Assembly (NCBI RefSeq): GCF_900100365.1
Contig: NZ_FNKU01000002.1
Coordinates: forward strand, 62,001 to 126,000
DNA: 64,000 bases
Reading direction: 5' to 3'
Source of the DNA: Pseudomonas cannabina
Lineage (GTDB): Bacteria; Pseudomonadota; Gammaproteobacteria; Pseudomonadales; Pseudomonadaceae
The notes under the pieces were generated by a model, which did not search any database, had not been told where the DNA came from, and saw nothing but the letters and a program-made list of their open reading frames with translations. A program made the position numbers and the translations under genes. Below are positions 1 to 64,000 of this stretch, piece after piece. Numbering within the stretch: the stretch's first letter is position 1; every line of letters starts with the position of its first letter.

Positions 1-3000
1 GAGCGTGCGGGAATAGACCCGGCCTCGTTGCATGGCTCCCTGACCGGGGTCTACGCCGGCATCATGGGGACGGAGTACGGCACCCAGATCCAGCACGCCT
101 CGGAGGACGTGACCGGCTATGGCTACATGGGCACGGCCACCTGCGTAGCCGCGGGCCGGGTGTCCTACTGCCTAGGCCTGCAGGGACCGGCGCTGGCGAT
201 CGATACCGCCTGTTCGTCCTCGTTGGTGGCCATCCATACCGCCTGCGAAGCGCTGCGTAGCAACGACTGCCAGTTGGCCCTGGCCGGCGGGGTCACGGTC
301 ATGCCGACCCCCGGCGTGCTGATCGACTTTTCCCAGCAGCGGGTTCTGGCCCCTGACGGCCGCTGCAAGGCCTTCTCGGCGTCGGCCGATGGCGTTGGCC
401 TGGGCGAAGGCGTGGGCATGCTGGTGCTCGAACGCCTCTCCCAGGCGCAAGCCAAGGGGCGCTTGATCCTCGGCGTCATCCGCGGCAGCGCCGTCAACCA
501 GGACGGCGCCTCCAACGGCCTGACCGCGCCCAATGGCACCGCGCAACAGCAGGTCATTCGCCACGCCCTGGCCAATGCGGGTTTGCAGCCCGAGGACGTG
601 GATGCCGTCGATGCCCACGGCACGGGCACCCGCCTTGGAGATCCCATCGAAGCCAATGCCCTGCTGGCCACCTATGGCCAGCGCCCGGCGGAGCGGCCGC
701 TGCTGCTGGGCTCGATTAAGTCAAACACCGGCCATACCCAGGCCGCCGCCGGGGTCGCCAGCCTGATGAAGATGGTGATGGCCCTGCGCACAGGCACCCT
801 GCCCCGCAGCCTGCACATCACCGCGCCCTCCACCGAGGTGGATTGGTCGACCGGTGCTATCGAGCTGCTCAGCGAACGACGCCCTTGGCCAAACGTAGCC
901 GACCGGCCGCGCCGCGCCGGGATTTCCTCTTTCGGGGTCTCCGGCACCAATGCGCACCTGATTGTCGAAGAATACGTTGCCCCCGCGGCAACAAGCGCCT
1001 GCCAGGTGCCCGAGACCCAGGCTTCGTTGTGGCCGCTGGCAGCCAAGAGCACCGAAGCCCTGCGCGATGTTGCCGCACGCCTGCACGGCCATGTGCTCGA
1101 GCAAGCGCACCTGGCGCCGGACGATATCGGCTACACCCTAGGCGTCTCACGCAGCGGCTTCCCCTTCCGCGCCGCGCTGCGCGGCACCTCGCGCGAGGCA
1201 CTCTTGGAAGCCTTGCATGCGCTAGCGAGCGGTACGGACCATCCGTGCCTGCTCCAGGGCGCGGCGCAGGTCCGGGGGCGCAAGCGGGTCTTCATCTTTC
1301 CCGGTCAGGGCTCCCAGTGGGCCGGCATGGGTATGGAGCTGTACGCCGCCTTCGCCGTCTATCGCCAAACCATCGACCAGGTCGAGACCGCGCTGCAGCC
1401 CTATGTCGACTGGTCGCTGGTCGCGGTGCTGCGTGGCGAGGAAGGTGCACCTTCGCTCGAGCGTATCGACGTGGTCCAGCCCGCCCTGTTCGCGGTGATG
1501 GTGGCCATCGCCCGCCTTTGGCAGTCGCTGGGCTGTACCCCGGACGCGGTGATTGGTCACTCGCAGGGCGAGATCGCCGCGGCCTATATCGCCGGGGCCC
1601 TGAAGCTGGAGGATGCGGTCAAGATCCTGGCCATCCGCTCGCAGCTGATGCTGGCCCAGGCCGGCACCGGCGCCATGGCTACCGTCGTCCTGCCGGAGCA
1701 GCAGGCCGCCGAACTGGCCGCGCGGGTGGACGCCTCGCTGACGCTGGCGGTCTTCAACAGTCCTAGCAGCACGGTGATCTCCGGCGCCACCAACGCCATC
1801 GCGCGGCTCCTGGAAACCTGCAAGCGAGAACGCATCGTCGCCAGGCGCGTCGCGGTCGACGTGGCGGGGCACTCCCCACAGATCGAAGTCCTGCGTCCCC
1901 AGTTGCTGGCGCGCTTCGCCGACCTGCGACCCCAGGCGACGCAGATCCCCTTCCACAGCACCGTCGCCGGACGCAATCCTGCCGTCTCCCTGGATGGCCG
2001 CCAGCTGGACGCGGGCTATTGGTGCGACAACCTCTGCCTGCCAGTGCGCTTCGCCGACACGGTCCAGGCGCTGAGCAGCGCAGGCGACGTCACCTTCATT
2101 GAATGCAGTCCCCATCCGGTCCTCTTGCCACCACTGGAAGAAACGATTGGCGACCAGACCAGCAGCCTCGGTTCGCTGCAACGCAACAAGCCTGCGGTCG
2201 ATTGCCTTGTGGCAGGTATCTCGCAGCTCTACCTTGAGGGTCACTCGTTGAGCTGGCGGGCGCTGTATCCCCAGGGACGCATCGTCGAACTGCCCACCTA
2301 TCCGTTCGATCACAAGCCGTTCTGGCTTACCGGACAAGGGCCGACCGATGTCACCGGTGCGGGCCAGCGAGCCACCCAGCACCCACTGCTGAGCGCGGCC
2401 GTGGATCTACCCGAGGGTGGCCTGCTGCTGACCGGCACCCTCGGACTTGGCGCCCATCCGTGGCTGGCAGATCACGCTGCGGCCGGCGTGGTACTGCTGC
2501 CCGGGACCGCCTACCTAGACATGCTGGTGTTTGCTGCGGCCCAGACCGACTGCACCCAGTTGCTGGAGTTGACGCTACAGGCACCCTTGGTGCTGGAGCA
2601 GCAGGGGCAGATCGACCTGTTGCTCACGGTGAGCCGAGCGGAAGCCGAAGGCCTGCGCCAGGCCAGCCTGTATGCGCGACGCCATGGCGATGCCACCGCC
2701 GGTTGGACCCTGCACGCCAATGCGCAGATGGTGCCGATGCCCCCCCAGATACTGATACCGCTCGACCAGGCCTGGCCACCGACGGCCGCCATCCCCTTGG
2801 ACAGCGCCGCGCTCTATGAACGGCTCAGCGAGGCCGGCTACGAGTACGGCCTGGCCTTCCGCGGGCTCACCGCCGCTTGGCAGGACGGCGAACGGACCTA
2901 CGTCGAGGTAAGCCTACCCGAGACCCTGCCCAGCGGCACCCACGTCCTGCACCCCGCCCTGCTGGATGCGGCCCTGCATCCCTTGGCACTGGCTGACGAA

Positions 3001-6000
3001 GAAGCCGCCGCGCCATTACGGCTGCCCTTCGCCTTCGCTGGCGTCAGCGTGACCGCGGATCGCCCGCGCCAGCTCCGCGCAGTGCTGCAGCGCACTCAGG
3101 CCGAGACCTATTCGATCAGCGCCTATGACGAGACGGGTAACTCCCTGTTGCACATCGCCGCGCTCCAGCTGCGCCCGGCCTCCCGCGACACCCTGCGAGA
3201 TCTGGCCCGTGTCCAGCCCGCCCATGACCTGCTGCGGCTCACCTGGAGCCAGTTGTCGGCACGACCGCGCGTGCAGCGAGCCGTGACGCGCTGGGTACGG
3301 ATAGGCACCGCCGAGCCAGGGCTCAGCAGCGCGCCGACCTATCCCTCTCTTACGGCTCTCGGCCAAGCGTTGGAGTCCAGCACCACACCACCCGATGTCC
3401 TGGTCTGGCACTTGCCCGAGGTGCAGGGCGCGAACAGCGCGCTGGCGACCCGCCAGCTATGCGTCGAGGTGATCGCCCAACTGCAGGTCTGGCTAGCCGA
3501 AGAGCGTCTGGCCGATACCCGGCTGCTGGTAGTGACCCGCAAGGCCAACGCGACGGTCGCCGGTGAAGCCGTCGATCCGGCTCATGCTGCCCTCTGGGGT
3601 TTGCTGCACAGCGCGCAGAACGAGAATCCGGGGCGCTTGTTGCTGCTGGACACCGAGGGCCCCTTGGCCGATCCGGCACCATTGCAGGCCGTGCTGGCCA
3701 GCGACCAGCGCCAGTTGGCTCTGCGGCGCGGCCAGCTGCTGGTTCCGCACCTGACCCGCAGCGGCCCGAACAGCGTTCTCACGCCGCCGCTGGGCGGTGG
3801 TGCCTGGCGGCTAGAGATCACGCGTGCAGGCAATCTCGACGACCTGGCGTTGCAACCGGAACACCAAGCCGAGGCTCCATTGGAAAACGGCCAGATACGC
3901 TTGGCAGTGCGCGCCGCCGGGGTCAATTTCTACGACGTGGTCTGTGCCCTAGGGCTGATTCCGCCGCAACACAAACTAGGGACGGAAGCCGCAGGTATCG
4001 TCACCGAAGTCGGCACGGGCGTCACCGACCTGCGGCCCGGCGATCGTGTTCTGGTAATGAGCGAAGGCGCCTTCGGCCCGCTGCTGGTCGCCAACCAGCG
4101 CGCGGCGCGCAAACTGCCCGCCGACTGGACCTTCGCCCAAGCCGCCGGCTTCCCGGTAGCCTTCCTGACCGCCTACTACAGCCTGGTCCGGCTCGCCCAG
4201 GTGCGTCCCGGTGACAAGGTGCTGATCCACGCGGCCGCAGGCGGCGTCGGCCAAGCGGCGATCCAGTTGGCGAAACATCTGGGCGCCGAGGTCTTCGCCA
4301 CCGCCCACCCGGACAAATGGCCGATCCTGAAGGCCTTGGGCATCGCCCCGGATCATATCGCCACTTCGCGGGATCTGAGTTTCGCCGGCCGCTTCGGCGC
4401 CCTGCTTGGCGAAGCGGGGATGGATGTAGTGCTCAACTCCCTGACCGGCGAAGCGATCGACGTATCCTTGGCCTTGCTCGGTCGCGGCGGACGCTTCATC
4501 GAACTGGGCAAAACCGAGGTACGCGAGCCCGCCGCAGTCGCGCTTCAGTATCCCGGACGCCACTATCATTACCTAGATCGACCGGACCAGGATCCACAGG
4601 ACACCGGGCGTATGCTCGACGAGCTGCTCGGCTTGGTGCACGACCGGATACTGACGCCCCTGCCGGTCACAGCCTTCGACCTGCGCGATGCTGTCCAGGC
4701 CCTGCGCTGGATGCAACAGGGGCGCCACACCGGCAAGGTGGTGCTGACCCTGCCGCGCACCCTAGACCCGGACGGCACGGTACTGATCACCGGCGGCACC
4801 GGCACCCTGGGTAGCCTGGCGGCACGCCATCTGGTCGCCACCGGGCAAGCCCGGCATCTGGTATTGGCCAGCCGCAGTGGCACCCAGGCGGACGGCGCCC
4901 TGGCGCTGCGCCAGGAGTTAGAGGCCGCGGGCGCCCAGGTCCGGCTGGCAGCCTGCGACCTAGCCGATCCCGAGTCCGTCGAACGCTTGCTCAACTCGCT
5001 GCCTGCCGAGCACCCGCTTACCGCCATCATCCATACCGCCGGGGTCCTAGCCGATGCCACCCTGCCCAACCTAGGCCCCGAGGAGCTGGAGCGGGTCTTC
5101 GTGCCCAAGGCGGACGCCGCCTGGATGCTGCATGAGCGCACCCGCCAGCTGGATCTGGCGGCGTTCGTCCTCTACTCTTCCAGCGCCGGCACACTGGGCA
5201 GTCCCGGCCAGGCCAACTATGCCGCGGCCAACCGCTTCCTCGATGCTCTGGCGCAGACGCGGCAGCGTCAGGGGCTGCCGGCGACCTCCCTGGCCTGGGG
5301 CTGGTGGCAGCCGGTCACCGGGCTCTCCAGCCGCCTCACGGCGGCGGATAATGCGCGGATCGCCCGCACGGGCTTTGCGCCCATCACCCCCGAGCATGGT
5401 CACGCGCTGCTCGACACGGCGATCGCCGCGCCCCAAGCATTCTTCGTCGCGGCACCGCTCAATCCGCAGACGCTACGCAAGAATGCCCAGGCGGGTACCT
5501 TGCACCCACTGTTCGAGCGTCTGGGGGGGGGCAGCCCCGGCGCGCGGGGCAGCGAGGGTCCGGCAAAGGTGCAGGACCTGCGCCAGCTACTGGCCGGACT
5601 TGACCCTCAAGCCCGAACCAAGCAGTTGCAGACCGTCATCGCGACCCAGGTCGCCGCCATCTTGGGCCTGGACGGTCCGGGCCAGGTGCTACCGGAGGCG
5701 ACCTTCAAGGAGAGTGGCATCGATTCGCTGATGGCGCTCGAGCTGCGCAACCGGTTGGCTACCGCCGCGGGGCTAAGGCTAGCGGCGACCCTTACCTACG
5801 ATCAGCCGACACCGGCCGCCTTGGCGGCCTACCTGAACGACGCCTTGTTCCCCGACGGCGGTGCCCCCGACGCGGACACCGCGGCGATAGACGAGCCCAA
5901 GGTGCGAGCGCTGCTCGCCAGCCTGTCGCTGAGCGCCTTGCGGGAAGCCGATCTACTCGCCCCGATGCTGCAGCTTGCCCTGCATCCCTCCGGCACGGCG

Positions 6001-6075
6001 CCGCCCCAAGCCACCGACCTCGCGACGGCAAGCGCGGACGAGCTCGTTGCCCTCGCCCTGCGAACCCAGGAGTAA
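1..6075 (+). CDS. cfa6: Coronafacic acid type I polyketide synthase Cfa6 (C-terminal part, 5' end outside window)
   Basis: A modular type I polyketide synthase whose frame is open from base 1, so the start lies upstream. About 2,024 residues are visible against roughly 2,680 recalled for Cfa6; the loading region and the front of the KS are missing. Domains in order: KS (DTACSSSL near base 210), AT (GHSQGEIAAAY near 1555), DH (HAAAGVVLLP near 2475), ER (GGVGQAAIQLA near 4240), KR (GGTGTLGSLAARHL near 4790) and ACP (GIDSLMALE near 5717). The AT carries VAGH (about 1861) where malonyl-specific domains have HAFH, which fits a branched extender such as ethylmalonyl-CoA, the expected product of cfa8 downstream. 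It would perform one fully reducing extension in the cytoplasm. Five bases separate its stop from cfa7, so the genes are probably co-transcribed. The family is certain; the Cfa6 name rests on the whole COR context. Confidence 0.93.
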   Translation, partial: ERAGIDPASLHGSLTGVYAGIMGTEYGTQIQHASEDVTGYGYMGTATCVAAGRVSYCLGLQGPALAIDTACSSSLVAIHTACEALRSNDCQLALAGGVTVMPTPGVLIDFSQQRVLAPDGRCKAFSASADGVGLGEGVGMLVLERLSQAQAKGRLILGVIRGSAVNQDGASNGLTAPNGTAQQQVIRHALANAGLQPEDVDAVDAHGTGTRLGDPIEANALLATYGQRPAERPLLLGSIKSNTGHTQAAAGVASLMKMVMALRTGTLPRSLHITAPSTEVDWSTGAIELLSERRPWPNVADRPRRAGISSFGVSGTNAHLIVEEYVAPAATSACQVPETQASLWPLAAKSTEALRDVAARLHGHVLEQAHLAPDDIGYTLGVSRSGFPFRAALRGTSREALLEALHALASGTDHPCLLQGAAQVRGRKRVFIFPGQGSQWAGMGMELYAAFAVYRQTIDQVETALQPYVDWSLVAVLRGEEGAPSLERIDVVQPALFAVMVAIARLWQSLGCTPDAVIGHSQGEIAAAYIAGALKLEDAVKILAIRSQLMLAQAGTGAMATVVLPEQQAAELAARVDASLTLAVFNSPSSTVISGATNAIARLLETCKRERIVARRVAVDVAGHSPQIEVLRPQLLARFADLRPQATQIPFHSTVAGRNPAVSLDGRQLDAGYWCDNLCLPVRFADTVQALSSAGDVTFIECSPHPVLLPPLEETIGDQTSSLGSLQRNKPAVDCLVAGISQLYLEGHSLSWRALYPQGRIVELPTYPFDHKPFWLTGQGPTDVTGAGQRATQHPLLSAAVDLPEGGLLLTGTLGLGAHPWLADHAAAGVVLLPGTAYLDMLVFAAAQTDCTQLLELTLQAPLVLEQQGQIDLLLTVSRAEAEGLRQASLYARRHGDATAGWTLHANAQMVPMPPQILIPLDQAWPPTAAIPLDSAALYERLSEAGYEYGLAFRGLTAAWQDGERTYVEVSLPETLPSGTHVLHPALLDAALHPLALADEEAAAPLRLPFAFAGVSVTADRPRQLRAVLQRTQAETYSISAYDETGNSLLHIAALQLRPASRDTLRDLARVQPAHDLLRLTWSQLSARPRVQRAVTRWVRIGTAEPGLSSAPTYPSLTALGQALESSTTPPDVLVWHLPEVQGANSALATRQLCVEVIAQLQVWLAEERLADTRLLVVTRKANATVAGEAVDPAHAALWGLLHSAQNENPGRLLLLDTEGPLADPAPLQAVLASDQRQLALRRGQLLVPHLTRSGPNSVLTPPLGGGAWRLEITRAGNLDDLALQPEHQAEAPLENGQIRLAVRAAGVNFYDVVCALGLIPPQHKLGTEAAGIVTEVGTGVTDLRPGDRVLVMSEGAFGPLLVANQRAARKLPADWTFAQAAGFPVAFLTAYYSLVRLAQVRPGDKVLIHAAAGGVGQAAIQLAKHLGAEVFATAHPDKWPILKALGIAPDHIATSRDLSFAGRFGALLGEAGMDVVLNSLTGEAIDVSLALLGRGGRFIELGKTEVREPAAVALQYPGRHYHYLDRPDQDPQDTGRMLDELLGLVHDRILTPLPVTAFDLRDAVQALRWMQQGRHTGKVVLTLPRTLDPDGTVLITGGTGTLGSLAARHLVATGQARHLVLASRSGTQADGALALRQELEAAGAQVRLAACDLADPESVERLLNSLPAEHPLTAIIHTAGVLADATLPNLGPEELERVFVPKADAAWMLHERTRQLDLAAFVLYSSSAGTLGSPGQANYAAANRFLDALAQTRQRQGLPATSLAWGWWQPVTGLSSRLTAADNARIARTGFAPITPEHGHALLDTAIAAPQAFFVAAPLNPQTLRKNAQAGTLHPLFERLGGGSPGARGSEGPAKVQDLRQLLAGLDPQARTKQLQTVIATQVAAILGLDGPGQVLPEATFKESGIDSLMALELRNRLATAAGLRLAATLTYDQPTPAALAAYLNDALFPDGGAPDADTAAIDEPKVRALLASLSLSALREADLLAPMLQLALHPSGTAPPQATDLATASADELVALALRTQE

Positions 6076-6080
6076 GCGCC

Positions 6081-9000
6081 ATGACCGAGACCAGGAACAC
6101 CGACAGCGAGCGGCTGACCGAAGCCCTGCGGGCTAGTCTGATGGCCAACGAAACGCTCAAGCGGCAGAACCACGAGCTGCAGGCCGCCGCCCAAGAACCC
6201 ATCGCCATCGTCGCCATGGGCTGCCGGTTGCCCGGTGGCCTGGCTTCACCGGAGGCGCTGTGGCGCCTCGTCGAAGCGGGAGAGGCCTTGAGCAGCGCCT
6301 TGCCGAGCGACCGGGGCTGGCAGCTAGACAGCCTGTTCCCCGCAGACTCGCCGCTCCGCGAACGCGTCGCCGGCTGGCGGGGTGGTTTTCTCGACGAGGT
6401 CGCCGGCTTCGACGCCGCCTTCTTTCGCATTTCCGACCGTGAGGCCCTGGCGATGGACCCCCAGCAGCGACTCCTGCTGGAGGTCAGTTGGGAGGTGCTG
6501 GAACGGGCCGGAATCGTGCCCGCCACCCTCAAAAACAGCGCCACCGGCGTGTTTCTCGGCGCGACTCAGAACGGCTATCTCGCCGACTTGCAACGGCGTA
6601 ACCCGGCTGCCGACGGCTATCGCTTGCAGGGCGGACTCAGCAGTATCATCTCGGGACGCATCGCCTTTGTCCTCGGCCTGCGCGGCCCGGCGATGACGGT
6701 CGATACCGCCTGCTCCGCTTCCCTTACCGCCATCCATCTGGCGGTCCAGTCGCTACGCAGCCACGAGTGCTCGCTGGCGCTGGCCGGCGGGGTGACCGTC
6801 ATGGCCACGCCCGAGGTCTTCGCCGAATTCACCAGGCAGAACGGCTTGGCCGCCGATGGCTACTGCAAGGCCTTCGCCGAACAGGCCGACGGCACCTGCT
6901 TCGCCGAGGGTGCCGGCGTGCTGCTGTTGGAGCGGCTCGCCGACGCCCAGCGCGCCGGTCATCCGGTGCTGGCGGTGATCCGCGGCACCGCCATCAACCA
7001 GGACGGCGCCAGTAACGGCCTGACCGCACCGAGTGGCCCGGCCCAAGAGCAGGTGATCCAGCTGGCGCTACAGAATGCGCGGTTACGCTCGCTCGACATC
7101 GACGTGGTCGAGGCGCACGGTACCGGTACCGCACTGGGCGATCCCATCGAAGCCGGCGCGCTGATCAACACCTATGGGCGCGGACGCCCGCCGGAGCGGC
7201 CACTCTGGCTGGGCTCGCTCAAGAGCAACATCGGGCACACCCAGTTGGCGGCGGGTGTCGCCAGCGTCATCAAGATGGTGATGGCGCTGAACCAGGGCGT
7301 GCTCCCCAAGACCCTGCACGCCCAGGAGCCCTCCCGCAAGATCGATTGGTCGGAGCAGACCGTGCGCCTGCTCCACAGGGCGCGTCCTTGGCCCGAGACC
7401 GACCAGCCCCGGCGGGCCGGCGTGTCGTCGTTCGGCTTCTCCGGTACCAATGCCCACTTGATCCTCGAACAGGCGCCGCCGGCCACGCAGGTTGCCTGTC
7501 ACCCGACCGTCGCCGAGTTGGAAGGGCTGCCAGCCATCAGTTTCCCGCTGTCGGCCGCCTGTGCGGAAGGCTTGCGGGCCCAGGCGCGCCAGACCATCGC
7601 CCTGCTCGAAGACCCGGCAACCGACCTGGCCGCGCTCAATGCGTCGCTGGCCATGCAGCGCAGCGCCCTCGATCATCGCGCGGTGATTCTGGCCGCCCAG
7701 CGCGAAGACGCCCTGATGCAACTCCGCGCGCTCGCCGAAGGCCGGCATGTCCCGGGCTTGATCCAGGGCCAGCGCTCGCCAAGCGGCACGACCGCCTTTC
7801 TGTTTTCCGGCCAGGGCGCGCAATGGCCGAGCATGGGGCGTCATCTGTACCGCATCTGTCCGCCGTTCGCCGCAGCGCTGGACGAGGTCTGCGCCGCCCT
7901 CGACCCCTTGCTGACGCAGCCGCTCAAGAACGTCATGTTCGCCGACAAGGGCAGCGACCGCGCCGCGCTGCTGGATCGCACCGACTTCATCCAGCCAGCC
8001 TTGTTTGCCTTTGAGGTGTCCCTATACCGGATGCTGCGGCATTTCGGAATCGTCCCCGACGTGCTGCTGGGCCATTCCATTGGCGAAATCGCCGCGGCCC
8101 ATGTCGCTGGCGTCTTCGCGCTGGCCGATGCCGCCCGCTTCGTCGCCGTGCGTGGCCGCCTCATGCAAGCTATCACCCACGAGGGCGCGATGGTCGCCAT
8201 CGAAGCGAGCGAGCAGGACGTCAGTGCCACCTTGGCCGGACTCGAACAGAGCGTCGCCATCGCCGCGGTGAACGCGCCGACGGCCGTGGTGATCTCCGGC
8301 GATCGCAGTGCGGTCGAGCGCCTGGCCGCGGACTGGCAGCAACGGGGGCATCGCACCCAGATGTTACGGGTCAGCCATGCCTTCCATTCGCCGCACCTTG
8401 ACGGCATCCTTGCCGAACTGCGCCAAACCTTGGCAGGGCTCAGCTTCCACGCCCCCACCCTGCCCATCGTCTCGACCGTCACCGGTACGCCGCTGACCGC
8501 CGAGCAGGCACGCTCGCCCGATTACTGGGCCGAACAGGCCCGCCAACCGGTACGCTTCGCCGCTGCGCTGTGCTGGCTGCTGGAGCATCGCCTGACCACG
8601 GCCGTGGAAATCGGGCCGGATGCTGTCCTCACGGCGCTCGGCCGGACCAACGCGAGCCACCATCCCAACGGTGATACGGCGGCGCAGTGGATCGCCCCCC
8701 AGCGTCGCGACAAGGACGATCCTCGCCCGCTGTTCGCAGCGCTCGCCCAGCTGTACACCCGGGGCGCCGCGCTGGACTGGCGCCGACTGCTGCCGCCCGC
8801 CCCCACCTTGGCCTTGCCCACCTATCCTTTCCAACACCGGCACTATTGGTTGCAGCCGCGCTCCGGCGCAACCGGCCATGCGGGCAACATGCCCGGCCTG
8901 CTAGCTCTGGAGCATCCACTGCTGGCGCACGGGCTCGAACGCGCCGATGGCCAGGGCTGGGTTTTCTGGGGGCAACTGGATGGTTCCTGCCAGCCCTGGT

Positions 9001-12000
9001 TGCTGGAACATCGCGTCGGTGGGCTGGCGTACGGTGCCGGCGCCATGACCGCAGAGTGCATCCTGACAATAGGCAACCGGCTGGGTTGTCCGCTGCTCCA
9101 GGACCTGACACTGCAACGCCTGGTGCCCTTGCAGGAGCAGGGTGCGGTCGATATCCAGATTCACCTCGACGTACCCGACGCCCAGGGTGTACGTAACGTC
9201 GCGGCCTACTATCGCCCGGCGGAGCCAGATGCCACGGGTGGCTGGCAGCACTTCGCAAGTTGCCAGCTGTTGCCCGACCCTACCGAGCCACCGCTCTGGT
9301 CTGACCTGCAGACCGCCGTCTGGCCGCCAGCCCACGCCGAGCCGACGGCCTTCGCTGACCTCTATGTGCGCTTGGCCGAACAGGGCGTTGAACTGGAAGG
9401 CTCCTTCCGGCGGATCGTCCGCGCCTGGCAGAGCCCCGAAGGCATCTACGTCGAAGCGGAGCGTGCCCATAGCGAGCCAGGCCCGACTTTCACCCTGCAC
9501 CCGACGCTGTTGGACGCGGGCCTGCAATCTGGCCTGCTGGTCGAGGGTGCGGCGCCTCCCGCCGCAGCACCACGCCTGCTGTTCTCCATGAGTGGCATGC
9601 GCCTGTACCAAGCCGGTGCCACGCAGCTACGTGGCCTGCTCCAACTCAAGGCGCGGCCCACCTCGCCGACCGCGCCCCGCGACTACCGTATGCGCCTGGC
9701 GGACTACCAAGGCCGGGCCGTCGTCACCCTGGAATCCATGGTGCTGAAGTCGGCCAGTACAGGCACCCTGCCACACCGCCTCGTCGGCTACCGGGTACTG
9801 TGGCGCGAGGTATCGCCCGACCCCATGGCTGACCCGCCCGAAGCGCTCTGGCTGGGCGCTGGGGACGACCTGCCGAGCGATTGCGCCAGTGCTGCCTACC
9901 AGCACCTGGCCGACGCGATCACCACCCTGGCAACGACGCCCCCCGGCACGGCGCTCGTCCTTGTACCGCCGGTACCCCCGGCTACGCCGGCCGCGGCGAA
10001 CCGCGCCCTGCAAGATCTGGCGGCCACGCTACGCGAGTGGCTGGAAGATGAGCGGACGGCAAGGCATCCGTTGCTGGTGGCAACCCGCCGGGCGGTGGCC
10101 ACCGCCGATGACGAAGACGTGCCCAACCTGTCCCAGGCGGCGCTCTGGGGACTCGTGCGCACCGCTCAGGAGGAACACCCCGGCCGCATGCTGCTGCTGG
10201 ACCTGGATACCGCCCCCGCTACCCCGCGTGACTTCGCGCGCGCCCTGGCAGCCGCACAGGGCGACGAGCCGCAATTGGCCTGGCGCCAAGGGCGTCTGTT
10301 GGCACCGCGACTGGTCCGCTCCAGCGCCGTGGCGCCGGCAACCGAGCAACAGTCGGACGTCGCGCTCGATCCGGGGGGCATCGTGCTGATCACCGGGGGC
10401 ACCGGCACTCTGGGTCGGGCTCTCGCGCGTCATCTGGTCGCCAAGCACGGCGTACGTCACCTGCTCCTGGTGAGTCGTAGTGGTGCCGCCGCGCCCGAGG
10501 CCACCGCCTTGGTGGAAGAGCTGGCCGAACAGGGGACCGCCACCACGGTCGCCGCCTGCGATGTCGCCGACCCGCAGGCCCTTGCGCAGTTGTTGGACGG
10601 GCTGCCCGCACGGCATCCACTGACCGCCGTCTTCCATGTCGCTGGCGTCGTCGATCCGGCGCCCCTGTTGCAACTCACCCCCGCGCAGCTCGAAGCGGTG
10701 GTGAGGCCCAAACTGGACGCGGCCTGGCAACTCCACCGGCAGACCCGCCAGCGAAAGCTGGCTGCCTTCGTTCTCTATTCCTCGGCTGCCGGCCTGCTGC
10801 CCCAGCCGGGCCAGAGCCACTATGCCGCTGCCAACACCTTCCTCGATGCCCTCGCCCACTATCGTCGCCACTTGGGCTTGCCAGCCGTTGCCCTGGCCTG
10901 GGGCCTGTGGGCCGAGCGCTCGGCCATGGGTGAACGAATGGCCGCCGCGGGTATCCAGGAACTGCTCGACCGAGGTCAGTTGCCCATCGCCCTGGAGGAT
11001 GGCCTGAGCCAAGTGGATATGGCGCTGACCGGGTCCCTGCCGCCCCTCGCGATTCCTGCACGCCTGGACCTGCCTGCACTCCGCCGCCATGGACCCCAGG
11101 CGCTGCTGCGCGAATTGCTCGCCGAAGGCAGCGGGCAGACGGCAAGCCAAGGCTCCGAAGCCTTGGCGAAACTAGCTCCCACCGAGCGGCGGACACGCCT
11201 GCTGGCGGTGATTGCCCAAGGGGTCGGTGAGGTGCTTGAGCATCCCGATCCAGCGGCGATACCTGGAGATACCGAGTTCCTTGTCCTGGGTTTCGATTCC
11301 CTCACGGCCGTCGAGTTGTGCAGTTGGCTGGCGGCCACCACCGGCATCCGCTTGCCGTCCACGGCCGTGTTCGACCATCCGACCCTCAGCGCCTTGGCCG
11401 ACCACCTGAGCGCCTGCCTGGACCAACCGGAGCGCGCCCCAGCGCCAACCATCGCGACAGTGGGCATGCTTTTCGAAGAATTGCGCGAGGCTATGCGGCA
11501 GGGGCGTCTGGCACAGGGGCTGGAGCGATTGGCGCAATTCGCGGCCAAACGTCCTACGTTTGGCCCGGATGCCGCCGAAGGGCACGCGCCCGCGCCCAGC
11601 TGGTCGCGCCAAGAGCGTGACCGGCCACTGCTCATCTGCCTGAACTCCTTCCTGCCCGCAAGGGCCAATCTCACCTATCAGCGCTTGAGCCGCGAACTCA
11701 AAGGCCACTATGACATGGCCACCTTGCCCCTGCCTGGCTACGATAACGGGCCGTTGCCGGCCTCCGCCGAAGCTGTTGCAGTGGCGCTCGCGCACGCCGT
11801 CGAAGCCTGCGCTGCCGGTCGCCCCTTCACGCTGCTCGGCTTTTCCACCGGCGGACTGGTCGCCTATGCAGTCGCCGAGCTCCTGCAACAGCGCGGCATC
11901 CACCCCGCGGCCCTCTGCCTGATCGACACCTACCCGCCGGCCGCCATGCGTTCGGCGGTCCTGAAGGAAGTCCTGAGCGATTGGTTGGAAAGCCGCAGCG

Positions 12001-12281
12001 ACTTCTGGTCGACAGACGACGACGGCCTGAGCGCCATGGCCTATTACCTGGAGCTCTTTGGCCGCTGGAGCCCCCTGCCGCTGGAGGCTCCGGTCCTGCT
12101 GCTGCAGGCGGAGCAGGCCTCCGCAGCGGGCGCCAGCGACACCTGGCCGCAACTCTGGCCACGCCTGACGCAGGTGGTGAAGACGTCTGGACGGCATTTC
12201 GCCCTGCTCAGCGATGAGGTGCAGCAAACCGCACAGCACCTCATCCAGGTGCTGGCGGACTACAGCGGAGCGGCGTCATGA
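6081..12281 (+). CDS. cfa7: Coronafacic acid type I polyketide synthase Cfa7 with terminal thioesterase
   Basis: A 2,066-residue single-module polyketide synthase, close to the size recalled for Cfa7. It starts with a charged helical stretch typical of a docking segment. Then come KS (DTACSASL, residue about 207), AT ([11 protein letters not shown], about 663; HAFH present, so malonyl-CoA is predicted), a DH region (about 945-1200), KR ([14 protein letters not shown], about 1434), ACP ([10 protein letters not shown], about 1736) and a thioesterase (GFSTGG, about 1919). There is no ER. The DH motif is degenerate: [10 protein letters not shown] lacks the proline of HxxxGxxxxP, although the downstream HPTLLDAGL aspartate is kept. 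The enzyme should take the Cfa6 product, add a malonyl unit and release coronafacic acid. Its last four bases (ATGA) overlap the next start. Confidence 0.95.
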
Positions 12282-12721
12282 CCTCGGAGAACTTCCACTA
12301 TGTCCTGGATCGGTCGCCACTCTTCCAGAGCCTGGGCCTGAGCGTCGTTACCCTGAGCGCCGACAGCGTCTGCCTAGCCATCGCAGAGTCGTGCCCGACC
12401 CATGGTGGCGCTTTCGGAGACATGACCCTGCCTAGCATCAATGGTGCCGTGCTTTGCGCTGCCTTGGAGGCCGCCATTGGTCTCGGCGGTCATGCCGCCC
12501 TCGGTCACACGCCTGCGGGCGTCATCGAGTTGTCGGTGAAGCTGCTGCGCCAGGTACGTCACCTCCCCTGCTACATCACGACACGGCTCGATCGCCAGGC
12601 ACCGGGCCTGACATTCGTTTCCGCGGTCCTGACCAACTCGCGAGGGACGCCTTGCGCCACGGCCTCCGGCATCGTGGTCGCCACCAGGGGGGCGACCGAA
12701 CGAGGCCTCCCTCTCGACTAG
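12278..12721 (+). CDS. PaaI-like hotdog-fold protein, possible accessory thioesterase
   Basis: A 147-residue protein whose start overlaps the cfa7 stop in ATGA, implying translational coupling and membership of the CFA operon. The layout resembles small hotdog-fold thioesterases: a short N-terminal strand region, a central helix NGAVLCAALEAAIGLGGHA where PaaI-type enzymes have their catalytic helix, then strands ending in the ATASGIVVATRG pattern. The usual catalytic Asp or Glu is not obvious by eye (a Glu lies in ALEAAIG), so activity is uncertain. By position it could hydrolyse stalled or wrong acyl groups, or take part in ring closure. I do not recall it as part of the published cfa1-cfa9 set. 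The reading frame is convincing; the function is inferred. Confidence 0.72.
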   Translation: MTSENFHYVLDRSPLFQSLGLSVVTLSADSVCLAIAESCPTHGGAFGDMTLPSINGAVLCAALEAAIGLGGHAALGHTPAGVIELSVKLLRQVRHLPCYITTRLDRQAPGLTFVSAVLTNSRGTPCATASGIVVATRGATERGLPLD

Positions 12722-12770
12722 CCCCGGATCGGCCTTACCGATTCTCAACCTAAAAACCAGTAGGAAGCCC

Positions 12771-13976
12771 ATGAATCAAGCACTGACTGAAACCATGCAG
12801 GCCTTTCTGATCCGCCCCGAGCGCTATGGAGAACCGCAGCAGGCCATCCAGCTCGAACAGGTCCGGATCCCCACCCTGGGTCCGCACCAGGTCCTCATCG
12901 AAGTGATGGCAGCCGGACTCAACTACAACAACGTCTGGGCCGCCCAGGGTAAGCCGGTGGACATCATCGCCGCGAGGCGCAAGCGGAACCGTGACGCCGA
13001 ACCCTTCCACATCGGCGGCTCGGAAGCCTCCGGTTACGTGAAAGCCGTGGGCGACGCTGTCACCCACGTCAAGGTGGGCGATACCGTGGTGGTGTCCTGC
13101 TCGGTCTACGACGCCACGGCCATAGAATCGCGCGTCGCCCCCGACCCCATGTTCTGCAGCAACCAAGAAATCTACGGCTACGAGACCAGCTACGGTTCCT
13201 TCGCCGAATACACCCTCGTCGAAGACTACCAATGTTTCCCAAAACCAAAGTTCCTGAGCTGGGAGGAAAGCGCCACCCTGATGCTCAATGGTCCGACCGC
13301 CTACAAGCAGCTCACACATTGGGCACCCAATACCGTCAAGCCTGGCGACGCAGTCCTGATCTGGGGCGCGGCAGGTGGCCTGGGCTCTATGTCGATCCAG
13401 TTGACCCGCGCGCTCGGGGGGCTGCCGGTGGCCGTGGTGTCCAGTCCAGAAAGGGGCCGCTACGCCTGCGAACTCGGCGCCGTGGGGTACTTGCTCAGAA
13501 CCGACTATCCGCACCTGGGACGTCTGCCGGACTTGAACTCCGACGCTCACAGCGCCTGGACCAAAAGCTTCGCGAGTTTCCGTCGCGACTTCTTCATGAC
13601 GCTGGGGAAAAAGGAGCTGCCCAAGGTGGTGATCGAGCACTCCGGCCAAGCCACCTTCCCCACCTCGCTGCAGATATGCGACCGCTCCGGCATGGTGGTC
13701 ATCGTGGGTGGCACGTCCGGCTACAACTGCGACTTCGATGTCCGCCACCTGTGGATGCACCAGAAGCGCATCCAGGGCTCCCACTACGCCAACATCCGCG
13801 AGTGCCAGGAATTCCTGCAACTTGTCGAACAACGCCGGGTAGTGCCGACCCTGAACACCCTCTATCGCTTCGAGGAAACACCCAGGGCGCACCAGGCGCT
13901 ACTGAGTGGCGAAGTCGTAGGCAATGCTGCTGTGCTGGTCAAGGCCGAGCTACCCGGCCTCGGGGTCGGTTGTTGA
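12771..13976 (+). CDS. cfa8: Crotonyl-CoA carboxylase/reductase-type oxidoreductase Cfa8
   Basis: A 401-residue zinc-free MDR-family enzyme closely resembling crotonyl-CoA carboxylase/reductases. Visible features are the N-terminal substrate part with GLNYNNVWAAQGKPVD, then IGGSEASGYV, the nucleotide-binding stretch IWGAAGGLGSMSIQLTRA (residues about 198-215), and the C-terminal VVIVGGTSGYN followed by KRIQGSHYAN, which are CCR hallmarks. CCRs convert crotonyl-CoA, CO2 and NADPH to ethylmalonyl-CoA. Here that would provide the ethyl branch of coronafacic acid through the Cfa6 AT. The ATG at 12771 follows a purine-rich GTAGGAAG ribosome site. The 49-bp gap after the hotdog gene and the same orientation place it in the CFA operon. 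Confidence 0.93.
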   Translation: MNQALTETMQAFLIRPERYGEPQQAIQLEQVRIPTLGPHQVLIEVMAAGLNYNNVWAAQGKPVDIIAARRKRNRDAEPFHIGGSEASGYVKAVGDAVTHVKVGDTVVVSCSVYDATAIESRVAPDPMFCSNQEIYGYETSYGSFAEYTLVEDYQCFPKPKFLSWEESATLMLNGPTAYKQLTHWAPNTVKPGDAVLIWGAAGGLGSMSIQLTRALGGLPVAVVSSPERGRYACELGAVGYLLRTDYPHLGRLPDLNSDAHSAWTKSFASFRRDFFMTLGKKELPKVVIEHSGQATFPTSLQICDRSGMVVIVGGTSGYNCDFDVRHLWMHQKRIQGSHYANIRECQEFLQLVEQRRVVPTLNTLYRFEETPRAHQALLSGEVVGNAAVLVKAELPGLGVGC

Positions 13977-14031
13977 CTGGCTGCCGGCTCGACGCGCGAC
14001 CTCCTACTCCCTCTTGCTTTGAGACCTAGTC

Positions 14032-14775
14032 ATGTCCTCAACCAATGACCACACTTGGCTGGTACGGGCCAGCCGCGAGCAACGACCGCGCACCCTCTAT
14101 GCCTTTCCCTATGCCGGTGGCGACGCCCAGGCATACTTAGGCTGGGCGAGCCGGCTCGATGCCTCCATCGAGTGGATCACTCTGGAACTGCCAGGCCGAG
14201 GGCGCTGCCCCGCAACGTCCTATGCCGACATCCAGGAATTCGTCCAGGCGCTGGTGCCGCTTTTCGCCGACTGCCAGAAACCCTTCGCTTTCTTCGGCCA
14301 TAGCTTCGGGGCCCTGCTGTCCTTCCTGATATGCCGAGCCTTGGCAGAGCGGCAGCTACCCTTGCCACGCGGCTTGATCCTGTCTGGCTGCAAGGCCCCC
14401 GCCTGCTTCGAACCGGTAGCGCAGCCAGCACTTTCCGACGTTGATACAATTGCCCTCATCCGCGCCTACGGTGGTACGCCCGAAGTGGTCCTGAGCAACC
14501 GGGCGCTGATGAGTTTTTTCCTCCCGACCATCAAGGCGGACCTGACCCTAGTTCGCAGCTATCGCTGGCAGCCGCAACCCCGCCTGCCGATCCCCCTCTT
14601 GATCTTGAGCGGTCGCCAAGACTCCACCCATGGTCCCGACGTCGCCCATGGTTGGCGCGACGTAACCTCTGGTGAAACCACCTTCCAAGCCTTCGAGGGC
14701 GGCCATTTCTTTATCAAGGACCATCATTACGACGTACTACAGATCATGAATCAATTCTTGCTAAAAACCTTATAA
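14032..14775 (+). CDS. cfa9: Type II thioesterase Cfa9
   Basis: A 247-residue alpha/beta-hydrolase of the GrsT/type II thioesterase family. It has the oxyanion-side motif FPYAGGDAQAYLGWA near residue 23, the nucleophile elbow GHSFGA near residue 88, and a C-terminal GGHFFIKDHH with the catalytic histidine. Such enzymes remove aberrant or stalled acyl groups from carrier domains of polyketide and peptide assembly lines in the cytoplasm. It is the last gene of the CFA operon, 55 bp after cfa8. An IS5-family element begins 44 bp after its stop. CmaT at 22999 is a paralogue serving the CMA branch. Confidence 0.92.
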   Translation: MSSTNDHTWLVRASREQRPRTLYAFPYAGGDAQAYLGWASRLDASIEWITLELPGRGRCPATSYADIQEFVQALVPLFADCQKPFAFFGHSFGALLSFLICRALAERQLPLPRGLILSGCKAPACFEPVAQPALSDVDTIALIRAYGGTPEVVLSNRALMSFFLPTIKADLTLVRSYRWQPQPRLPIPLLILSGRQDSTHGPDVAHGWRDVTSGETTFQAFEGGHFFIKDHHYDVLQIMNQFLLKTL

Positions 14776-14819
14776 AGCCAGCCACTACACAGGCATTCTT
14801 GGACGATTGAGACTTTTAA

Positions 14820-16016
14820 GGGAAACTCTGAAAAAGACTTCCTAATTTGGCAAAATCTGCGGACACTAGCCGCCGAGCTTTTCGATGATGAAAAAGATGA
14901 CCTTCGCCGACGCCGAATACGCCGGCAAGCGCAAGCAGACCCGTAAGGAATTGTTCCTGATCGAGATGGATCAGGTGGTGCCCTGGAAAGGTTTGATTGC
15001 CCTGATTGAGCCCTATTATCCAAAAGGAGAAGGTGGCCGTCCCGCCTACCCACTGATGGCGATGCTGCGTGTTCATCTGATGCAGAACTGGTTCGGCTAC
15101 AGCGATCCGGCGATGGAAGAAGCGCTGTATGAGACGACCATCCTGCGTCAGTTTTCAGGCCTGAGCCTGGAGCGCATTCCAGACGAAACCACCATTCTCA
15201 ACTTCCGTCGTCTGCTGGAAAAGCACGAGTTGGCGACTGGAATTCTCGGCGTAATTAATGGTTATCTGGGCGACCGTGGCTTGTCGTTGCGTCAAGGCAC
15301 CATCGTCGATGCCACGCTGATTCACGCGCCCAGTTCGACCAAGAACAAAGATGGCAATCGCGACCCTGAGATGCATCAAACCAAGAAAGGTAACCAGTAC
15401 TATTTCGGCGCCAAGGCTCACATCGGCGCCGACTACGAGTCAGGCCTGGTGCACAGCGTGGTAGTAACAGCGGCCAATGTGGCAGACGTTACGCAGGTTG
15501 CCAAACTGCTGCACGGCGAGGAAAACGTAGTCTGCGCCGACGCAGGTTACACCGGGGTCGAGAAGCGCGAAGAACATGCTGGGCGCAAGGTCATTTGGCA
15601 GATTGCCGCCCGCCGCAGCACTTACAAAAAGCACGGAAAACGCAGTGTTTTGTACAAGGCGATCCGCAAAATCGAGAAGGCCAAGGCCCAGGTTCGCGCC
15701 AAGGTCGAGCATCCGTTTCGGGTAATCAAACGCCAGTTTGGCTATGAAAAAGTGCGCTTTCGGGGCTTGGCCAAGAACACCGCGCAGATAGTGACGTTGT
15801 TCGCCCTGTCAAACTTGTGGATGGCCCGCCGACATTTGTTGGCGAGCGCAGGAGAGGGTGCGCGTGTAATGCAGGAAATGGTTACTGCAAAGGGCTTTGC
15901 AGCGGCCGAAAGAGCCGAAAAACGAAGAGAATTGAGCAAATTCCGACATGCATCGTTTTTTGAAAAGTGCTGAGGACTCGGTAGCCGGAAAACATCCGGC
16001 TACTTCAGACCTTCCC
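14820..16016 (+). mobile_element. IS5-family insertion sequence between cfa9 and corR
   Basis: About 1.2 kb containing one transposase. Its ends are GGGAAACTCTGAAAAAG on the left and, on the reverse strand at the right, GGGAAGGTCTGAAGTAG. Flanks are TTAA and TAGA, consistent with the YTAR targets of the family. The TCTGAAAAAG end is shared with the 101-bp MITE at 25292, 37561 and 56488. Its right end lies only about 34 bp before the corR start, so it has replaced most of the DNA upstream of corR. Confidence 0.85.
14885..15973 (+). CDS. IS5-family transposase
   Basis: A 362-residue DDE transposase of the IS5 group. It starts with MMKKMTFADAEYAGKRKQTR; either ATG at 14885 or 14888 could be used. 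The conserved blocks GTIVDATLIHAPSS (first Asp), VVCADAGYTGVEK (second Asp) and KVEHPFRVIKRQFGY (the glutamate region) are intact and in frame, so it is probably active. It resembles the transposase of the elements at 25396 and 48405 but is clearly a different protein. Confidence 0.9.
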   Translation: MMKKMTFADAEYAGKRKQTRKELFLIEMDQVVPWKGLIALIEPYYPKGEGGRPAYPLMAMLRVHLMQNWFGYSDPAMEEALYETTILRQFSGLSLERIPDETTILNFRRLLEKHELATGILGVINGYLGDRGLSLRQGTIVDATLIHAPSSTKNKDGNRDPEMHQTKKGNQYYFGAKAHIGADYESGLVHSVVVTAANVADVTQVAKLLHGEENVVCADAGYTGVEKREEHAGRKVIWQIAARRSTYKKHGKRSVLYKAIRKIEKAKAQVRAKVEHPFRVIKRQFGYEKVRFRGLAKNTAQIVTLFALSNLWMARRHLLASAGEGARVMQEMVTAKGFAAAERAEKRRELSKFRHASFFEKC

Positions 16017-16050
16017 TAGAAATACTCTTTATATAAGGTATACGTAGTTC

Positions 16051-16647
16051 ATGCCGAGCTCTTCGATCTTGCTCATTGATGATCACGCCTTGTTTCGTTC
16101 AAGCGTGGCCCTGATGTTGGAAATGAGGCTGCCACGGACGACGGTCAGCGAAGCAAGTAGGATCGAGCAGGCGCTTGCTCAGGCGTTGCCGGCACCCGAT
16201 CTCATCCTCCTCGATGTGCAGCTGGAAAGTACTAACGGCCTGGAAGGCATTGCCTTGTTGCAAGAGCGCTGGCCCTTGGCGAGGGTGGTGATCGTGTCCG
16301 CCTTCGACCGGGATGCGATCGTGCGCGAGGCGATCCAGCGCGGTGCGGTGGAGTTTCACTCTAAGGCAGAATGTCCAGAGCACCTGCTACAGCGGATCCA
16401 GGCGCTGCTCTCCGGAGAGCCTCCCGAACCGAGGACTATCGCCGCCACCCCGTTGCCGCTCACTTCACGCCAGCGCCAGGTGCTCGGGTTGCTGTGCCGG
16501 GGATTGACGAACAAGGAGATCGCTTTGCAGCTCTGGCGCTCGGAGCACACGGTCCGCAGCCATGTCCAGGCGATACTGACTATCCTCCAGACGTCCTGCC
16601 GTACGGAGGCGGCCGATGCCGCGCGCCGCCTAGGACTCGTCCTGTGA
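16051..16647 (+). CDS. corR: Two-component response regulator CorR, activator of coronatine genes
   Basis: A 198-residue LuxR/NarL-type response regulator. The receiver domain starts SSILLIDDHALFRSSVALML with the acidic pair near residue 10; the probable phospho-acceptor Asp is in LILLDVQ (about residue 54) and the conserved lysine region is HSKAECPEHLL. A C-terminal helix-turn-helix carries LTSRQRQVLGLLCRGLTNKE. CorR is known to bind COR promoters after phosphorylation by CorS. Its stop overlaps the corS start (GTGA). Only GGTATACGTAG of the upstream sequence shared with the corP copies survives before the IS5 element, so expression here may depend on the element or on TTTATATA just upstream. 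CorP, which lacks the HTH, is the alternative name, but the HTH here argues for CorR. Confidence 0.92.
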   Translation: MPSSSILLIDDHALFRSSVALMLEMRLPRTTVSEASRIEQALAQALPAPDLILLDVQLESTNGLEGIALLQERWPLARVVIVSAFDRDAIVREAIQRGAVEFHSKAECPEHLLQRIQALLSGEPPEPRTIAATPLPLTSRQRQVLGLLCRGLTNKEIALQLWRSEHTVRSHVQAILTILQTSCRTEAADAARRLGLVL

Positions 16648-18224
16648 GGCACGACGCTCGCTCATACAAGGAGGCCCTGCGACTCATTCTGGTCGAACTC
16701 ACCCAGTCGCTGGTCAAGACTACCCTGCTCGCTACCAGCTTGATCCTGACCTTCAGCCTGCTCGACGGCTTTCAGGCCCGCGTGTCTTGGTCAGCCCTCG
16801 CGCAACTGAGCGGCGACTGGGACCTTAACGCCATCCAAACGCAATTGTTGCTTTGGTATGTCGCCGTCGTGAGTCTTAGGGTGGGCCAAGTCATCTATGC
16901 GCGCCAGGTATTGCGACTCGACCTGGACGCTGGCCGAGTGCAGCCAGTGACTCGGGTCCTGATGCTGGCCGGTATCTTGGAAAGCGTCGTCTGGGTAATG
17001 CTGTGCGAAATTGCCCTCCAACAGGCGTTTCCTACACCCGTCATCGGCTTGCTGTTGGTGCTGTTCGCCACGCTCGGCAATGTCAAGGTGTCGCTGAATT
17101 GTGCCGTGCCCAGTCTTTATCTGGGACGCATCCTGCTGCCGGTGGCACTGATCACTATGTGGTTTCTGCGCGTTGGTGATGACCTGCACAGAATCCTGGG
17201 GAGCGCCGTGCTGCTTTACGGCTTGGGGCTCTGCCGATTGGCGCACTCGGGTCGGCAGCGCCTAGTGAAGCAATTGAAAAGGCAATTGCTGCTGGATGAG
17301 ACCACCAAGCGGGCACGCCGTGACCTGCAGCAGCTCCGCATCGCCTTGCAACGGGCGCGGCAGTCGAATACGGCGCGCTGTCAGTTGCTGGCTGGAGCTA
17401 GCCATGACCTGCACCAGCCCCTGCAGGCTCAGGGATTTTTTCTGGCAGCCTTGGCCGGCAGTCCGCTCGATTCCCAACAGCGGCAATTGCTGGCCAGGGC
17501 CCGAACGGCCGTCAAGACTACTACCGACATGCTAAATACCTTACTGGAACTATCACGCATCGAACTGGGTGCCTTGCAGCCGACATTGCACGTTTTTGCC
17601 CTGCAGCCACTGCTGGATAAACTGGAAATGGAGCTTGCGCCCCTCGCCAACGGCAAGGGCCTCAGCTACCGCACGCTGGACACGGAGCTATTGTCTCTAT
17701 CCGATCCAACCTTGCTGGAGCTGATACTGCGAAATCTTATCGGCAATGCGATCCGCTACACCCTGAGGGGCGGCGTCCTGATCGCTTGCCAGCGGTGCCA
17801 TGGCTACCTCCAGATCGAGGTCGTCGACACCGGCGTCGGTATCGCTCTCCAGCACCAGCAGGAAATCTTTCGCGACTTTCACCAACTCGATCATCCGACC
17901 CGGAACAACCACGAAGGGCTAGGTCTGGGGCTTGCCATCGTTGCTAGGTTGGCTCGCCTATTAGGCCATCCATTGACCTTGGCTTCCCGAGAGGGGCACG
18001 GCAGCACTTTTCGGGTGCATCTTCCCCTGGTCAGGCCGGTGAGAGCTGATGGTGAGACGGTCATTGTGCCCAATACATCCAGACCGAGCGAGAGTCTTGA
18101 ATGCCGGTGCCGTTTTAGCGCATTTCAACCAAAGCCTGGCGCGGCGCGGCATCGTAGAGTGAGCGACAACGGAGTGGTGATGAGGGGCGCCCGTTGGGAG
18201 GAGCCACCGGAGAGCAGCGCCTAG
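16644..18224 (+). CDS. corS: Membrane sensor histidine kinase CorS
   Basis: I chose the GTG at 16644, which overlaps the corR stop in GTGA, giving about 526 residues; the frame is open further upstream, but only as corR antisense-frame sequence. The N-terminal half has several hydrophobic spans (about six between residues 15 and 200), as known for CorS, the thermosensor of coronatine synthesis. The kinase part has an unusual H box ASHDLHQPLQA, then NLIGNAIRYT (N box), DTGVGIA (G1) and GLGLGLAI (G2). It would phosphorylate CorR. After FRVHLPLV the frame runs about 65 residues further, ending on a TAG that overlaps the end of the convergent corP remnant. That tail is low-complexity, antisense to corP, and may not matter. 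Confidence 0.9.
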   Translation: MRHDARSYKEALRLILVELTQSLVKTTLLATSLILTFSLLDGFQARVSWSALAQLSGDWDLNAIQTQLLLWYVAVVSLRVGQVIYARQVLRLDLDAGRVQPVTRVLMLAGILESVVWVMLCEIALQQAFPTPVIGLLLVLFATLGNVKVSLNCAVPSLYLGRILLPVALITMWFLRVGDDLHRILGSAVLLYGLGLCRLAHSGRQRLVKQLKRQLLLDETTKRARRDLQQLRIALQRARQSNTARCQLLAGASHDLHQPLQAQGFFLAALAGSPLDSQQRQLLARARTAVKTTTDMLNTLLELSRIELGALQPTLHVFALQPLLDKLEMELAPLANGKGLSYRTLDTELLSLSDPTLLELILRNLIGNAIRYTLRGGVLIACQRCHGYLQIEVVDTGVGIALQHQQEIFRDFHQLDHPTRNNHEGLGLGLAIVARLARLLGHPLTLASREGHGSTFRVHLPLVRPVRADGETVIVPNTSRPSESLECRCRFSAFQPKPGAARHRRVSDNGVVMRGARWEEPPESSA

Positions 18225-18566
18225 ATCCGCTGTAGCAGGTGCTCTGGACATTCTGTCTTAGAGTGAAACTCCACCGTACCGCGCTGGATCGCCTCGCACA
18301 CTGATCCCGGTCGAAGGCGGACACGATCACCACTCTCGCCGAGGACCAGCGCTCTTGCAGCAAGGCGATGCCTTCCAGGCCGTTAGTACCTTTCATTTGC
18401 AAATCGAGCAAGATGAGATCGGGGGCCGGCACGCCTGGGCAGACGCCTCCTCGATCCTGCTGGCTTCGCTGACCGTCGTCCGTGGCAGCCTCATTTCCAA
18501 CATCAGGGCCACGCTGGAACGGAACAAGGCGTGATCATCGATGAGCAAGCTCGAAGAGCTCGGCAT
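18221..18566 (-). pseudogene. corP: corP, HTH-less response regulator, frameshifted
   Basis: On the reverse strand this is a close copy of the 5' two-thirds of corR, from ATG at 18566 to a TAG (18221-18223) where corR has CAG. It would therefore end after the receiver domain and lack the DNA-binding domain, as known for CorP. Compared base by base with corR, it has lost one base near 18430 (GCGTGCCGG against GCGTTGCCGG) and four bases near 18300 in the codons after SAFDRD. Its 346 bp is not a multiple of three, so no single frame covers it. Either corP is dead here or the sequence has indel errors. It converges on corS and diverges from cmaD. Confidence 0.8.
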
Positions 18567-18767
18567 GGACTACGTATACCTCCAGTAAAGCGTATCCCCG
18601 GGGCGCTTTTGGTCAAAATGGACGATGGGCGCTCGCGCGGTACGCCTTTAAAGTCGGTTCGTGGTCCAGCGTGGGCCATCTCCCTGAGCGAGCAGATGGC
18701 TTTCGGCGTGAAGCTTACCGATGTGCCGGGGAACCGGCTCCCTTATTGACGACGAGGCATGTAAACC
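18567..18767. promoter_or_regulatory. Divergent corP/cmaD promoter region, probable CorR-controlled
   Basis: About 200 bp between corP and cmaD with no gene. The half next to corP (about 18567-18700) is repeated, with changes, in front of the third corR-like relic at about 28330-28460. Shared blocks are GGCCCACGCT, TTTAAAGGCGTA, GCGCCCATCGTCCATTTTG and GGATACGCTTTACTGGAG. The repetition suggests a conserved regulatory segment. CorR is known to bind upstream of the cma operon, but I cannot fix its site by eye. Confidence 0.55.
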
Positions 18768-18998
18768 ATGAGCTCAGCAAAACTCGATCAGATCTTCGAG
18801 GCCATTTTTCAGCGTCCGGTGGGAAATGACGAAGATATCTTCGACCTGGGTGCCAATTCTCTTACCGCTATCCAGTTGATTGGTCAGGTCAACGAGGCGT
18901 TTGGCGCCAACATCAATATGGAGCAGTTCTTCTTGACGCCCTGCAAGCAAACGGTGCTTGCGCAGTTGCAAGTCGCCCCTGCGGCGGATAAAGCCTGA
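18768..18998 (+). CDS. cmaD: Acyl carrier protein CmaD of the coronamic acid pathway
   Basis: A 76-residue free-standing thiolation protein. The phosphopantetheine site is DLGANSLTAIQL, with the serine at residue about 29. In coronamic acid synthesis the L-allo-isoleucyl group is moved by CmaE from CmaA onto CmaD, where CmaB and CmaC act on it. It is the first gene of the CMA operon, 10 bp before cmaE. Length and sequence are typical of a peptidyl carrier protein. Confidence 0.93.
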   Translation: MSSAKLDQIFEAIFQRPVGNDEDIFDLGANSLTAIQLIGQVNEAFGANINMEQFFLTPCKQTVLAQLQVAPAADKA

Positions 18999-19008
18999 GA
19001 GGGTTGCC

Positions 19009-19857
19009 ATGCACAGCCTGTTCACACTAAACCTGGACCTAGAGCGAGCCGGCAAGGTGATCTGTGCCCAGAGCTTGCCGTTCGACACTGCCCGGGAAAC
19101 CCTCCTATTGTTATCGCCCGTGGGCACCCAGTGCTGCTACATGAAGAACGCTGCACTATTTCTGATCAGCCATTTCAATCTGATAATCCTGGAAAGCGAC
19201 ACCTGGCTGGCGTACGCCAACGAAGCCGGGGTCAATCCCGAAGAAGGCGTTGCGGACTTCATCCGCCAGTTCAATGCAGCGCTGCCAGAACCCGTGCGTG
19301 TAGATGCACTGGTGGGCTATTGCTCCTCAGCGCCTTTGGCACTCTTGGCAGCCAACCAAGGTGCTTGTCGCACCTTGCTACTGCTTAATGGCGCGTACTT
19401 TCTCAAAGACGACGGGGTGATCAAGAGCCAATACGAGCGCGACGTGGAGCGCATGATGCAGTCCATTCCCCAAGGCAATTGCGCCCAAGTCTACGAAGCC
19501 GTGAGTCTGTTGCACACCCAAAGCACCTATACCCCGAGTGACTATCGCTACCAGCAGGTTCGCCCTCTGCGAGAACTGTCTGCGTTCCGCCAGTACCTTA
19601 CGTTCCTCAACAACCTGGCGAGCTTGGAATTGGTCAGAATTGCGCAGGCCGTAAAGACCCCCACGCTGGTGTGGTGCGGCAGCCAGGACCGTTATACCGA
19701 CACCGCATCTTCCCGGTACATCGCCCAGCTGCTGCCTCACAGTGAACTGGTGGAAGATCCTGATGGCCAGCATCACGATTTTGTCGATGGCCACGAACGT
19801 TTGTACCTGACGATGACCCGTTTTCTGACCCGTCACAAGCAGAGGGCCATTCAATGA
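19009..19857 (+). CDS. cmaE: Aminoacyl transferase CmaE
   Basis: A 282-residue alpha/beta-hydrolase-fold protein with cysteine in the nucleophile elbow (GYCSSAP near residue 105), matching the known Cys-dependent aminoacyl shuttle CmaE. It carries the allo-isoleucyl group from the CmaA carrier domain to CmaD. The charge-relay His is probably in DGQHHDFVDGHE near the C-terminus. I chose ATG 19009 (GAGGGTTGCC upstream) over an in-frame start 51 bp earlier that lies inside cmaD. Its stop overlaps the cmaA start (ATGA). Confidence 0.92.
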   Translation: MHSLFTLNLDLERAGKVICAQSLPFDTARETLLLLSPVGTQCCYMKNAALFLISHFNLIILESDTWLAYANEAGVNPEEGVADFIRQFNAALPEPVRVDALVGYCSSAPLALLAANQGACRTLLLLNGAYFLKDDGVIKSQYERDVERMMQSIPQGNCAQVYEAVSLLHTQSTYTPSDYRYQQVRPLRELSAFRQYLTFLNNLASLELVRIAQAVKTPTLVWCGSQDRYTDTASSRYIAQLLPHSELVEDPDGQHHDFVDGHERLYLTMTRFLTRHKQRAIQ

Positions 19858-21641
19858 CCTCCTACCATTCACATCCTCCCAAAGCCTACCGCCGATTTGA
19901 GTCGGTCTGCACGCAAGCGCCAAACGCAATTGCGGTGGTGCACGAAGGAAAACCAGTCACTTATCAACAGCTCCAGACGCAGGTGTTGGAACGTAGCGAA
20001 GCACTGATACGTCAAGGCCTGGCAGACCATCCTTACATGCCGCTGATGGCCAACCGGTGCCTTGAGTATCTGATAACGATGCTGGCCTGCTGCAAACTGG
20101 GAATTACCTACGTCTCCATCGAGCCAAGCACGCCAAGCAAACGCCTGATCGCCGTGCTGGAACAATTGGGCTGCAATCATTTGCTATTGCTCGGTCAGCC
20201 AACGGACTTGCGCCCTGACCCAACGCTAACATGCTTTCGCCTGGACGACTGCGGCACTCTGTGCTCCGACGGCCCTGCCCTACGCCAGCCTATCCGACGG
20301 CGTCTGGATGATGCTTCGGTGATAACCGTGATGTTTACCTCTGGCACTACCGGCGTCCCCAAAGGTGTACGCATCAGCCAAGACGGGTTGCTGAATCTAG
20401 TAGACAACGTACAGCAACAGGTCCAAGGCAAGCCCCGCAGCTACGTACATCACTCGTCCATCGGCTTCGATGCTGCATTGTTTGAAGTGTGGGTACCGCT
20501 GCTGACAGGCGCCTGCGTCACCCTGCAACCTAGCGAGTTCAATATAGATGCACTGGATCACTGCGTACGCGCGGCCAGCTGCGATGTGCTGTTACTGACC
20601 ACCTCACTGTTCCACCTGGTGGCGCAACACCGCCTTTCAATGCTCGAGGCTGTGCGCGTGCTCTATGTCGGCGGTGAAGTACTTAAACCGGTGCATGCCC
20701 GCGCGCTGCTGTTGGCCAATCCTCGCATTACCCTGGTGAATGGCTACGGCCCGACCGAGAATACAGTGTTCTCCACTTGGTACAGTTTGAACAAGCCTGA
20801 GGACGCCGAGCGAGACGTAATTCCTATCGGGCAGTTCCTACACCAGGTGCACGGCAAAATCGTCGATGCCAAACTGCAAGAGGTGGAGGTCGGCACGCCC
20901 GGCGAGTTGCTGCTCACAGGTGCGAATCTAGCCCTAGGTTACCTCGACGAAGCTTTGACCCCAACCCGCTTTCTACAACTGCCGGAAGGCACCTATTACC
21001 GGACCGGCGACTATGTCATCCAAGATGAGCACGGCATGCTTTTCTACCAAGGCCGCATTGACGAACAGGTAAAAATCAAAGGCTTCCGGGTGGAGATCGC
21101 CGAGGTCGAACATGCGCTGACCCAACTGCCTAGCGTCGCCCAGGCTGTGGTGCAGGCGCATGTCATGAACGATTTGGAAAACAGCCTACACGCTTTCATC
21201 GTGTTCCGGCATGGCTCGCCAACTATCGAAGAAAGCAAGCTCATGAGCCTATTGGGCGACCGGCTTCCTCATTACATGGTACCGAGGCGGATCCACTACC
21301 TGGCGGAACTTCCGCTGACGGCCAATGGCAAAGTCGACAAGCGTTCCTTACAGCCGCCGGAGAAAGCAGCGGTGGTGTCCCCTCAGGCCGGTTCGGCAGT
21401 GCTAGAGATCTGGTCCGGCATCCTCGGCACCCGCAACCTGCAGTTGGAACACTCAATTTACGGCTATGGCGCCTCATCTTTGAGCGTGGTCATGGCCCAT
21501 AGCCGCATCAACGAAATACTTGGCAGAACGACCCCTTTCGACGAAGTCGCCAGGCTGAGCACCTTTCAAGAGTGGGTGCAGTACTACGCAACGCATGCAG
21601 ACCCAGTAACTTCTCTCAGGAGCCAACATGGAAATCACTGA
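19854..21641 (+). CDS. cmaA: L-allo-isoleucine adenylation and carrier protein CmaA
   Basis: A 595-residue NRPS-type protein: an adenylation domain followed by one carrier domain. A-domain core motifs are present: MFTSGTTGVPKGVR (A3), NGYGPTENTVFS (A5), GELLLTGANLALGYL (A6), YRTGDYV (A7), GRIDEQVKIKGFRVE (A8) and NGKVDKRSL (A10, with the catalytic Lys). The carrier motif is GYGASSLSVVMAH near residue 540. It activates L-allo-isoleucine with ATP and tethers it. It overlaps cmaE by four bases and cmaB by 14, indicating tight coupling. Confidence 0.94.
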   Translation: MTSYHSHPPKAYRRFESVCTQAPNAIAVVHEGKPVTYQQLQTQVLERSEALIRQGLADHPYMPLMANRCLEYLITMLACCKLGITYVSIEPSTPSKRLIAVLEQLGCNHLLLLGQPTDLRPDPTLTCFRLDDCGTLCSDGPALRQPIRRRLDDASVITVMFTSGTTGVPKGVRISQDGLLNLVDNVQQQVQGKPRSYVHHSSIGFDAALFEVWVPLLTGACVTLQPSEFNIDALDHCVRAASCDVLLLTTSLFHLVAQHRLSMLEAVRVLYVGGEVLKPVHARALLLANPRITLVNGYGPTENTVFSTWYSLNKPEDAERDVIPIGQFLHQVHGKIVDAKLQEVEVGTPGELLLTGANLALGYLDEALTPTRFLQLPEGTYYRTGDYVIQDEHGMLFYQGRIDEQVKIKGFRVEIAEVEHALTQLPSVAQAVVQAHVMNDLENSLHAFIVFRHGSPTIEESKLMSLLGDRLPHYMVPRRIHYLAELPLTANGKVDKRSLQPPEKAAVVSPQAGSAVLEIWSGILGTRNLQLEHSIYGYGASSLSVVMAHSRINEILGRTTPFDEVARLSTFQEWVQYYATHADPVTSLRSQHGNH

Positions 21642-22557
21642 CTTTTCGTTGACGAAACAGGAACTTCAGCAATTTGATCGAGATGGGTTCATCGGTCCCT
21701 TCACGCTCTATGAGCCTGAAGAGATGAAACAGATGCATAAGACCATCCGAGCACAACTGTTCAACCGCACCCATGCTCCCTACGACGCGCCACTGGATGT
21801 CGCGATCACCAACTACGACCGGCACCTGGATGTGGACTTGCTGACCAGTCATGTGTTTCGCAAGGAAATCGTGCATCGAGTGCGAAGCATCCTCGGCCCG
21901 GATGTAATCTGCTGGCGCAGCGAGTTCATCCCCAAATACCCAGGCAACGAAGGCACTGACTGGCACCAGGCAGACACTTTCGCTCACGCCTCCGGCGAGC
22001 CGCAACTGGTGTGGCCCGAGGGCGAGCCGTTCGGCGGCGCTATTAATGTGTGGACGGGTTTCACTGATGCCTCCCAAGAAAACGGCTGCATGCAGTTCAT
22101 CCCCGGCAGCCACAAGCAAATGAACTACGACGAAACCAGGGGCATGACCTTCGACCCGGTCACCAACAATAATGTGGTCAAGGGGCAGTATGCACGTGGA
22201 TTCAACGGCTACGACTACACCACTCTGCAAAAGGACAAGTCATGGAAGCCGGATGAAGCTTCGGCAGTACCGATCGTGATGAAAGCGGGCCAATTTGTAA
22301 TCTTCCGCTCGATGCTTATGCACTCCTCGCTACCCAATTCGACAACCGACAAGACCCGCCTGGGCTATGTGGCCCGCTACGTACCCGGACGGGTCAAGGT
22401 TTATCCAGATACAGATTACGTTAAGGAATTCGGGGGCGAGTATCGACTTGATCGGTTCGGCGTGGTGCAGGTGGCCGGTACCACCACCGACCCCAAGAAC
22501 AAAGTGGCCATCAAGAGCCTAAGCGGCATGGACCTGAAGCCCCTAGTCATTTATTGA
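21628..22557 (+). CDS. cmaB: Non-haem Fe(II)/alpha-ketoglutarate halogenase CmaB
   Basis: A 309-residue phytanoyl-CoA dioxygenase-like protein with the halogenase signature: the iron motif reads HQA (in DWHQADTF, residues about 111-118) rather than the hydroxylase HxD, leaving room for chloride. The second histidine is in SMLMHSSLPNS near residue 232, and the alpha-ketoglutarate arginine is probably in KTRLGYVARY. CmaB is known to chlorinate the gamma-methyl of CmaD-bound L-allo-isoleucine. SyrB2 is the closest textbook relative. It starts inside the end of cmaA and is followed 9 bp later by cmaC. Confidence 0.95.
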   Translation: MEITDFSLTKQELQQFDRDGFIGPFTLYEPEEMKQMHKTIRAQLFNRTHAPYDAPLDVAITNYDRHLDVDLLTSHVFRKEIVHRVRSILGPDVICWRSEFIPKYPGNEGTDWHQADTFAHASGEPQLVWPEGEPFGGAINVWTGFTDASQENGCMQFIPGSHKQMNYDETRGMTFDPVTNNNVVKGQYARGFNGYDYTTLQKDKSWKPDEASAVPIVMKAGQFVIFRSMLMHSSLPNSTTDKTRLGYVARYVPGRVKVYPDTDYVKEFGGEYRLDRFGVVQVAGTTTDPKNKVAIKSLSGMDLKPLVIY

Positions 22558-22566
22558 GGATTGATC

Positions 22567-22989
22567 ATGGAACAGCCCTCCTACCTGGCAATCGATCACA
22601 TCGCGTATGCCACGCGGTCTACGGAGAAAACCTCGGCGTTCTTCACGGCCTTGGGGTTCGAGGTGCTGTTCCATAAACAACCCATCGAAAAGTTTGGCGT
22701 GTTGATAACCAAGCTCCGCTCGCCAGCAGGCGAAATCGTGGAAGTGGTCGAACCCTTTCGACCTGACAGCGTGGTCAGCCGGCTGCTGGTGAATGTGGAG
22801 GCGTGTATATACCATGCGGCCTTTAGGGTCCGCGATATCCAGACTACTCAGACGTCTCTGGCCAGTATCGGAGGCGTCTCGGTAACCAAACCCATGACCA
22901 TTCCGTACCCGGCCACCGAGGAACATCGCTCGCTGACAACCTCGCACATGTTCCACCCCGCAGTGGGCCTGTTCGAGATCACCGGTTAA
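22567..22989 (+). CDS. cmaC: Cyclopropane-forming enzyme CmaC (VOC fold)
   Basis: A 140-residue vicinal-oxygen-chelate (glyoxalase-like) protein. The paired VOC modules start with IDHIAYATRSTEKTSAFF and later YHAAFRVRDIQTTQ. Metal-ligand candidates are His13, Glu residues in GEIVEVVE, His84 and a C-terminal Glu in FEITG. CmaC is known to be a zinc enzyme that takes the chlorinated CmaB product and displaces chloride intramolecularly to form the cyclopropane of coronamic acid. I chose ATG 22567; an in-frame TTG six bases earlier is less likely. Confidence 0.92.
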   Translation: MEQPSYLAIDHIAYATRSTEKTSAFFTALGFEVLFHKQPIEKFGVLITKLRSPAGEIVEVVEPFRPDSVVSRLLVNVEACIYHAAFRVRDIQTTQTSLASIGGVSVTKPMTIPYPATEEHRSLTTSHMFHPAVGLFEITG

Positions 22990-22998
22990 GGAGCCGCC

Positions 22999-23760
22999 AT
23001 GGCCGATCCTTTTGTGGTGCAACGGCCCTGGCTTGCACCACTGCCAGGCGCCCCTATGAACGCATGTCGCCTGCTGCTGTGTTTCCCCTACGGAGGAGGT
23101 GGCGCCTCAGCGTTCAATGGTTTGAGCCGGCTAGCCGAGGTCGGCGTTGCGACATGGGCAGTGAAACTACCTGGACGCGAGGATCGAAGTATGGAAGCGC
23201 CGGTCACGCGGGTCGCGCATGTTATCGAGGCGATCCTCGATGCACTGCAAAGCGTAGGCATGCCGTACGCGTTTTACGGTCACAGCTTCGGTGCCGGGTT
23301 GGCGCTTGATGTAACCCACGCGCTAGTCGAACGCGACCGGCCGCTGCCGACGAATTTGGTCCTGTCCGGGCGCATGCCGCCCCATACCGGCTACTCACCG
23401 CTACTGGGTGCGATGGACGACAACCAATTGTGGCAGCACGTATGCTCAGAGAGCCTCTTGCCACTGCCGACGGATGCCTCGTGCAGTTTCGCCAGGCATG
23501 CGCTGGGCAAGCTCAAAGCCGACCTAGCGCTCAATGCACAACTCACTTATCGCTTTATCCGGCCGCTGCCAGTGCCCCTTTACGTTCTCAACGGCCAGGA
23601 CGACCCGTTGCTTGAGCTCCATCGCCTAGACGAATGGCAGCGCTACACCAGCAAAAGCTTCCATAGCGAGTACGTACCCGGCGGACATTTTTTCTTCAAC
23701 ATCAATTTTCAGCTTTTGTACTTGCCTCTGTTAACCGCTCTAGATGAACAAGGCAGTTGA
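22999..23760 (+). CDS. cmaT: Thioesterase CmaT
   Basis: A 253-residue type II thioesterase with CFPYGGGGASAFNGLSR near residue 30, the nucleophile elbow GHSFGAG near residue 93 and GGHFFF with the catalytic His near the end. It hydrolyses coronamic acid from CmaD. It starts 9 bp after cmaC, with GGAG at a good distance. It is a paralogue of cfa9 but clearly diverged. Confidence 0.93.
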   Translation: MADPFVVQRPWLAPLPGAPMNACRLLLCFPYGGGGASAFNGLSRLAEVGVATWAVKLPGREDRSMEAPVTRVAHVIEAILDALQSVGMPYAFYGHSFGAGLALDVTHALVERDRPLPTNLVLSGRMPPHTGYSPLLGAMDDNQLWQHVCSESLLPLPTDASCSFARHALGKLKADLALNAQLTYRFIRPLPVPLYVLNGQDDPLLELHRLDEWQRYTSKSFHSEYVPGGHFFFNINFQLLYLPLLTALDEQGS

Positions 23761-23765
23761 GCGTT

Positions 23766-24391
23766 ATGGAACGTGTATTTTGGAACACCCCTTATCTTTC
23801 GTCCCTAGACGCTTGCGTGCTAAGTATTGACGGGCTCGACGTGGTGATCAGCCCGACGATTTTCTTCGCCGAATACGGCGGCCAAGAATCGGATAAGGGT
23901 TGCATCAACCGTATCGAAGTCACCCAGGCCACGGTTGTTGACGAGCGCATCATCTATCGGCCTTGCCGAAGATCCAGACTTTGCCGTGGGCGATCTGGTT
24001 AGCGTGGAGATCGATTGGCCTCGTCGGTATGCGCTTATGCGTTTGCATTTCGCCGCTGAAATTGTGCTGGAGTTAAATTCCCGGACTTGGAAAAGATCGG
24101 TGCCCATATCGGCCAACACAAAGCGCGGATCGACTTCTCGCTGGAGGGTAATGTCAGCCAGTACTTTCCGGAAATCCTGCAGGGTGTAGAGCACCTCGTA
24201 GCCGCCTACCGATTGAAAGCCGCTTTACGGACACCGAGTGCTTGCGCCGTTGCTGGTACATCAAGGGGTTTTCAGAGGTGCCCTGTGGCGGTACACATCT
24301 GCGTACCACGGGCGAGGTCGGGCGTATTCGGCTCAAGCGCAATAACATCGGCACGCACAAAGAGCGTGTCGAAATCTACCTAGTGGATTGA
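23766..24391 (+). pseudogene. AlaX-like tRNA-editing protein, broken by frameshifts
   Basis: Between cmaT and cmaU three reading frames together spell one alanyl-tRNA-synthetase-type editing protein. The frame from ATG 23766 gives MERVFWNTPYLSSLDACVL and FFAEYGGQESDKG; a second frame from about 23960 gives AEDPDFAVGDLVSVEIDW and RLHFAAEIVLEL (the HxxxH region); a third covers the stretch from about 24085; a last frame gives CGGTHLRTTGEVGRI and ends at 24391. The editing zinc motifs are thus recognisable, but at least three indels interrupt the gene. It starts five bases after cmaT, so it was part of the operon. AlaX proteins hydrolyse mischarged tRNA. In this operon it might once have protected translation from coronamic acid or an intermediate. 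Indel errors in the sequence are an alternative. Confidence 0.75.
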
Positions 24392-24409
24392 CCGCCCAGG
24401 AGAGCTATC

Positions 24410-25021
24410 ATGTTCAACATCATGTCTGTACTTGGGTTGCTGCTCTTGATGCCAGGGCCAACGAATACATTGCTGCTGCGGTCTGGAGCACTGAGCGGAT
24501 TCCGACACGCCTGGTCTTTGAGCCTGCTGGAATACTCGGCCTACCTGCTGCAGATTTCCTTTTGGGGGTATCTGCTCAGACATATCGGTGACAGCGCTCC
24601 CTGGTGCCTCAAGGTGGTACAACTGGCGTCGATGGCTTATCTGTTCAAAACCTCACACCGGCTATGGCGCAACCCCGATAACCCTTGCCATTCCTCACCC
24701 AACGTGCAGATATCCGGAATGTACTTTTTTCGGCTGACCCTGATCAACCCCAAGGGTCTACTGGTGGTTTCGTTCATCGCTCCCGAGCAGACCTTTACCG
24801 ATATCAAGTTGTACCTGTATTTTGTCGCGCAACTCAGTATGGTGGTAATCCCGATTGGCTGTGCCTGGGTGCTGCTTGGCGCATACATCAAACGCAGCGG
24901 GCATGCTTGGCTGACAACGCTGAATATTAATCGCACAGCCTCGGTGATCATTTGCTGCTTCGCGGTGGCGATCCTTTCCCAATTGACTGACTCACTGATC
25001 AAGACCAAATTGGCATTTTAG
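24410..25021 (+). CDS. cmaU: LysE/RhtB-family exporter CmaU
   Basis: A 203-residue inner-membrane protein with about six hydrophobic segments. It has the N-terminal family signature LLLMPGPTNTLLLRSGALSG and, mid-protein, INPKGLLVVSF. LysE/RhtB proteins export amino acids and derivatives; CmaU is the last recognised CMA gene and probably exports coronamic acid or the conjugate. It follows the broken AlaX gene by 18 bp with AGGAG before its ATG. A 100-bp MITE begins 6 bp after its stop. Confidence 0.9.
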   Translation: MFNIMSVLGLLLLMPGPTNTLLLRSGALSGFRHAWSLSLLEYSAYLLQISFWGYLLRHIGDSAPWCLKVVQLASMAYLFKTSHRLWRNPDNPCHSSPNVQISGMYFFRLTLINPKGLLVVSFIAPEQTFTDIKLYLYFVAQLSMVVIPIGCAWVLLGAYIKRSGHAWLTTLNINRTASVIICCFAVAILSQLTDSLIKTKLAF

Positions 25022-25027
25022 GTGTTA

Positions 25028-25127
25028 GGGAGCCGCTGATTTATTCGATTTTTCGTCCCGGCAACGCTCTGGAGGCCTTGATTTATCTGGGGGCAACAGC
25101 TGGGTTTTAGAATAAATCAGCGTCTCC
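25028..25127. repeat. MITE-B copy 1
   Basis: A 100-bp palindromic miniature element flanked on both sides by TTA. Its ends are GGGAGCCGCTGATTTATTC and, reversed, GGAGACGCTGATTTATTC. The same element is at 26609 (inverted) and 48211. The GGAGACGCTGA end matches the IS5-family element at 25396, so that transposase could move it. No coding capacity. Confidence 0.88.
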
Positions 25128-25130
25128 TTA

Positions 25131-25291
25131 GGTCCCGTGAAGTAGTGGTTTGGATAATGCTTGCATCGTTCGGGGTCTCTCTGCCACTGCTCTTGGATAA
25201 ACCCAAAGGAGGATATTTTGTTGCAGCAAGCATGGGCCGCATAAAGGCAAACAGGTTAGTACGAGGATCTTCTTATAGCGTCAATACTTTA
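25131..25291. other. Spacer without recognised gene
   Basis: About 160 bp between two MITEs with no convincing frame, hairpin or promoter. An AAAGGAGG stretch near 25206 is not followed by a usable reading frame. Confidence 0.5.
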
Positions 25292-25392
25292 GGGAAGGTC
25301 TGAAAAAGCCTTTTCTTCAAAAGTCGAAGCCAGTAAATACAGGCGCTCCAGCCCGGTTCCTCTCCAAAAAAATGGGCTTTTTCAGAGGATAC
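25292..25392. repeat. MITE-A copy 1
   Basis: A 101-bp element flanked by TTA on both sides, with ends GGGAAGGTCTGAAAAAGCC and, reversed, GTATCCTCTGAAAAAGCCC. Near-identical copies lie at 37561 and 56488. The TCTGAAAAAG core matches the ends of the IS5-family element at 14820, the likely source of its transposase. The right TTA is shared with the adjoining IS5 element. Confidence 0.88.
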
Positions 25393-25395
25393 TTA

Positions 25396-26605
25396 GGGAG
25401 ACGCTGAACAATTAACCCGTTCGCACCGTCCCCATTTCCAAGCCGGTTTTTTTCAACCTGCCGGCCTTATTTTACGTTTCTCGAGCAGATTTCTGCCCTC
25501 ATTTTGCTGAAAGGCGGGCCAGTCCCGCCTTTCAGACGGATTTATCCTGCCGTCTGTTGTAAATACCGCTTGGCCAGCATCAGATTGGCCAACCCAAACA
25601 AACTGAACAACTGCGCTGTATTCTTTTCCAGCCCACGGTAGCGAACCTTGCGATGATTGAAGCGCACCTTGATTACCTGGAAGGGGTGCTCGACCTTGGC
25701 ACGCAGTTGCGCCTTGGCATATTCAATTTTGCGCTTGACCCGATACAGCACGCTGCCTTCGCCGTGCTGCTTGTAACTGCTTGGCCGTTCTGCAATCGAC
25801 CAGATAACGTCCCGTTCAGCATGCTCCGGTCGCTTGGCCGCACCGGTGTATCCAGCGTCACCCGAAACATAGGTTTCGTCACCGTGAAGCAACTGGCCAA
25901 CCTGGGTGACATCCGCCACGTTAGCGGCCGTCCCTACTACGCTGTGCACCAGCCCCGACGTGGCGTCTACACCAATGTGGGCCTTCATCCCAAAGTGCCA
26001 TTGATTGCCTTTCCTGGCCTGATGCATCTCAGGATCACGCTTGCCTTCTCGGTTCTTGACCGAGGGCGGCGCGGCGATCAGAGTAGCGTCGACGATAGTG
26101 CCTTCCTTGAGCAGCAGCCCCCGGCTGGCCAGATGCTGGTTAATCGTTTCAAACAGCAGCCGGGTTAGCTGATGGACTTCCAGCAAGCGGCGAAAACGCA
26201 GCAAGGTGGTGGCATCCGGTGCAGACTCGCGACCCAGGTCGATACCCATAAAACCGCGGATGGCCTGGCTGTCGTAGACGGCATCTTCGCAACCTTCATC
26301 GGAGAAACCGAAACACTGCTGCACGACGTACATGCGCAACATGCGCGACACCCCTATCGCAGGGCGTCCGCGCTTGCCTGCGGTGTTGCTATAAAACGGC
26401 GCCACTTGCGCCTCCAGCAGGGCCCAGGGCACCAACTGTTCAAGGTCAGCCAGGAAGCGATCTCGGCGAGTCTGCTTTTTCTTGCCGGTATATTCGAGTT
26501 CGGAGAAGGTCTTCTGCACGCGCGTAACGCTCACGGAGAGGGAGGCTGTTGAAGGAACTTAGTGTGCCAAGGGTGGGGACAGTTGGCTATTTTTGCAGCG
26601 CCTCC
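25396..26605 (-). mobile_element. IS5-family insertion sequence, copy 1
   Basis: A 1,210-bp element with ends GGGAGACGCTGAACAATT and, reversed, GGAGGCGCTGCAAAAAT, flanked on both sides by TTA. A nearly identical copy of the same length is at 48405-49614. It sits directly between MITE-A and MITE-B, each junction marked by TTA, showing repeated use of the same target motif. Confidence 0.9.
25542..26534 (-). CDS. IS5-family transposase, copy 1
   Basis: A 330-residue DDE transposase starting at GTG 26534. Key blocks are GTIVDATLIAAPPS, YVSGDAGYTGAAKR and KVEHPFQVIKVRFNHRK. It is intact, so the element is probably active and could also move MITE-B. An upstream TAA in frame limits the start in this copy; in the copy at 48551 a T-to-A change opens the frame, but the true start should be the same. 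Confidence 0.9.
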   Translation of the reverse strand: MSVTRVQKTFSELEYTGKKKQTRRDRFLADLEQLVPWALLEAQVAPFYSNTAGKRGRPAIGVSRMLRMYVVQQCFGFSDEGCEDAVYDSQAIRGFMGIDLGRESAPDATTLLRFRRLLEVHQLTRLLFETINQHLASRGLLLKEGTIVDATLIAAPPSVKNREGKRDPEMHQARKGNQWHFGMKAHIGVDATSGLVHSVVGTAANVADVTQVGQLLHGDETYVSGDAGYTGAAKRPEHAERDVIWSIAERPSSYKQHGEGSVLYRVKRKIEYAKAQLRAKVEHPFQVIKVRFNHRKVRYRGLEKNTAQLFSLFGLANLMLAKRYLQQTAG

Positions 26606-26608
26606 TTA

Positions 26609-26708
26609 GGGAGACGCTGATTTATTCTAAAACCCAGCTGTTGCCCCCAGATAAATCAAGGCCTCCAGAGCGTTGCAGGGACGAAAAATCGAATAAATCA
26701 GCGCCTCC
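26609..26708. repeat. MITE-B copy 2 (inverted)
   Basis: A 100-bp element, reverse complement of the copies at 25028 and 48211, flanked by TTA on both sides. The left TTA is shared with the IS5 copy ending at 26605. Confidence 0.88.
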
Positions 26709-26776
26709 TTAGATATTTTCCGAAGTGGCATTTTTCTTACTCATGATTATATTAAGAGCTCATGGCGTAAATTCTA

Positions 26777-27935
26777 GTGTGCTGTCTCAAAAATAAGCTC
26801 TCTGTAAAATCGTCTATGCTTGCTCGTTTACCACACTGATGGAGACGAAGAAATGAGCGCCCAAGATATCCTCCTGAGTCCTGAAGAACACGCCGAACTG
26901 AGCCGTCGCACACGATCAGCCACCATCCGTCAGCGTGACGGTCGCCGCGCGAGGGTCATCCTGTTAGCTGCTCAAGGTTGTTCACGGGTTGAAATAGCCC
27001 GCCTGGTTGGGTTCTCTCTTCGCTCGGTCACTCTTTGGTGCCAGCGTTTTCAAGAGCGGGGACTAGACGGTTTGATCGATAAGCCTGGCCGCGGACGTAA
27101 GTCATTCTTGCCGCCAGAAGCCTTGGCCCGAGTGCTTGAGCAAGTGGTTCAACCTCGTATTGACCAGTCTCGCTGGAGCTGCCGAAGCATGGCGCAAGTC
27201 GCGGGTATTTCTCCGGCCAGCGTCCAGCGCATATGGGCTGCCAATGACATAAAGCCGCACCTGGCTCGTACGTTCAAGCTGTCCAACGATCCCAACTTCG
27301 AAGAGAAATTCTGGGACGTCATCGGGTTGTATCTGGATACTCCAGACAAAGCACTGGTGCTGTGCTGCGATGAAAAAAGTCAGGTTCAGGCCTTGGAGCG
27401 TACCCAGCTGGGACTGCCTCTGGGCATCGGTCATATCCGCACGCAATCGCACGATTATATTCGCCATGGCACCGTCACCCTGTTCACTGCGCTCGATTAC
27501 CTTGAGGGGCGGTTGATCAGTTCTATCGAGCGCCAACATCGGCATCAGGAGTGGCTGGACTTTCTCAAAAAAATCAATCGGGAAACGCCCAAGCACCTTC
27601 AACTGCATCTGATCGTCGACAACTACCGCCACGCACAAGCATCCGAAAGTGAAGGCCTGGCTCGAAAAGCACAAGCGCTTCCATATGCATTTCACCCCTA
27701 CCTCAAGTTCGTGGATGAATATGGTTGAGCGCTTCTTTCGCGACATCACGGTATACCTGCGCGACGGCAGTTTCAGCTCGGTTCGCGAGTTGGAAAGCTC
27801 GATCACCACATTTCTGGCACTGCGAACTCGCTACGTTTGGAACGCCAAAGGAGAAGATATCTTGAACAAGATACAGCGAGCCCGCGAGGCGATGACTTCG
27901 CAGGCATAAGGGAATTTAATTTTGAGACGGAACAC
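26777..27935 (+). mobile_element. IS630-family insertion sequence
   Basis: A 1,159-bp element bounded by TA on both sides, the expected IS630 target. Its ends GTGTGCTGTCTCAAAA and, reversed, GTGTTCCGTCTCAAAA form inverted repeats. It contains one frameshifted transposase. Its right end overlaps the last codon of the neighbouring DUF1330 gene. Confidence 0.88.
26853..27909 (+). pseudogene. IS630-family transposase with frameshift
   Basis: The first frame from ATG 26853 has the N-terminal helix-turn-helix and DDE residues (LCCDEKSQVQALERTQ) up to LHLIVDNY. One extra C near 27626 then shifts the frame. The remainder, WLEKHKRFHMHFTPTSSSWM and MVERFFRDITVYLRD with the catalytic Glu, continues in the next frame to 27909. 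Removing the extra base restores a protein of about 352 residues. No slippery heptamer is evident at the site, so I read this as an inactivating insertion rather than programmed frameshifting. Confidence 0.82.
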
Positions 27936-28231
27936 TAGTTATCCATTCCCTCCACAATGAACAATTGCATCTCGTCGGCTGCACCTTCGCGGAGGTGTCT
28001 AGCCTTTGTATACTCTTCAGAATTGTAGAACTTCTGTGCTGCCTCAACTGAAGGGAACTCTACAATCACCACGCGACGGCTTTCAGCCTCTCCTTCCAAA
28101 AGAAACTTCTGGCCTTCTCTCGAGATGAAGCGGCCTCCATGAGCTTTTACAATGTCAGGCGTTAGCCGCTTGTAATTATCATACCGAGCTTGGTCGGTGA
28201 TACTCATTTTACCAATAAGATAGGCGTTCAT
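27935..28231 (-). CDS. DUF1330-family protein
   Basis: A 98-residue protein with the DUF1330 dimeric alpha/beta-barrel pattern: NAYLIGKMSITDQARYDNY, then AHGGRFISREG, RRVVIVEFPSVEAAQKFYNS and MQLFIVEGMDN. The function of the family is not established. ATG 28231 has a strong GGAGGG site five bases upstream; a GTG 12 bases earlier is less likely. Its TAG stop coincides with the TA target of the IS630 element (27935-27937), so the natural end may have been slightly altered. It is divergent from a corR-like relic, the same position cmaD has relative to corP. Confidence 0.78.
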   Translation of the reverse strand: MNAYLIGKMSITDQARYDNYKRLTPDIVKAHGGRFISREGQKFLLEGEAESRRVVIVEFPSVEAAQKFYNSEEYTKARHLREGAADEMQLFIVEGMDN

Positions 28232-28243
28232 TTTACCCTCCAC

Positions 28244-28460
28244 ACATCAAAGCAAAAACCCGACAGCGGGTGCCATAATTTTTTTCCAAGAGGGTCACCT
28301 TCGCCATGGGCTTAGCATCGGGATGCAAGCCATCTGATCGTTCGAGGAGACGGCCCACGCTCAACCATGAATCGACCTTAAAGGCGTAATGGGCTAGCGC
28401 CCATCGTCCATTTTGACCAAAGTGCTCCGAGGATACGCTTTACTGGAGATATACGTAGCC
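28244..28460. promoter_or_regulatory. Diverged duplicate of the corP/cmaD promoter segment
   Basis: From about 28330 this stretch matches the reverse complement of the region next to corP at 18567-18700: GGCCCACGCT, TTAAAGGCGTA, GCGCCCATCGTCCATTTTG, GGATACGCTTTACTGGAG and ATACGTAG in the same order. It leads into a corR-like relic on one side and the DUF1330 gene on the other. It may bring DUF1330 under the same regulator. No other gene is seen here. Confidence 0.6.
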
Positions 28461-28614
28461 ATCCCGAGCTCTTCGATCTTGCTCACTGATGTTCACGCCT
28501 TGTTCCGTTCCAGCATGGTCCTGATGTTGGAAATGAGGTTGCCGCAGAAGACGGTCAGCGAAGCCAGCACGCTCGATGACGTTCTCACCCAAGACGCGTC
28601 TCTTGGATCGTAAG
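28461..28614 (+). pseudogene. corR/corP-like 5' relic
   Basis: The first roughly 130 bp align with corR and corP: CCGAGCTCTTCGATCTTGCT, then the codons for HALFRSS, LMLEMRLP and TVSEAS. The start codon is ATC instead of ATG. After LTQDA the similarity ends and the IS3-type element begins at 28615. Only about 45 residues of receiver domain remain, so it is not functional. Confidence 0.8.
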
Positions 28615-28653
28615 TGAACCGCCCCGGGTTTCTCGGAGACCCTTTTGTTTGAG

Positions 28654-29556
28654 TCATGCCACCTGGGCAGACTCGGTGAGTTGCTGATAATAGATTGCTT
28701 CTGCCTCGACCGGTGGAATATGACCGATTGGCTCCAGCAGGCGGCGGTGATTGAACCAGTCCACCCATTTTAGCGTTTCCAGCTCCACCGCCCCCCGTGT
28801 GGGCCAAGAACGTCGATGAATCACTTCAGCCTTGTAAAGACCATTGATGGTCTCAGCCAAGGCATTGTCGTAAGAGTCACCGACACTCCCGACCGATGGC
28901 TCAATACCGGCTTCGACAAGACGCTCGGTATAGCGAATGGACACGTACTGCACGCCACGGTCACTGTGGTGAATGAGTCCACCCTGCTTGACTGGGCGAC
29001 GGGCGTAAAGGGCTTGCTCCAGTGCATCGAGTACAAAATCGGTACGCGCTGAACTGGACACCTTCCAACCGACGATGAATCGGGCAAAGACATCAACGAT
29101 GAAGGCCACGTAAACAAAACCCTGCCAGGTACTGACGTAGGTAAAGTCCGATACCCACAGGGCGTTCGGGCACTCAGCCACAAACTGACGGTTGACATGA
29201 TCCTGCGGGCACGGCCTGGCTTGGTCGCTGACCGTCGTCTTGACGGGCTTGCCGCGTACCACGCCTTGCAGGCCCAGCTCTCCCATCAGACGTTGCACCG
29301 TACAGCGGGCGACTTGCAGTCCTTCACGCAGCAACTGTCGCCAGACCTTGCGCACGCCATATACCTGGAAGTGCTCATCCCAGACTCGCTGGATGTGCTC
29401 ACCCAGTTTCTGGTCACGTTGCGCACGCGCTGACTGCTGGCTGGGGTCAGCCTGCTGAGCAGCGTACCGGTAGTACGTCGACGGGGCGATTGGCAACACC
29501 TTGCAAATCGGCTCGACCCCGTAGGACTGGCGGTTTTCATCAATAAACGTCTTCAT
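28654..29556 (-). CDS. IS3-family transposase OrfB
   Basis: A 300-residue integrase-core protein: N-terminal HTH_21-like part (QSYGVEPICKVLPIAPSTYY), then the DDE catalytic blocks WVSDFTYVSTWQGFVYVAF, GLIHHSDRGVQYVS and GDSYDNALAETINGLYKAE. It is intact. In this family OrfB is normally made as an OrfAB fusion by frameshifting. With orfA truncated, the element is unlikely to move by itself. Confidence 0.9.
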   Translation of the reverse strand: MKTFIDENRQSYGVEPICKVLPIAPSTYYRYAAQQADPSQQSARAQRDQKLGEHIQRVWDEHFQVYGVRKVWRQLLREGLQVARCTVQRLMGELGLQGVVRGKPVKTTVSDQARPCPQDHVNRQFVAECPNALWVSDFTYVSTWQGFVYVAFIVDVFARFIVGWKVSSSARTDFVLDALEQALYARRPVKQGGLIHHSDRGVQYVSIRYTERLVEAGIEPSVGSVGDSYDNALAETINGLYKAEVIHRRSWPTRGAVELETLKWVDWFNHRRLLEPIGHIPPVEAEAIYYQQLTESAQVA

Positions 29557-29635
29557 CGTTTGAATGGGCGGTCGAGCTCCGCCTGGGCAAAATAGGCTGA
29601 GGCCTTACGCAAGATCTCGTTAGCTTGACGCAACT
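29553..29635 (-). pseudogene. IS3 OrfA, C-terminal remnant
   Basis: The last 26 or so codons of orfA ([19 protein letters not shown] and stop), whose TGA overlaps the orfB start as in the complete copy at 55829-56152. The rest was removed at the Tn3 boundary. Confidence 0.85.
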
Positions 29636-29668
29636 GGGGTCGGTTCAGGCTGGGGGCGAAATGACACG

Positions 29669-30274
29669 CTAAGCCGTTTCGCGATGCCTGCGGACAATTT
29701 CAGTGACGGTGTTCTTGCTAATACCAAGATCTCGGGCAATCCATCTGTAACTGCGACCTGCTTCAATCGCTTCGATGACTTTGGGGTAAAGTTTGTCGGA
29801 TTTCGGGCGCACGCCTACTTGCCGCCCGAGCTTACGCCCTCGGGCACGAGAAGCGGCGAGGCCTGACTTGACTCGTTCACTGATGAGATCGCGCTCGAAC
29901 TCCGCGATGCCGGATAGAAACGTCGCCAGCATACGACCATGCGGTGACGACAGGTCGAACGCCATACCATTCATAGCAATGACAGACACCTTCCAGCCTT
30001 CCAGTTCTCGTAGCGTGTTGAGAAGATCGATCGTTGATCGGCCCCATCGAGACAATTCCGTCACCAGGATGACTTCGAGATGTCTCGACTGGGCCAGCGC
30101 CATGATCTTACGTCGCTCAGAACGGTCAAGCTTCGCACCTGATCCAGTTTCCTTAAAAATTGCGGTGACCTCAAAACCTGCACGATGGGCAAACGCTGTG
30201 AGGTCACGCTCCTGCCGTTCGCATGATTGGTCAGCCGTCGAAACACGGCAATAAATAGCGGCTCGTTGTCCCAA
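29669..30274 (-). CDS. tnpR: Tn3-family serine resolvase TnpR
   Basis: A 201-residue small serine recombinase. The catalytic serine is in YCRVSTADQ (about residue 12), followed by LSRWGRSTIDLLNTL and AEFERDLISERVKSGLAASR, and a C-terminal Hin-type helix-turn-helix (SYRWIARDLGISKNTVTEIV). It would resolve cointegrates at the res site between it and tnpA. The gene is complete and may still act although the transposase is broken. Confidence 0.9.
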   Translation of the reverse strand: MGQRAAIYCRVSTADQSCERQERDLTAFAHRAGFEVTAIFKETGSGAKLDRSERRKIMALAQSRHLEVILVTELSRWGRSTIDLLNTLRELEGWKVSVIAMNGMAFDLSSPHGRMLATFLSGIAEFERDLISERVKSGLAASRARGRKLGRQVGVRPKSDKLYPKVIEAIEAGRSYRWIARDLGISKNTVTEIVRRHRETA

Positions 30275-30367
30275 TTGAACCCTCGTCGTTTTATGGGGCG
30301 GGAAGCCTTGATTTGCATGGGCTGAGTTTTGTACAAAACAGACTATGCTTCAACAGGGACAGTAGTG
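30275..30367. promoter_or_regulatory. Probable res site and divergent tnpR/tnpA promoters
   Basis: A 93-bp gap between divergent resolvase and transposase genes, with the dyad TTTTGTACAAAA near 30333 and an AT-rich stretch. In Tn3 elements this gap holds the res crossover site and both promoters. The location is by analogy; subsites were not mapped. Confidence 0.5.
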
Positions 30368-31310
30368 ATGCCGAGACGACACATTCTCACCGAGCGACAG
30401 CGCTCGGCACTGTTTGATCTGCCCACCGATGAGTTATCGCTGCTTCGGCATTACACACTGGGCGATGACGATCTTGCACATATTCAAGAACGCCGCAGAC
30501 CCGAGAACAGGTTGGGGTACGCGTTGCAGCTTTGCGCGTTGCGATATCCAGGGAGCACGCTAGCTCCGAGCGAAGTGATTCCGTATGAGATCTTGTCGTT
30601 TATCGGGGCTCAGCTTGGAGTCTCGGCCAATGCACTTCTCACCTATGCCGCCCGACGACAGACTCGCCATGAGCATATGGCGGCGTTGCGCGAGAACTAT
30701 GGGTACAAAACCTTCGCTGGTCGCGGTGCTCGTGATCTGCGCGACTGGCTTTTCGATCAGGCTGAGGAGGCCCGTTCGAACGAAGATCTTGCTCAGCGTC
30801 TCGTCTTGCGTTGCCGTGAAAATCTGATGATTTTGCCAGCGATATCTACTATCGAACGACTATGCGCAGACGCGCTGGTCGCCGCGGAACGACGGATAGA
30901 TACACGAATTGCGCAAAGGCTCTATAGCGCTGTGCGCGAACGGCTTGATGGCCTGCTGACCGAGTTGCTCGATGCCAATATCAGCCGTTTCATCTGGCTT
31001 CGCCAGTTCGAGGTCGGCAACAACTCTGCTGCTGCAAACCGGCTGCTCGACAAGCTGGAGTTCTTGCGTAGCCTGAGTCTCGATCCGCAGGTACTTGCCG
31101 GTGTCCCACCGCACCGTGTCGCTCGTTTGCGCCGGCAGGGCGAGCGCTACTTTACCGATGGTTTGCAGGACATCAGTTCGGATCGGCGCTGGGCAATCAT
31201 TGCTGTCTGCTCTGTGGAATGGGAGGCTGCGATCGCTGATACTGTGATCGAGACTCATGACCGAATCGTGGGGAAAACCTGGCGCGAGGCGAAACGGCTA
31301 AATGATGAAC
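30368..31310 (+). pseudogene. tnpA: Tn3-family transposase TnpA, N-terminal third
   Basis: From ATG 30368 (MPRRHILTERQRSALFDL) it shows the N-terminal DNA-binding region typical of Tn3 transposases (about 315 of roughly 1,000 residues). It then runs into IS801 at 31311 and stops at 31375 within that element. The DDE catalytic part is absent. Confidence 0.88.
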
Positions 31311-32821
31311 AGGGCAGCCTGCGGCTGCAAATCGCCCGTTCTTGCGATCGCGTAGCAGCAGAAACATCGATTTGAGCTTTGTCATGAGGCCCATTATTGA
31401 TCATCATGAAGCCTGCTTACCCACCGCCGCTGCTTCAGATGAGTCCAGCCTACACACCTCGACCGCTCAAAAACCTCTTCACCGCTAACCAGTGCTGGGC
31501 ACACCTCATCGAGGAGGGCGGCTTGCGCGACATCGAAGTCGAGTCCGTCACCAAAATGCTGGCCTGCGGCACCTCGATCCTGGGCGTCAAACACTACACC
31601 TGCGGCAACGACAGCTGCCCGCACGTCAAATACCTCTGCAACACCTGCAGTTGCCGCGCCTGTCCATCCTGCGGCAAAAAGGCTACCGATCAGTGGATCG
31701 CCAATCAACAGCACCGCTTACCCGAGTGTACCTGGCAACACCTGGTGTTCACATTGCCTGACACCCTGTGGCCGCTGTTCTTTCATAACCGTCACTGGCT
31801 CGATGCCTTGTGCCGCCTGGCCGTCGACAACCTGCTCTATGCGGGCCGACGCCGGGGCGTGGAGGTGGGTGTTTTCTGCGCCATCCACACCTACGGCCGG
31901 CGACTTAACTGGCACCCACACATCCATGTCTCGGTCACCTTGGGTGGGATCGATGACGCAGGTGTCTGGAAAGATCTGTCGTTTCATCCATCAGCCTTGC
32001 GTCGGCGCTGGATGTGGAATGTACGCCAGTACCTGCTCAGTCAGTGGGAGCACACCACCGTCCCCCCTGAAAACGCTCATCTGCAGAGCGAAAATGACTG
32101 GCGTCACCTTGTGCTCAACGCCGGTGGTCAGCACTGGCACATCCACTTGTCGAAGAAGACGAAAAACGGCAAAAAGACCGTCAATTACCTGGGCCGCTAC
32201 CTGAAAAAACCGCCCATCTCGGGCAGCCGATTGGCCCATTACACCAACAGCGCAACCTTGAGTTTTACCTACCTGGATCACCGCACCAAGACCTATCAGC
32301 AGGAAACGCTGAGCCAGACCGACATGCTGCGCCGGGTGGTGCAGCACATCCCGGAGAAGCACTTTCGGATGATCCGGTATTTTGGATTTCTGGCCAACCG
32401 CGTCTGTGGCCGACAGCTACCCCGGGTGTATGAGGCGCTACGCATGGAAAGGCGTGGCAAAGCGCAAAAACTGTATTTTGCGCAGATGAGCAAAGCGTTC
32501 TTGCATCGGGATCCGTTCAGCTGCGTGCTGTGCGGAGCACGGATGGTTTATACCGCAGCCATCGCCGGCCTGACCGTGCAGGGCTTGATCAACAACGCTC
32601 AAAGCATCGCGCAATTGAGGTACGTGCCGGCCTGATACGGGAGAGGTGCGTCCAAAATCTGGAAAAGGTACAGAAAAGTCGCTTTCAATCCATTTTTCGG
32701 CGTGGGTGATGGGTGAAAAAAGCTTTTTGCCGACATCGACGCCACGTTGGCATCACGCCGAGGCGAGGGGACCTTTTTCGGCGGATTACCTTGTATAGGA
32801 ATTATTGAAATTCCTATACAT
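31311..32821 (+). mobile_element. IS801 (IS91 family)
   Basis: 1,511 bp, in line with the 1.5 kb recalled for IS801. It starts AGGGCAGCCTGCGGCTGCAA after GAAC (31307-31310). It ends in a hairpin (GTATAGGAAT...ATTCCTATAC, the replication-origin end) followed by GAAC (32822-32825), the known IS801/IS91-type target. It interrupts the Tn3 transposase, and its origin end abuts the next IS801-like element. Confidence 0.87.
31406..32635 (+). CDS. IS801 HUH/Y2-type transposase
   Basis: 409 residues from ATG 31406. An N-terminal zinc-binding block (CGNDSCPHVKYLCNTC, then CRACPSCGKK) precedes the HUH motif NWHPHIHVSVTLGG (two metal-binding His) and the paired-tyrosine segment NYLGRYLKKPPISGSR. These are hallmarks of IS91-family rolling-circle transposases. 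About 80-85 per cent of residues appear shared with the four copies downstream. It is intact and probably active. Confidence 0.9.
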   Translation: MKPAYPPPLLQMSPAYTPRPLKNLFTANQCWAHLIEEGGLRDIEVESVTKMLACGTSILGVKHYTCGNDSCPHVKYLCNTCSCRACPSCGKKATDQWIANQQHRLPECTWQHLVFTLPDTLWPLFFHNRHWLDALCRLAVDNLLYAGRRRGVEVGVFCAIHTYGRRLNWHPHIHVSVTLGGIDDAGVWKDLSFHPSALRRRWMWNVRQYLLSQWEHTTVPPENAHLQSENDWRHLVLNAGGQHWHIHLSKKTKNGKKTVNYLGRYLKKPPISGSRLAHYTNSATLSFTYLDHRTKTYQQETLSQTDMLRRVVQHIPEKHFRMIRYFGFLANRVCGRQLPRVYEALRMERRGKAQKLYFAQMSKAFLHRDPFSCVLCGARMVYTAAIAGLTVQGLINNAQSIAQLRYVPA

Positions 32822-32914
32822 GAACTGGGCAGCCTGCGGCTGCAAATTGTGGGATTTTGAAATCGGTTATCATAGCCGAAATCGAGTCGATCCCTCCTCA
32901 GCACAGGCTTACAC

Positions 32915-33196
32915 ATGGCGTCAGAGACCAAAAAACGTAAACGGGCGAGCCGGGCAAAAGCCAAGGCAAAGCAGACCCGTCTCCAACGCGCCGGGCATAC
33001 CACCTTCGTTCCCGATACCGACTTTTTCTTCGATATCGATCCTTTGGGTGATGTCGATCTTTGTAGTTGCTGCCAGACAACGTATCTGAACGACATGTTT
33101 CCCGACGCTTCTTGCGTAAGCGTTTCGATGAGAGAAGGGCCAGGCGGATTCGCCATCACCGCCGTCATTCACCACGATGAGGAGCCGCCCTGCTGA
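32915..33196 (+). CDS. Unknown 93-residue passenger protein of the IS801-like element
   Basis: I do not recognise this protein. It begins with a very basic stretch (KKRKRASRAKAKAKQTRLQ, residues 5-23) that could contact nucleic acid. An acidic hydrophobic segment follows (FFFDIDPLGDVDL), then the Cys pair CSCC and an isolated C-terminal Cys. Its stop lies 20 bases inside the transposase frame, so the two are probably translated together. The same gene, apparently unchanged, sits upstream of the transposase in all four long copies and is missing from the 1.5-kb IS801 at 31311. IS91 itself has a small overlapping upstream ORF (orf121) that modulates transposition; a similar role is possible but not shown. 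Confidence 0.68.
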   Translation: MASETKKRKRASRAKAKAKQTRLQRAGHTTFVPDTDFFFDIDPLGDVDLCSCCQTTYLNDMFPDASCVSVSMREGPGGFAITAVIHHDEEPPC

Positions 33197-34406
33197 CGTG
33201 GCCTCTGCACCGCCTGCTTACAAACCTCGACCGCTCAAAAACCTCTTCACGGCCAACGGCTGCTGGGCAGATTTGCTGGAGGCCGGCGGTCTGCGCCAAA
33301 TCGAAGTGGAGTCGATCAGCAAAATGCTCGCCTGCGGCACCTCGATACTGGGCGTCAAACACTACACCTGCGGCAACGACAGCTGCCCGCACGTCAAATA
33401 CCTGTGCAACACCTGCCATTGCCGGGCCTGTCCTTCCTGCGGCAAAAAGGCCACCGACCAGTGGATCGCCGTGCAAAACAACCGTCTGCCCGACTGCCCC
33501 TGGCAGCATCTGGTGTTCACGCTGCCCGACACGCTGTGGTCCCTGTTCTTCTACAACCGCTGGCTGCTTGATGCGCTGTTTCGTCTGGCGGCCGATAACC
33601 TGATCTACACCGCCAAGCGGCGCGGTTTGCGCGTCGGGATTTTCGGGGCGCTGCACACCTATGGACGGCGGCTCAACTGGCATCCCCACGTCCACCTGTC
33701 GGTGACCGCGGGCGGCCTGGATGAGCAGGGCGTCTGGAAAAATCTGTCGTTCCACAAAGAGGCCCTGCGGCGGCGCTGGATGTGGCTGGTGCGCGATTAC
33801 CTGCTGGGACAGCCGCTTTCGCAACTGACGATGCCGCCGCCGCTGGCCCACATCCACTGTGAAAGCGACTGGCACCGTCTGATACTGACCGCTGGCGGCC
33901 AGCACTGGCACATCCACTTGTCGAAGAAGACGGAAAACGGCCGAAAGACCGTCAATTACCTGGGCCGCTACCTGAAAAAACCGCCGATCTCGGGCAGTCG
34001 TCTGGCGCATTACACCAACGGGGCCACGTTGAGCTTCACCTACCTGGATCACCGCACACAGACCTATCAGCAGGAAACGCTGAGCCAGGCCGACATGCTG
34101 CGCCGGGTGGTGCAGCACATCCCGGAAAAGCATTTCCGGATGATCCGGTATTTTGGTTTTCTGGCCAATCGGGTGTGTGGGAAATACCTGCCGAAGGTGT
34201 ATGAAGCATTGAAGATGGCGACGCCAGGACCGACACCGAAGCTGTATTTTGTGCAGATGGCCAAAGCCTTTCTAAACGTCGATCCGTTCCGTTGCGTGCT
34301 GTGTGGCGCGCGGATGGTATACACGGCGGCAATCAGCGGGCTGACGGTACAGGGACTGGTCCTCAACGCTCAGGCGATCGCGCAGATGAGGTACGTGAAG
34401 CCCTGA
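33177..34406 (+). CDS. IS801-like HUH transposase, copy 1
   Basis: 409 residues with the same architecture as IS801: zinc block CGNDSCPHVKYLCNTC, HUH motif NWHPHVHLSVTAGG and tyrosines in NYLGRYLKKPPIS. It starts inside the 93-residue passenger gene. It is apparently identical to the copies at 38046 and 57705, which implies recent amplification. Confidence 0.9.
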   Translation: MRSRPADVASAPPAYKPRPLKNLFTANGCWADLLEAGGLRQIEVESISKMLACGTSILGVKHYTCGNDSCPHVKYLCNTCHCRACPSCGKKATDQWIAVQNNRLPDCPWQHLVFTLPDTLWSLFFYNRWLLDALFRLAADNLIYTAKRRGLRVGIFGALHTYGRRLNWHPHVHLSVTAGGLDEQGVWKNLSFHKEALRRRWMWLVRDYLLGQPLSQLTMPPPLAHIHCESDWHRLILTAGGQHWHIHLSKKTENGRKTVNYLGRYLKKPPISGSRLAHYTNGATLSFTYLDHRTQTYQQETLSQADMLRRVVQHIPEKHFRMIRYFGFLANRVCGKYLPKVYEALKMATPGPTPKLYFVQMAKAFLNVDPFRCVLCGARMVYTAAISGLTVQGLVLNAQAIAQMRYVKP

Positions 34407-34586
34407 CAGGGGGAAGGTGCGTCCGCACCTAGGCTTCGCGGTGAAATAACCTGCATTAACGCTGATTTATAGGGATTTTCACTGCATAAGTAACGCATCA
34501 GCGTCTTCCTACACATCGCTATGAAGGCATGACGCCTCCTTCCAAGCGTCAGCTTGATGCATAGGCATTTTGAAATTCCTATGCAT

Positions 34587-34840
34587 GGACATGGTAGGCC
34601 TATATGGGCCTAAAATCAAGATAATTATTAATTAACAATTAGCATTTATTAAAAATAAAGACTATTCAGCTTTGGGATTTAGGAACAACGGAACAGAAAC
34701 CAACGTAATACCGGCCTCAAACGTTCGTATGGCTCAATAGGGTGGTTCTTTTCAAGTGGTTTTATAGGCTTGCGCTTGTACCAATTGCGCCATAGCTGAC
34801 AAGCAATGGCTCAATTGGGTATACCAAAATGGGCCATATA
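34587..34840. promoter_or_regulatory. AT-rich spacer with dyad, probable recombinase site
   Basis: About 250 bp without a gene. An imperfect dyad at 34780-34820 (ACCAATTGCGCCATAGC against GCAATGGCTCAATTGGGT) lies just before the serine recombinase gene and resembles a res-type crossover site. Palindromes GGCCTATATGGGCC (near 34606) and ATGGGCCAT (near 34829) are also present. It may serve as both recombination site and promoter. Confidence 0.5.
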
Positions 34841-35473
34841 ATGACGACTCTCAATGTTGCGCGGGTGTACCTGCGTGTCAGTACCGAAGACCAGGACTTG
34901 CAGCGCCAAGAAGCGATCATTGGCAATGCGCGAGCATCGGGCTACTACGTGGCTGCGGTCTATCGCGAAAAAGCATCGGGCGCTCGATCCGACCGTCCCG
35001 AGCTGTTGCGCATGATCGAGGACCTGCAACCAGGTGAAGTCGTCATCGCTGAGAAGATCGACCGAATCAGCCGTCTTCCCTTGGTCGAAGCAGAAAGGCT
35101 TGTGGACGCGATCAAGGCTAAGGGCGCACGCTTGGCGGTGCCCGGCATCGTCGATTTATCGGAATTGGCCGAGGCATCCGGTGGCGTCGCCAAGGTGGTG
35201 TTGCAAGGCGTACAAGACATGCTGTTGCGTGTGGCACTGCAAATAGCGCGTGACGACTTCGAAGACCGTCGAGAGCGACAGCGGCAAGGCATCGACTTGG
35301 CCAAGAGCGCTGGTCTATATAGAGGACGCAAGCCGAATGCTAAAGTGCATGAACAGATCATTGCCCTTAAAGGCGGCGGGTGTAGCATTGCAGAGACTGC
35401 GCGGCTGGCGGGCGTCAGTGTCAGCCAGGTGAAGCGTGTATGGGCACATCACCTGGCTAAACCGGGGGCCTAA
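34841..35473 (+). CDS. Serine recombinase of the resolvase/invertase family
   Basis: A 210-residue protein with catalytic Ser in VYLRVSTEDQDLQRQ (about residue 12), then EKASGARSDRPELLRMIEDL, IAEKIDRISRLPL, the E-helix region QIARDDFEDRRERQRQGI, and a C-terminal helix-turn-helix (SIAETARLAGVSVSQVKRVW). ATG 34841 was chosen over an in-frame ATG 12 bases upstream. Such enzymes resolve plasmid multimers or invert and excise DNA. A dyad just upstream is a candidate site. Confidence 0.85.
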   Translation: MTTLNVARVYLRVSTEDQDLQRQEAIIGNARASGYYVAAVYREKASGARSDRPELLRMIEDLQPGEVVIAEKIDRISRLPLVEAERLVDAIKAKGARLAVPGIVDLSELAEASGGVAKVVLQGVQDMLLRVALQIARDDFEDRRERQRQGIDLAKSAGLYRGRKPNAKVHEQIIALKGGGCSIAETARLAGVSVSQVKRVWAHHLAKPGA

Positions 35474-35548
35474 GCCGGACCACCGAAAATTCCGTCAACC
35501 TAGTTAACCAACTGTTTCCTGGAGAAGATGCCAGAGGCAGAGTACGAT

Positions 35549-35776
35549 TCACTCCTCAGACCAGCGGGATGCACGTCCGCCGAGGCGTCGCGCTAATCGC
35601 TGGATATCGTCGATACCGGCAGAGCGCAATGAAGGTTGGCGTTTACTGACTGCTAAGGCGGCATCGCAAGCGGTATTCCATGCTTTTCCACGCTGGTAAC
35701 GCAATGCGCGCAGCGCTTCGATCAGCAACTCCCGCTCGTCATCGCTTAAACCTTCGACCGACGGCAGCTTGGCCAT
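35549..35776 (-). CDS. Hypothetical protein
   Basis: A 75-residue basic protein (MAKLPSVEGLSDDERELLIE...) with two predicted helices and an arginine-rich C-terminus (LARRLGGRASRWSEE). Not recognised. It follows the next upstream gene by two bases in the same orientation, so the two form an operon. Confidence 0.6.
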   Translation of the reverse strand: MAKLPSVEGLSDDERELLIEALRALRYQRGKAWNTACDAALAVSKRQPSLRSAGIDDIQRLARRLGGRASRWSEE

Positions 35777-35778
35777 GA

Positions 35779-36141
35779 TCAGGACTCACTCACGTCGCCA
35801 TCTTCATAGGACAGGCTTTCCGGATACAGCGCTGTTAACTTAGAGAGTGTTTCCTGCACCTGTTCCAGCGAGGTCATCAGGCCGAGCACCTGATCTTCCA
35901 GATCGATGGCGAACTCAAACAGTCCGGCTACTTGGCTGCGCGATCCGTCGTTGAACACTGCCATCGCCAGTTGATGCAGTAGCAACAGGTCAGTACGCAG
36001 TTGCGGCGGCCCACCACCCTCTCTGTCGTTCAAGTCTTCGCGCAGCACGTCTACGGCATCGACTGCACGCAGCAGCGCGGTGGTATCGAAATTCTCGGGA
36101 ACGAGTTCGTCCCATTCTTCATCGGTGCTGCTGATTAGCAT
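35779..36141 (-). CDS. Hypothetical acidic protein
   Basis: A 120-residue strongly acidic, helical, leucine-rich protein (SSTDEEWDELVPENFD at the start, SLSYEDGDVSES at the end). Not recognised. Its charge is opposite to that of the small basic protein encoded next, hinting that the two could bind each other. It lies 30 bp downstream of a toxin-antitoxin pair on the same strand. Confidence 0.6.
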   Translation of the reverse strand: MLISSTDEEWDELVPENFDTTALLRAVDAVDVLREDLNDREGGGPPQLRTDLLLLHQLAMAVFNDGSRSQVAGLFEFAIDLEDQVLGLMTSLEQVQETLSKLTALYPESLSYEDGDVSES

Positions 36142-36171
36142 GCTAGTCCTTGTTCTGGGCAGGACTGGTGC

Positions 36172-36453
36172 TTACAAGCCAAGCTCGCTATGCGATCCGA
36201 GACGTACGAGTTGCAACACGGCGTCATCTGGCTTGCGATAAATCAACACCAGGTCGGGCTTGATGTGGCAGTCCCGGTGATCTTTCCAGTCACCGGTGAG
36301 CGCGTGATCGCGGTGCTTATCGGCCAGTACCTGGTCGTTCGCCAGGGCTGTGACGACAGCAACAAAATCGCTCGCCAGTGTTTGGCGGTGCGGACCTTTG
36401 GCTTCGCGCTTGTAGTCGCGCTTGAACCTACTGGTTTGTTCAATCGTTCGCAT
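36172..36453 (-). CDS. YafQ/RelE-type toxin
   Basis: A 93-residue protein matching the YafQ branch of RelE toxins: SRFKRDYKREAKGPHR at the N-terminus, HALTGDWKDHRDCHIKPDLV and VLIYRKPDDAVLQLVRLGSH with the C-terminal histidine expected of these mRNA-cleaving endoribonucleases. It overlaps the antitoxin gene by 14 bp, the usual order for dinJ-yafQ pairs. It probably acts in plasmid maintenance. Confidence 0.85.
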   Translation of the reverse strand: MRTIEQTSRFKRDYKREAKGPHRQTLASDFVAVVTALANDQVLADKHRDHALTGDWKDHRDCHIKPDLVLIYRKPDDAVLQLVRLGSHSELGL

Positions 36454-36703
36454 TCAGGTCCGCCATCAAGTCCTCGACGGTAGCGAACGATTTCAAACCG
36501 CCACGGCGCGCTTCCTTCATTGCCTCAATCGTGGTGGTGTTCGGTACCAACGGCTCGAAGGGCAAGGCTTTCTCCCGGGCAACTCGGGTCAACATTATAC
36601 GGAAGGCGTCGGATACGGTTAGTCCCATCGCTGCGAGCACGACGGTGGCCTCTTCCTTTATATGCTCGTCAATGCGGGCACGAACAACTGCGTTTGCAGA
36701 CAT
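36440..36703 (-). CDS. DinJ/RelB-type antitoxin
   Basis: An 87-residue ribbon-helix-helix antitoxin: ANAVVRARIDEHIKEEATVV, then MGLTVSDAFRIMLTRVAREK, and a flexible acidic C-terminus (LMADLNAND) that would wrap the toxin. ATG 36703 was preferred (GAGGATCAA upstream). It probably represses its own promoter, located in the 70 bp upstream. Confidence 0.85.
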   Translation of the reverse strand: MSANAVVRARIDEHIKEEATVVLAAMGLTVSDAFRIMLTRVAREKALPFEPLVPNTTTIEAMKEARRGGLKSFATVEDLMADLNAND

Positions 36704-36807
36704 GATTTGATCCTCTAAATTGGTGGGCCACATTGTAGCTCAGTGGTGACATTTTCCAACAGAATTTTCGGAGATTCCGGCGTACAACTCCATTTTGACG
36801 CGCCCAC

Positions 36808-36836
36808 GGAACCTAATCCGGCCCAAAGACCACTCA
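36808..36836 (+). promoter_or_regulatory. hrp box (HrpL promoter) of avrPto
   Basis: GGAACC-N16-CCACTCA, a perfect match to the HrpL sigma-factor consensus. It lies 42 bp before the avrPto start. Confidence 0.93.
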
Positions 36837-36878
36837 AAATTCGTCGCAAATCACTTAAACTGACGAGGTTTTATTCAA

Positions 36879-37361
36879 ATGGGAAACATATGTGTCGGCG
36901 GATCAAGCATGGCCCATCAGGTAAACTCTCCAGATAGAGTTAGTAACAGTGCTGGGGAAGATAATCAGACAACATCCCTTGATTTACGCAACCTCAGACT
37001 CAGGCTGGCAGAGTCGACCGACTTGCCTCCGAATGAGCATGCATTTCTGGGGCATGGGGGATCCGAAAGCCTGCGGACTCAATACAACAATCTTCGTCGG
37101 CAGACAGAACGAAACCTTGATGCGGCTGATATAGAACACAGGCACATGACGGGAATGTCGAGACACAGTTCGGGTACGCCGCTTAGTGAGCTTGTTAACA
37201 CTCTGGAAAGCAATATAGCAGCTTGGGGTCAAATGCGTGGCAACCTACAGCGCGAAATGGGCGTGTCTGATGATAGTCCAGCCCCGGAGCAATTTCATTT
37301 AGTTGAAACCCCTAGTGGGCCATCGTCATCGCTAGCGGTTCCTCGCCCTTTCAGGGAGTAG
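36879..37361 (+). CDS. avrPto: Type III effector of the AvrPto family
   Basis: A 160-residue protein starting MGNICVGGS. Gly2 is an N-myristoylation site that targets AvrPto to the plant plasma membrane, and MAHQVNSPDRVSNS matches AvrPto. The helical core (LRLAESTDLPPNEHAFLGHG, LRTQYNNLRRQTERNLDAAD, IEHRHMTGMS) is conserved. The loop that in classical AvrPto holds GINP is instead SRHSSGTPLSEL, and the C-terminal tail differs. AvrPto inhibits plant receptor kinases; the changed loop may alter recognition by Pto. It has its own hrp box, and an IS801 end trace begins soon after the stop. Confidence 0.88.
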   Translation: MGNICVGGSSMAHQVNSPDRVSNSAGEDNQTTSLDLRNLRLRLAESTDLPPNEHAFLGHGGSESLRTQYNNLRRQTERNLDAADIEHRHMTGMSRHSSGTPLSELVNTLESNIAAWGQMRGNLQREMGVSDDSPAPEQFHLVETPSGPSSSLAVPRPFRE

Positions 37362-37378
37362 TCTTGTTCATGCATAGG

Positions 37379-37557
37379 TGTAGCGGCTTGCAATCGAAAA
37401 CAGCCGTGCTCGCAATCAGCGCAATTTTCGGCTCAGACTAACTGCGACTGACGAAGCCGTCTGGCTCAGATTAATTGCGAGCGAGCTTGCATTCAGCCAC
37501 ATCGACTTGCATTCCATCGTTTCCGGCTCACATTAGCTGCAACTGAACCAGCACCGG
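37379..37557 (+). repeat. Recombination-unit end E1 (diverged)
   Basis: It starts TGTAGCGGCTTGCAATCG and carries seven motifs in the order A-A-B-B-A-A-B, where A is like CTTGCAATC and B like GGCTCAGATTAATTGC. The same order is found in the ends at 39729, 51650, 52283 and 55073, though the sequence has diverged widely. It abuts CATAGG, which follows GTTCATG, i.e. the outer part of an IS801 origin end. It is cut at 37558 by MITE-A. Confidence 0.75.
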
Positions 37558-37560
37558 TTA

Positions 37561-37661
37561 GGGAAGGTCTGAAAAAGCCTTTTCTTCAAAAGTCGAAGCC
37601 AGTAAATACAGGCGCTCCAGCCCGGTTCCTCTCCAAAAAAATGGGCTTTTTCAGAGGATAC
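37561..37661. repeat. MITE-A copy 2
   Basis: The 101-bp element described at 25292, again flanked by TTA on both sides. Confidence 0.88.
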
Positions 37662-37783
37662 TTAGCACGTCCAACAAACGAGTTTTTTTTGAACTGGGCA
37701 GCCTGCGGCTGCAAATTGTGGGATTTTGAAATCGGTTATCATAGCCGAAATCGAGTCGATCCCTCCTCAGCACAGGCTTACAC

Positions 37784-38065
37784 ATGGCGTCAGAGACCAA
37801 AAAACGTAAACGGGCGAGCCGGGCAAAAGCCAAGGCAAAGCAGACCCGTCTCCAACGCGCCGGGCATACCACCTTCGTTCCCGATACCGACTTTTTCTTC
37901 GATATCGATCCTTTGGGTGATGTCGATCTTTGTAGTTGCTGCCAGACAACGTATCTGAACGACATGTTTCCCGACGCTTCTTGCGTAAGCGTTTCGATGA
38001 GAGAAGGGCCAGGCGGATTCGCCATCACCGCCGTCATTCACCACGATGAGGAGCCGCCCTGCTGA
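37784..38065 (+). CDS. 93-residue passenger protein, copy 2
   Basis: Same protein as at 32915: basic N-terminus, CSCC motif, stop overlapping the transposase frame by 20 bases. Function unknown. Confidence 0.65.
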   Translation: MASETKKRKRASRAKAKAKQTRLQRAGHTTFVPDTDFFFDIDPLGDVDLCSCCQTTYLNDMFPDASCVSVSMREGPGGFAITAVIHHDEEPPC

Positions 38066-39275
38066 CGTGGCCTCTGCACCGCCTGCTTACAAACCTCGAC
38101 CGCTCAAAAACCTCTTCACGGCCAACGGCTGCTGGGCAGATTTGCTGGAGGCCGGCGGTCTGCGCCAAATCGAAGTGGAGTCGATCAGCAAAATGCTCGC
38201 CTGCGGCACCTCGATACTGGGCGTCAAACACTACACCTGCGGCAACGACAGCTGCCCGCACGTCAAATACCTGTGCAACACCTGCCATTGCCGGGCCTGT
38301 CCTTCCTGCGGCAAAAAGGCCACCGACCAGTGGATCGCCGTGCAAAACAACCGTCTGCCCGACTGCCCCTGGCAGCATCTGGTGTTCACGCTGCCCGACA
38401 CGCTGTGGTCCCTGTTCTTCTACAACCGCTGGCTGCTTGATGCGCTGTTTCGTCTGGCGGCCGATAACCTGATCTACACCGCCAAGCGGCGCGGTTTGCG
38501 CGTCGGGATTTTCGGGGCGCTGCACACCTATGGACGGCGGCTCAACTGGCATCCCCACGTCCACCTGTCGGTGACCGCGGGCGGCCTGGATGAGCAGGGC
38601 GTCTGGAAAAATCTGTCGTTCCACAAAGAGGCCCTGCGGCGGCGCTGGATGTGGCTGGTGCGCGATTACCTGCTGGGACAGCCGCTTTCGCAACTGACGA
38701 TGCCGCCGCCGCTGGCCCACATCCACTGTGAAAGCGACTGGCACCGTCTGATACTGACCGCTGGCGGCCAGCACTGGCACATCCACTTGTCGAAGAAGAC
38801 GGAAAACGGCCGAAAGACCGTCAATTACCTGGGCCGCTACCTGAAAAAACCGCCGATCTCGGGCAGTCGTCTGGCGCATTACACCAACGGGGCCACGTTG
38901 AGCTTCACCTACCTGGATCACCGCACACAGACCTATCAGCAGGAAACGCTGAGCCAGGCCGACATGCTGCGCCGGGTGGTGCAGCACATCCCGGAAAAGC
39001 ATTTCCGGATGATCCGGTATTTTGGTTTTCTGGCCAATCGGGTGTGTGGGAAATACCTGCCGAAGGTGTATGAAGCATTGAAGATGGCGACGCCAGGACC
39101 GACACCGAAGCTGTATTTTGTGCAGATGGCCAAAGCCTTTCTAAACGTCGATCCGTTCCGTTGCGTGCTGTGTGGCGCGCGGATGGTATACACGGCGGCA
39201 ATCAGCGGGCTGACGGTACAGGGACTGGTCCTCAACGCTCAGGCGATCGCGCAGATGAGGTACGTGAAGCCCTGA
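38046..39275 (+). CDS. IS801-like HUH transposase, copy 2
   Basis: A 409-residue HUH transposase, same as at 33177, with intact zinc, HUH and tyrosine motifs. Confidence 0.9.
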   Translation: MRSRPADVASAPPAYKPRPLKNLFTANGCWADLLEAGGLRQIEVESISKMLACGTSILGVKHYTCGNDSCPHVKYLCNTCHCRACPSCGKKATDQWIAVQNNRLPDCPWQHLVFTLPDTLWSLFFYNRWLLDALFRLAADNLIYTAKRRGLRVGIFGALHTYGRRLNWHPHVHLSVTAGGLDEQGVWKNLSFHKEALRRRWMWLVRDYLLGQPLSQLTMPPPLAHIHCESDWHRLILTAGGQHWHIHLSKKTENGRKTVNYLGRYLKKPPISGSRLAHYTNGATLSFTYLDHRTQTYQQETLSQADMLRRVVQHIPEKHFRMIRYFGFLANRVCGKYLPKVYEALKMATPGPTPKLYFVQMAKAFLNVDPFRCVLCGARMVYTAAISGLTVQGLVLNAQAIAQMRYVKP

Positions 39276-39455
39276 CAGGGGGAAGGTGCGTCCGCACCTA
39301 GGCTTCGCGGTGAAATAACCTGCATTAACGCTGATTTATAGGGATTTTCACTGCATAAGTAACGCATCAGCGTCTTCCTACACATCGCTATGAAGGCATG
39401 ACGCCTCCTTCCAAGCGTCAGCTTGATGCATAGGCATTTTGAAATTCCTATGCAT

Positions 39456-39729
39456 GAACGTACTGTATCAAAAATTAAAAACCGCCCTATTGAGACGCAA
39501 AAAGCGTCTCGGCCATACGTCTCACAAGGGTGTGCTCAAATGAGACATAAGCGGCGAGCGATCACTCGCAAATAATTCCGGTTCATGACAATCGATTGCA
39601 GGTCGAACCAGATGAACGCAGGTTCATTCGCAAATAATCCCGGTTTGCTGGCTCGGATAGATGCAATCAATCCTGGTCGAAAAACGCGATGATTGCAGGT
39701 CCGGGCCATTTCGATTGCAGGCCGCTACA
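39456..39729 (-). repeat. Recombination-unit arm E2
   Basis: 274 bp that are the exact reverse complement of 51650-51923, the left arm of the intact unit. The outer end (read on the reverse strand) is TGTAGCGGCCTGCAATCG and abuts CCTATG at 39730-39735. The inner end begins GAACGTACTG right against the IS801-like element. It contains the A-A-B-B-A-A-B motif array and a GAGACGC/GCGTCTC hairpin followed by a T-rich run, but no gene. Confidence 0.85.
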
Positions 39730-40269
39730 CCTATGTTCTGGGCCCAGCAAGGCCGACGCGCCCGCGGGCGCACCCGGCACTTCTGGCAACGCCGAGAAGA
39801 ACACGGGCTCTGCCATGGCTTGAGCATTCCATTGCGCTACGAACGCCTGCGCGGCACGTTAAGCGTCGCATTCGACGGCACCGGTGTTCACGAGGATGAC
39901 GGTTTCGCTCACCCGGCTGCGGCTCTGCTGTTCATGCTCGTGCCTTACCTGGTTTCCGGCCTGGGCCGGCGTTGGCAGACGGACAACCCGTGCAACGACG
40001 ATCTGACCCCTCGCGAGCTGGAATGCCTGTATTGGGCGAGCGCTGGAAAAACGTCCTGGGAGATCAGCCACATCCTCACTCGCTCCGAGCGCACGGTTGA
40101 CTTCCACCTGCTCAACGCCCGGCGCAAACTCGGCTCGGTCAGCCGCCAGCAGGCGGTTGGTAGCGCCGCTGCACGAGGGCTGCTAGCAGCGCAGGCCTGC
40201 CACTTCGATCACCCGTTGGAAAACAATTCGGTCGATTCCGGTGCACGGCATCAAACGGGCCGGATATAA
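39730..40269 (+). pseudogene. LuxR-type regulator, N-terminus lost
   Basis: About 179 residues of an autoinducer-binding LuxR protein: the tail of the sensing domain (FWQRREEHGLCHGLSIPLRY, LRGTLSVAFDG) and a complete helix-turn-helix (LTPRELECLYWASAGKTSWE, then LTRSERTVDFHLLNARRKLG). The first 90 or so residues, including most acyl-homoserine-lactone contacts, were removed at the unit boundary. Without a proper start it is probably not expressed. Confidence 0.82.
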
Positions 40270-40284
40270 AGCAACGAAGGCAAG

Positions 40285-40521
40285 ACCCCGGCCCTCGGCG
40301 ATCACCAAGCCAAGCAGCTGCTCGAGGCGCCGAATACCGACACCGTTAAAGGACTGCGCGACCGGGTGATTCTGGTCGTGCTGCTATACCACGGCCTGCA
40401 GGAACGACGCGGCATCAAGCACTTACGGGTCCACGGCAAAGGCAGCAAGATCCGCTTGTTGCACCTGCATCCCGTGGCCGCCGAACATATTAGCGCAGCA
40501 CGTAGCCATTATCACTGCTAA
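40285..40521 (+). pseudogene. Tyrosine recombinase fragment
   Basis: In frame from about 40285 to TAA at 40521: GDHQAKQLLEAPNTDTVKGL, RDRVILVVLLYHGLQERRGI and KHLRVHGKGSKIRLLHLHPV. This is the middle of an integrase/XerC-type enzyme, but the segment with the first catalytic Arg (normally RREELC after YHGL) is deleted and the HxxR...Y part is missing. Just after it, 40529-40545 (GCAAATAATGACCTGCG) resembles one B and one A motif of the recombination unit. Confidence 0.68.
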
Positions 40522-40563
40522 AACGCTGCGCAAATAATGACCTGCGCTAAGGAGACTCGGGTT

Positions 40564-42519
40564 TCAACCGCCAAATGGTCTTGGAGGCTGGTAACCATCA
40601 TCGGGGGCGTCATCCACCTGGTCATGCCGGGCTGGTGAATGGGGACTCACCTCCGGCTCATCGTATCCGTAATACTGACGGTGATCCTTCTCGATCACGT
40701 CATAGCGCGCCATCTGGTCTGGATCGGTCACCTGGAACACATACTGACTTCCGCGATGGTTGAGGCCACATCCCGCATCAAGCACCTGGTCAACGAACTG
40801 GTCATCACCAATGATTCTCACAGCGTCACCGCTTTTCGTGGATACCAGGTTGGCTGCCAGCCGATAGTTATCCAAATCATCGTCATCATTGAACCCTGGT
40901 TTAACGCGGACGAAATCGCCACGGTCGATCACACCCACCCTGCCATCGCGCAGATATTCGAGAGTGCCATCACGATGCAGATGCGAGGTGTAAGTCCGCA
41001 GGTGATAGACAGTAGAGTCATCTGCCTGACCGCATTGGATCAGACGATCAAAACCACCGTCTGGAGTGCGCCCCTTACGCTTTTCTCGATATACAAAACC
41101 ACGCAGTTGACTGACAGCCGCAACGTCTCCTCTAAGAGCTTGCTGCTCGACCCAGGGACGATATGCAAGCGGACGAAGCAAGCCATTTTCGGCAAGCGCT
41201 TGCCGCTCGTCACGAAGCTCGATGCGCAACTCAGCCATGGCTTTCATCCGGTCGAACTCGGCAACTCGATACAGCAACTTGCGAAGCAATGGATCGTGCT
41301 GAGAGCGTTTGACGTCCGCCTTCATTGCCTGGTAGCGAGCAGCCACTTGCTGGTATCGATCCTTGACATGAAGATCAGGTTTTTCCCATCCGTCACGATA
41401 GCGTTTGTAGCGCATTTTTAAGTCCAGCCGAGCCTCAGCTCTCGCCTGCCGGCGATCGAAACGCACGTCTTTATCTCGGAGTTCAAATGCAGGCTGGTAA
41501 GTGGAAAAAATACCATAGCTCCATTCTTCATGTTCGAAGTTGGGAGGTCCTTCAAACGGACCTATGTGGGCTTCCAATCGAAACTTGGTCAGCGTCGGAT
41601 GAACCGAAGAAGCCTTGACCACAGGACCCTCGGGACGCAAGAAATCATAGATCACCAAACCTTCGCCTTGCTCCCTCAATCCCAAGCCAAGTTCATGCAG
41701 GGCCAGATGGATTTGACGCCAGGTAATCTCACGCGATTCGATGAGCTCAGATATTTTTTCGCGCACCTCACGCACGGCGTAGTGATAGAGACTCTCGGTG
41801 TTGGAATAGACCTGCAATGGCACAGTCCCTTGCGGAGCACTGCCATACCGAAAAGGAGCACGGACCAATTGGTCGTTGACACCCCACTGCCAACTCCCAT
41901 TGTCCTGAATGAATCCGTATTTGCGTTCGAGGACCCGGCAGCTTTTCTGCAACGTGTCAGCATCATTCCACAAGGCGGCGGCTTTGTAGGTAATAGGATT
42001 GACTCGGTTCACGGCTACATGACAGTGCGTATTGTCGGTGTCCTGGTGAATAGCGGTGACGTACTGATGTCCTTCCATGCCCAGCTGACGAATGCAGTGT
42101 TCGGCGCATTCGAATATCTGCGCATCTGTAGGCAGTTCGTTTTCGCGCCACGACAAGATGAAGTGATAGACCGGGTCCTGGCAGCGACGACTCTGGGCGG
42201 CAACCATGTTCATTTCCGCCGCTGATGTCTCCCAGGAGAAGCAGTTTGTCTCGCAAGAAATGCCTCCACTGATCAAGCGCTGACGGCCATCGGGGAACAC
42301 GTCAGTGATTACGACAGCACGGTTGTCACCATCATTCCGATCCGCATAATCGACAAGCCGATCGAACATCGCTTTCTTGGTGCGCGAAGCATTCTGGCGA
42401 GGTGCAGCGCTTATTAGATCATCATCTTTGGGCTTGTCATCACGGTCGCTGATGTAGCTCACCAGCCGGTTGAAGCTGGAGCCCTTATCGCCGCGTTTCG
42501 GGGGGATGATGACGTTCAT
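40564..42519 (-). CDS. MobP/NikB-like conjugative relaxase
   Basis: A 651-residue relaxase from ATG 42519 (MNVIIPPKRGDKGSSFNRLV). The active-site Tyr is probably in LVSYISDRDD (about residue 20). The metal-binding motif III is HQDTDNTHCHVAVNRVNP (residues about 152-169), with the HxDxDxxHxH layout of P-type relaxases. The C-terminal half is charged and helical. It would nick oriT and lead the strand into the recipient. A frame extension 54 bp upstream overlaps mobC and was not used. It lies 10 bp after mobC. Confidence 0.88.
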   Translation of the reverse strand: MNVIIPPKRGDKGSSFNRLVSYISDRDDKPKDDDLISAAPRQNASRTKKAMFDRLVDYADRNDGDNRAVVITDVFPDGRQRLISGGISCETNCFSWETSAAEMNMVAAQSRRCQDPVYHFILSWRENELPTDAQIFECAEHCIRQLGMEGHQYVTAIHQDTDNTHCHVAVNRVNPITYKAAALWNDADTLQKSCRVLERKYGFIQDNGSWQWGVNDQLVRAPFRYGSAPQGTVPLQVYSNTESLYHYAVREVREKISELIESREITWRQIHLALHELGLGLREQGEGLVIYDFLRPEGPVVKASSVHPTLTKFRLEAHIGPFEGPPNFEHEEWSYGIFSTYQPAFELRDKDVRFDRRQARAEARLDLKMRYKRYRDGWEKPDLHVKDRYQQVAARYQAMKADVKRSQHDPLLRKLLYRVAEFDRMKAMAELRIELRDERQALAENGLLRPLAYRPWVEQQALRGDVAAVSQLRGFVYREKRKGRTPDGGFDRLIQCGQADDSTVYHLRTYTSHLHRDGTLEYLRDGRVGVIDRGDFVRVKPGFNDDDDLDNYRLAANLVSTKSGDAVRIIGDDQFVDQVLDAGCGLNHRGSQYVFQVTDPDQMARYDVIEKDHRQYYGYDEPEVSPHSPARHDQVDDAPDDGYQPPRPFGG

Positions 42520-42529
42520 GGCTGATTGG

Positions 42530-42859
42530 CTACTTGATGCGAGTCTGGGACAGATCGATGGCATTGACGGCATTTCGGATGGCGACCAACACGTCAGAGA
42601 ATTGCTTGCTCAGATCAGTTGTCATGCTGTCCTGCATCTGGTTGAACAAATGCTTTTGCAAGCCACCGAGCTGTAGTAACGCGGCCATTAGCTTCTTGTC
42701 AGTCGGTGTCTTGATTTTGCGATTCAGCGCAGCACGACGCATCAGATCTGAAACAGATATCTCGGCAGCCAGCGCTTTTTCGCGAATCAAGGCCGCATCC
42801 TCTTCAGTGCAACGAATTTCGATCCTCACCGTTGCTTGACGCGCTGTGCTTTTCGACAT
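42530..42859 (-). CDS. MobC/NikA-like relaxosome accessory protein
   Basis: About 109 residues from ATG 42859: an N-terminal strand RQATVRIEIRCTEEDAALI and helices SDLMRRAALNRKIK typical of ribbon-helix-helix relaxosome proteins, then a hydrophilic helical tail. It would bind oriT next to the nick and recruit the relaxase. A TTG start 12 bases upstream is possible. Confidence 0.82.
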   Translation of the reverse strand: MSKSTARQATVRIEIRCTEEDAALIREKALAAEISVSDLMRRAALNRKIKTPTDKKLMAALLQLGGLQKHLFNQMQDSMTTDLSKQFSDVLVAIRNAVNAIDLSQTRIK

Positions 42860-42884
42860 GCTCTGACTCAACCTTAACTAACTG

Positions 42885-42965
42885 AATAACGCTGTCGGGG
42901 TGTCGGGGCGGAGCCCTGATCCGGGTTTTGTCGGATGGACCGCGTGCGGGCCGTCCGTACAAAAC
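42885..42965. other. Probable origin of transfer (oriT)
   Basis: Directly upstream of mobC lies GGGGTGTCGGGGCGGAGCCC then TGATCCGG. This resembles the GTGTCGGGGC...CCCTGA core of oriT sites served by NikB/MobP-type relaxases, followed by a GC-rich imperfect repeat. The exact nick was not assigned. Confidence 0.6.
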
Positions 42966-43304
42966 ATTTCCGGTCATATCTTATGATCTTGATTTAGCCT
43001 TTAGGCTACCATTTTGGCTCAATGCCGCCTAGGGCCAAAGCAGAGAAGCGGCTGCGGTGGTGGCCGGTTGGGGTTTTCGATGCGTTCAGACGATCCTCAC
43101 AGCTCATACGGGCGGCCATGCTTTGACCGGCAGGAAAAGGCCCGTAGAGCGTTGGCTCGTCTAATTGTCCCACCACAATCTGCCTGAGCATGCAAAACCA
43201 CACTGTCATCGATTGACCGCTTCCTGATATCCTCGACGACTAACGGGCGCCCTGCCCTATGATCGGGTGCTGGGTTATCGATCAACATCATTCGGAATCG
43301 CGCA

Positions 43305-43583
43305 ATGGCGAAGCAAAAGACGTTTACCCAAAAAGAGTTGGAAGCCGCACGCCAGAAACTCGCTGAGCTTCCAGACCTGAGCCAGGACAAGCTGAGCCAG
43401 GCGGAAGTGCTTCAATCACTGAAAGCGGAAATAGTTAAGCTATGCGCAGCGAAAGGCTACACAGTCATCGAGGTCAAGCAAGCGCTTGCTGACGTGGGCT
43501 TGAATGTGACTGCCAAGGAAATTACTGAATTGACGTCTTCTCGCAAACGCGCTGCCCCTCGCGTTAAAGCGCAGACAGCTTAA
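43305..43583 (+). CDS. Small plasmid protein, possible DNA-binding
   Basis: A 92-residue lysine-rich, helical protein (AKQKTFTQKELEAARQKLAE at the start, RKRAAPRVKAQTA at the end). A central KGYTVIEVKQALADVGLNVT could be a helix-turn-helix. It is divergent from mobC/relaxase across the oriT region, which suggests a transfer-related role, and a terminator follows. Not recognised further. Confidence 0.6.
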   Translation: MAKQKTFTQKELEAARQKLAELPDLSQDKLSQAEVLQSLKAEIVKLCAAKGYTVIEVKQALADVGLNVTAKEITELTSSRKRAAPRVKAQTA

Positions 43584-43610
43584 CGTCCGCTCACGTTAAA
43601 ATATCAGCAA

Positions 43611-43639
43611 AAAAAGCCCCACATCGTGGGGCTTCTTTT
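43611..43639. terminator. Bidirectional rho-independent terminator
   Basis: AAAAAGCCCCAC-ATC-GTGGGGCTTCTTTT: a GC stem with A and T runs on the two sides, placed between convergent genes ending at 43583 and 43656. Confidence 0.88.
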
Positions 43640-43655
43640 CTGCAATTTTCGTCAG

Positions 43656-43844
43656 CTAATGCACTGCTAGGTCGATTTGTTTCGATTCGCCTTTGCTGTT
43701 TGTTACAACGAACGTACAAGCCGTATCGGGCTCTCCTGCTGCAATCCGTTCTTGAAAATATCGCTCCGCTACTTCCTGGGCGGCTGCCTTGTGGTCGCCG
43801 GGGTTTTCGCTGTACATGGTCCAGGTTACGATATACGGGCACAT
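43656..43844 (-). CDS. Small hypothetical plasmid protein
   Basis: 62 residues (MCPYIVTWTMYSENPGDHKA..., ending TNSKGESKQIDLAVH) with a good GGAG site eight bases before the ATG. It has the look of a small alpha/beta protein; not recognised. It probably belongs to the same reverse-strand unit as the DUF932 gene. Confidence 0.6.
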   Translation of the reverse strand: MCPYIVTWTMYSENPGDHKAAAQEVAERYFQERIAAGEPDTACTFVVTNSKGESKQIDLAVH

Positions 43845-43901
43845 GGTGTTCTCCTCCGTTAGGGTGTGGTGTGCCCGGACAGATCATGTCCGGGCTTGAG
43901 A

Positions 43902-44738
43902 TTAGGCGGCGAGCTGACGGCTTTGCAGAGCCTGTGCGAGCACCCACAGTGCGCGATTCAATTTCACATCCTGATCAATGCCATTAACTGCCCTCGTTGT
44001 CGTGCGTCGGCCTTGCTTGTTGCGCCCGGTCAAACCGCCTTTGATGGTGTTTTCCTGGACTCGATTGAAGGTGGTCCAAAGGTCGCTGCTACGGTCCTCC
44101 CGACGGCGTGGCATGAGCAACTGGGACGGGGTAACAGGCGCAGGTCCTTCTGCCGGATCGTAGCGATACGCCAAGGCAGCCAATGCAAAGGCCTCTTGCT
44201 CGTCCTGGTCTAATTGTTGATGCTTCATGTCAGCGGTTATGTGGTCGATCTGTTCGAAATGCTTCAACACTTCGAAGGCGCCTTTGATCACGTCATTTAC
44301 CACATCACCACGGCCGCTATGGCGCACTTTCTGGTCAGCGGCAACGTCCCCCAGTACCAGTCCGTTTGCACACACGAAACGGAATTTGCCTCCAATCATC
44401 TGATAGCTGCTGCTGCCATCGTGGCTGTTGAGCAGGATGATTTCGTTGGCTTCCTGGTCCAGGATCTGGCTCGCATGGCGCAAGCGCAGCATGTGCTTGG
44501 TGTGCTCACGTTTGCCCTGGTCACGCACGCGTGTCTGACAGGCCATGAATGGTTCAAATCCTTCGGCGCGCAGCGCATCAAGTACCTGCACTGTCGGGAT
44601 ATACAGATAACGTGCCGACCTGCTGTCGTGCGCTTCTTCGGCGAAGATGGAAGGCACATAGTGGGCGATCTGATCGTTGCTCAGTGGGACGTCACTGCGG
44701 ATCATGCATGGGTTACGGAAGTTGCTGGACATACGCAT
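43902..44738 (-). CDS. DUF932 phage/plasmid-like protein
   Basis: 278 residues from ATG 44738, with AGGAGA upstream. Family features are HYVPSIFAEEAHDSRSARYL near the N-terminus, YIPTVQVLDALRAEGFEPF, RHASQILDQEANEIILLNSH, SYQMIGGKFRFVCANGLVLG, and the C-terminal WTTFNRVQENTIKGGLTGRN. DUF932 proteins are common on plasmids and phages; their function is not established. The frame is open 147 bases further upstream but without a good start. Confidence 0.85.
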   Translation of the reverse strand: MRMSSNFRNPCMIRSDVPLSNDQIAHYVPSIFAEEAHDSRSARYLYIPTVQVLDALRAEGFEPFMACQTRVRDQGKREHTKHMLRLRHASQILDQEANEIILLNSHDGSSSYQMIGGKFRFVCANGLVLGDVAADQKVRHSGRGDVVNDVIKGAFEVLKHFEQIDHITADMKHQQLDQDEQEAFALAALAYRYDPAEGPAPVTPSQLLMPRRREDRSSDLWTTFNRVQENTIKGGLTGRNKQGRRTTTRAVNGIDQDVKLNRALWVLAQALQSRQLAA

Positions 44739-44784
44739 ATTTTTTCTCCTGGTGTAGCGCCCGGCCTGACGGGCGCAAGCGGGG

Positions 44785-45162
44785 TTAAGCGGCGAAAAGG
44801 TCGCCCTGGCGGTCGGCGTAGCTGCACCAGCGGGCAAACGATTCATTGCCGCACCAGGTCTGAATTTTTTCCACGAAACCTTCACGACGCGCTGTGGTGA
44901 TTAGCTCGGCGATCACCTCGGCCGAGTCACCCATTTCAAAGCAGTTGTCGAACTGGCGTTCGCCCAGGCCTTCGAAACCGTTGTCCCAAAGTTCATACCG
45001 GACTACGGCGTCTACCAGGTCATGCTTAAACGTCAGCACCAGGAACTCGACGCGGGCATTGAACTTGTGTACCTGGCGACTCAGTTTCAGCAGCTTTTTG
45101 CAGATCTCGACCTGACCGCTTGTGAAGCGCTTCATCAGCTGTTGCTTTGCTTGCCTGTTCAT
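44785..45162 (-). CDS. Hypothetical plasmid protein
   Basis: 125 residues, helical, with a preceding GAGGTGAGA. The stretch RQFDNCFEMGDSAEVIAELI and FARWCSYADRQGDLF are recognisable as plasmid-type sequence, but no function is known to me. It precedes the DUF932 gene in one unit. Confidence 0.62.
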   Translation of the reverse strand: MNRQAKQQLMKRFTSGQVEICKKLLKLSRQVHKFNARVEFLVLTFKHDLVDAVVRYELWDNGFEGLGERQFDNCFEMGDSAEVIAELITTARREGFVEKIQTWCGNESFARWCSYADRQGDLFAA

Positions 45163-45621
45163 TTCGTCTCACCTCTGTGCTGGCTTAGCTGAGTGCCTTT
45201 CGCCGATGCGCTTAGGTCGATCGGGCGCATAGGTGCGTGACAAGGGCGCGATGCGAGGCCGCAGCTAAGGGAGCGAAGCGAGTCTGAACGGGGGAGTGTC
45301 GCGGGCGCAGCCGAACCCTTGTCAGGTGCCGCGCTCGATCTACCGTCAAGCGCACGGCGAAAGGTGCGCAGCAAAGCCTGCAGGTGATACGGGAAGTACA
45401 GGCAGCGACGGCAAGCGGAGCGCGCAGGCCGAGAGGCCGGAGGCGTTAGAGCCGGCTTGCCGGCGAGGATTGAAGCCCGAAGGGGCGAGACGGGCCGGCT
45501 TCATGGCCTGGCTCGATGCGCAGCACGAAAGCCCGGCCCTGAGCGCAGCGAAGGGAACGCACGTCAGAGGTTGTCAACGATCGAGCTGCACCGAGGCCCA
45601 AACAGCCAGGGCACTCCTCTC
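45163..45621. ncRNA. GC-rich, repeat-laden region, possible structured RNA
   Basis: 460 bp with no convincing gene: the frames present are arginine-rich and lack ribosome sites. It is rich in short inverted repeats, for example GACAAGGG at 45239 pairing with CCCTTGTC at 45316, GGCCGAGAGGCC near 45430 and GCCGGCTTGCCGGC near 45452, and in GCGAAG/GAAGGG words. This pattern suggests a folded transcript upstream of the reverse-strand unit, but no RNA family was recognised. Confidence 0.35.
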
Positions 45622-45852
45622 CTATTGCGATTGAGCAGATCTGAGTGATTGAGCTAATGCCAGAACATCACCTGCAGCTGAAGGGGGCAGCCAGGCTTCG
45701 ACATTGACCCAATCAGCCGGGACACCCTCTAGTAGCAGCACGAGCAGGCCCAACGTATTGACGATCAAACTCCGTTTACGCCACTTCACTTTTTTGCCTG
45801 CGCCGTCTTCAGATATGCGAAGCCTATAGATCTCTGAGTTGACGATCGTCAT
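45622..45852 (-). CDS. Small hypothetical protein divergent from the bacteriocin
   Basis: 76 residues: RLRISEDGAGKKVKWRKRS, then a hydrophobic stretch LIVNTLGLLVLLLEGVPADW and WLPPSAAGDVLALAQSL. Not recognised. Its ATG is six bases from the LexA box at 45858, with no ribosome site visible, so either the transcript is nearly leaderless or the true start is further in. Confidence 0.5.
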   Translation of the reverse strand: MTIVNSEIYRLRISEDGAGKKVKWRKRSLIVNTLGLLVLLLEGVPADWVNVEAWLPPSAAGDVLALAQSLRSAQSQ

Positions 45853-45857
45853 TTTTA

Positions 45858-45873
45858 CTGTATATATATACAG
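45858..45873. promoter_or_regulatory. LexA (SOS) box
   Basis: CTGTATATATATACAG, a perfect palindrome fitting the CTGT-N8-ACAG consensus. It sits about 75 bp upstream of the bacteriocin start and next to the divergent small gene. It predicts DNA-damage induction, as for colicins. Confidence 0.88.
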
Positions 45874-45947
45874 CTATCTCATGCCTCGATACCATCAGTT
45901 CTGAGAGTGAGATTTTGCAAGGTGACCCACAAATTAAGGAGAAAGAC

Positions 45948-47948
45948 ATGTCACAGAACGAGATTACACTGCCCCCTATCATCGTTACGCCTGATCCACC
46001 ACTGCCTCAGCCTCCAGGTCCTATTCCAGGAGGTGGTGTGATTGCCAAGCCGCTGCCATGGGACGGTAAAGTGCCTGCAGACGCTGAAATTGATAAGTTC
46101 TTTAGTCAGCAAGGAATTAAAGGTGAGCAGTACACGATTTCTGTGGTGGCAACGGTAGCCACTACTCAACGAAACATTGAGCAAGCCTTTACGACCTATT
46201 TGCCGCAATTACCGGCAGACATTGACGCAGAAATTGCTGCTGCAGTCGGGCCCAATCCTTTATCCGCACTTGAAAAGGCCAAAACTGAAAAAAGTGTGGT
46301 GGATAACCTGATCACGCAGAACACTGCAGAACTGGCAAATGCCAACGCAGCAGCCAGCGCTTTTTTTGGCAGAAATGTGTTGGCAGTAGAAATTAAAAAA
46401 AGCGCAGTAGATTTTGTAAATATCTTTCAATCAAGACAAGATCGTGGCACCCCGCTCGAGGTTTTCAAAAGTTGGGAAGCGTCAGCTACCGCCGCCTATG
46501 CTGCGAAAATTATTGAGGAGAAGATCCGAATACTCACGGAAAAGTCAGCTGCACTTTTACAGACCGTGGCTACGGCGCAGGCTGAAGAGGATGCTCGCAT
46601 TGCTGCAGAGGCAGAAGCTAAACGCTTGGCTGATGAGGCAGCGGCTGCAGAGGCCAAACGCTTGGCTGATGAGGCAGCGGCTGCAGAGGCCAAACGCTTG
46701 GCTGATGAAGCAGCGGCTGCAGAAGCCAAACGCTTGGCTGATGAAGCAGCGGCTGCGGAAGCCAAACGCTTAGCTGATGAAGCAGCAGCTGCGGAAGCCA
46801 AACGCATTGCCGAAGAGCAGGCTCGTATTGCTGCAGAGGCTGTTCGGACAGCTAATACATTCCGTGCGCCTGGCCCGCTTTCGGCTACCGCTCCCGTTAT
46901 CATGACGGCTGCGGGAACGATTGCCGTTATCGAAGCGGCGACAGTTACCTTGCAAGCAGCTATCCGCTCCGCTGTTGCCGCGCTAACTAATTTAGCCGCT
47001 GGTACGGCTTCGGGGCTTTTGGTCGGCGTGTCAGCTTTGGTCTATTCACCCAAACTGGCTAACGGAGAGTTACCTGAGCGTTATGCTTTCAACACACCAT
47101 TGTCGGATCTGACGCCTGAGCTTGGTAAAGACTTGCCAGCGATTGCGGCATCTGGTGGTACTGTTGATTTGCCATTTCGACTTAGCTCTAAAACAGCAGC
47201 AGATGGGCAGTCTGAAGTTTTTGTTGTCAAGACCGATGCTTTGACAGCATCGTCGAAAGTAAGAGTGGTATCAGCTGTTCTTGATGTAGAGCAGAACACC
47301 TATAGCGTGACGACGGGAGATGTACCACCCAGGATATTGACTTGGACACCGATTGTCAGTCCTGGGAATAGCTCAACAACATCGCCTGCTGAACAGCCAG
47401 CTCCACCCGTGTATACGGGGGCTGCAGTAACGCCCGTTGAAGGGAGGATAGATGCATTCCCGGCTGTTTCAGAAGCCAGTTTTGATGATTTCATTACGGT
47501 TTTTCCGGCAGACTCTGGTTTACCACCCATCTATACGATGTTCCGGGATCGGCGAGAAGATCCGGGCGTTGCAACAGGTGTCGGTCAACCTGTATCGGGG
47601 ATCTGGCTAGGGGCTGCATCGCAAGGTGAAGGGGCTCCCATTCCATCGCAGATTGCTGATCAGCTTCGCGGCAAGGAGTTCAAGAACTTCAGAGACTTTC
47701 GGGAGAACTTCTGGAAAACTGTAGTCAATGATCCAGAGCTTGCCAAGCAATTTATTACCCCAAATAGAGATCGCATGATCACTGGTAAAGCTGCTAAGTC
47801 TAGAAAAACTGATACAGTGGGTAAACGTTCATCTTTTGAGATTCATCACATTGATGAGGTGGCAAAAAATGGAGATGTTTATAATGTTGACAATATGCGA
47901 GTATTGACGCCTAAGCGTCATATAGAAATCCATAAAGGAGTAAAATAA
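45948..47948 (+). CDS. S-type pyocin/colicin-like bacteriocin with HNH DNase domain
   Basis: 666 residues from ATG 45948 (AAGGAG upstream). The N-terminus is proline-rich (LPPIIVTPDPPLPQPPGPIP), followed by a helical part and a coiled coil built from six copies of AEAKRLADEAAA. Then comes a Pyocin_S-type translocation region (from about residue 320) and a C-terminal nuclease with GIWLGAASQGEGAPIPSQIA, then FEIHHIDEVAKNGDVYNVDN and TPKRHIEIHKG, the H-N-H metal finger of colicin E9-type DNases. It would kill related bacteria by cutting DNA after receptor-mediated entry. The immunity gene overlaps its stop. Confidence 0.93.
   Translation: MSQNEITLPPIIVTPDPPLPQPPGPIPGGGVIAKPLPWDGKVPADAEIDKFFSQQGIKGEQYTISVVATVATTQRNIEQAFTTYLPQLPADIDAEIAAAVGPNPLSALEKAKTEKSVVDNLITQNTAELANANAAASAFFGRNVLAVEIKKSAVDFVNIFQSRQDRGTPLEVFKSWEASATAAYAAKIIEEKIRILTEKSAALLQTVATAQAEEDARIAAEAEAKRLADEAAAAEAKRLADEAAAAEAKRLADEAAAAEAKRLADEAAAAEAKRLADEAAAAEAKRIAEEQARIAAEAVRTANTFRAPGPLSATAPVIMTAAGTIAVIEAATVTLQAAIRSAVAALTNLAAGTASGLLVGVSALVYSPKLANGELPERYAFNTPLSDLTPELGKDLPAIAASGGTVDLPFRLSSKTAADGQSEVFVVKTDALTASSKVRVVSAVLDVEQNTYSVTTGDVPPRILTWTPIVSPGNSSTTSPAEQPAPPVYTGAAVTPVEGRIDAFPAVSEASFDDFITVFPADSGLPPIYTMFRDRREDPGVATGVGQPVSGIWLGAASQGEGAPIPSQIADQLRGKEFKNFRDFRENFWKTVVNDPELAKQFITPNRDRMITGKAAKSRKTDTVGKRSSFEIHHIDEVAKNGDVYNVDNMRVLTPKRHIEIHKGVK
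46611..46826 (+). repeat. 36-bp tandem repeats inside the bacteriocin gene
   Basis: Five full and one partial copies of a 36-bp unit encoding AEAKRLADEAAA. They build the coiled-coil stalk. The number could vary by slippage. Confidence 0.93.
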
Positions 47949-48211
47949 TGGACCTTAAAAATAGTATTGCAGAATACACAGAGTCTGAGTTTTTGGAGTT
48001 CATGAAGGAAATATTTAAAGAGAACGTCGCCAAGACAGATGACCAACTAGACATACTCTTGGCGCATTTCGAAAAAATTACCGAGCATCCTGAAGGCACT
48101 GACCTTATTTATTATGCTTCTTCAGATGCAGATAGCACGCCTGAGAAAATTATTAATAAGGTAAAAGAGTGGCGATCCGCCAACGGTAAGCCAGGCTTCA
48201 AAACAGCTTAG
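47948..48211 (+). CDS. Colicin DNase immunity protein (Im9-like)
   Basis: An 87-residue acidic four-helix protein similar along its whole length to Im9: IAEYTESEFLEFMKEIF, ILLAHFEKITEHPEGTDLIYY (with the paired tyrosines of helix III that contact the nuclease), and KEWRSANGKPGFKTA. It binds and blocks the DNase. It starts in a TAATG overlap with the bacteriocin. The stop TAG uses the TA of the TTA target plus the first G of a MITE, so the end was set by that insertion. Confidence 0.93.
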   Translation: MDLKNSIAEYTESEFLEFMKEIFKENVAKTDDQLDILLAHFEKITEHPEGTDLIYYASSDADSTPEKIINKVKEWRSANGKPGFKTA

Positions 48212-48310
48212 GGAGGCGCTGATTTATTCGATTTTTCGTCCCTGCAACGCTCTGGAGGCCTTGATTTATCTGGGGGCAACAGCTGGGTTTTAGAATAAAT
48301 CAGCGTCTCC
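48211..48310. repeat. MITE-B copy 3
   Basis: 100 bp, the same element as at 25028, flanked by TTA on both sides. Its first base completes the stop codon of the immunity gene. Confidence 0.88.
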
Positions 48311-48313
48311 TTA

Positions 48314-48401
48314 GCTTAAGTAAGTGCTGATTTATTTATTGCTCCCTATAAATCAAGGCGTGAGGCTTGACGGAGTGAAAACGGAATAAATCCGCGGTTC
48401 C
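48314..48401. repeat. MITE-C, related miniature element
   Basis: About 88 bp with ends of the type GTGCTGATTTATTTATT and, reversed, GGAACCGCGGATTTATTCCG, with inner inverted segments around ATAAATCAAGGCGTGAGGC. It is related to MITE-B by its GCTGATTTATT end and lies between MITE-B and an IS5 copy. Only one copy is in the window. Confidence 0.6.
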
Positions 48402-48404
48402 TTA

Positions 48405-49614
48405 AGGAGACGCTGAACAATTAACCCGTTCGCACCGTCCCCATTTCCAAGCCGGTTTTTTTCAACCTGCCGGCCTTATTTTACGTTTCTCGAGCAGATT
48501 TCTGCCCTCATTTTGCTGAAAGGCGGGCCAGTCCCGCCTTTCAGACGGATTTATCCTGCCGTCTGTTGTAAATACCGCTTGGCCAGCATCAGATTGGCCA
48601 ACCCAAACAAACTGAACAACTGCGCTGTATTCTTTTCCAGCCCACGGTAGCGAACCTTGCGATGATTGAAGCGCACCTTGATTACCTGGAAGGGGTGCTC
48701 GACCTTGGCACGCAGTTGCGCCTTGGCATATTCAATTTTGCGCTTGACCCGATACAGCACGCTGCCTTCGCCGTGCTGCTTGTAACTGCTTGGCCGTTCT
48801 GCAATCGACCAGATAACGTCCCGTTCAGCATGCTCCGGTCGCTTGGCCGCACCGGTGTATCCAGCGTCACCCGAAACATAGGTTTCGTCACCGTGAAGCA
48901 ACTGGCCAACCTGGGTGACATCCGCCACGTTAGCGGCCGTCCCTACTACGCTGTGCACCAGCCCCGACGTGGCGTCTACACCAATGTGGGCCTTCATCCC
49001 AAAGTGCCATTGATTGCCTTTCCTGGCCTGATGCATCTCAGGATCACGCTTGCCTTCTCGGTTCTTGACCGAGGGCGGCGCGGCGATCAGAGTAGCGTCG
49101 ACGATAGTGCCTTCCTTGAGCAGCAGCCCCCGGCTGGCCAGATGCTGGTTAATCGTTTCAAACAGCAGCCGGGTTAGCTGATGGACTTCCAGCAAGCGGC
49201 GAAAACGCAGCAAGGTGGTGGCATCCGGTGCAGACTCGCGACCCAGGTCGATACCCATAAAACCGCGGATGGCCTGGCTGTCGTAGACGGCATCTTCGCA
49301 ACCTTCATCGGAGAAACCGAAACACTGCTGCACGACGTACATGCGCAACATGCGCGACACCCCTATCGCAGGGCGTCCGCGCTTGCCTGCGGTGTTGCTA
49401 TAAAACGGCGCCACTTGCGCCTCCAGCAGGGCCCAGGGCACCAACTGTTCAAGGTCAGCCAGGAAGCGATCTCGGCGAGTCTGCTTTTTCTTGCCGGTAT
49501 ATTCGAGTTCGGAGAAGGTCTTCTGCACGCGCGTAACGCTCACGGAGAGGGAGGCTGTTGAAGGAACATAGTGTGCCAAGGGTGGGGACAGTTGGCTATT
49601 TTTGCAGCGCCTCC
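48405..49614 (-). mobile_element. IS5-family insertion sequence, copy 2
   Basis: 1,210 bp, nearly identical to 25396-26605. The left flank is TTA and the right is ATA. It lies 49 bp upstream of the polygalacturonase start and so probably replaced that gene's promoter region. Confidence 0.9.
48551..49543 (-). CDS. IS5-family transposase, copy 2
   Basis: A 330-residue transposase identical in sequence to the copy at 25542. The frame is open about 180 bases further upstream because of one base change (TAA to TAT), but the true start should be the GTG at 49543. Confidence 0.9.
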   Translation of the reverse strand: MSVTRVQKTFSELEYTGKKKQTRRDRFLADLEQLVPWALLEAQVAPFYSNTAGKRGRPAIGVSRMLRMYVVQQCFGFSDEGCEDAVYDSQAIRGFMGIDLGRESAPDATTLLRFRRLLEVHQLTRLLFETINQHLASRGLLLKEGTIVDATLIAAPPSVKNREGKRDPEMHQARKGNQWHFGMKAHIGVDATSGLVHSVVGTAANVADVTQVGQLLHGDETYVSGDAGYTGAAKRPEHAERDVIWSIAERPSSYKQHGEGSVLYRVKRKIEYAKAQLRAKVEHPFQVIKVRFNHRKVRYRGLEKNTAQLFSLFGLANLMLAKRYLQQTAG

Positions 49615-49663
49615 ATAAGTGTCGGTGGCGCTCATTGGTCAAAAAATAGGTAGGAAAGCTTTC

Positions 49664-51280
49664 ATGAACATGCAATCTTTCATTACGGCGGGGCAAAAAT
49701 ACGGTGCCCGCACGTTTCGGCACGTATTCTGGATAGCCACTTCCGTGGGTATTTCGCTTACTGTCACTTTACCCACGCAGGCGGCCAGCGACGCTGCAGT
49801 AGTCACGTCCTGGGGCAGGGTAAGCGAGCCATCCAGCCCGCCAGTTTGCAAGCAGATACAGGCCACACTAACGCCCAGGAACGGCTCACTGGACAGTGTC
49901 GACAGTGCGGCGCTCGACTCCCGACCTGACCAGGACAGAATCCAGAGTGCAATCGACGGTTGTGCCGCCGGACAAGCCGTCCAGCTTGTCAAGGGCACAG
50001 GTGACAACTCAGCGTTCCTCAGCGGTCCTCTGCAACTGAAGTCCGGCGTTACGCTGTGGGTCGACGAGGGCGTTACGCTTTTCGCGTCACGCAACCCCAA
50101 AGACTATGACAACGGCAAGGGCACCTGCGGAGTGACCACGGTCGCCAATCAGGACGCCTGCAGCTCGCTGATTTCTGCAAAAAACACCCGCGCCAGCGGC
50201 GTGATAGGAAAAGGCGTGATTGATGGTCGCGGCGGGAGTCTGCTTACCTCAGGGGCAAATGCCAATCTGCGTAGCTGGTGGGACCTTGTTTACCAGAAGA
50301 CCTTGTCCAATGCTTACCAGCAAAAACCGCGCCTGATTCAGGTCAGTGGGGGGACAGACTTTGTCATCCAGGGGCTAACGCTGCAAAACGCGCCGGCCTT
50401 CAACATTGTGACTGACGGCGTGACAGGGGTGACTGTCTGGGGGATCAAGATTTTGAATCCCAGCCGCGTCTATACGGTTGAGGGTTATCACTGCCCGACC
50501 GGTTCGACGCCCGACCAGAAGACACCGGGCACCTGCTTTACCCCGGAAACCGTGAAGAACACCGATGGCTTCGACCCCGGCCAATCAAACAAGGTACTGC
50601 TGGCCTACTCCTATATCAGTACAGGCGATGACAACGTAGCGATAAAGTCCAGCCGCCTCCCCGGCAGCCGGGACCTGATGTTCGCGCACAATCACTTCTA
50701 CTATGGGCACGGCTTGTCCATCGGCAGTGAAACCAACGGCGGCGTACACAATGTCAGCGTTGTGGATCTGGCAGCAGATGGCGCAGACAGCCAAGACGGC
50801 ATTGGACTGAGAATAAAGTCAGGAGCCAAGAGCGGAGGAGCCGTAGACAGCGTCAGCTACGCGAACATATGCATGCGCAACGTCAAATTCCCGCTGGTGT
50901 TCGACACTCACTATGGCAGCGCCAGCGGAACCTCGTACCCTGACTTCAGCGGTATCACTGTCAAAGGCTTCCACTACTTGGGCAGCCCGAGATTCGGTGG
51001 CGGCAAAACGACGTTTGGCGGCTACAACGACAACGGCCAGAAACGCCCGATTTCCATCACGCTGGATAACGTTGTCTTTGACGGAACCCAACCCAGCTTC
51101 ACCGGACTCACCTCGACCCACTTCATATTGGGGCCTGGACCGGTCAGTTTCGCCAACAAACTGGTGCCTTCGATAAAGGATGACATCACGGTGACCGGAA
51201 GTCCTGGTAACGGAACACCGGTCGATTGCACGGCAGCGTTCGTACCGATGAAATCCGTGGTGCCTGAGGCTCCGTTCTAG
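49664..51280 (+). CDS. Secreted polygalacturonase (GH28)
   Basis: About 538 residues from ATG 49664 with a long signal peptide (basic ARTFRH, hydrophobic VFWIATSVGISLTVTLP, cleavage after TQAAS). All GH28 motifs are present: NTDGFD, GDDNVAIKS (paired Asp), GHGLSIGSE (His) and LRIKSG. It degrades pectin in plant cell walls after secretion. It resembles the PehA-type exo/endo enzymes of plant-pathogenic bacteria; the mode of attack cannot be told by eye. Its upstream region is cut by an IS5 copy. Confidence 0.92.
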   Translation: MNMQSFITAGQKYGARTFRHVFWIATSVGISLTVTLPTQAASDAAVVTSWGRVSEPSSPPVCKQIQATLTPRNGSLDSVDSAALDSRPDQDRIQSAIDGCAAGQAVQLVKGTGDNSAFLSGPLQLKSGVTLWVDEGVTLFASRNPKDYDNGKGTCGVTTVANQDACSSLISAKNTRASGVIGKGVIDGRGGSLLTSGANANLRSWWDLVYQKTLSNAYQQKPRLIQVSGGTDFVIQGLTLQNAPAFNIVTDGVTGVTVWGIKILNPSRVYTVEGYHCPTGSTPDQKTPGTCFTPETVKNTDGFDPGQSNKVLLAYSYISTGDDNVAIKSSRLPGSRDLMFAHNHFYYGHGLSIGSETNGGVHNVSVVDLAADGADSQDGIGLRIKSGAKSGGAVDSVSYANICMRNVKFPLVFDTHYGSASGTSYPDFSGITVKGFHYLGSPRFGGGKTTFGGYNDNGQKRPISITLDNVVFDGTQPSFTGLTSTHFILGPGPVSFANKLVPSIKDDITVTGSPGNGTPVDCTAAFVPMKSVVPEAPF

Positions 51281-51404
51281 GGGGCCGGAGAGCAATGGAA
51301 CAGCCAACCGACTTAAGGAGCCGCAGGACTCTCCTGCGCTCACGGTATTTAATTGCACTTTCTGTTCCATTGCACCCCTGACCCCAAAAATGGGGTTTGG
51401 GGAT
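51281..51404. other. Spacer with terminator-like hairpin
   Basis: No gene. GACCCCAAAAATGGGGTTT at about 51381-51399 forms a hairpin that could end either the polygalacturonase or the reverse-strand antitoxin relic. CAATGGAACAG near 51294 and CTGTTCCATTG near 51361 form a longer inverted repeat. Confidence 0.45.
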
Positions 51405-51620
51405 CAGTGCATTCGAGCTGTCATGTCCACGCCCAAGGCTCTCATTACCGTCAACATGGTTTTTAAGGTTGGATTGACCGGTAAAGCTGCTCTCGAGACA
51501 GACCTGTCTCACGCGCAAGCTCGGTCATCCCTTTGGCCCTTGCGACAACCCCCATAGCCTTCACGATGTACTCCGCATCCCCCGTCTCAAAGGCGTCAGA
51601 GATAAAAATCGCGATTGCTT
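51405..51620 (-). pseudogene. HigA-like antitoxin relic
   Basis: On the reverse strand one frame reads VVARAKGMTELARETGLSRE and QLYRS (helix-turn-helix of HigA2-type addiction antidotes). After a small deletion near 51485 the next frame gives NPTLKTMLTVMRALGVDMTA and RMH, then stop at 51405. The N-terminus is lost in an IS801 end. No toxin partner is present. Confidence 0.68.
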
Positions 51621-51622
51621 CA

Positions 51623-51649
51623 ATGCATAGGAATTTCAAAATGCCTATG
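51623..51649 (-). mobile_element. IS801 origin-end fragment
   Basis: ATGCATAGGAATTTC through CAAAATGCCTATG, the terminal hairpin of the IS801-like element in reverse orientation, cut after 27 bp by the recombination unit starting at 51650. Confidence 0.8.
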
Positions 51650-52283
51650 TGTAGCGGCCTGCAATCGAAATGGCCCGGACCTGCAATCATCGCGTTTTTC
51701 GACCAGGATTGATTGCATCTATCCGAGCCAGCAAACCGGGATTATTTGCGAATGAACCTGCGTTCATCTGGTTCGACCTGCAATCGATTGTCATGAACCG
51801 GAATTATTTGCGAGTGATCGCTCGCCGCTTATGTCTCATTTGAGCACACCCTTGTGAGACGTATGGCCGAGACGCTTTTTGCGTCTCAATAGGGCGGTTT
51901 TTAATTTTTGATACAGTACGTTCACAAATTCTAGAGTCTAAAGAGACAAACTTGACGATGGCACCTTACGGAGGTAAGAGGTTGGAGCTTCCAACAGCAG
52001 CGCTACCGGGCTACCGGACTGAATCGTGTGATCGCAGTACAGGGTGCGGAGCAATGAAACAGAAAGTGCACTAAGCCGAGTGCATCCGCGTAAACCCCGC
52101 TAAAATCATCGGTTTTCAGTCGCATTTAATCCTGGTCGGCCGCTCTCGATTGCAGGTCGAAGTGGGTGGATGCAGGTTCGTTTGCAGTCAATGCTGGTTC
52201 GCGGTGCCGGATAGACGCAATTAATCCCGGTCGAAAAACGCGATGATTGCAGGTCCGGGCCATTTCGATTGCAGGTCGTTACA
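51650..52283. mobile_element. Intact 634-bp non-coding recombination unit
   Basis: It is bounded by TGTAGCGGCCTGCAATCG on the left and TGTAACGACCTGCAATCG on the reverse strand at the right. The terminal 75 or so bases of the two ends are near-identical inverted repeats. Each end then holds seven short motifs in the order A-A-B-B-A-A-B (A about ACCTGCAATC, B about CCGGGATTAATTGC). The middle has hairpins such as GAGACGCTTTTTGCGTCTC but no gene. The left flank is CCTATG within an IS801 hairpin, the right flank GGTACTG inside an effector gene. Iterated motifs of this kind suggest binding sites for a tyrosine recombinase supplied elsewhere. Separate halves of the unit are at 39456-39729 and 55073-55432. 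Confidence 0.78.
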
Positions 52284-52677
52284 GGTACTGCGTATTTTCC
52301 GTAGCGCCGTCTTCAATCCAATCGAAGCCATCGCTCTGAACGCGTTGGCGCTTGGCGGGCGTGTCAACGTTCCCGGGCTATTTGATTCCGACAATGCCAA
52401 GCATGCACGCGTGGTACAAACCATCCTTGCGCGGGCCAGCCAGCACATGGAAGCTGGAGACCGTGACATTTCCGCAGAGGAGCTACATCAAATGCTGGCT
52501 CCCCGGAGCGAGTTCCTGCGCCATGTGGGATCTGCGATTGTCAACGGCATGAATGCCAGCTTTGAGGCAATTCCCGCCCTGGTTCGGAAGCTTGGATACG
52601 GTGAGGCTCCATTGGCCGAACGTATTCCGTATCAAGACCTGGCTGTGCCCGACACGTCGCGGCAGCCCGCACCCTGA
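52284..52677 (+). pseudogene. Probable hopD1 (XopB-like) effector, 3' fragment
   Basis: About 125 in-frame residues ending AERIPYQDLAVPDTSRQPAP, with no start of its own because the unit replaced the 5' part. From memory this matches the C-terminus of HopD1, which in tomato strain DC3000 lies beside hopQ1, also the neighbour here. The identity is moderately sure; the truncation is certain. It converges on hopQ1. Confidence 0.6.
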
Positions 52678-52793
52678 ATCAATAGTCGACGCGATCTACT
52701 GGACTTCACGAGCAGCCGTCAGGCGGGTAGCATGGTTTTTCATCGTGCTACCCTCGCCATCGCGGATGGTCCCACATTTGTCGGCACTACGGG

Positions 52794-54137
52794 TCAATCT
52801 GGGGCTACCGTCGACTGGGCAAGCGCAGATTTGGCTAAAGCGGACATCAATAACCTTGCTTTCTCTGGATGCGTCACATCATCTGGACCTACTTGCTCTA
52901 CAACACCAAATCCTTCTGTGTGTATAGCTTTTGGTTTAAATAGCAGTTTTGCCGCCCCTGGCACTGAGGCCAGTAATGTCAGAGGATCATACAGGTTTAG
53001 CTTCGTCACCTTAGGCCAGATATCTTCAAACGAACTCTCTTTATTTTTATCCAGTTGTGCTGCTTCAATCTGTGCATTCGGCATGAACGTCCGAAAGAAC
53101 CATGAGTCATCCAACCCGGGAAGCAATCCAGCTTGAATACCTTCCCAGAGGCCTTTCAACGCACTCTTCTGAACGTCTCTCAGGTAGTGGCCTACTGGAT
53201 GTCCGCTCCCCGCTATCCCTTCGTAAAATGAAGGCGAAACCGCCGTTTTATAGGCCGCCTCCTTTGTCACTATACGAAGTGGAATGCCAAGCTCCTGCGC
53301 TTTCCGATAAAGACTGCGCGCAGCATCCATGTCGGTCGCATTGTTGTAAGCGCGTGCATCAGGCTGTACAAAACCATCTGCGTCCTTTAAAGGCTCGACG
53401 CCGCCCATGATGGTGATGTCATCAACCCGTTCGCGCACCATATCCGGGCAGGTAGTGATGAGAGCATTGATATCACTCATGCCTGCAATTACGACAATAC
53501 CGACTCCATGTGGCGCACGGGCCAAGCGCCTGCTCATGTCCTGCAAGCTGTCACGGTGTATTTCACCAGGTCCAGCCCTTAAAGCATGACCTTCCAGTAA
53601 AAATTTGGCATGTTCCTTCGACTGAAGCGAATTCATCGCGTAATCCCGACCACGCGACACATGCACGTCATGCAACCCAAGCTTGTTGAACACGCCTTTG
53701 GCCATCTCGGCACGTTGAGAGCGAACTTCAGCATCACCCAGTGTTGCCACTACGTCCGTGATGTGCACAAAGCCCTCAGCCTGCAATTGCTTGCCCAAGG
53801 TGTAGGTCACGACATCATCCGGGTCCTTGTTAGGATCAGTGAAAAACCACGTATCCTTAGGTAACCGGGGCTTGTGTAATCTCAGTTCATTGATGGCCAT
53901 GTTTTCGTCTGAGGTCAGATGAGAGTTACAGGCTCCCACTTGTGCAAGCATCGTGCGCTGTGCCGCAGTCAATAAAGCTGGCGCACTTTTCGACCGCTCC
54001 AAAACTGGGCTGCTCATGCTTGCTTGCTGAGAAAGTGCTGATTGCACGCTACTTTCCGATGGGGTACGTGATATTTGTTTTAACTGATCTAGGATGAGAC
54101 GTGAGGTGGTATGGCCTGCGGTGATAGGACGATGCAT
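52794..54137 (-). CDS. hopQ1: Type III effector HopQ1
   Basis: A 447-residue full-length HopQ1 (XopQ family). The N-terminus (MHRPITAGHTTSRLILDQ) is the secretion region, and RSKSAP near residue 50 is the known 14-3-3 binding site. A nucleoside-hydrolase-like domain follows, with FTDPNKDPDDVVTY for the calcium/substrate aspartates and GIVVIAGMSDINALI. The protein is injected into plant cells and is recognised in Nicotiana. A ribosome site AGGAGGT precedes the ATG. An hrp-box-like promoter lies about 30 bp upstream, so it is probably expressed although an IS801-like element is inserted 97 bp before the start. Confidence 0.94.
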   Translation of the reverse strand: MHRPITAGHTTSRLILDQLKQISRTPSESSVQSALSQQASMSSPVLERSKSAPALLTAAQRTMLAQVGACNSHLTSDENMAINELRLHKPRLPKDTWFFTDPNKDPDDVVTYTLGKQLQAEGFVHITDVVATLGDAEVRSQRAEMAKGVFNKLGLHDVHVSRGRDYAMNSLQSKEHAKFLLEGHALRAGPGEIHRDSLQDMSRRLARAPHGVGIVVIAGMSDINALITTCPDMVRERVDDITIMGGVEPLKDADGFVQPDARAYNNATDMDAARSLYRKAQELGIPLRIVTKEAAYKTAVSPSFYEGIAGSGHPVGHYLRDVQKSALKGLWEGIQAGLLPGLDDSWFFRTFMPNAQIEAAQLDKNKESSFEDIWPKVTKLNLYDPLTLLASVPGAAKLLFKPKAIHTEGFGVVEQVGPDDVTHPEKARLLMSALAKSALAQSTVAPD

Positions 54138-54167
54138 TGAGTCGACCTCCTGGATAGATGAACCTGC

Positions 54168-54196
54168 TGTGTGGCAAGCAACGCCGTTTCGGTTTC
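54168..54196 (-). promoter_or_regulatory. hrp box of hopQ1
   Basis: On the reverse strand GAAACC-N16-CCACACA, one mismatch from the HrpL consensus, 30 bp upstream of the start. The IS801-like element at 54235 is just outside it. Confidence 0.8.
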
Positions 54197-54323
54197 ATCA
54201 CCAGGGTCAAGTGCAGCTCGCTCCGGGTTAGAACTGGGCAGCCTGCGGCTGCAAATTGTGGGATTTTGAAATCGGTTATCATAGCCGAAATCGAGTCGAT
54301 CCCTCCTCAGCACAGGCTTACAC

Positions 54324-54605
54324 ATGGCGTCAGAGACCAAAAAACGTAAACGGGCGAGCCGGGCAAAAGCCAAGGCAAAGCAGACCCGTCTCCAACGCGC
54401 CGGGCATACCACCTTCGTTCCCGATACCGACTTTTTCTTCGATATCGATCCTTTGGGTGATGTCGATCTTTGTAGTTGCTGCCAGACAACGTATCTGAAC
54501 GACATGTTTCCCGACGCTTCTTGCGTAAGCGTTTCGATGAGAGAAGGGCCAGGCGGATTCGCCATCACCGCCGTCATTCACCACGATGAGGAGCCGCCCT
54601 GCTGA
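54324..54605 (+). CDS. 93-residue passenger protein, copy 3
   Basis: Complete copy of the protein at 32915. In this truncated element it is separated from a working transposase. Confidence 0.62.
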   Translation: MASETKKRKRASRAKAKAKQTRLQRAGHTTFVPDTDFFFDIDPLGDVDLCSCCQTTYLNDMFPDASCVSVSMREGPGGFAITAVIHHDEEPPC

Positions 54606-55072
54606 CGTGGCCTCTGCACCGCCTGCTTACAAACCTCGACCGCTCAAAAACCTCTTCACGGCCAACGGCTGCTGGGCAGATTTGCTGGAGGCCGGCGGTC
54701 TGCGCCAAATCGAAGTGGAGTCGATCAGCAAAATGCTCGCCTGCGGCACCTCGATACTGGGCGTCAAACACTACACCTGCGGCAACGACAGCTGCCCGCA
54801 CGTCAAATACCTGTGCAACACCTGCCATTGCCGGGCCTGTCCTTCCTGCGGCAAAAAGGCCACCGACCAGTGGATCGCCGTGCAAAACAACCGTCTGCCC
54901 GACTGCCCCTGGCAGCATCTGGTGTTCACGCTGCCCGACACGCTGTGGTCCCTGTTCTTCTACAACCGCTGGCTGCTTGATGCGCTGTTTCGTCTGGCGG
55001 CCGATAACCTGATCTACACCGCCAAGCGGCGCGGTTTGCGCGTCGGGATTTTCGGGGCGCTGCACACCTATG
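54586..55072 (+). pseudogene. IS801-like transposase, N-terminal fragment
   Basis: The first 162 residues, including the zinc block CGNDSCPHVKYLCNTC but not the HUH or tyrosine motifs. It ends in the unit arm at GALHTY. Confidence 0.9.
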
Positions 55073-55432
55073 TGTAACGACCTGCAATCGAAATGGCCCG
55101 GACCTGCAATCATCGCGTTTTTCGACCGGGATTAATTGCGTCTATCCGGCACCGCGAACCAGCATTGACTGCAAACGAACCTGCATCCACCCACTTCGAC
55201 CTGCAATCGAGAGCGGCCGACCAGGATTAAATGCGACTGAAAACCGATGATTTTAGCGGGGTTTACGCGGATGCACTCGGCTTAGTGCACTTTCTGTTTC
55301 ATTGCTCCGCACCCTGTACTGCGATCACACGATTCAGTCCGGTAGCCCGGTAGCGCTGCTGTTGGAAGCTCCAACCTCTTACCTCCGTAAGGTGCCATCG
55401 TCAAGTTTGTCTCTTTAGACTCTAGAATTTGT
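55073..55432 (+). repeat. Recombination-unit arm E5
   Basis: 360 bp that are the exact reverse complement of 51924-52283, the right arm of the intact unit. It starts TGTAACGACCTGCAATCG directly after CCTATG. It ends at AATTTGT, the point opposite the GAAC where the other half (39456) meets an IS801-like element. Confidence 0.85.
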
Positions 55433-55596
55433 CAAGGCCATACCGCGCGGGTCTGCCAGCGGGTCCGCCGGGCAGGGTGCATCCAGCGCCGACAGCGCTT
55501 TGAAAGGTCCGGGTTCGCCGTCGACAATGACATGCGCCAGTGAGGGCTGGTGCTCGATAATCCCGGCGGCCATCTCGCGAAAATCGAAGTCCCTGG
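55433..55596 (-). pseudogene. Unknown fragment, perhaps of an AMP-dependent ligase
   Basis: On the reverse strand one frame reads RDFDFREMAAGIIEHQPSLA, HVIVDGEPGPFKALSALDAP and CPADPLADPRGMAL. This resembles the middle of AMP-dependent acyl-CoA synthetases such as 2,3-dihydroxybenzoate ligases. It is only about 55 residues, bounded by the unit arm and by IS3 sequence. The assignment is weak. Confidence 0.35.
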
Positions 55597-55601
55597 CCTT
55601 C

Positions 55602-55832
55602 ACGCAGCAACTGTCGCCAGACCTTGCGCATGCCATATACATGGAAGTGCTCATCCCAGACTCGCTGGATGTGCTCACCCAGTTCCTGGTCACGCTGCGC
55701 ACGCGCTGACTGCTGGCTGGGGTCAGCCTGCTGAGCAGCGTACCGGTAGTACGTCGACGGGGCGATTGGCAACACCTTGCAAATCGGCACGACCCCGTAA
55801 GACTGGCGGTTTTCATCAATAAACGTCTTCAT
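55602..55832 (-). pseudogene. IS3 OrfB, N-terminal fragment
   Basis: The first 77 residues (QSYGVVPICKVLPIAPSTYY through MRKVWRQLLREG), with no catalytic domain, fused to foreign sequence at about 55597. Confidence 0.88.
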
Positions 55833-56152
55833 CGTTTGAATGGGCGGTCGAGCTCCGCCTGGGCAAAATAGGCTGAGGCCTTACGCAATATCTCGTTAGC
55901 TTGACGCAACTGACGGTTCTCACGCTCCAACAGCTTGACTCGCTCACGTTCGACTGTGCTCAGCCCATCACGCTGGCCGCTGTTGCGCTCAGATTGGCGA
56001 ACCCACAGCCGTAATGTCTCGGGCGTGCAGCCGATCTTGGGGGCAATGGCACTGAGGGTGGCCCACTGCGACTCGTACTCAGGAAGGTGTTCGAAAACCA
56101 TCCTGATGGCCCGCTCACGGACCTCTGGGGAGTACTTCGGTAGTTTTTTCAT
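55829..56152 (-). CDS. IS3 OrfA
   Basis: A 107-residue protein with an N-terminal helix-turn-helix ([18 protein letters not shown]) and a C-terminal leucine-zipper-like coiled coil ([19 protein letters not shown]). It binds the element ends. Its TGA overlaps the orfB start, the place where the family frameshifts. Confidence 0.88.
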
Positions 56153-56229
56153 CGCTCCATCCTCTCAAAGGTTGGAGTCTCCGAGAAACCCGGGGCGGTT
56201 CAATACCTTGGGCCAGCAACTCTCCACCC

Positions 56230-56433
56230 TTATGGGCAAGGAGTAATACAAGCCATGGGAGTACAGCAGACGGATGGCTGCGGTTCAGCTGCGATCGTGC
56301 CTCCTTGGTTTTGAGAGCCAGCCATATTATTAGCGCCATCGTCGGCATGAACAAGGGGTGCTTGCAGAGAAATGACAGTAAGACCGGCTAAGGCCGCAAA
56401 CTTGATTTTAGAGAAAGTGCAATTAAGTTTCAT
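56230..56433 (-). CDS. Small secreted Cys/Pro-containing peptide
   Basis: 67 residues from ATG 56433 (nine bases earlier another ATG is in frame). A signal peptide is plain: MKLNCTFSKIKFAALAGLTV, then ISLQAPLVHA and cleavage before DDGANN. The mature part is short and ends SVCCTPMACITPCP, with four Cys. Not recognised. It lies alone between IS3 and MITE-A, so it could be an orphan, but the signal peptide argues for a real gene. Confidence 0.5.
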   Translation of the reverse strand: MKLNCTFSKIKFAALAGLTVISLQAPLVHADDGANNMAGSQNQGGTIAAEPQPSVCCTPMACITPCP

Positions 56434-56487
56434 AGAATCCATCTTGTCTGATCAGAAAGTTTGAAAAAAATTGGAAATCTTCCATTA

Positions 56488-56588
56488 GGGAAGGTCTGAA
56501 AAAGCCTTTTCTTCAAAAGTCGAAGCCAGTAAATACAGGCGCTCCAGCCCGGTTCCTCTCCAAAAAAATGGGCTTTTTCAGAGGATAC
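56488..56588. repeat. MITE-A copy 3
   Basis: The element described at 25292, preceded by TTA and followed by ATTA. Confidence 0.87.
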
Positions 56589-56689
56589 ATTAGTGGTAAG
56601 TTAAGTACAACGGTTCCGTGCATAGGAGAATCCCGGCCAGGCACACCAACCCCTCAACTCGGCGTCAGGCCGCTCACCAGCACCCTGTC

Positions 56690-56924
56690 AGAGGACACGG
56701 GCAGGCGTTGCCTCCAGCCATTCTCTGGTTTGCCGCGACAACGCGTTGGATCGTAGCAACCTCTGGCGTCCGGATTCCGCAGGAGATGCGGGCGGCGGCA
56801 ACTCCGGACTGTTCGCCGAGCTGGCACTGCGACTGGAGTCATGTTCGCGCTCAGTTACTGGCTCGCCGTCTGTGCGCCACTGCCAAAAAAAATTTGATGG
56901 TCCTGCTCCGTTGATACCCGGCAT
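56690..56924 (-). pseudogene. hopAB1: hopAB1 (virPphA/avrPtoB family) effector, 5' fragment
   Basis: From ATG 56924 the frame reads MPGINGAGPSNFFWQWRTDG and later NALSRQTREWLEATPARV, as at the start of HopAB1. It stops after about 77 residues, beyond which the similarity ends. Only the secretion region is left; the kinase-binding and E3 ligase parts are missing. A degenerate hrp box lies upstream. Confidence 0.82.
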
Positions 56925-56983
56925 ATAGACTCTCCACTCCTGATCTCATGGTTGCGAACTGTTCCGGCTTCGGCAATTGGACA

Positions 56984-57012
56984 TGAGTTGGCGATCGGAC
57001 ATAAGTGGTTCC
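56984..57012 (-). promoter_or_regulatory. Imperfect hrp box of the hopAB1 relic
   Basis: On the reverse strand GGAACC-N16-CAACTCA, where the consensus second half would be CCACNNA. It is about 60 bp upstream of the relic's start. Confidence 0.55.
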
Positions 57013-57349
57013 ACGACTGATGCATATGGGGTCGATAGAGAAAACGGACAAAATCGTACTACAAGGGCTTCCCCATTGAGCACAAGCCCAATAGTTTCTG
57101 TTTGACTCCGCTGCATGTGCCGGATCGACTGAAAGAAGGTGAAGGACTGCGGTACTACAAACGGTCATCTTGAGCTGATCGCTCGGACCCTGATGAAAGA
57201 CGCACGTGAGGGCCTCGTTCGCTAATCGGGACTGAATTTCCCATACGATTTTTCAGGTATCCCTCACGCAGGTCCAACCCGCTTCACATCAACGACGGCA
57301 GTGCACATTGATCCTTTTATCCGCTCATGATCCTCGCCCTAACGCCTTA
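57013..57349. other. Spacer without recognised gene
   Basis: About 340 bp of mixed, probably decayed sequence between the hopAB1 relic and an IS801-like element. The short frames here show no ribosome sites or familiar motifs. Confidence 0.45.
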
Positions 57350-57442
57350 GAACTGGGCAGCCTGCGGCTGCAAATTGTGGGATTTTGAAATCGGTTATCA
57401 TAGCCGAAATCGAGTCGATCCCTCCTCAGCACAGGCTTACAC

Positions 57443-57724
57443 ATGGCGTCAGAGACCAAAAAACGTAAACGGGCGAGCCGGGCAAAAGCCAAGGCAAAGC
57501 AGACCCGTCTCCAACGCGCCGGGCATACCACCTTCGTTCCCGATACCGACTTTTTCTTCGATATCGATCCTTTGGGTGATGTCGATCTTTGTAGTTGCTG
57601 CCAGACAACGTATCTGAACGACATGTTTCCCGACGCTTCTTGCGTAAGCGTTTCGATGAGAGAAGGGCCAGGCGGATTCGCCATCACCGCCGTCATTCAC
57701 CACGATGAGGAGCCGCCCTGCTGA
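57443..57724 (+). CDS. 93-residue passenger protein, copy 4
   Basis: Same protein as at 32915, overlapping the transposase start by 20 bases. Confidence 0.65.
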   Translation: MASETKKRKRASRAKAKAKQTRLQRAGHTTFVPDTDFFFDIDPLGDVDLCSCCQTTYLNDMFPDASCVSVSMREGPGGFAITAVIHHDEEPPC

Positions 57725-58934
57725 CGTGGCCTCTGCACCGCCTGCTTACAAACCTCGACCGCTCAAAAACCTCTTCACGGCCAACGGCTGCTGGGCAGAT
57801 TTGCTGGAGGCCGGCGGTCTGCGCCAAATCGAAGTGGAGTCGATCAGCAAAATGCTCGCCTGCGGCACCTCGATACTGGGCGTCAAACACTACACCTGCG
57901 GCAACGACAGCTGCCCGCACGTCAAATACCTGTGCAACACCTGCCATTGCCGGGCCTGTCCTTCCTGCGGCAAAAAGGCCACCGACCAGTGGATCGCCGT
58001 GCAAAACAACCGTCTGCCCGACTGCCCCTGGCAGCATCTGGTGTTCACGCTGCCCGACACGCTGTGGTCCCTGTTCTTCTACAACCGCTGGCTGCTTGAT
58101 GCGCTGTTTCGTCTGGCGGCCGATAACCTGATCTACACCGCCAAGCGGCGCGGTTTGCGCGTCGGGATTTTCGGGGCGCTGCACACCTATGGACGGCGGC
58201 TCAACTGGCATCCCCACGTCCACCTGTCGGTGACCGCGGGCGGCCTGGATGAGCAGGGCGTCTGGAAAAATCTGTCGTTCCACAAAGAGGCCCTGCGGCG
58301 GCGCTGGATGTGGCTGGTGCGCGATTACCTGCTGGGACAGCCGCTTTCGCAACTGACGATGCCGCCGCCGCTGGCCCACATCCACTGTGAAAGCGACTGG
58401 CACCGTCTGATACTGACCGCTGGCGGCCAGCACTGGCACATCCACTTGTCGAAGAAGACGGAAAACGGCCGAAAGACCGTCAATTACCTGGGCCGCTACC
58501 TGAAAAAACCGCCGATCTCGGGCAGTCGTCTGGCGCATTACACCAACGGGGCCACGTTGAGCTTCACCTACCTGGATCACCGCACACAGACCTATCAGCA
58601 GGAAACGCTGAGCCAGGCCGACATGCTGCGCCGGGTGGTGCAGCACATCCCGGAAAAGCATTTCCGGATGATCCGGTATTTTGGTTTTCTGGCCAATCGG
58701 GTGTGTGGGAAATACCTGCCGAAGGTGTATGAAGCATTGAAGATGGCGACGCCAGGACCGACACCGAAGCTGTATTTTGTGCAGATGGCCAAAGCCTTTC
58801 TAAACGTCGATCCGTTCCGTTGCGTGCTGTGTGGCGCGCGGATGGTATACACGGCGGCAATCAGCGGGCTGACGGTACAGGGACTGGTCCTCAACGCTCA
58901 GGCGATCGCGCAGATGAGGTACGTGAAGCCCTGA
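57705..58934 (+). CDS. IS801-like HUH transposase, copy 4
   Basis: A 409-residue transposase, apparently identical to those at 33177 and 38046, all motifs intact. Confidence 0.9.
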   Translation: MRSRPADVASAPPAYKPRPLKNLFTANGCWADLLEAGGLRQIEVESISKMLACGTSILGVKHYTCGNDSCPHVKYLCNTCHCRACPSCGKKATDQWIAVQNNRLPDCPWQHLVFTLPDTLWSLFFYNRWLLDALFRLAADNLIYTAKRRGLRVGIFGALHTYGRRLNWHPHVHLSVTAGGLDEQGVWKNLSFHKEALRRRWMWLVRDYLLGQPLSQLTMPPPLAHIHCESDWHRLILTAGGQHWHIHLSKKTENGRKTVNYLGRYLKKPPISGSRLAHYTNGATLSFTYLDHRTQTYQQETLSQADMLRRVVQHIPEKHFRMIRYFGFLANRVCGKYLPKVYEALKMATPGPTPKLYFVQMAKAFLNVDPFRCVLCGARMVYTAAISGLTVQGLVLNAQAIAQMRYVKP

Positions 58935-59118
58935 CAGGGGGAAGGTGCGTCCGCACCTAGGCTTCGCGGTGAAATAACCTGCATTAACGCTGATTTATAG
59001 GGATTTTCACTGCATAAGTAACGCATCAGCGTCTTCCTACACATCGCTATGAAGGCATGACGCCTCCTTCCAAGCGTCAGCTTGATGCATAGGCATTTTG
59101 AAATTCCTATGCATGAAC

Positions 59119-59343
59119 CTCAACGCTCAGGCGATTGCGCAGATGAGGTACGTGAAGCCCTGACAGGGGGTAGGTGCGTCCGCACCTAGGCTTCGCGGTG
59201 AAATAACCTGCATTAATGCTTGTTGATAGGGATTTTCACTGCATAAGTAACGCATCAGCGTCTTCCTACCCATCGCTTTGAAGGCATGACGCCTCCGTCA
59301 TAGCGTCAGCCTGATGCATAGGCATTTTGAAATTCCTATGCAT
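59119..59343 (+). mobile_element. IS801-like 3' end fragment
   Basis: It carries the last codons of a transposase (LNAQAIAQMRYVKP) and the downstream sequence to the origin hairpin, with about ten base differences from the full copy next to it. It is followed by GGAC. It is an older copy against which copy 4 inserted. Confidence 0.85.
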
Positions 59344-59446
59344 GGACGTACAGCTAACGGCGTGCCGCCATAACCCGTCAACTCAAGCCGACCAACAGCA
59401 CATAAACCACTGCCTGGTCGCAATTAACTCATTCAACCACGCCCCA

Positions 59447-60760
59447 TCATGAACAATCGTCATGTTCCTCTTTTAACGGCTCTCCAGCTTGCGGCCCCTG
59501 CGGGACCGCAGATATCTGATGTACACCGGATTGCACACCAGGAGCGCGATGATTTGCAGCCTGGCCCGGAGCGGGTTGTGGGGTAGTTGAACCGACTGGG
59601 CCATGTGCCCCAGTCGCAGCCTTGGCAGGCTGACGGGTGACCCTGAGAACACTCACAGTGGATGGTTGAGAGACTTCAGTGAGAATGTGCGTGTAGCTGG
59701 CCACCGTTCTCACCGAAACGCCGGCGAGTGTCGCAATGGCAGAACGTACCAATGCTTTGCCCTGGTCTTGAAGCTGCCTGCACGCAGCACGGATTTTCGA
59801 TTCTGTGGCTTTGTGCCGCAGCTCATTGGTGCGCTTCGCAGCGAGGCTCTGCCGCTCGGTGAGCGACAAGCTGCCATCGAGCTGCATTGCCCCTCGGTGG
59901 CAACGGCGATCACCGGTGTAGCGATCCCACGTCCAGCGACCTACGGATTTGACCGTGGCGCGTATCGACGACAGCGGCAGGTTTTCCGAAAAACCCTGTT
60001 TTAGAAAGCTGTTGTGGTTGTACGCATACGCATCGAGCGAGCGCATGAACGACTCGAACGAACCCAGCTCGCGCTCGCGATTGACGATGCTGTACGCAAA
60101 ATAACGCAGCTGCTCGAACAGGATGCAGTGGCGCGAATGGCTGACCTGGTCAAGCTTGGGGCCTGTGGCCCACGGCTTGACGGTCAACTCCACCGCGCTC
60201 GCCAGTTCGCCCAGTTCGTACACGTGGCTGTGAAATTCGGTCGTCTCCCACCAGGGATGGCCAGGTGTTTTGGCAACCGGGCCACCGTGATAGTCCACGT
60301 CCGCGTCGAGGCGAGCCGCAAACGCGGCATAGATCGCTTTCATGTACTGAATCGGCTTGGCCCGTGCATTCTCTGTCGTGCATACGGACGGCACGGCATA
60401 GAACAACTGGGAATGGCCGCTTTTGCGGTTGCGCACCATCAGGTTCGGCGCAGGCAACCCGGCATCGTCCCAGGCCAAGGCGTTGGCATGGTCCAGGTCG
60501 AACACCAGCCAGGACACCATGCCGGGGCGATTGACCTGCATATAGGGATAACGCAGCGCGTATTCACGAGGACGGACGCGAGTCGCGGTTTTGTCGTCAC
60601 TGCACCGCGCGAGGTACGGCGCTTCCAGCAATAACCGGTTGAGCGCAGTGCCGTCTTCGAAGAAACGGGCAGGCGGCATGTGGGTGCTGCTGGCCAGCGG
60701 ATCGGTTTTGGCCGTGGATGAGGTCGCGAGGGCAAGACTGTTCGCGTTGTCGTGGCTCAT
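59447..60760 (-). CDS. repA: Plasmid replication initiator RepA (pPT23A family, ColE2-like)
   Basis: A 437-residue ColE2-type initiator. N-terminal features are RFFEDGTALNRLLLEAPYLA, MVSWLVFDLDHANALAWDDA, SGHSQLFYAVPS and HPWWETTEFHSHVYELGEL, the primase-like part that makes the ColE2 primer. SIRATVKSVGRWTWDRYTGD follows. A C-terminal helix-turn-helix (VRSAIATLAGVSVRTVASYT) binds the origin, and the tail is variable and proline-rich. The ATG overlaps the stop of a leader peptide, indicating translational coupling. In ColE2 replicons the origin lies downstream of rep, i.e. left of 59447 here, where IS801 sequence now comes within 104 bp. Confidence 0.93.
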   Translation of the reverse strand: MSHDNANSLALATSSTAKTDPLASSTHMPPARFFEDGTALNRLLLEAPYLARCSDDKTATRVRPREYALRYPYMQVNRPGMVSWLVFDLDHANALAWDDAGLPAPNLMVRNRKSGHSQLFYAVPSVCTTENARAKPIQYMKAIYAAFAARLDADVDYHGGPVAKTPGHPWWETTEFHSHVYELGELASAVELTVKPWATGPKLDQVSHSRHCILFEQLRYFAYSIVNRERELGSFESFMRSLDAYAYNHNSFLKQGFSENLPLSSIRATVKSVGRWTWDRYTGDRRCHRGAMQLDGSLSLTERQSLAAKRTNELRHKATESKIRAACRQLQDQGKALVRSAIATLAGVSVRTVASYTHILTEVSQPSTVSVLRVTRQPAKAATGAHGPVGSTTPQPAPGQAANHRAPGVQSGVHQISAVPQGPQAGEPLKEEHDDCS

Positions 60761-60879
60761 GCTTCACCGCCTTGGCTAACTGGTTGGCCAACGCGGTGAA
60801 AGGGTGTGACGCAAGGGGTCAACTGGGGGGGCAGGGTGCTGTCATCGAGGTCGCACAGCAGCTGAAAAATCTTTTCCAT
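60757..60879 (-). CDS. RepA leader peptide (RepI-like)
   Basis: A 40-residue frame (MEKIFQLLCDLDDSTLPPQL...) whose TGA overlaps the repA start in ATGA. Such leader peptides couple repA translation to leader structure in pPT23A-like plasmids. The ATG is preceded by GTGGACTT. Confidence 0.6.
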   Translation of the reverse strand: MEKIFQLLCDLDDSTLPPQLTPCVTPFHRVGQPVSQGGEA

Positions 60880-61157
60880 AAGTCCACCGTTCAGCGGTGA
60901 ACTGAAGGCTTCACTTTTGACGGCTTGCACAAAACCGCAGTGAACGCCATAATCAGCTCACGTTATGTGTGTTGAACAGGTGTTCCCATCTCTAAGGGCC
61001 TGTTCAAGATTTTCCAAAAAGCCCCGGCGCCAACCGGGGCTTTTTGGTTTCTGCATTTTGTGAATCTACATCGTCGCTTTCCTGCAAATAAAACTGTGCC
61101 GGATAGTAGCATGGGAGCCTCACTTTTCGCGTTACAAAATCCGCTGTTTTCAACGAG
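60880..61157. promoter_or_regulatory. repA leader/promoter region with terminator hairpin
   Basis: About 280 bp without a gene. AAAAAGCCCCGGCGCC...GGGGCTTTTT at 61016-61045 is a strong, near-symmetric terminator that separates repA from upstream genes. Between it and repA, GAACAGGTGTTC near 60974 is a further dyad. Antisense RNA control of repA is expected here, but no promoter was fixed. Confidence 0.6.
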
Positions 61158-61385
61158 CTAGGACGCTCTCCTGGGCACCATCGGCCCTTCATGGCTCGAT
61201 TTGCTCAAGTACCGTGTGTAAAGCCCGCGCCGGAACCTCTGAAAATCAGCAGCGTCAAGCCAAGGGGCACTGGCCTCCCACGCGTCCCGAGGCGCACCTT
61301 CTAGCCGATCCTGGCTGACCAGCAGATACGCTTCGTCGTTGCGCCCATCGTCGTTGCGGATGAATTCACAAAGGTGGTTTGTCAT
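61158..61385 (-). CDS. Small hypothetical plasmid protein
   Basis: 75 residues from ATG 61385 (AAGGAA nine bases upstream): MTNHLCEFIRNDDGRNDEAY..., with WEASAPWLDAADFQRFRRGL. Not recognised. It follows the GntR-type gene by 79 bp on the same strand. Confidence 0.55.
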   Translation of the reverse strand: MTNHLCEFIRNDDGRNDEAYLLVSQDRLEGAPRDAWEASAPWLDAADFQRFRRGLYTRYLSKSSHEGPMVPRRAS

Positions 61386-61464
61386 TGTTGCCATTTCCTT
61401 GTTCGCGTTTCGGTGCCAACGGCTGGATGCAGAACAGCCAGGCCCATAGCGACCGGCTGGAGCA

Positions 61465-61893
61465 TCAGCAAGGGGTAGGGCGCAGTCGGCCCAGGACGTG
61501 CAGGATTTCATTTTCAAAGGCCACTTTTGATTCGAGGTCGCCCAGCTGCGTATGGCGTTCTGCAACGCACCTCAGCAAGCCAGGCAGGTGGCCGCACTGG
61601 GGCAGCTCACGGCCGTTCGTGACCCGATAGCTTTTGTGATACTCCGTCGCGATGTAACCCTGCGTCTCCAATGACCGCAGGGCTTCGCGCACCGGCATCC
61701 GGCTGACCTGGAAGGCATTGGCAATGGCTTGCTGCGTAAGCCGTTCACCCGGTTCAAGTCGTCCATCCATGATGGCTTCGCGAAGCACTTCTTCAATGGT
61801 CTCGCGGGGCAGCGCTATTGGCTGTGCCAAGCCGTAGGCCAGGTGTTCAAGCACCTGCTGAGCGTGCAGTTTTTGCGTTCTGTGGTTAATCAT
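61465..61893 (-). CDS. GntR-family transcriptional regulator (short)
   Basis: About 142 residues from ATG 61893 (AGGTGAAGG upstream). The winged helix is clear: TIEEVLREAIMDGRLEPGER, LTQQAIANAFQVSRMPVREA and LRSLETQGYIATEY. The C-terminal ligand domain is short (about 60 residues) compared with the usual FadR/VanR 120 or more, so it may be truncated or may sense no ligand. It could control the nearby plasmid genes. Confidence 0.82.
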   Translation of the reverse strand: MINHRTQKLHAQQVLEHLAYGLAQPIALPRETIEEVLREAIMDGRLEPGERLTQQAIANAFQVSRMPVREALRSLETQGYIATEYHKSYRVTNGRELPQCGHLPGLLRCVAERHTQLGDLESKVAFENEILHVLGRLRPTPC

Positions 61894-62083
61894 GTCCTTC
61901 ACCTATTTAACGAATGCGTACTGCCCCCTGCGCTGTAGAGCTGGGCTCAGCGCTGCACATGATTGACGGGGTTGTGATGTGTATCAGGAACCGCTTGAGA
62001 GCCCGGAGGACCTGGATGATGCGCTCCTGGCCGAACTGGAGTTGGGGTGACGGAATTTTCTGGGGTTTCCCCCCTTAAGGTGT
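61894..62083. other. Spacer with a C-terminal coding trace
   Basis: No full gene. On the forward strand YQEPLESPEDLDDALLAELE plus LG then TGA (to about 62050) looks like the acidic tail of a lost protein. Confidence 0.35.
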
Positions 62084-62647
62084 CTACTTGTCGCCGGCGA
62101 CCCTGCTGGACTCAAACGAAGCGCTGTCATCTGCGGTGTACACATCCCAAGGGACTTTCACCCCGTTGACCAGAAAGCCCCAGTCACAGGATTTAGGGCG
62201 AGTGATGAACAGGGTGTAAGCACCGCCTGCTGCCACCTGGTCGATACGGTGATACTCACCAGGACGCAGCGCTGCGCAGGTGCCTGTTCTGCGCTCGATG
62301 CGCTCAGTGACCTGTCCATGGGTATTGATCATGATCAGACGCTGCTCGACGTACTCACCCTGCAGGATGATCGTGCGGGCGTGCCAAGGGTGGTCGTGCA
62401 GGTCGCGATCACGATCCTCGCGCAAGATGTGGTGGACCCGAACCGACCAGGGAAACCAGCGATGTTTGGGTTGCTGCCTGACGCGATCATAGCCCTCGAA
62501 CAGCCACCAGCGGCCCATGTAGCGTTCCTGACCATCGGCCGAGGTGATGTGTTGGTAAGGCGTACGCTGGGCACGTCGAATGATCCAGGCGGCGACGCAT
62601 GGACGCGACACGATCACCGCAAAAGCTCGCCAAAGAGTCTCTTTCAT
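62084..62647 (-). CDS. Cupin-like plasmid protein
   Basis: 187 residues from ATG 62647. The core RVHHILREDRDRDLHDHPWH, IILQGEYVEQRLI and LRPGEYHRIDQVAAGGAYTL fits a cupin barrel, with histidines and glutamate placed as metal ligands. A hydrophobic N-terminal stretch (LWRAFAVIVSRPCVAAWII) may anchor it. Substrate unknown. It follows the next gene by 20 bp and probably forms an operon with it and the coupling-protein gene. Confidence 0.68.
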   Translation of the reverse strand: MKETLWRAFAVIVSRPCVAAWIIRRAQRTPYQHITSADGQERYMGRWWLFEGYDRVRQQPKHRWFPWSVRVHHILREDRDRDLHDHPWHARTIILQGEYVEQRLIMINTHGQVTERIERRTGTCAALRPGEYHRIDQVAAGGAYTLFITRPKSCDWGFLVNGVKVPWDVYTADDSASFESSRVAGDK

Positions 62648-62667
62648 GGGGGCTCCAATCAGCAAAG

Positions 62668-63090
62668 TTAATCGTCATAAGGCGATGACGAATACAGACG
62701 GTGGCAATAGGCATCCGCTCGTCTGTTGTCTTCATCCGTTTGACGGTCGTCCCACCCGTCAAGAATGAACATCACACCCAGGTATTTCTGGTTGGATTCC
62801 TTGCCCAGACACGACTGGACCCAATCAACCTGATAACGCACGTAGTCGATATCGGTACTGCATTGGATGGCTTCTGCGTGGGCCGTTGGAGACGCCAGCC
62901 AGTGCCTCATGTTCTGCAGCAGTGCCCGGCAATCATCGACACCAATATCTCGGGTGACATGCCCAGCGGGGGGAAGGCCGTACAAGCCAAGCCCTCCATA
63001 TCGGCTAAATACCGCAAACGTGTTTTTCGCGATGTGAAACTTCAAAACCTTCCTTGAAAACCAGGGATCACTTTGAGGTCTGTAACTCAT
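62668..63090 (-). CDS. Hypothetical protein in transfer region
   Basis: 140 residues with AGGAG before the ATG (MSYRPQSDPWFSRKVLKFHI...). It has aromatic-rich beginnings and VMFILDGWDDRQTDEDNRRA near the end. Not recognised. It sits 27 bp after the coupling-protein gene. Confidence 0.62.
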   Translation of the reverse strand: MSYRPQSDPWFSRKVLKFHIAKNTFAVFSRYGGLGLYGLPPAGHVTRDIGVDDCRALLQNMRHWLASPTAHAEAIQCSTDIDYVRYQVDWVQSCLGKESNQKYLGVMFILDGWDDRQTDEDNRRADAYCHRLYSSSPYDD

Positions 63091-63117
63091 CGGCTGCGCT
63101 CCTGCCCGTGTGGTCTA

Positions 63118-64000
63118 TTAATCCCAGTCGAACGGCGCCGGCGAATAAGATCCGTCGTCGAAATAGGGCGGTGCCTGGTCGTGGCGTGGTGGAACAGCCG
63201 TTGTGGCTCTAGGTGCAGGCGCCTTGCCCTTCACTTTCGGTGCTCTGGCCGGATCGATGTGCTGCGCCTGGTAGGCTTGCAACCGCTTGCTGCCGACGGT
63301 CAGATCCAGCGCCGTGGACGATTGCGCCACGTAGCCGCTTCCGCGCTTGGGCACATGCTCCAGCGCTGTGTGCCATAACAAGGTGCTGCGCACTGCCGCT
63401 CCAGGACGGCGACGCCAGATCAGCCGCCACTCTTCTCCCAGCTCGTTCAAGACGACCAACGTCGGATCTGTCAGCACCAGGTTTTCAAGGTCTGAACGGC
63501 CAGGCTTCATCGCCAGGTGGTACAGAATCTGCTGCACGCGGTCCGCGCGCGGATAGCTGCGCCGAATGTGAGCAGGTGCACCGGCCAACAAGGTGTCCAG
63601 CGATGGCGGGGCCACCTCGATGAAGCGGTTGATCCGGATCGCTTCCTTGGACAGCTTGTCAGCATCGTGAATGTACAAGGAGCTGCCGCGAATCACTTGT
63701 CCGTTGAACAGCGTGATGTTTTCCCCCTCCTTGAGCTGCTGCACTTCCTCGACGCTGACTTTCTTCTCATCTTTCAGGCTCAGTGTGTCTGCTTCCTCCC
63801 AGCTGGCCCCCATGATTCCGGCCTGACGCACCATACCGCTCATCACTGGCAGGTATTCGGTGCCGGCCATCAACTGCAGTATTTCGAGAGTGTCCTTGGG
63901 GTCCATGATCTTGCCGGTGATTCGGACCCCCATGTTCCCGATCAGCGTCCACACCTTGTCGCCGGCCGCCGACTTGAGGCGCTGCGCCTCTTGGCTGGCC
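63118..64000 (-). CDS. Conjugative type IV coupling protein-like, C-terminal part
   Basis: The gene runs in from the right edge; about 294 residues are visible. IGNMGVRITGKIMDPKDTLE and ILQLMAGTEYLPVMSG look like the C-terminal ATPase region of DotL/TrbC-type coupling proteins of IncI-like transfer systems. A charged tail ending FDDGSYSPAPFDWD could be the recruitment signal. It would bring the relaxase-DNA complex to the transfer channel. The start and the Walker motifs are outside the window, so the call rests on limited sequence. Confidence 0.55.
   Translation of the reverse strand, partial: ASQEAQRLKSAAGDKVWTLIGNMGVRITGKIMDPKDTLEILQLMAGTEYLPVMSGMVRQAGIMGASWEEADTLSLKDEKKVSVEEVQQLKEGENITLFNGQVIRGSSLYIHDADKLSKEAIRINRFIEVAPPSLDTLLAGAPAHIRRSYPRADRVQQILYHLAMKPGRSDLENLVLTDPTLVVLNELGEEWRLIWRRRPGAAVRSTLLWHTALEHVPKRGSGYVAQSSTALDLTVGSKRLQAYQAQHIDPARAPKVKGKAPAPRATTAVPPRHDQAPPYFDDGSYSPAPFDWD

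Follow-up and report, generated by a model that had tools for sequence, protein, structure and literature searches.

A 634-bp MITE-like unit of Pseudomonas cannabina, its gene-bearing relatives and their seven-site ends

The 64,000 nt of P. cannabina DNA analysed here (contig NZ_FNKU01000002.1, positions 62,001 to 126,000; hereafter the window) carry a 634-bp unit which very probably arose by internal deletion, as a MITE-like derivative of a transposon with the genes for resolvase, DDE transposase and AAA+ ATPase in that order, and which has both ends complete and would be moved in trans. The parent transposon is widespread and apparently unnamed. We further consider it reasonably probable that these three genes (the trio) mark an undescribed, broad transposon family with a resolvase, an IS481/IstA-like transposase, a MuB/TnsC-like ATPase and a strict NNTANN 6-bp target, in which each end holds seven bipartite sites with half-site spacings of 0 or 9 bp and these sites evolve in lock-step with transposase residue 123 (together with residue 127), S or T reading RRCC and P or A reading RRCT. 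The derivation gives an owner to a repeat scattered over plasmids and chromosomes of the P. syringae group, some of them with effector genes (hopW on pPMA4326B, in a 6.5-kb relative). The coordinates of the features are given in Table 1.

Table 1. Features of the unit, its partial copies and the lone end E1 in the window
Feature	Position	Strand	Basis or detail
634-bp non-autonomous (MITE-like) transposable unit	51650..52283	+	11 full-length same-genome copies, 97-100% identical; constant boundaries
Left end (L)	51650..51814	+	A 51656-51669, A 51678-51691, B 51701-51719, B 51734-51752, A 51755-51768, A 51775-51788, B 51796-51814
Right end (R)	52119..52283	-	A 52264-52277, A 52242-52255, B 52214-52232, B 52181-52199, A 52165-52178, A 52145-52158, B 52119-52137
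28-bp GTCTC...GAGAC dyad (unit 184-211), probable res subsite	51833..51860	.	Between left end and resolvase start; dyad seen directly
Resolvase gene start codon and first five codons, then truncation	51958..51972	+	Alignment to resolvase starts of L022 and L061
Tn3-family transposase 3' coding scrap (unit 335-382)	51984-52031	+	81% match to L183 inside an ORF with PF01526 DDE_Tnp_Tn3 (E 6.5e-72)
Tn3-terminus-like piece (unit 396-448)	52045-52097	+	81% match to L170/L173; probable Tn3 terminus
Left target hexamer CCTATG	51644..51649	.	Within IS801 terminal fragment 51623-51649
Right target hexamer GGTACT	52284..52289	.	Unlike left hexamer
Partial copy, left 275 nt, cut at IS801 end	39455..39729	-	Identical to 51650-51924 (275/275)
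Partial copy, right 363 nt, inside IS801 copy	55073..55435	-	1 mismatch to the 52283 end in 363 nt
E1, diverged lone end, CT specificity class (all seven sites RRCT)	37379..37543	+	Downstream interrupted by MITEPsy1 and IS801

An earlier note on this DNA, made from the letters alone, had proposed a gene-free mobile unit here. The coordinates proved exact and the same boundaries recur among the copies; the longest stop-free stretch is 76 codons, though the first five codons of a resolvase gene are present. Like other MITEs, the unit is short, has no transposase gene and ends in inverted repeats (115 of 138 bases identical between the 138-bp termini), and it is flanked by target duplications at some insertions, with one unoccupied site known for a close relative of it (below).

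The P. cannabina assembly holds the full unit on five contigs, and all 22 hexamers flanking the 11 copies fit NNTANN. Five copies have an exact 6-bp target duplication (TSD; CCTACG, ACTATC, CCTATG, AATACC and CCTAAG) and six, including that of the window, have no matching hexamers. Two of these six lie in opposite orientation on contig C7 and have swapped flanks reciprocally, the pattern expected from an inversion between the two; this accounts for one reciprocal pair. The flanks of the other four, the window copy among them, are unpaired, and recombination between copies is here assumed as the cause. With its unmatched flanks, the window copy is by itself no proof of transposition.

Beyond this assembly, the unit was matched by 164 records of the plasmid collection, in 37 of them over at least 80% of its length in one place. 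Ten of the 37 were taken; the copies were 611-644 bp long, with 20/20 flanks fitting NNTANN, an exact TSD in three and no matching hexamers in seven. A further copy of 611 bp in a relative (L160) has CTTACC on both sides. The records of strain ES4326 combine an intact trio (L061, pPMA4326B) with mini copies on pPma4326F (L145) and pPMA4326D (L150, exact TSD TCTACG). For the 612-bp relative L153, the flanks joined by one GATATC matched intact Y-family polymerase genes ungapped: 66 plasmid records were hit, of which 60 covered 80% or more of the query. L153's own record came first among the hits, split into two pieces, and H182, for example, aligned over 300/300 nt in one piece (93.3%). The joined flanks of L150 gave no empty site in the plasmid collection. 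The comparison of empty and filled sites proposed in the earlier note has one clean case. The same note had named two outcomes that would speak for part of a larger ordinary duplication, namely no occurrence beyond this plasmid or boundaries that vary from copy to copy; the unit was found far beyond the plasmid and its boundaries are constant.

The surroundings of the unit raise another reading. The 409-aa ORFs around it, which we take to be IS801 (IS91 family), have a homologous ORF in a relative that is annotated as IS91 family transposase, and several copies of the unit lie in IS801 termini. In the window, both partial copies break off at IS801 boundaries, and a 27-nt stretch at 39429-39455 recurs at 51623-51649. 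A passive repeat, spread by homologous recombination and one-ended transposition of IS801 and no transposable unit in itself, would fit these observations and also the six own-genome copies without TSD. It is contradicted for the unit by the exact TSDs and constant tips at many unrelated sites and by the empty site in the Y-family polymerase gene, and we regard it as very improbable there. It accounts, though, for the two partial copies (39455 and 55073), which look like products of IS801 activity.

The earlier note had read each end as two motifs, A and B, in the order A-A-B-B-A-A-B. This order was found at the same offsets in all five ends of the window (37379, 39729, 51650, 52283 and 55073). 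These are not five independent cases, however, since they comprise three distinct sequences (L, R and E1). E1 had been singled out as strongly diverged with its order kept, and that description holds: 91/138 positions are identical to L. Its diverged look with the order intact arises because E1 is of the CT class at all seven sites; the closest like end is at 5208 of L064. On both strands of the 64-kb window the A pattern occurs 19 times, 18 of them within the five ends, and the looser B pattern 26 times, 12 of them within the five ends.

Larger relatives enclosing recombinase genes, for which the earlier note had suggested a search, were found in L022 (P. coronafaciens pPg2708, 6001-11043; 5,043 bp) and L061 (pPMA4326B, 399-6947; 6,549 bp). 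Both enclose the genes of the trio: serine resolvase, DDE transposase and AAA+ ATPase. The outer hexamers are unmatched in each element, and all four fit NNTANN. By annotation, the L061 transposon also encloses a HopW-family type III effector gene. The left 323 bp of the unit are common to L022 and L061 at 87-90%, with a terminus of the same kind at the other end (52115-52283 aligns to the right end of L022 at 83%). The homology ends five codons into the resolvase gene, where Tn3 scraps follow and then the right end. From this fusion of a resolvase start with Tn3 scraps we infer, as the origin of the unit, an internal deletion within an element that carried a Tn3 fragment. The GTCTC/GAGAC dyad is a plausible resolvase (res) subsite, judged by its position, which in L022 and L061 is just ahead of the resolvase gene.

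The view that the element is non-autonomous and moved in trans is supported by the lack of a transposase gene, the multiple copies, the 6-bp target duplications and the gene-bearing relatives with the same ends. The ends held in common with L022 and L061 suggest that a related transposase would mobilize it. The sole transposase homologue found in the P. cannabina assembly is chromosomal and 97% identical, with an in-frame stop and a shortened ATPase frame. No ends were detected near it, and no intact helper set was found in that assembly. As the only helper copy found there is broken, the unit may be stranded in its own genome at present.

The earlier note had attributed the iterated motifs to arm and core sites of a tyrosine recombinase, and this is not supported. 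A tyrosine-recombinase element with site-specific integration would agree with iterated short end motifs and a strict local target rule. The conserved set of the trio relatives studied, though, consists of serine resolvase, DDE transposase and AAA+ ATPase, and includes no tyrosine recombinase. Many different target hexamers are used, and insertion duplicates the 6-bp NNTANN, as a DDE transposase does. We give this reading practically no chance.

TIMEs consist of transposon ends and a res region with no transposase; they differ from the unit in that their ends and transposase are of the Tn3 family. A Tn3-derived miniature element, of TIME or MITEPsy2-like type and moved by a Tn3-family transposase, is suggested by unit positions 335-448, which match Tn3-transposase coding sequence and a Tn3-terminus-like piece. 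These scraps are internal, however, and the outer ends group with the IS481-like trio. The tips are TGTARCG, beginning TGTA and not GGGG as listed for MITEPsy2 in Table 3 of PMC3189936, and the duplication is 6 bp against the 5 bp given for ISPsy30/MITEPsy2 in PMC3191145. A Tn3 origin is thus extremely unlikely, and the internal-deletion derivative of the trio transposon remains our reading of the unit.

A scan of genome contigs for the transposase gave at least 80 loci (90 confirmed). The matches listed came from Pseudomonas, Massilia, Nitrosomonas, Klebsiella, Geobacteraceae, cyanobacteria and others. With the trio transposase as tblastn query, 829 of 72,556 plasmid records matched, weak and partial matches included; 391 of the 829 are Salmonella plasmids, many of which have apparently carried the trio for a long time, with its genes annotated only singly. 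The trio of these plasmid records appears to make up a family of transposons whose ends are exact and whose target rule is simple. The gene order was resolvase, transposase, ATPase in most loci. The distance from the ATPase stop to the right tip was 175-276 bp in 36 of the 45 tabulated loci (three loci were set by hand to 0, none being computed there, and the 177 of L062 was entered by hand); among the others it was 396 bp (n=1) or 870 bp (n=6). In the L107 element of 3,713 bp, the resolvase is preceded by 322 bp and the ATPase followed by 217 bp.

The target rule was nearly without exception: of the 107 ends flanked by 6 nt or more, 106 abut NNTANN, and L085, the one end breaking it, has a tip that is itself unaligned. 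Exact 6-bp TSDs flanked 13 of 36 end pairs around the trio, from Pseudomonas to cyanobacteria, where ~0.14 would be expected with only NNTANN fixed; the other 23 have no matching hexamers. The flanks of L116 and L143 are identical, and both counts (107 and 36) hold some duplicates.

Some loci vary in content. Transposase and ATPase remain paired, with a resolvase that is swapped between lineages (L065-L091; identity to the L022 resolvase ~42% or 75-93%). On the 26.9-kb P. aeruginosa plasmid pMKPA34-2 (L062), a Tn7-like set annotated TnsA-TnsB-TnsC-TnsD-TnsE adjoins the right end of the trio. In P. syringae pv. cilantro (L064), the ATPase frame is apparently split in two (tblastn).

The proteins of the relatives were compared with profiles and structures. 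The serine resolvase matches PF00239 (E 9.3e-38) and the 323-aa AAA ATPase matches AAA_22 (E 4.2e-13). The 545-aa transposase stays below cut-off with NF033577 (IS481; E 1.9e-22, 80.1 bits, cut-off 224), rve (E 5.9e-5) and NF033546 (IS21; 32.4 bits, cut-off 160); PF22483 (Mu-transpos_C_2) gave a weak match in 14 of 26 transposase members (best E 0.0016). Its AlphaFold model, of low overall confidence (mean pLDDT 62.4, pTM 0.36), has two N-terminal helical domains, an RNase-H-like core, a beta domain and a helical tail. The best Foldseek matches were IstA (8b4h, 8q4d) and ShCAST TnsB (7svw: E 5.2e-10, TMq 0.22, model pLDDT 62). The ATPase model (pLDDT 85.9) matches MuB (8xvc, TMt 0.64) and TnsC (7plh, TMt 0.65), with Cdc6/ORC proteins ranking above them by E-value.

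Ends with several sites also occur in Tn7, Mu and IS21 elements, in IS21 as multiple repeats, and so the earlier statement that no described element has this architecture needs qualification for the ends. It stands for the transposon in that no published name for the trio family was found in open-licence PMC full texts; a registered name may exist. Like IS21 (IstA/IstB), the trio has a transposase gene followed by an ATPase gene, and its best structural match is IstA. It differs from IS21 in its NF033546 score (32.4 against 160), the resolvase, the fixed 6-bp NNTANN duplication and ATPase matches to another family (AAA_22, ExeA-type label). The NF033577 match, the TGT tips and the 6-bp duplication with central TA are shared with IS481, from which the trio is set apart by the score (80.1 bits against 224), a C-terminal part longer by ~200 residues, ATPase and resolvase partners that look obligate, and seven-site ends of ~165 bp. 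For TnRErm46/ISRe46 of the IS481 family, PMC6794481 gives the target NCTAGN and ends of the form TGTTGCGG...; the targets here are also 6 bp but follow NNTANN, and many have no CTAG (AATACC, ACTATC, GATATC). The unit is a MITE of a family that neighbours IS481 and IS21 and fails the tested cut-offs of both.

Tn5053/Tn402 and Tn552 combine a DDE transposase, an AAA+ ATPase and a serine resolvase with res, and have multi-site ends with TGT tips; the duplication of Tn5053-type transposons is 5 bp. Tn5053 resolvase and res targeting are described in PMC11406308. The trio works alike in gene set, multi-site ends and TGT tips, and the unit could accordingly be a deletion derivative of a Tn5053/Tn402-type (TniA-TniB-TniQ-TniR) transposon and belong to no separate family. 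The trio has no TniQ, however, and the 3,713-bp L107 element has no room for one. Its target is the 6-bp NNTANN and not 5 bp, and there is no clear sequence similarity to one TniA-type protein, a TniB-neighboured DDE protein (one pair compared; BLASTP E 0.029 over 30 aligned residues). Such an origin seems improbable, and a separate trio family is preferred.

The PmaES4326 gene table (PMC8895235) has an IS481 transposase and a recombinase beside a RulB fragment and names no transposon there, and PMC9679502 describes as an insertion 18.4 kb of Tolypothrix DNA that code for a recombinase, a DDE integrase and an ExeA protein. MITEPsy1 (100 nt, GGAAGGTCTG ends), MITEPsy2 (228 nt, GGGG ends) and MITEPsy3 (ISThsp9-like ends) of P. 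syringae, as given in PMC3189936 and PMC3191145, are, like the unit, short gene-free mobile units of the same plasmids, and MITEPsy1 lies in this window. Passages and Table 1 text of the 1448A re-annotation list no 0.6-kb element, though p1448A-A carries a 644-bp copy (L148).

Across 104 distinct ends of the family, A and B are built of the same two half-sites, RRC[CT] and TGCRA, 0 or 9 bp apart: the 0-bp spacing occurred 141 times and the 9-bp spacing 242 times, where 20 mononucleotide shuffles gave 1.6 and 1.8 on average. The same seven-site array runs through all 104 aligned ends, with site 5 of B type in cyanobacterial and some other elements. By eye, Pseudomonas and betaproteobacterial ends read A-A-B-B-A-A-B and the cyanobacterial fifth site is B-type.

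The fourth base of the RRC[CT] half-site changes in concert. Of the 95 ends in which every one of the seven sites was scored, 84 had at least six sites alike; column shuffles, which ignore kinship, gave 32. Pairwise phi between sites was 0.66-0.86 in these 95 ends. On a tree of 59 transposases (two mixed rows unlabelled, alignment columns 118-140 left out) the CC/CT label required seven changes, with at least six of them forced by supported branches; on a 45-row tree it required six, at least five of them forced.

Ranking all alignment columns over the 45 rows brought out residue 123, and the link was then checked on loci outside this set. Column 123 is S/T in 34/34 CC rows and P/A in 11/11 CT rows; column 127 is R in 11/11 CT rows and also elsewhere. 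With a coarse regular expression, 30 hold-out cases agreed with the residue-123 rule and three disagreed, two of these being L137 and one L085. Site-anchored scoring gave CT and mixed for L137. Over 92 cognate ends from 68 loci, a count that pools the 45-row discovery set with the hold-out loci and from which L085 is absent (tip unaligned), it gave 67 CC ends with S/T, 20 CT ends with P/A/Q, five mixed and none opposed. L085, with S123, R127 and a CT end, is an exception to the rule. One of the mixed, the right end of L156 (Lichenicola), has G at all seven fourth positions with S123/R127, a third state; S123 alone thus does not fix the fourth base.

Residues 122-131 form a helix in the model (pLDDT near 80), which places residue 123 in a predicted recognition helix. 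The transposases of L022 and L064 are alike at 498 of 545 residues, with 123 and 127 among the 47 that differ. The end nearest to the L064 transposase is a CT left end 4.8 kb upstream, with which it likely pairs; its right end lies beyond the contig. If the lock-step reading is true, the family is a natural experiment on how the DNA specificity of a multi-site transposase can shift at all 14 sites together, the mixed ends L086, L125 and L140 being intermediates and L022/L064 a ready-made specificity pair. A specificity change in a 14-site transposase is hard to study, and here the ends, the helix residue, repeated switches and mixed intermediates are all visible.

By analogy, the trio may work like IS21, Tn7, Mu or Tn5053-type transposition. 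The helper transposase and ATPase would assemble on the seven sites of each complete unit end, and the unit would be inserted at NNTANN with duplication of the 6 bp. The transposase would bind the predicted A and B sites through its second helix-turn-helix at the prefix RRC[C/T/G] and through another domain at the TGCRA-type half-site; B could be the half-site pair of A opened by 9 bp, about one helical turn. The ATPase may select or deliver the target, as MuB, TnsC and IstB do. Transposition would be replicative, with cointegrates resolved at a res site kept in the unit.

Other repeats were seen in the window. IS801-like (IS91-type) copies lie at 33177-34406, 38046-39275, 57705-58934 and 54228-55072, the last interrupted by the right-type end at 55073. 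A 104-nt repeat has two identical copies (37558-37661 and 56485-56588) with the terminal repeats published for MITEPsy1 (PMC3189936), and the first lies just inside the E1 end. Six 36-bp-spaced tandem repeats were present at 46566-46852 within a 677-aa ORF (45915-47948).
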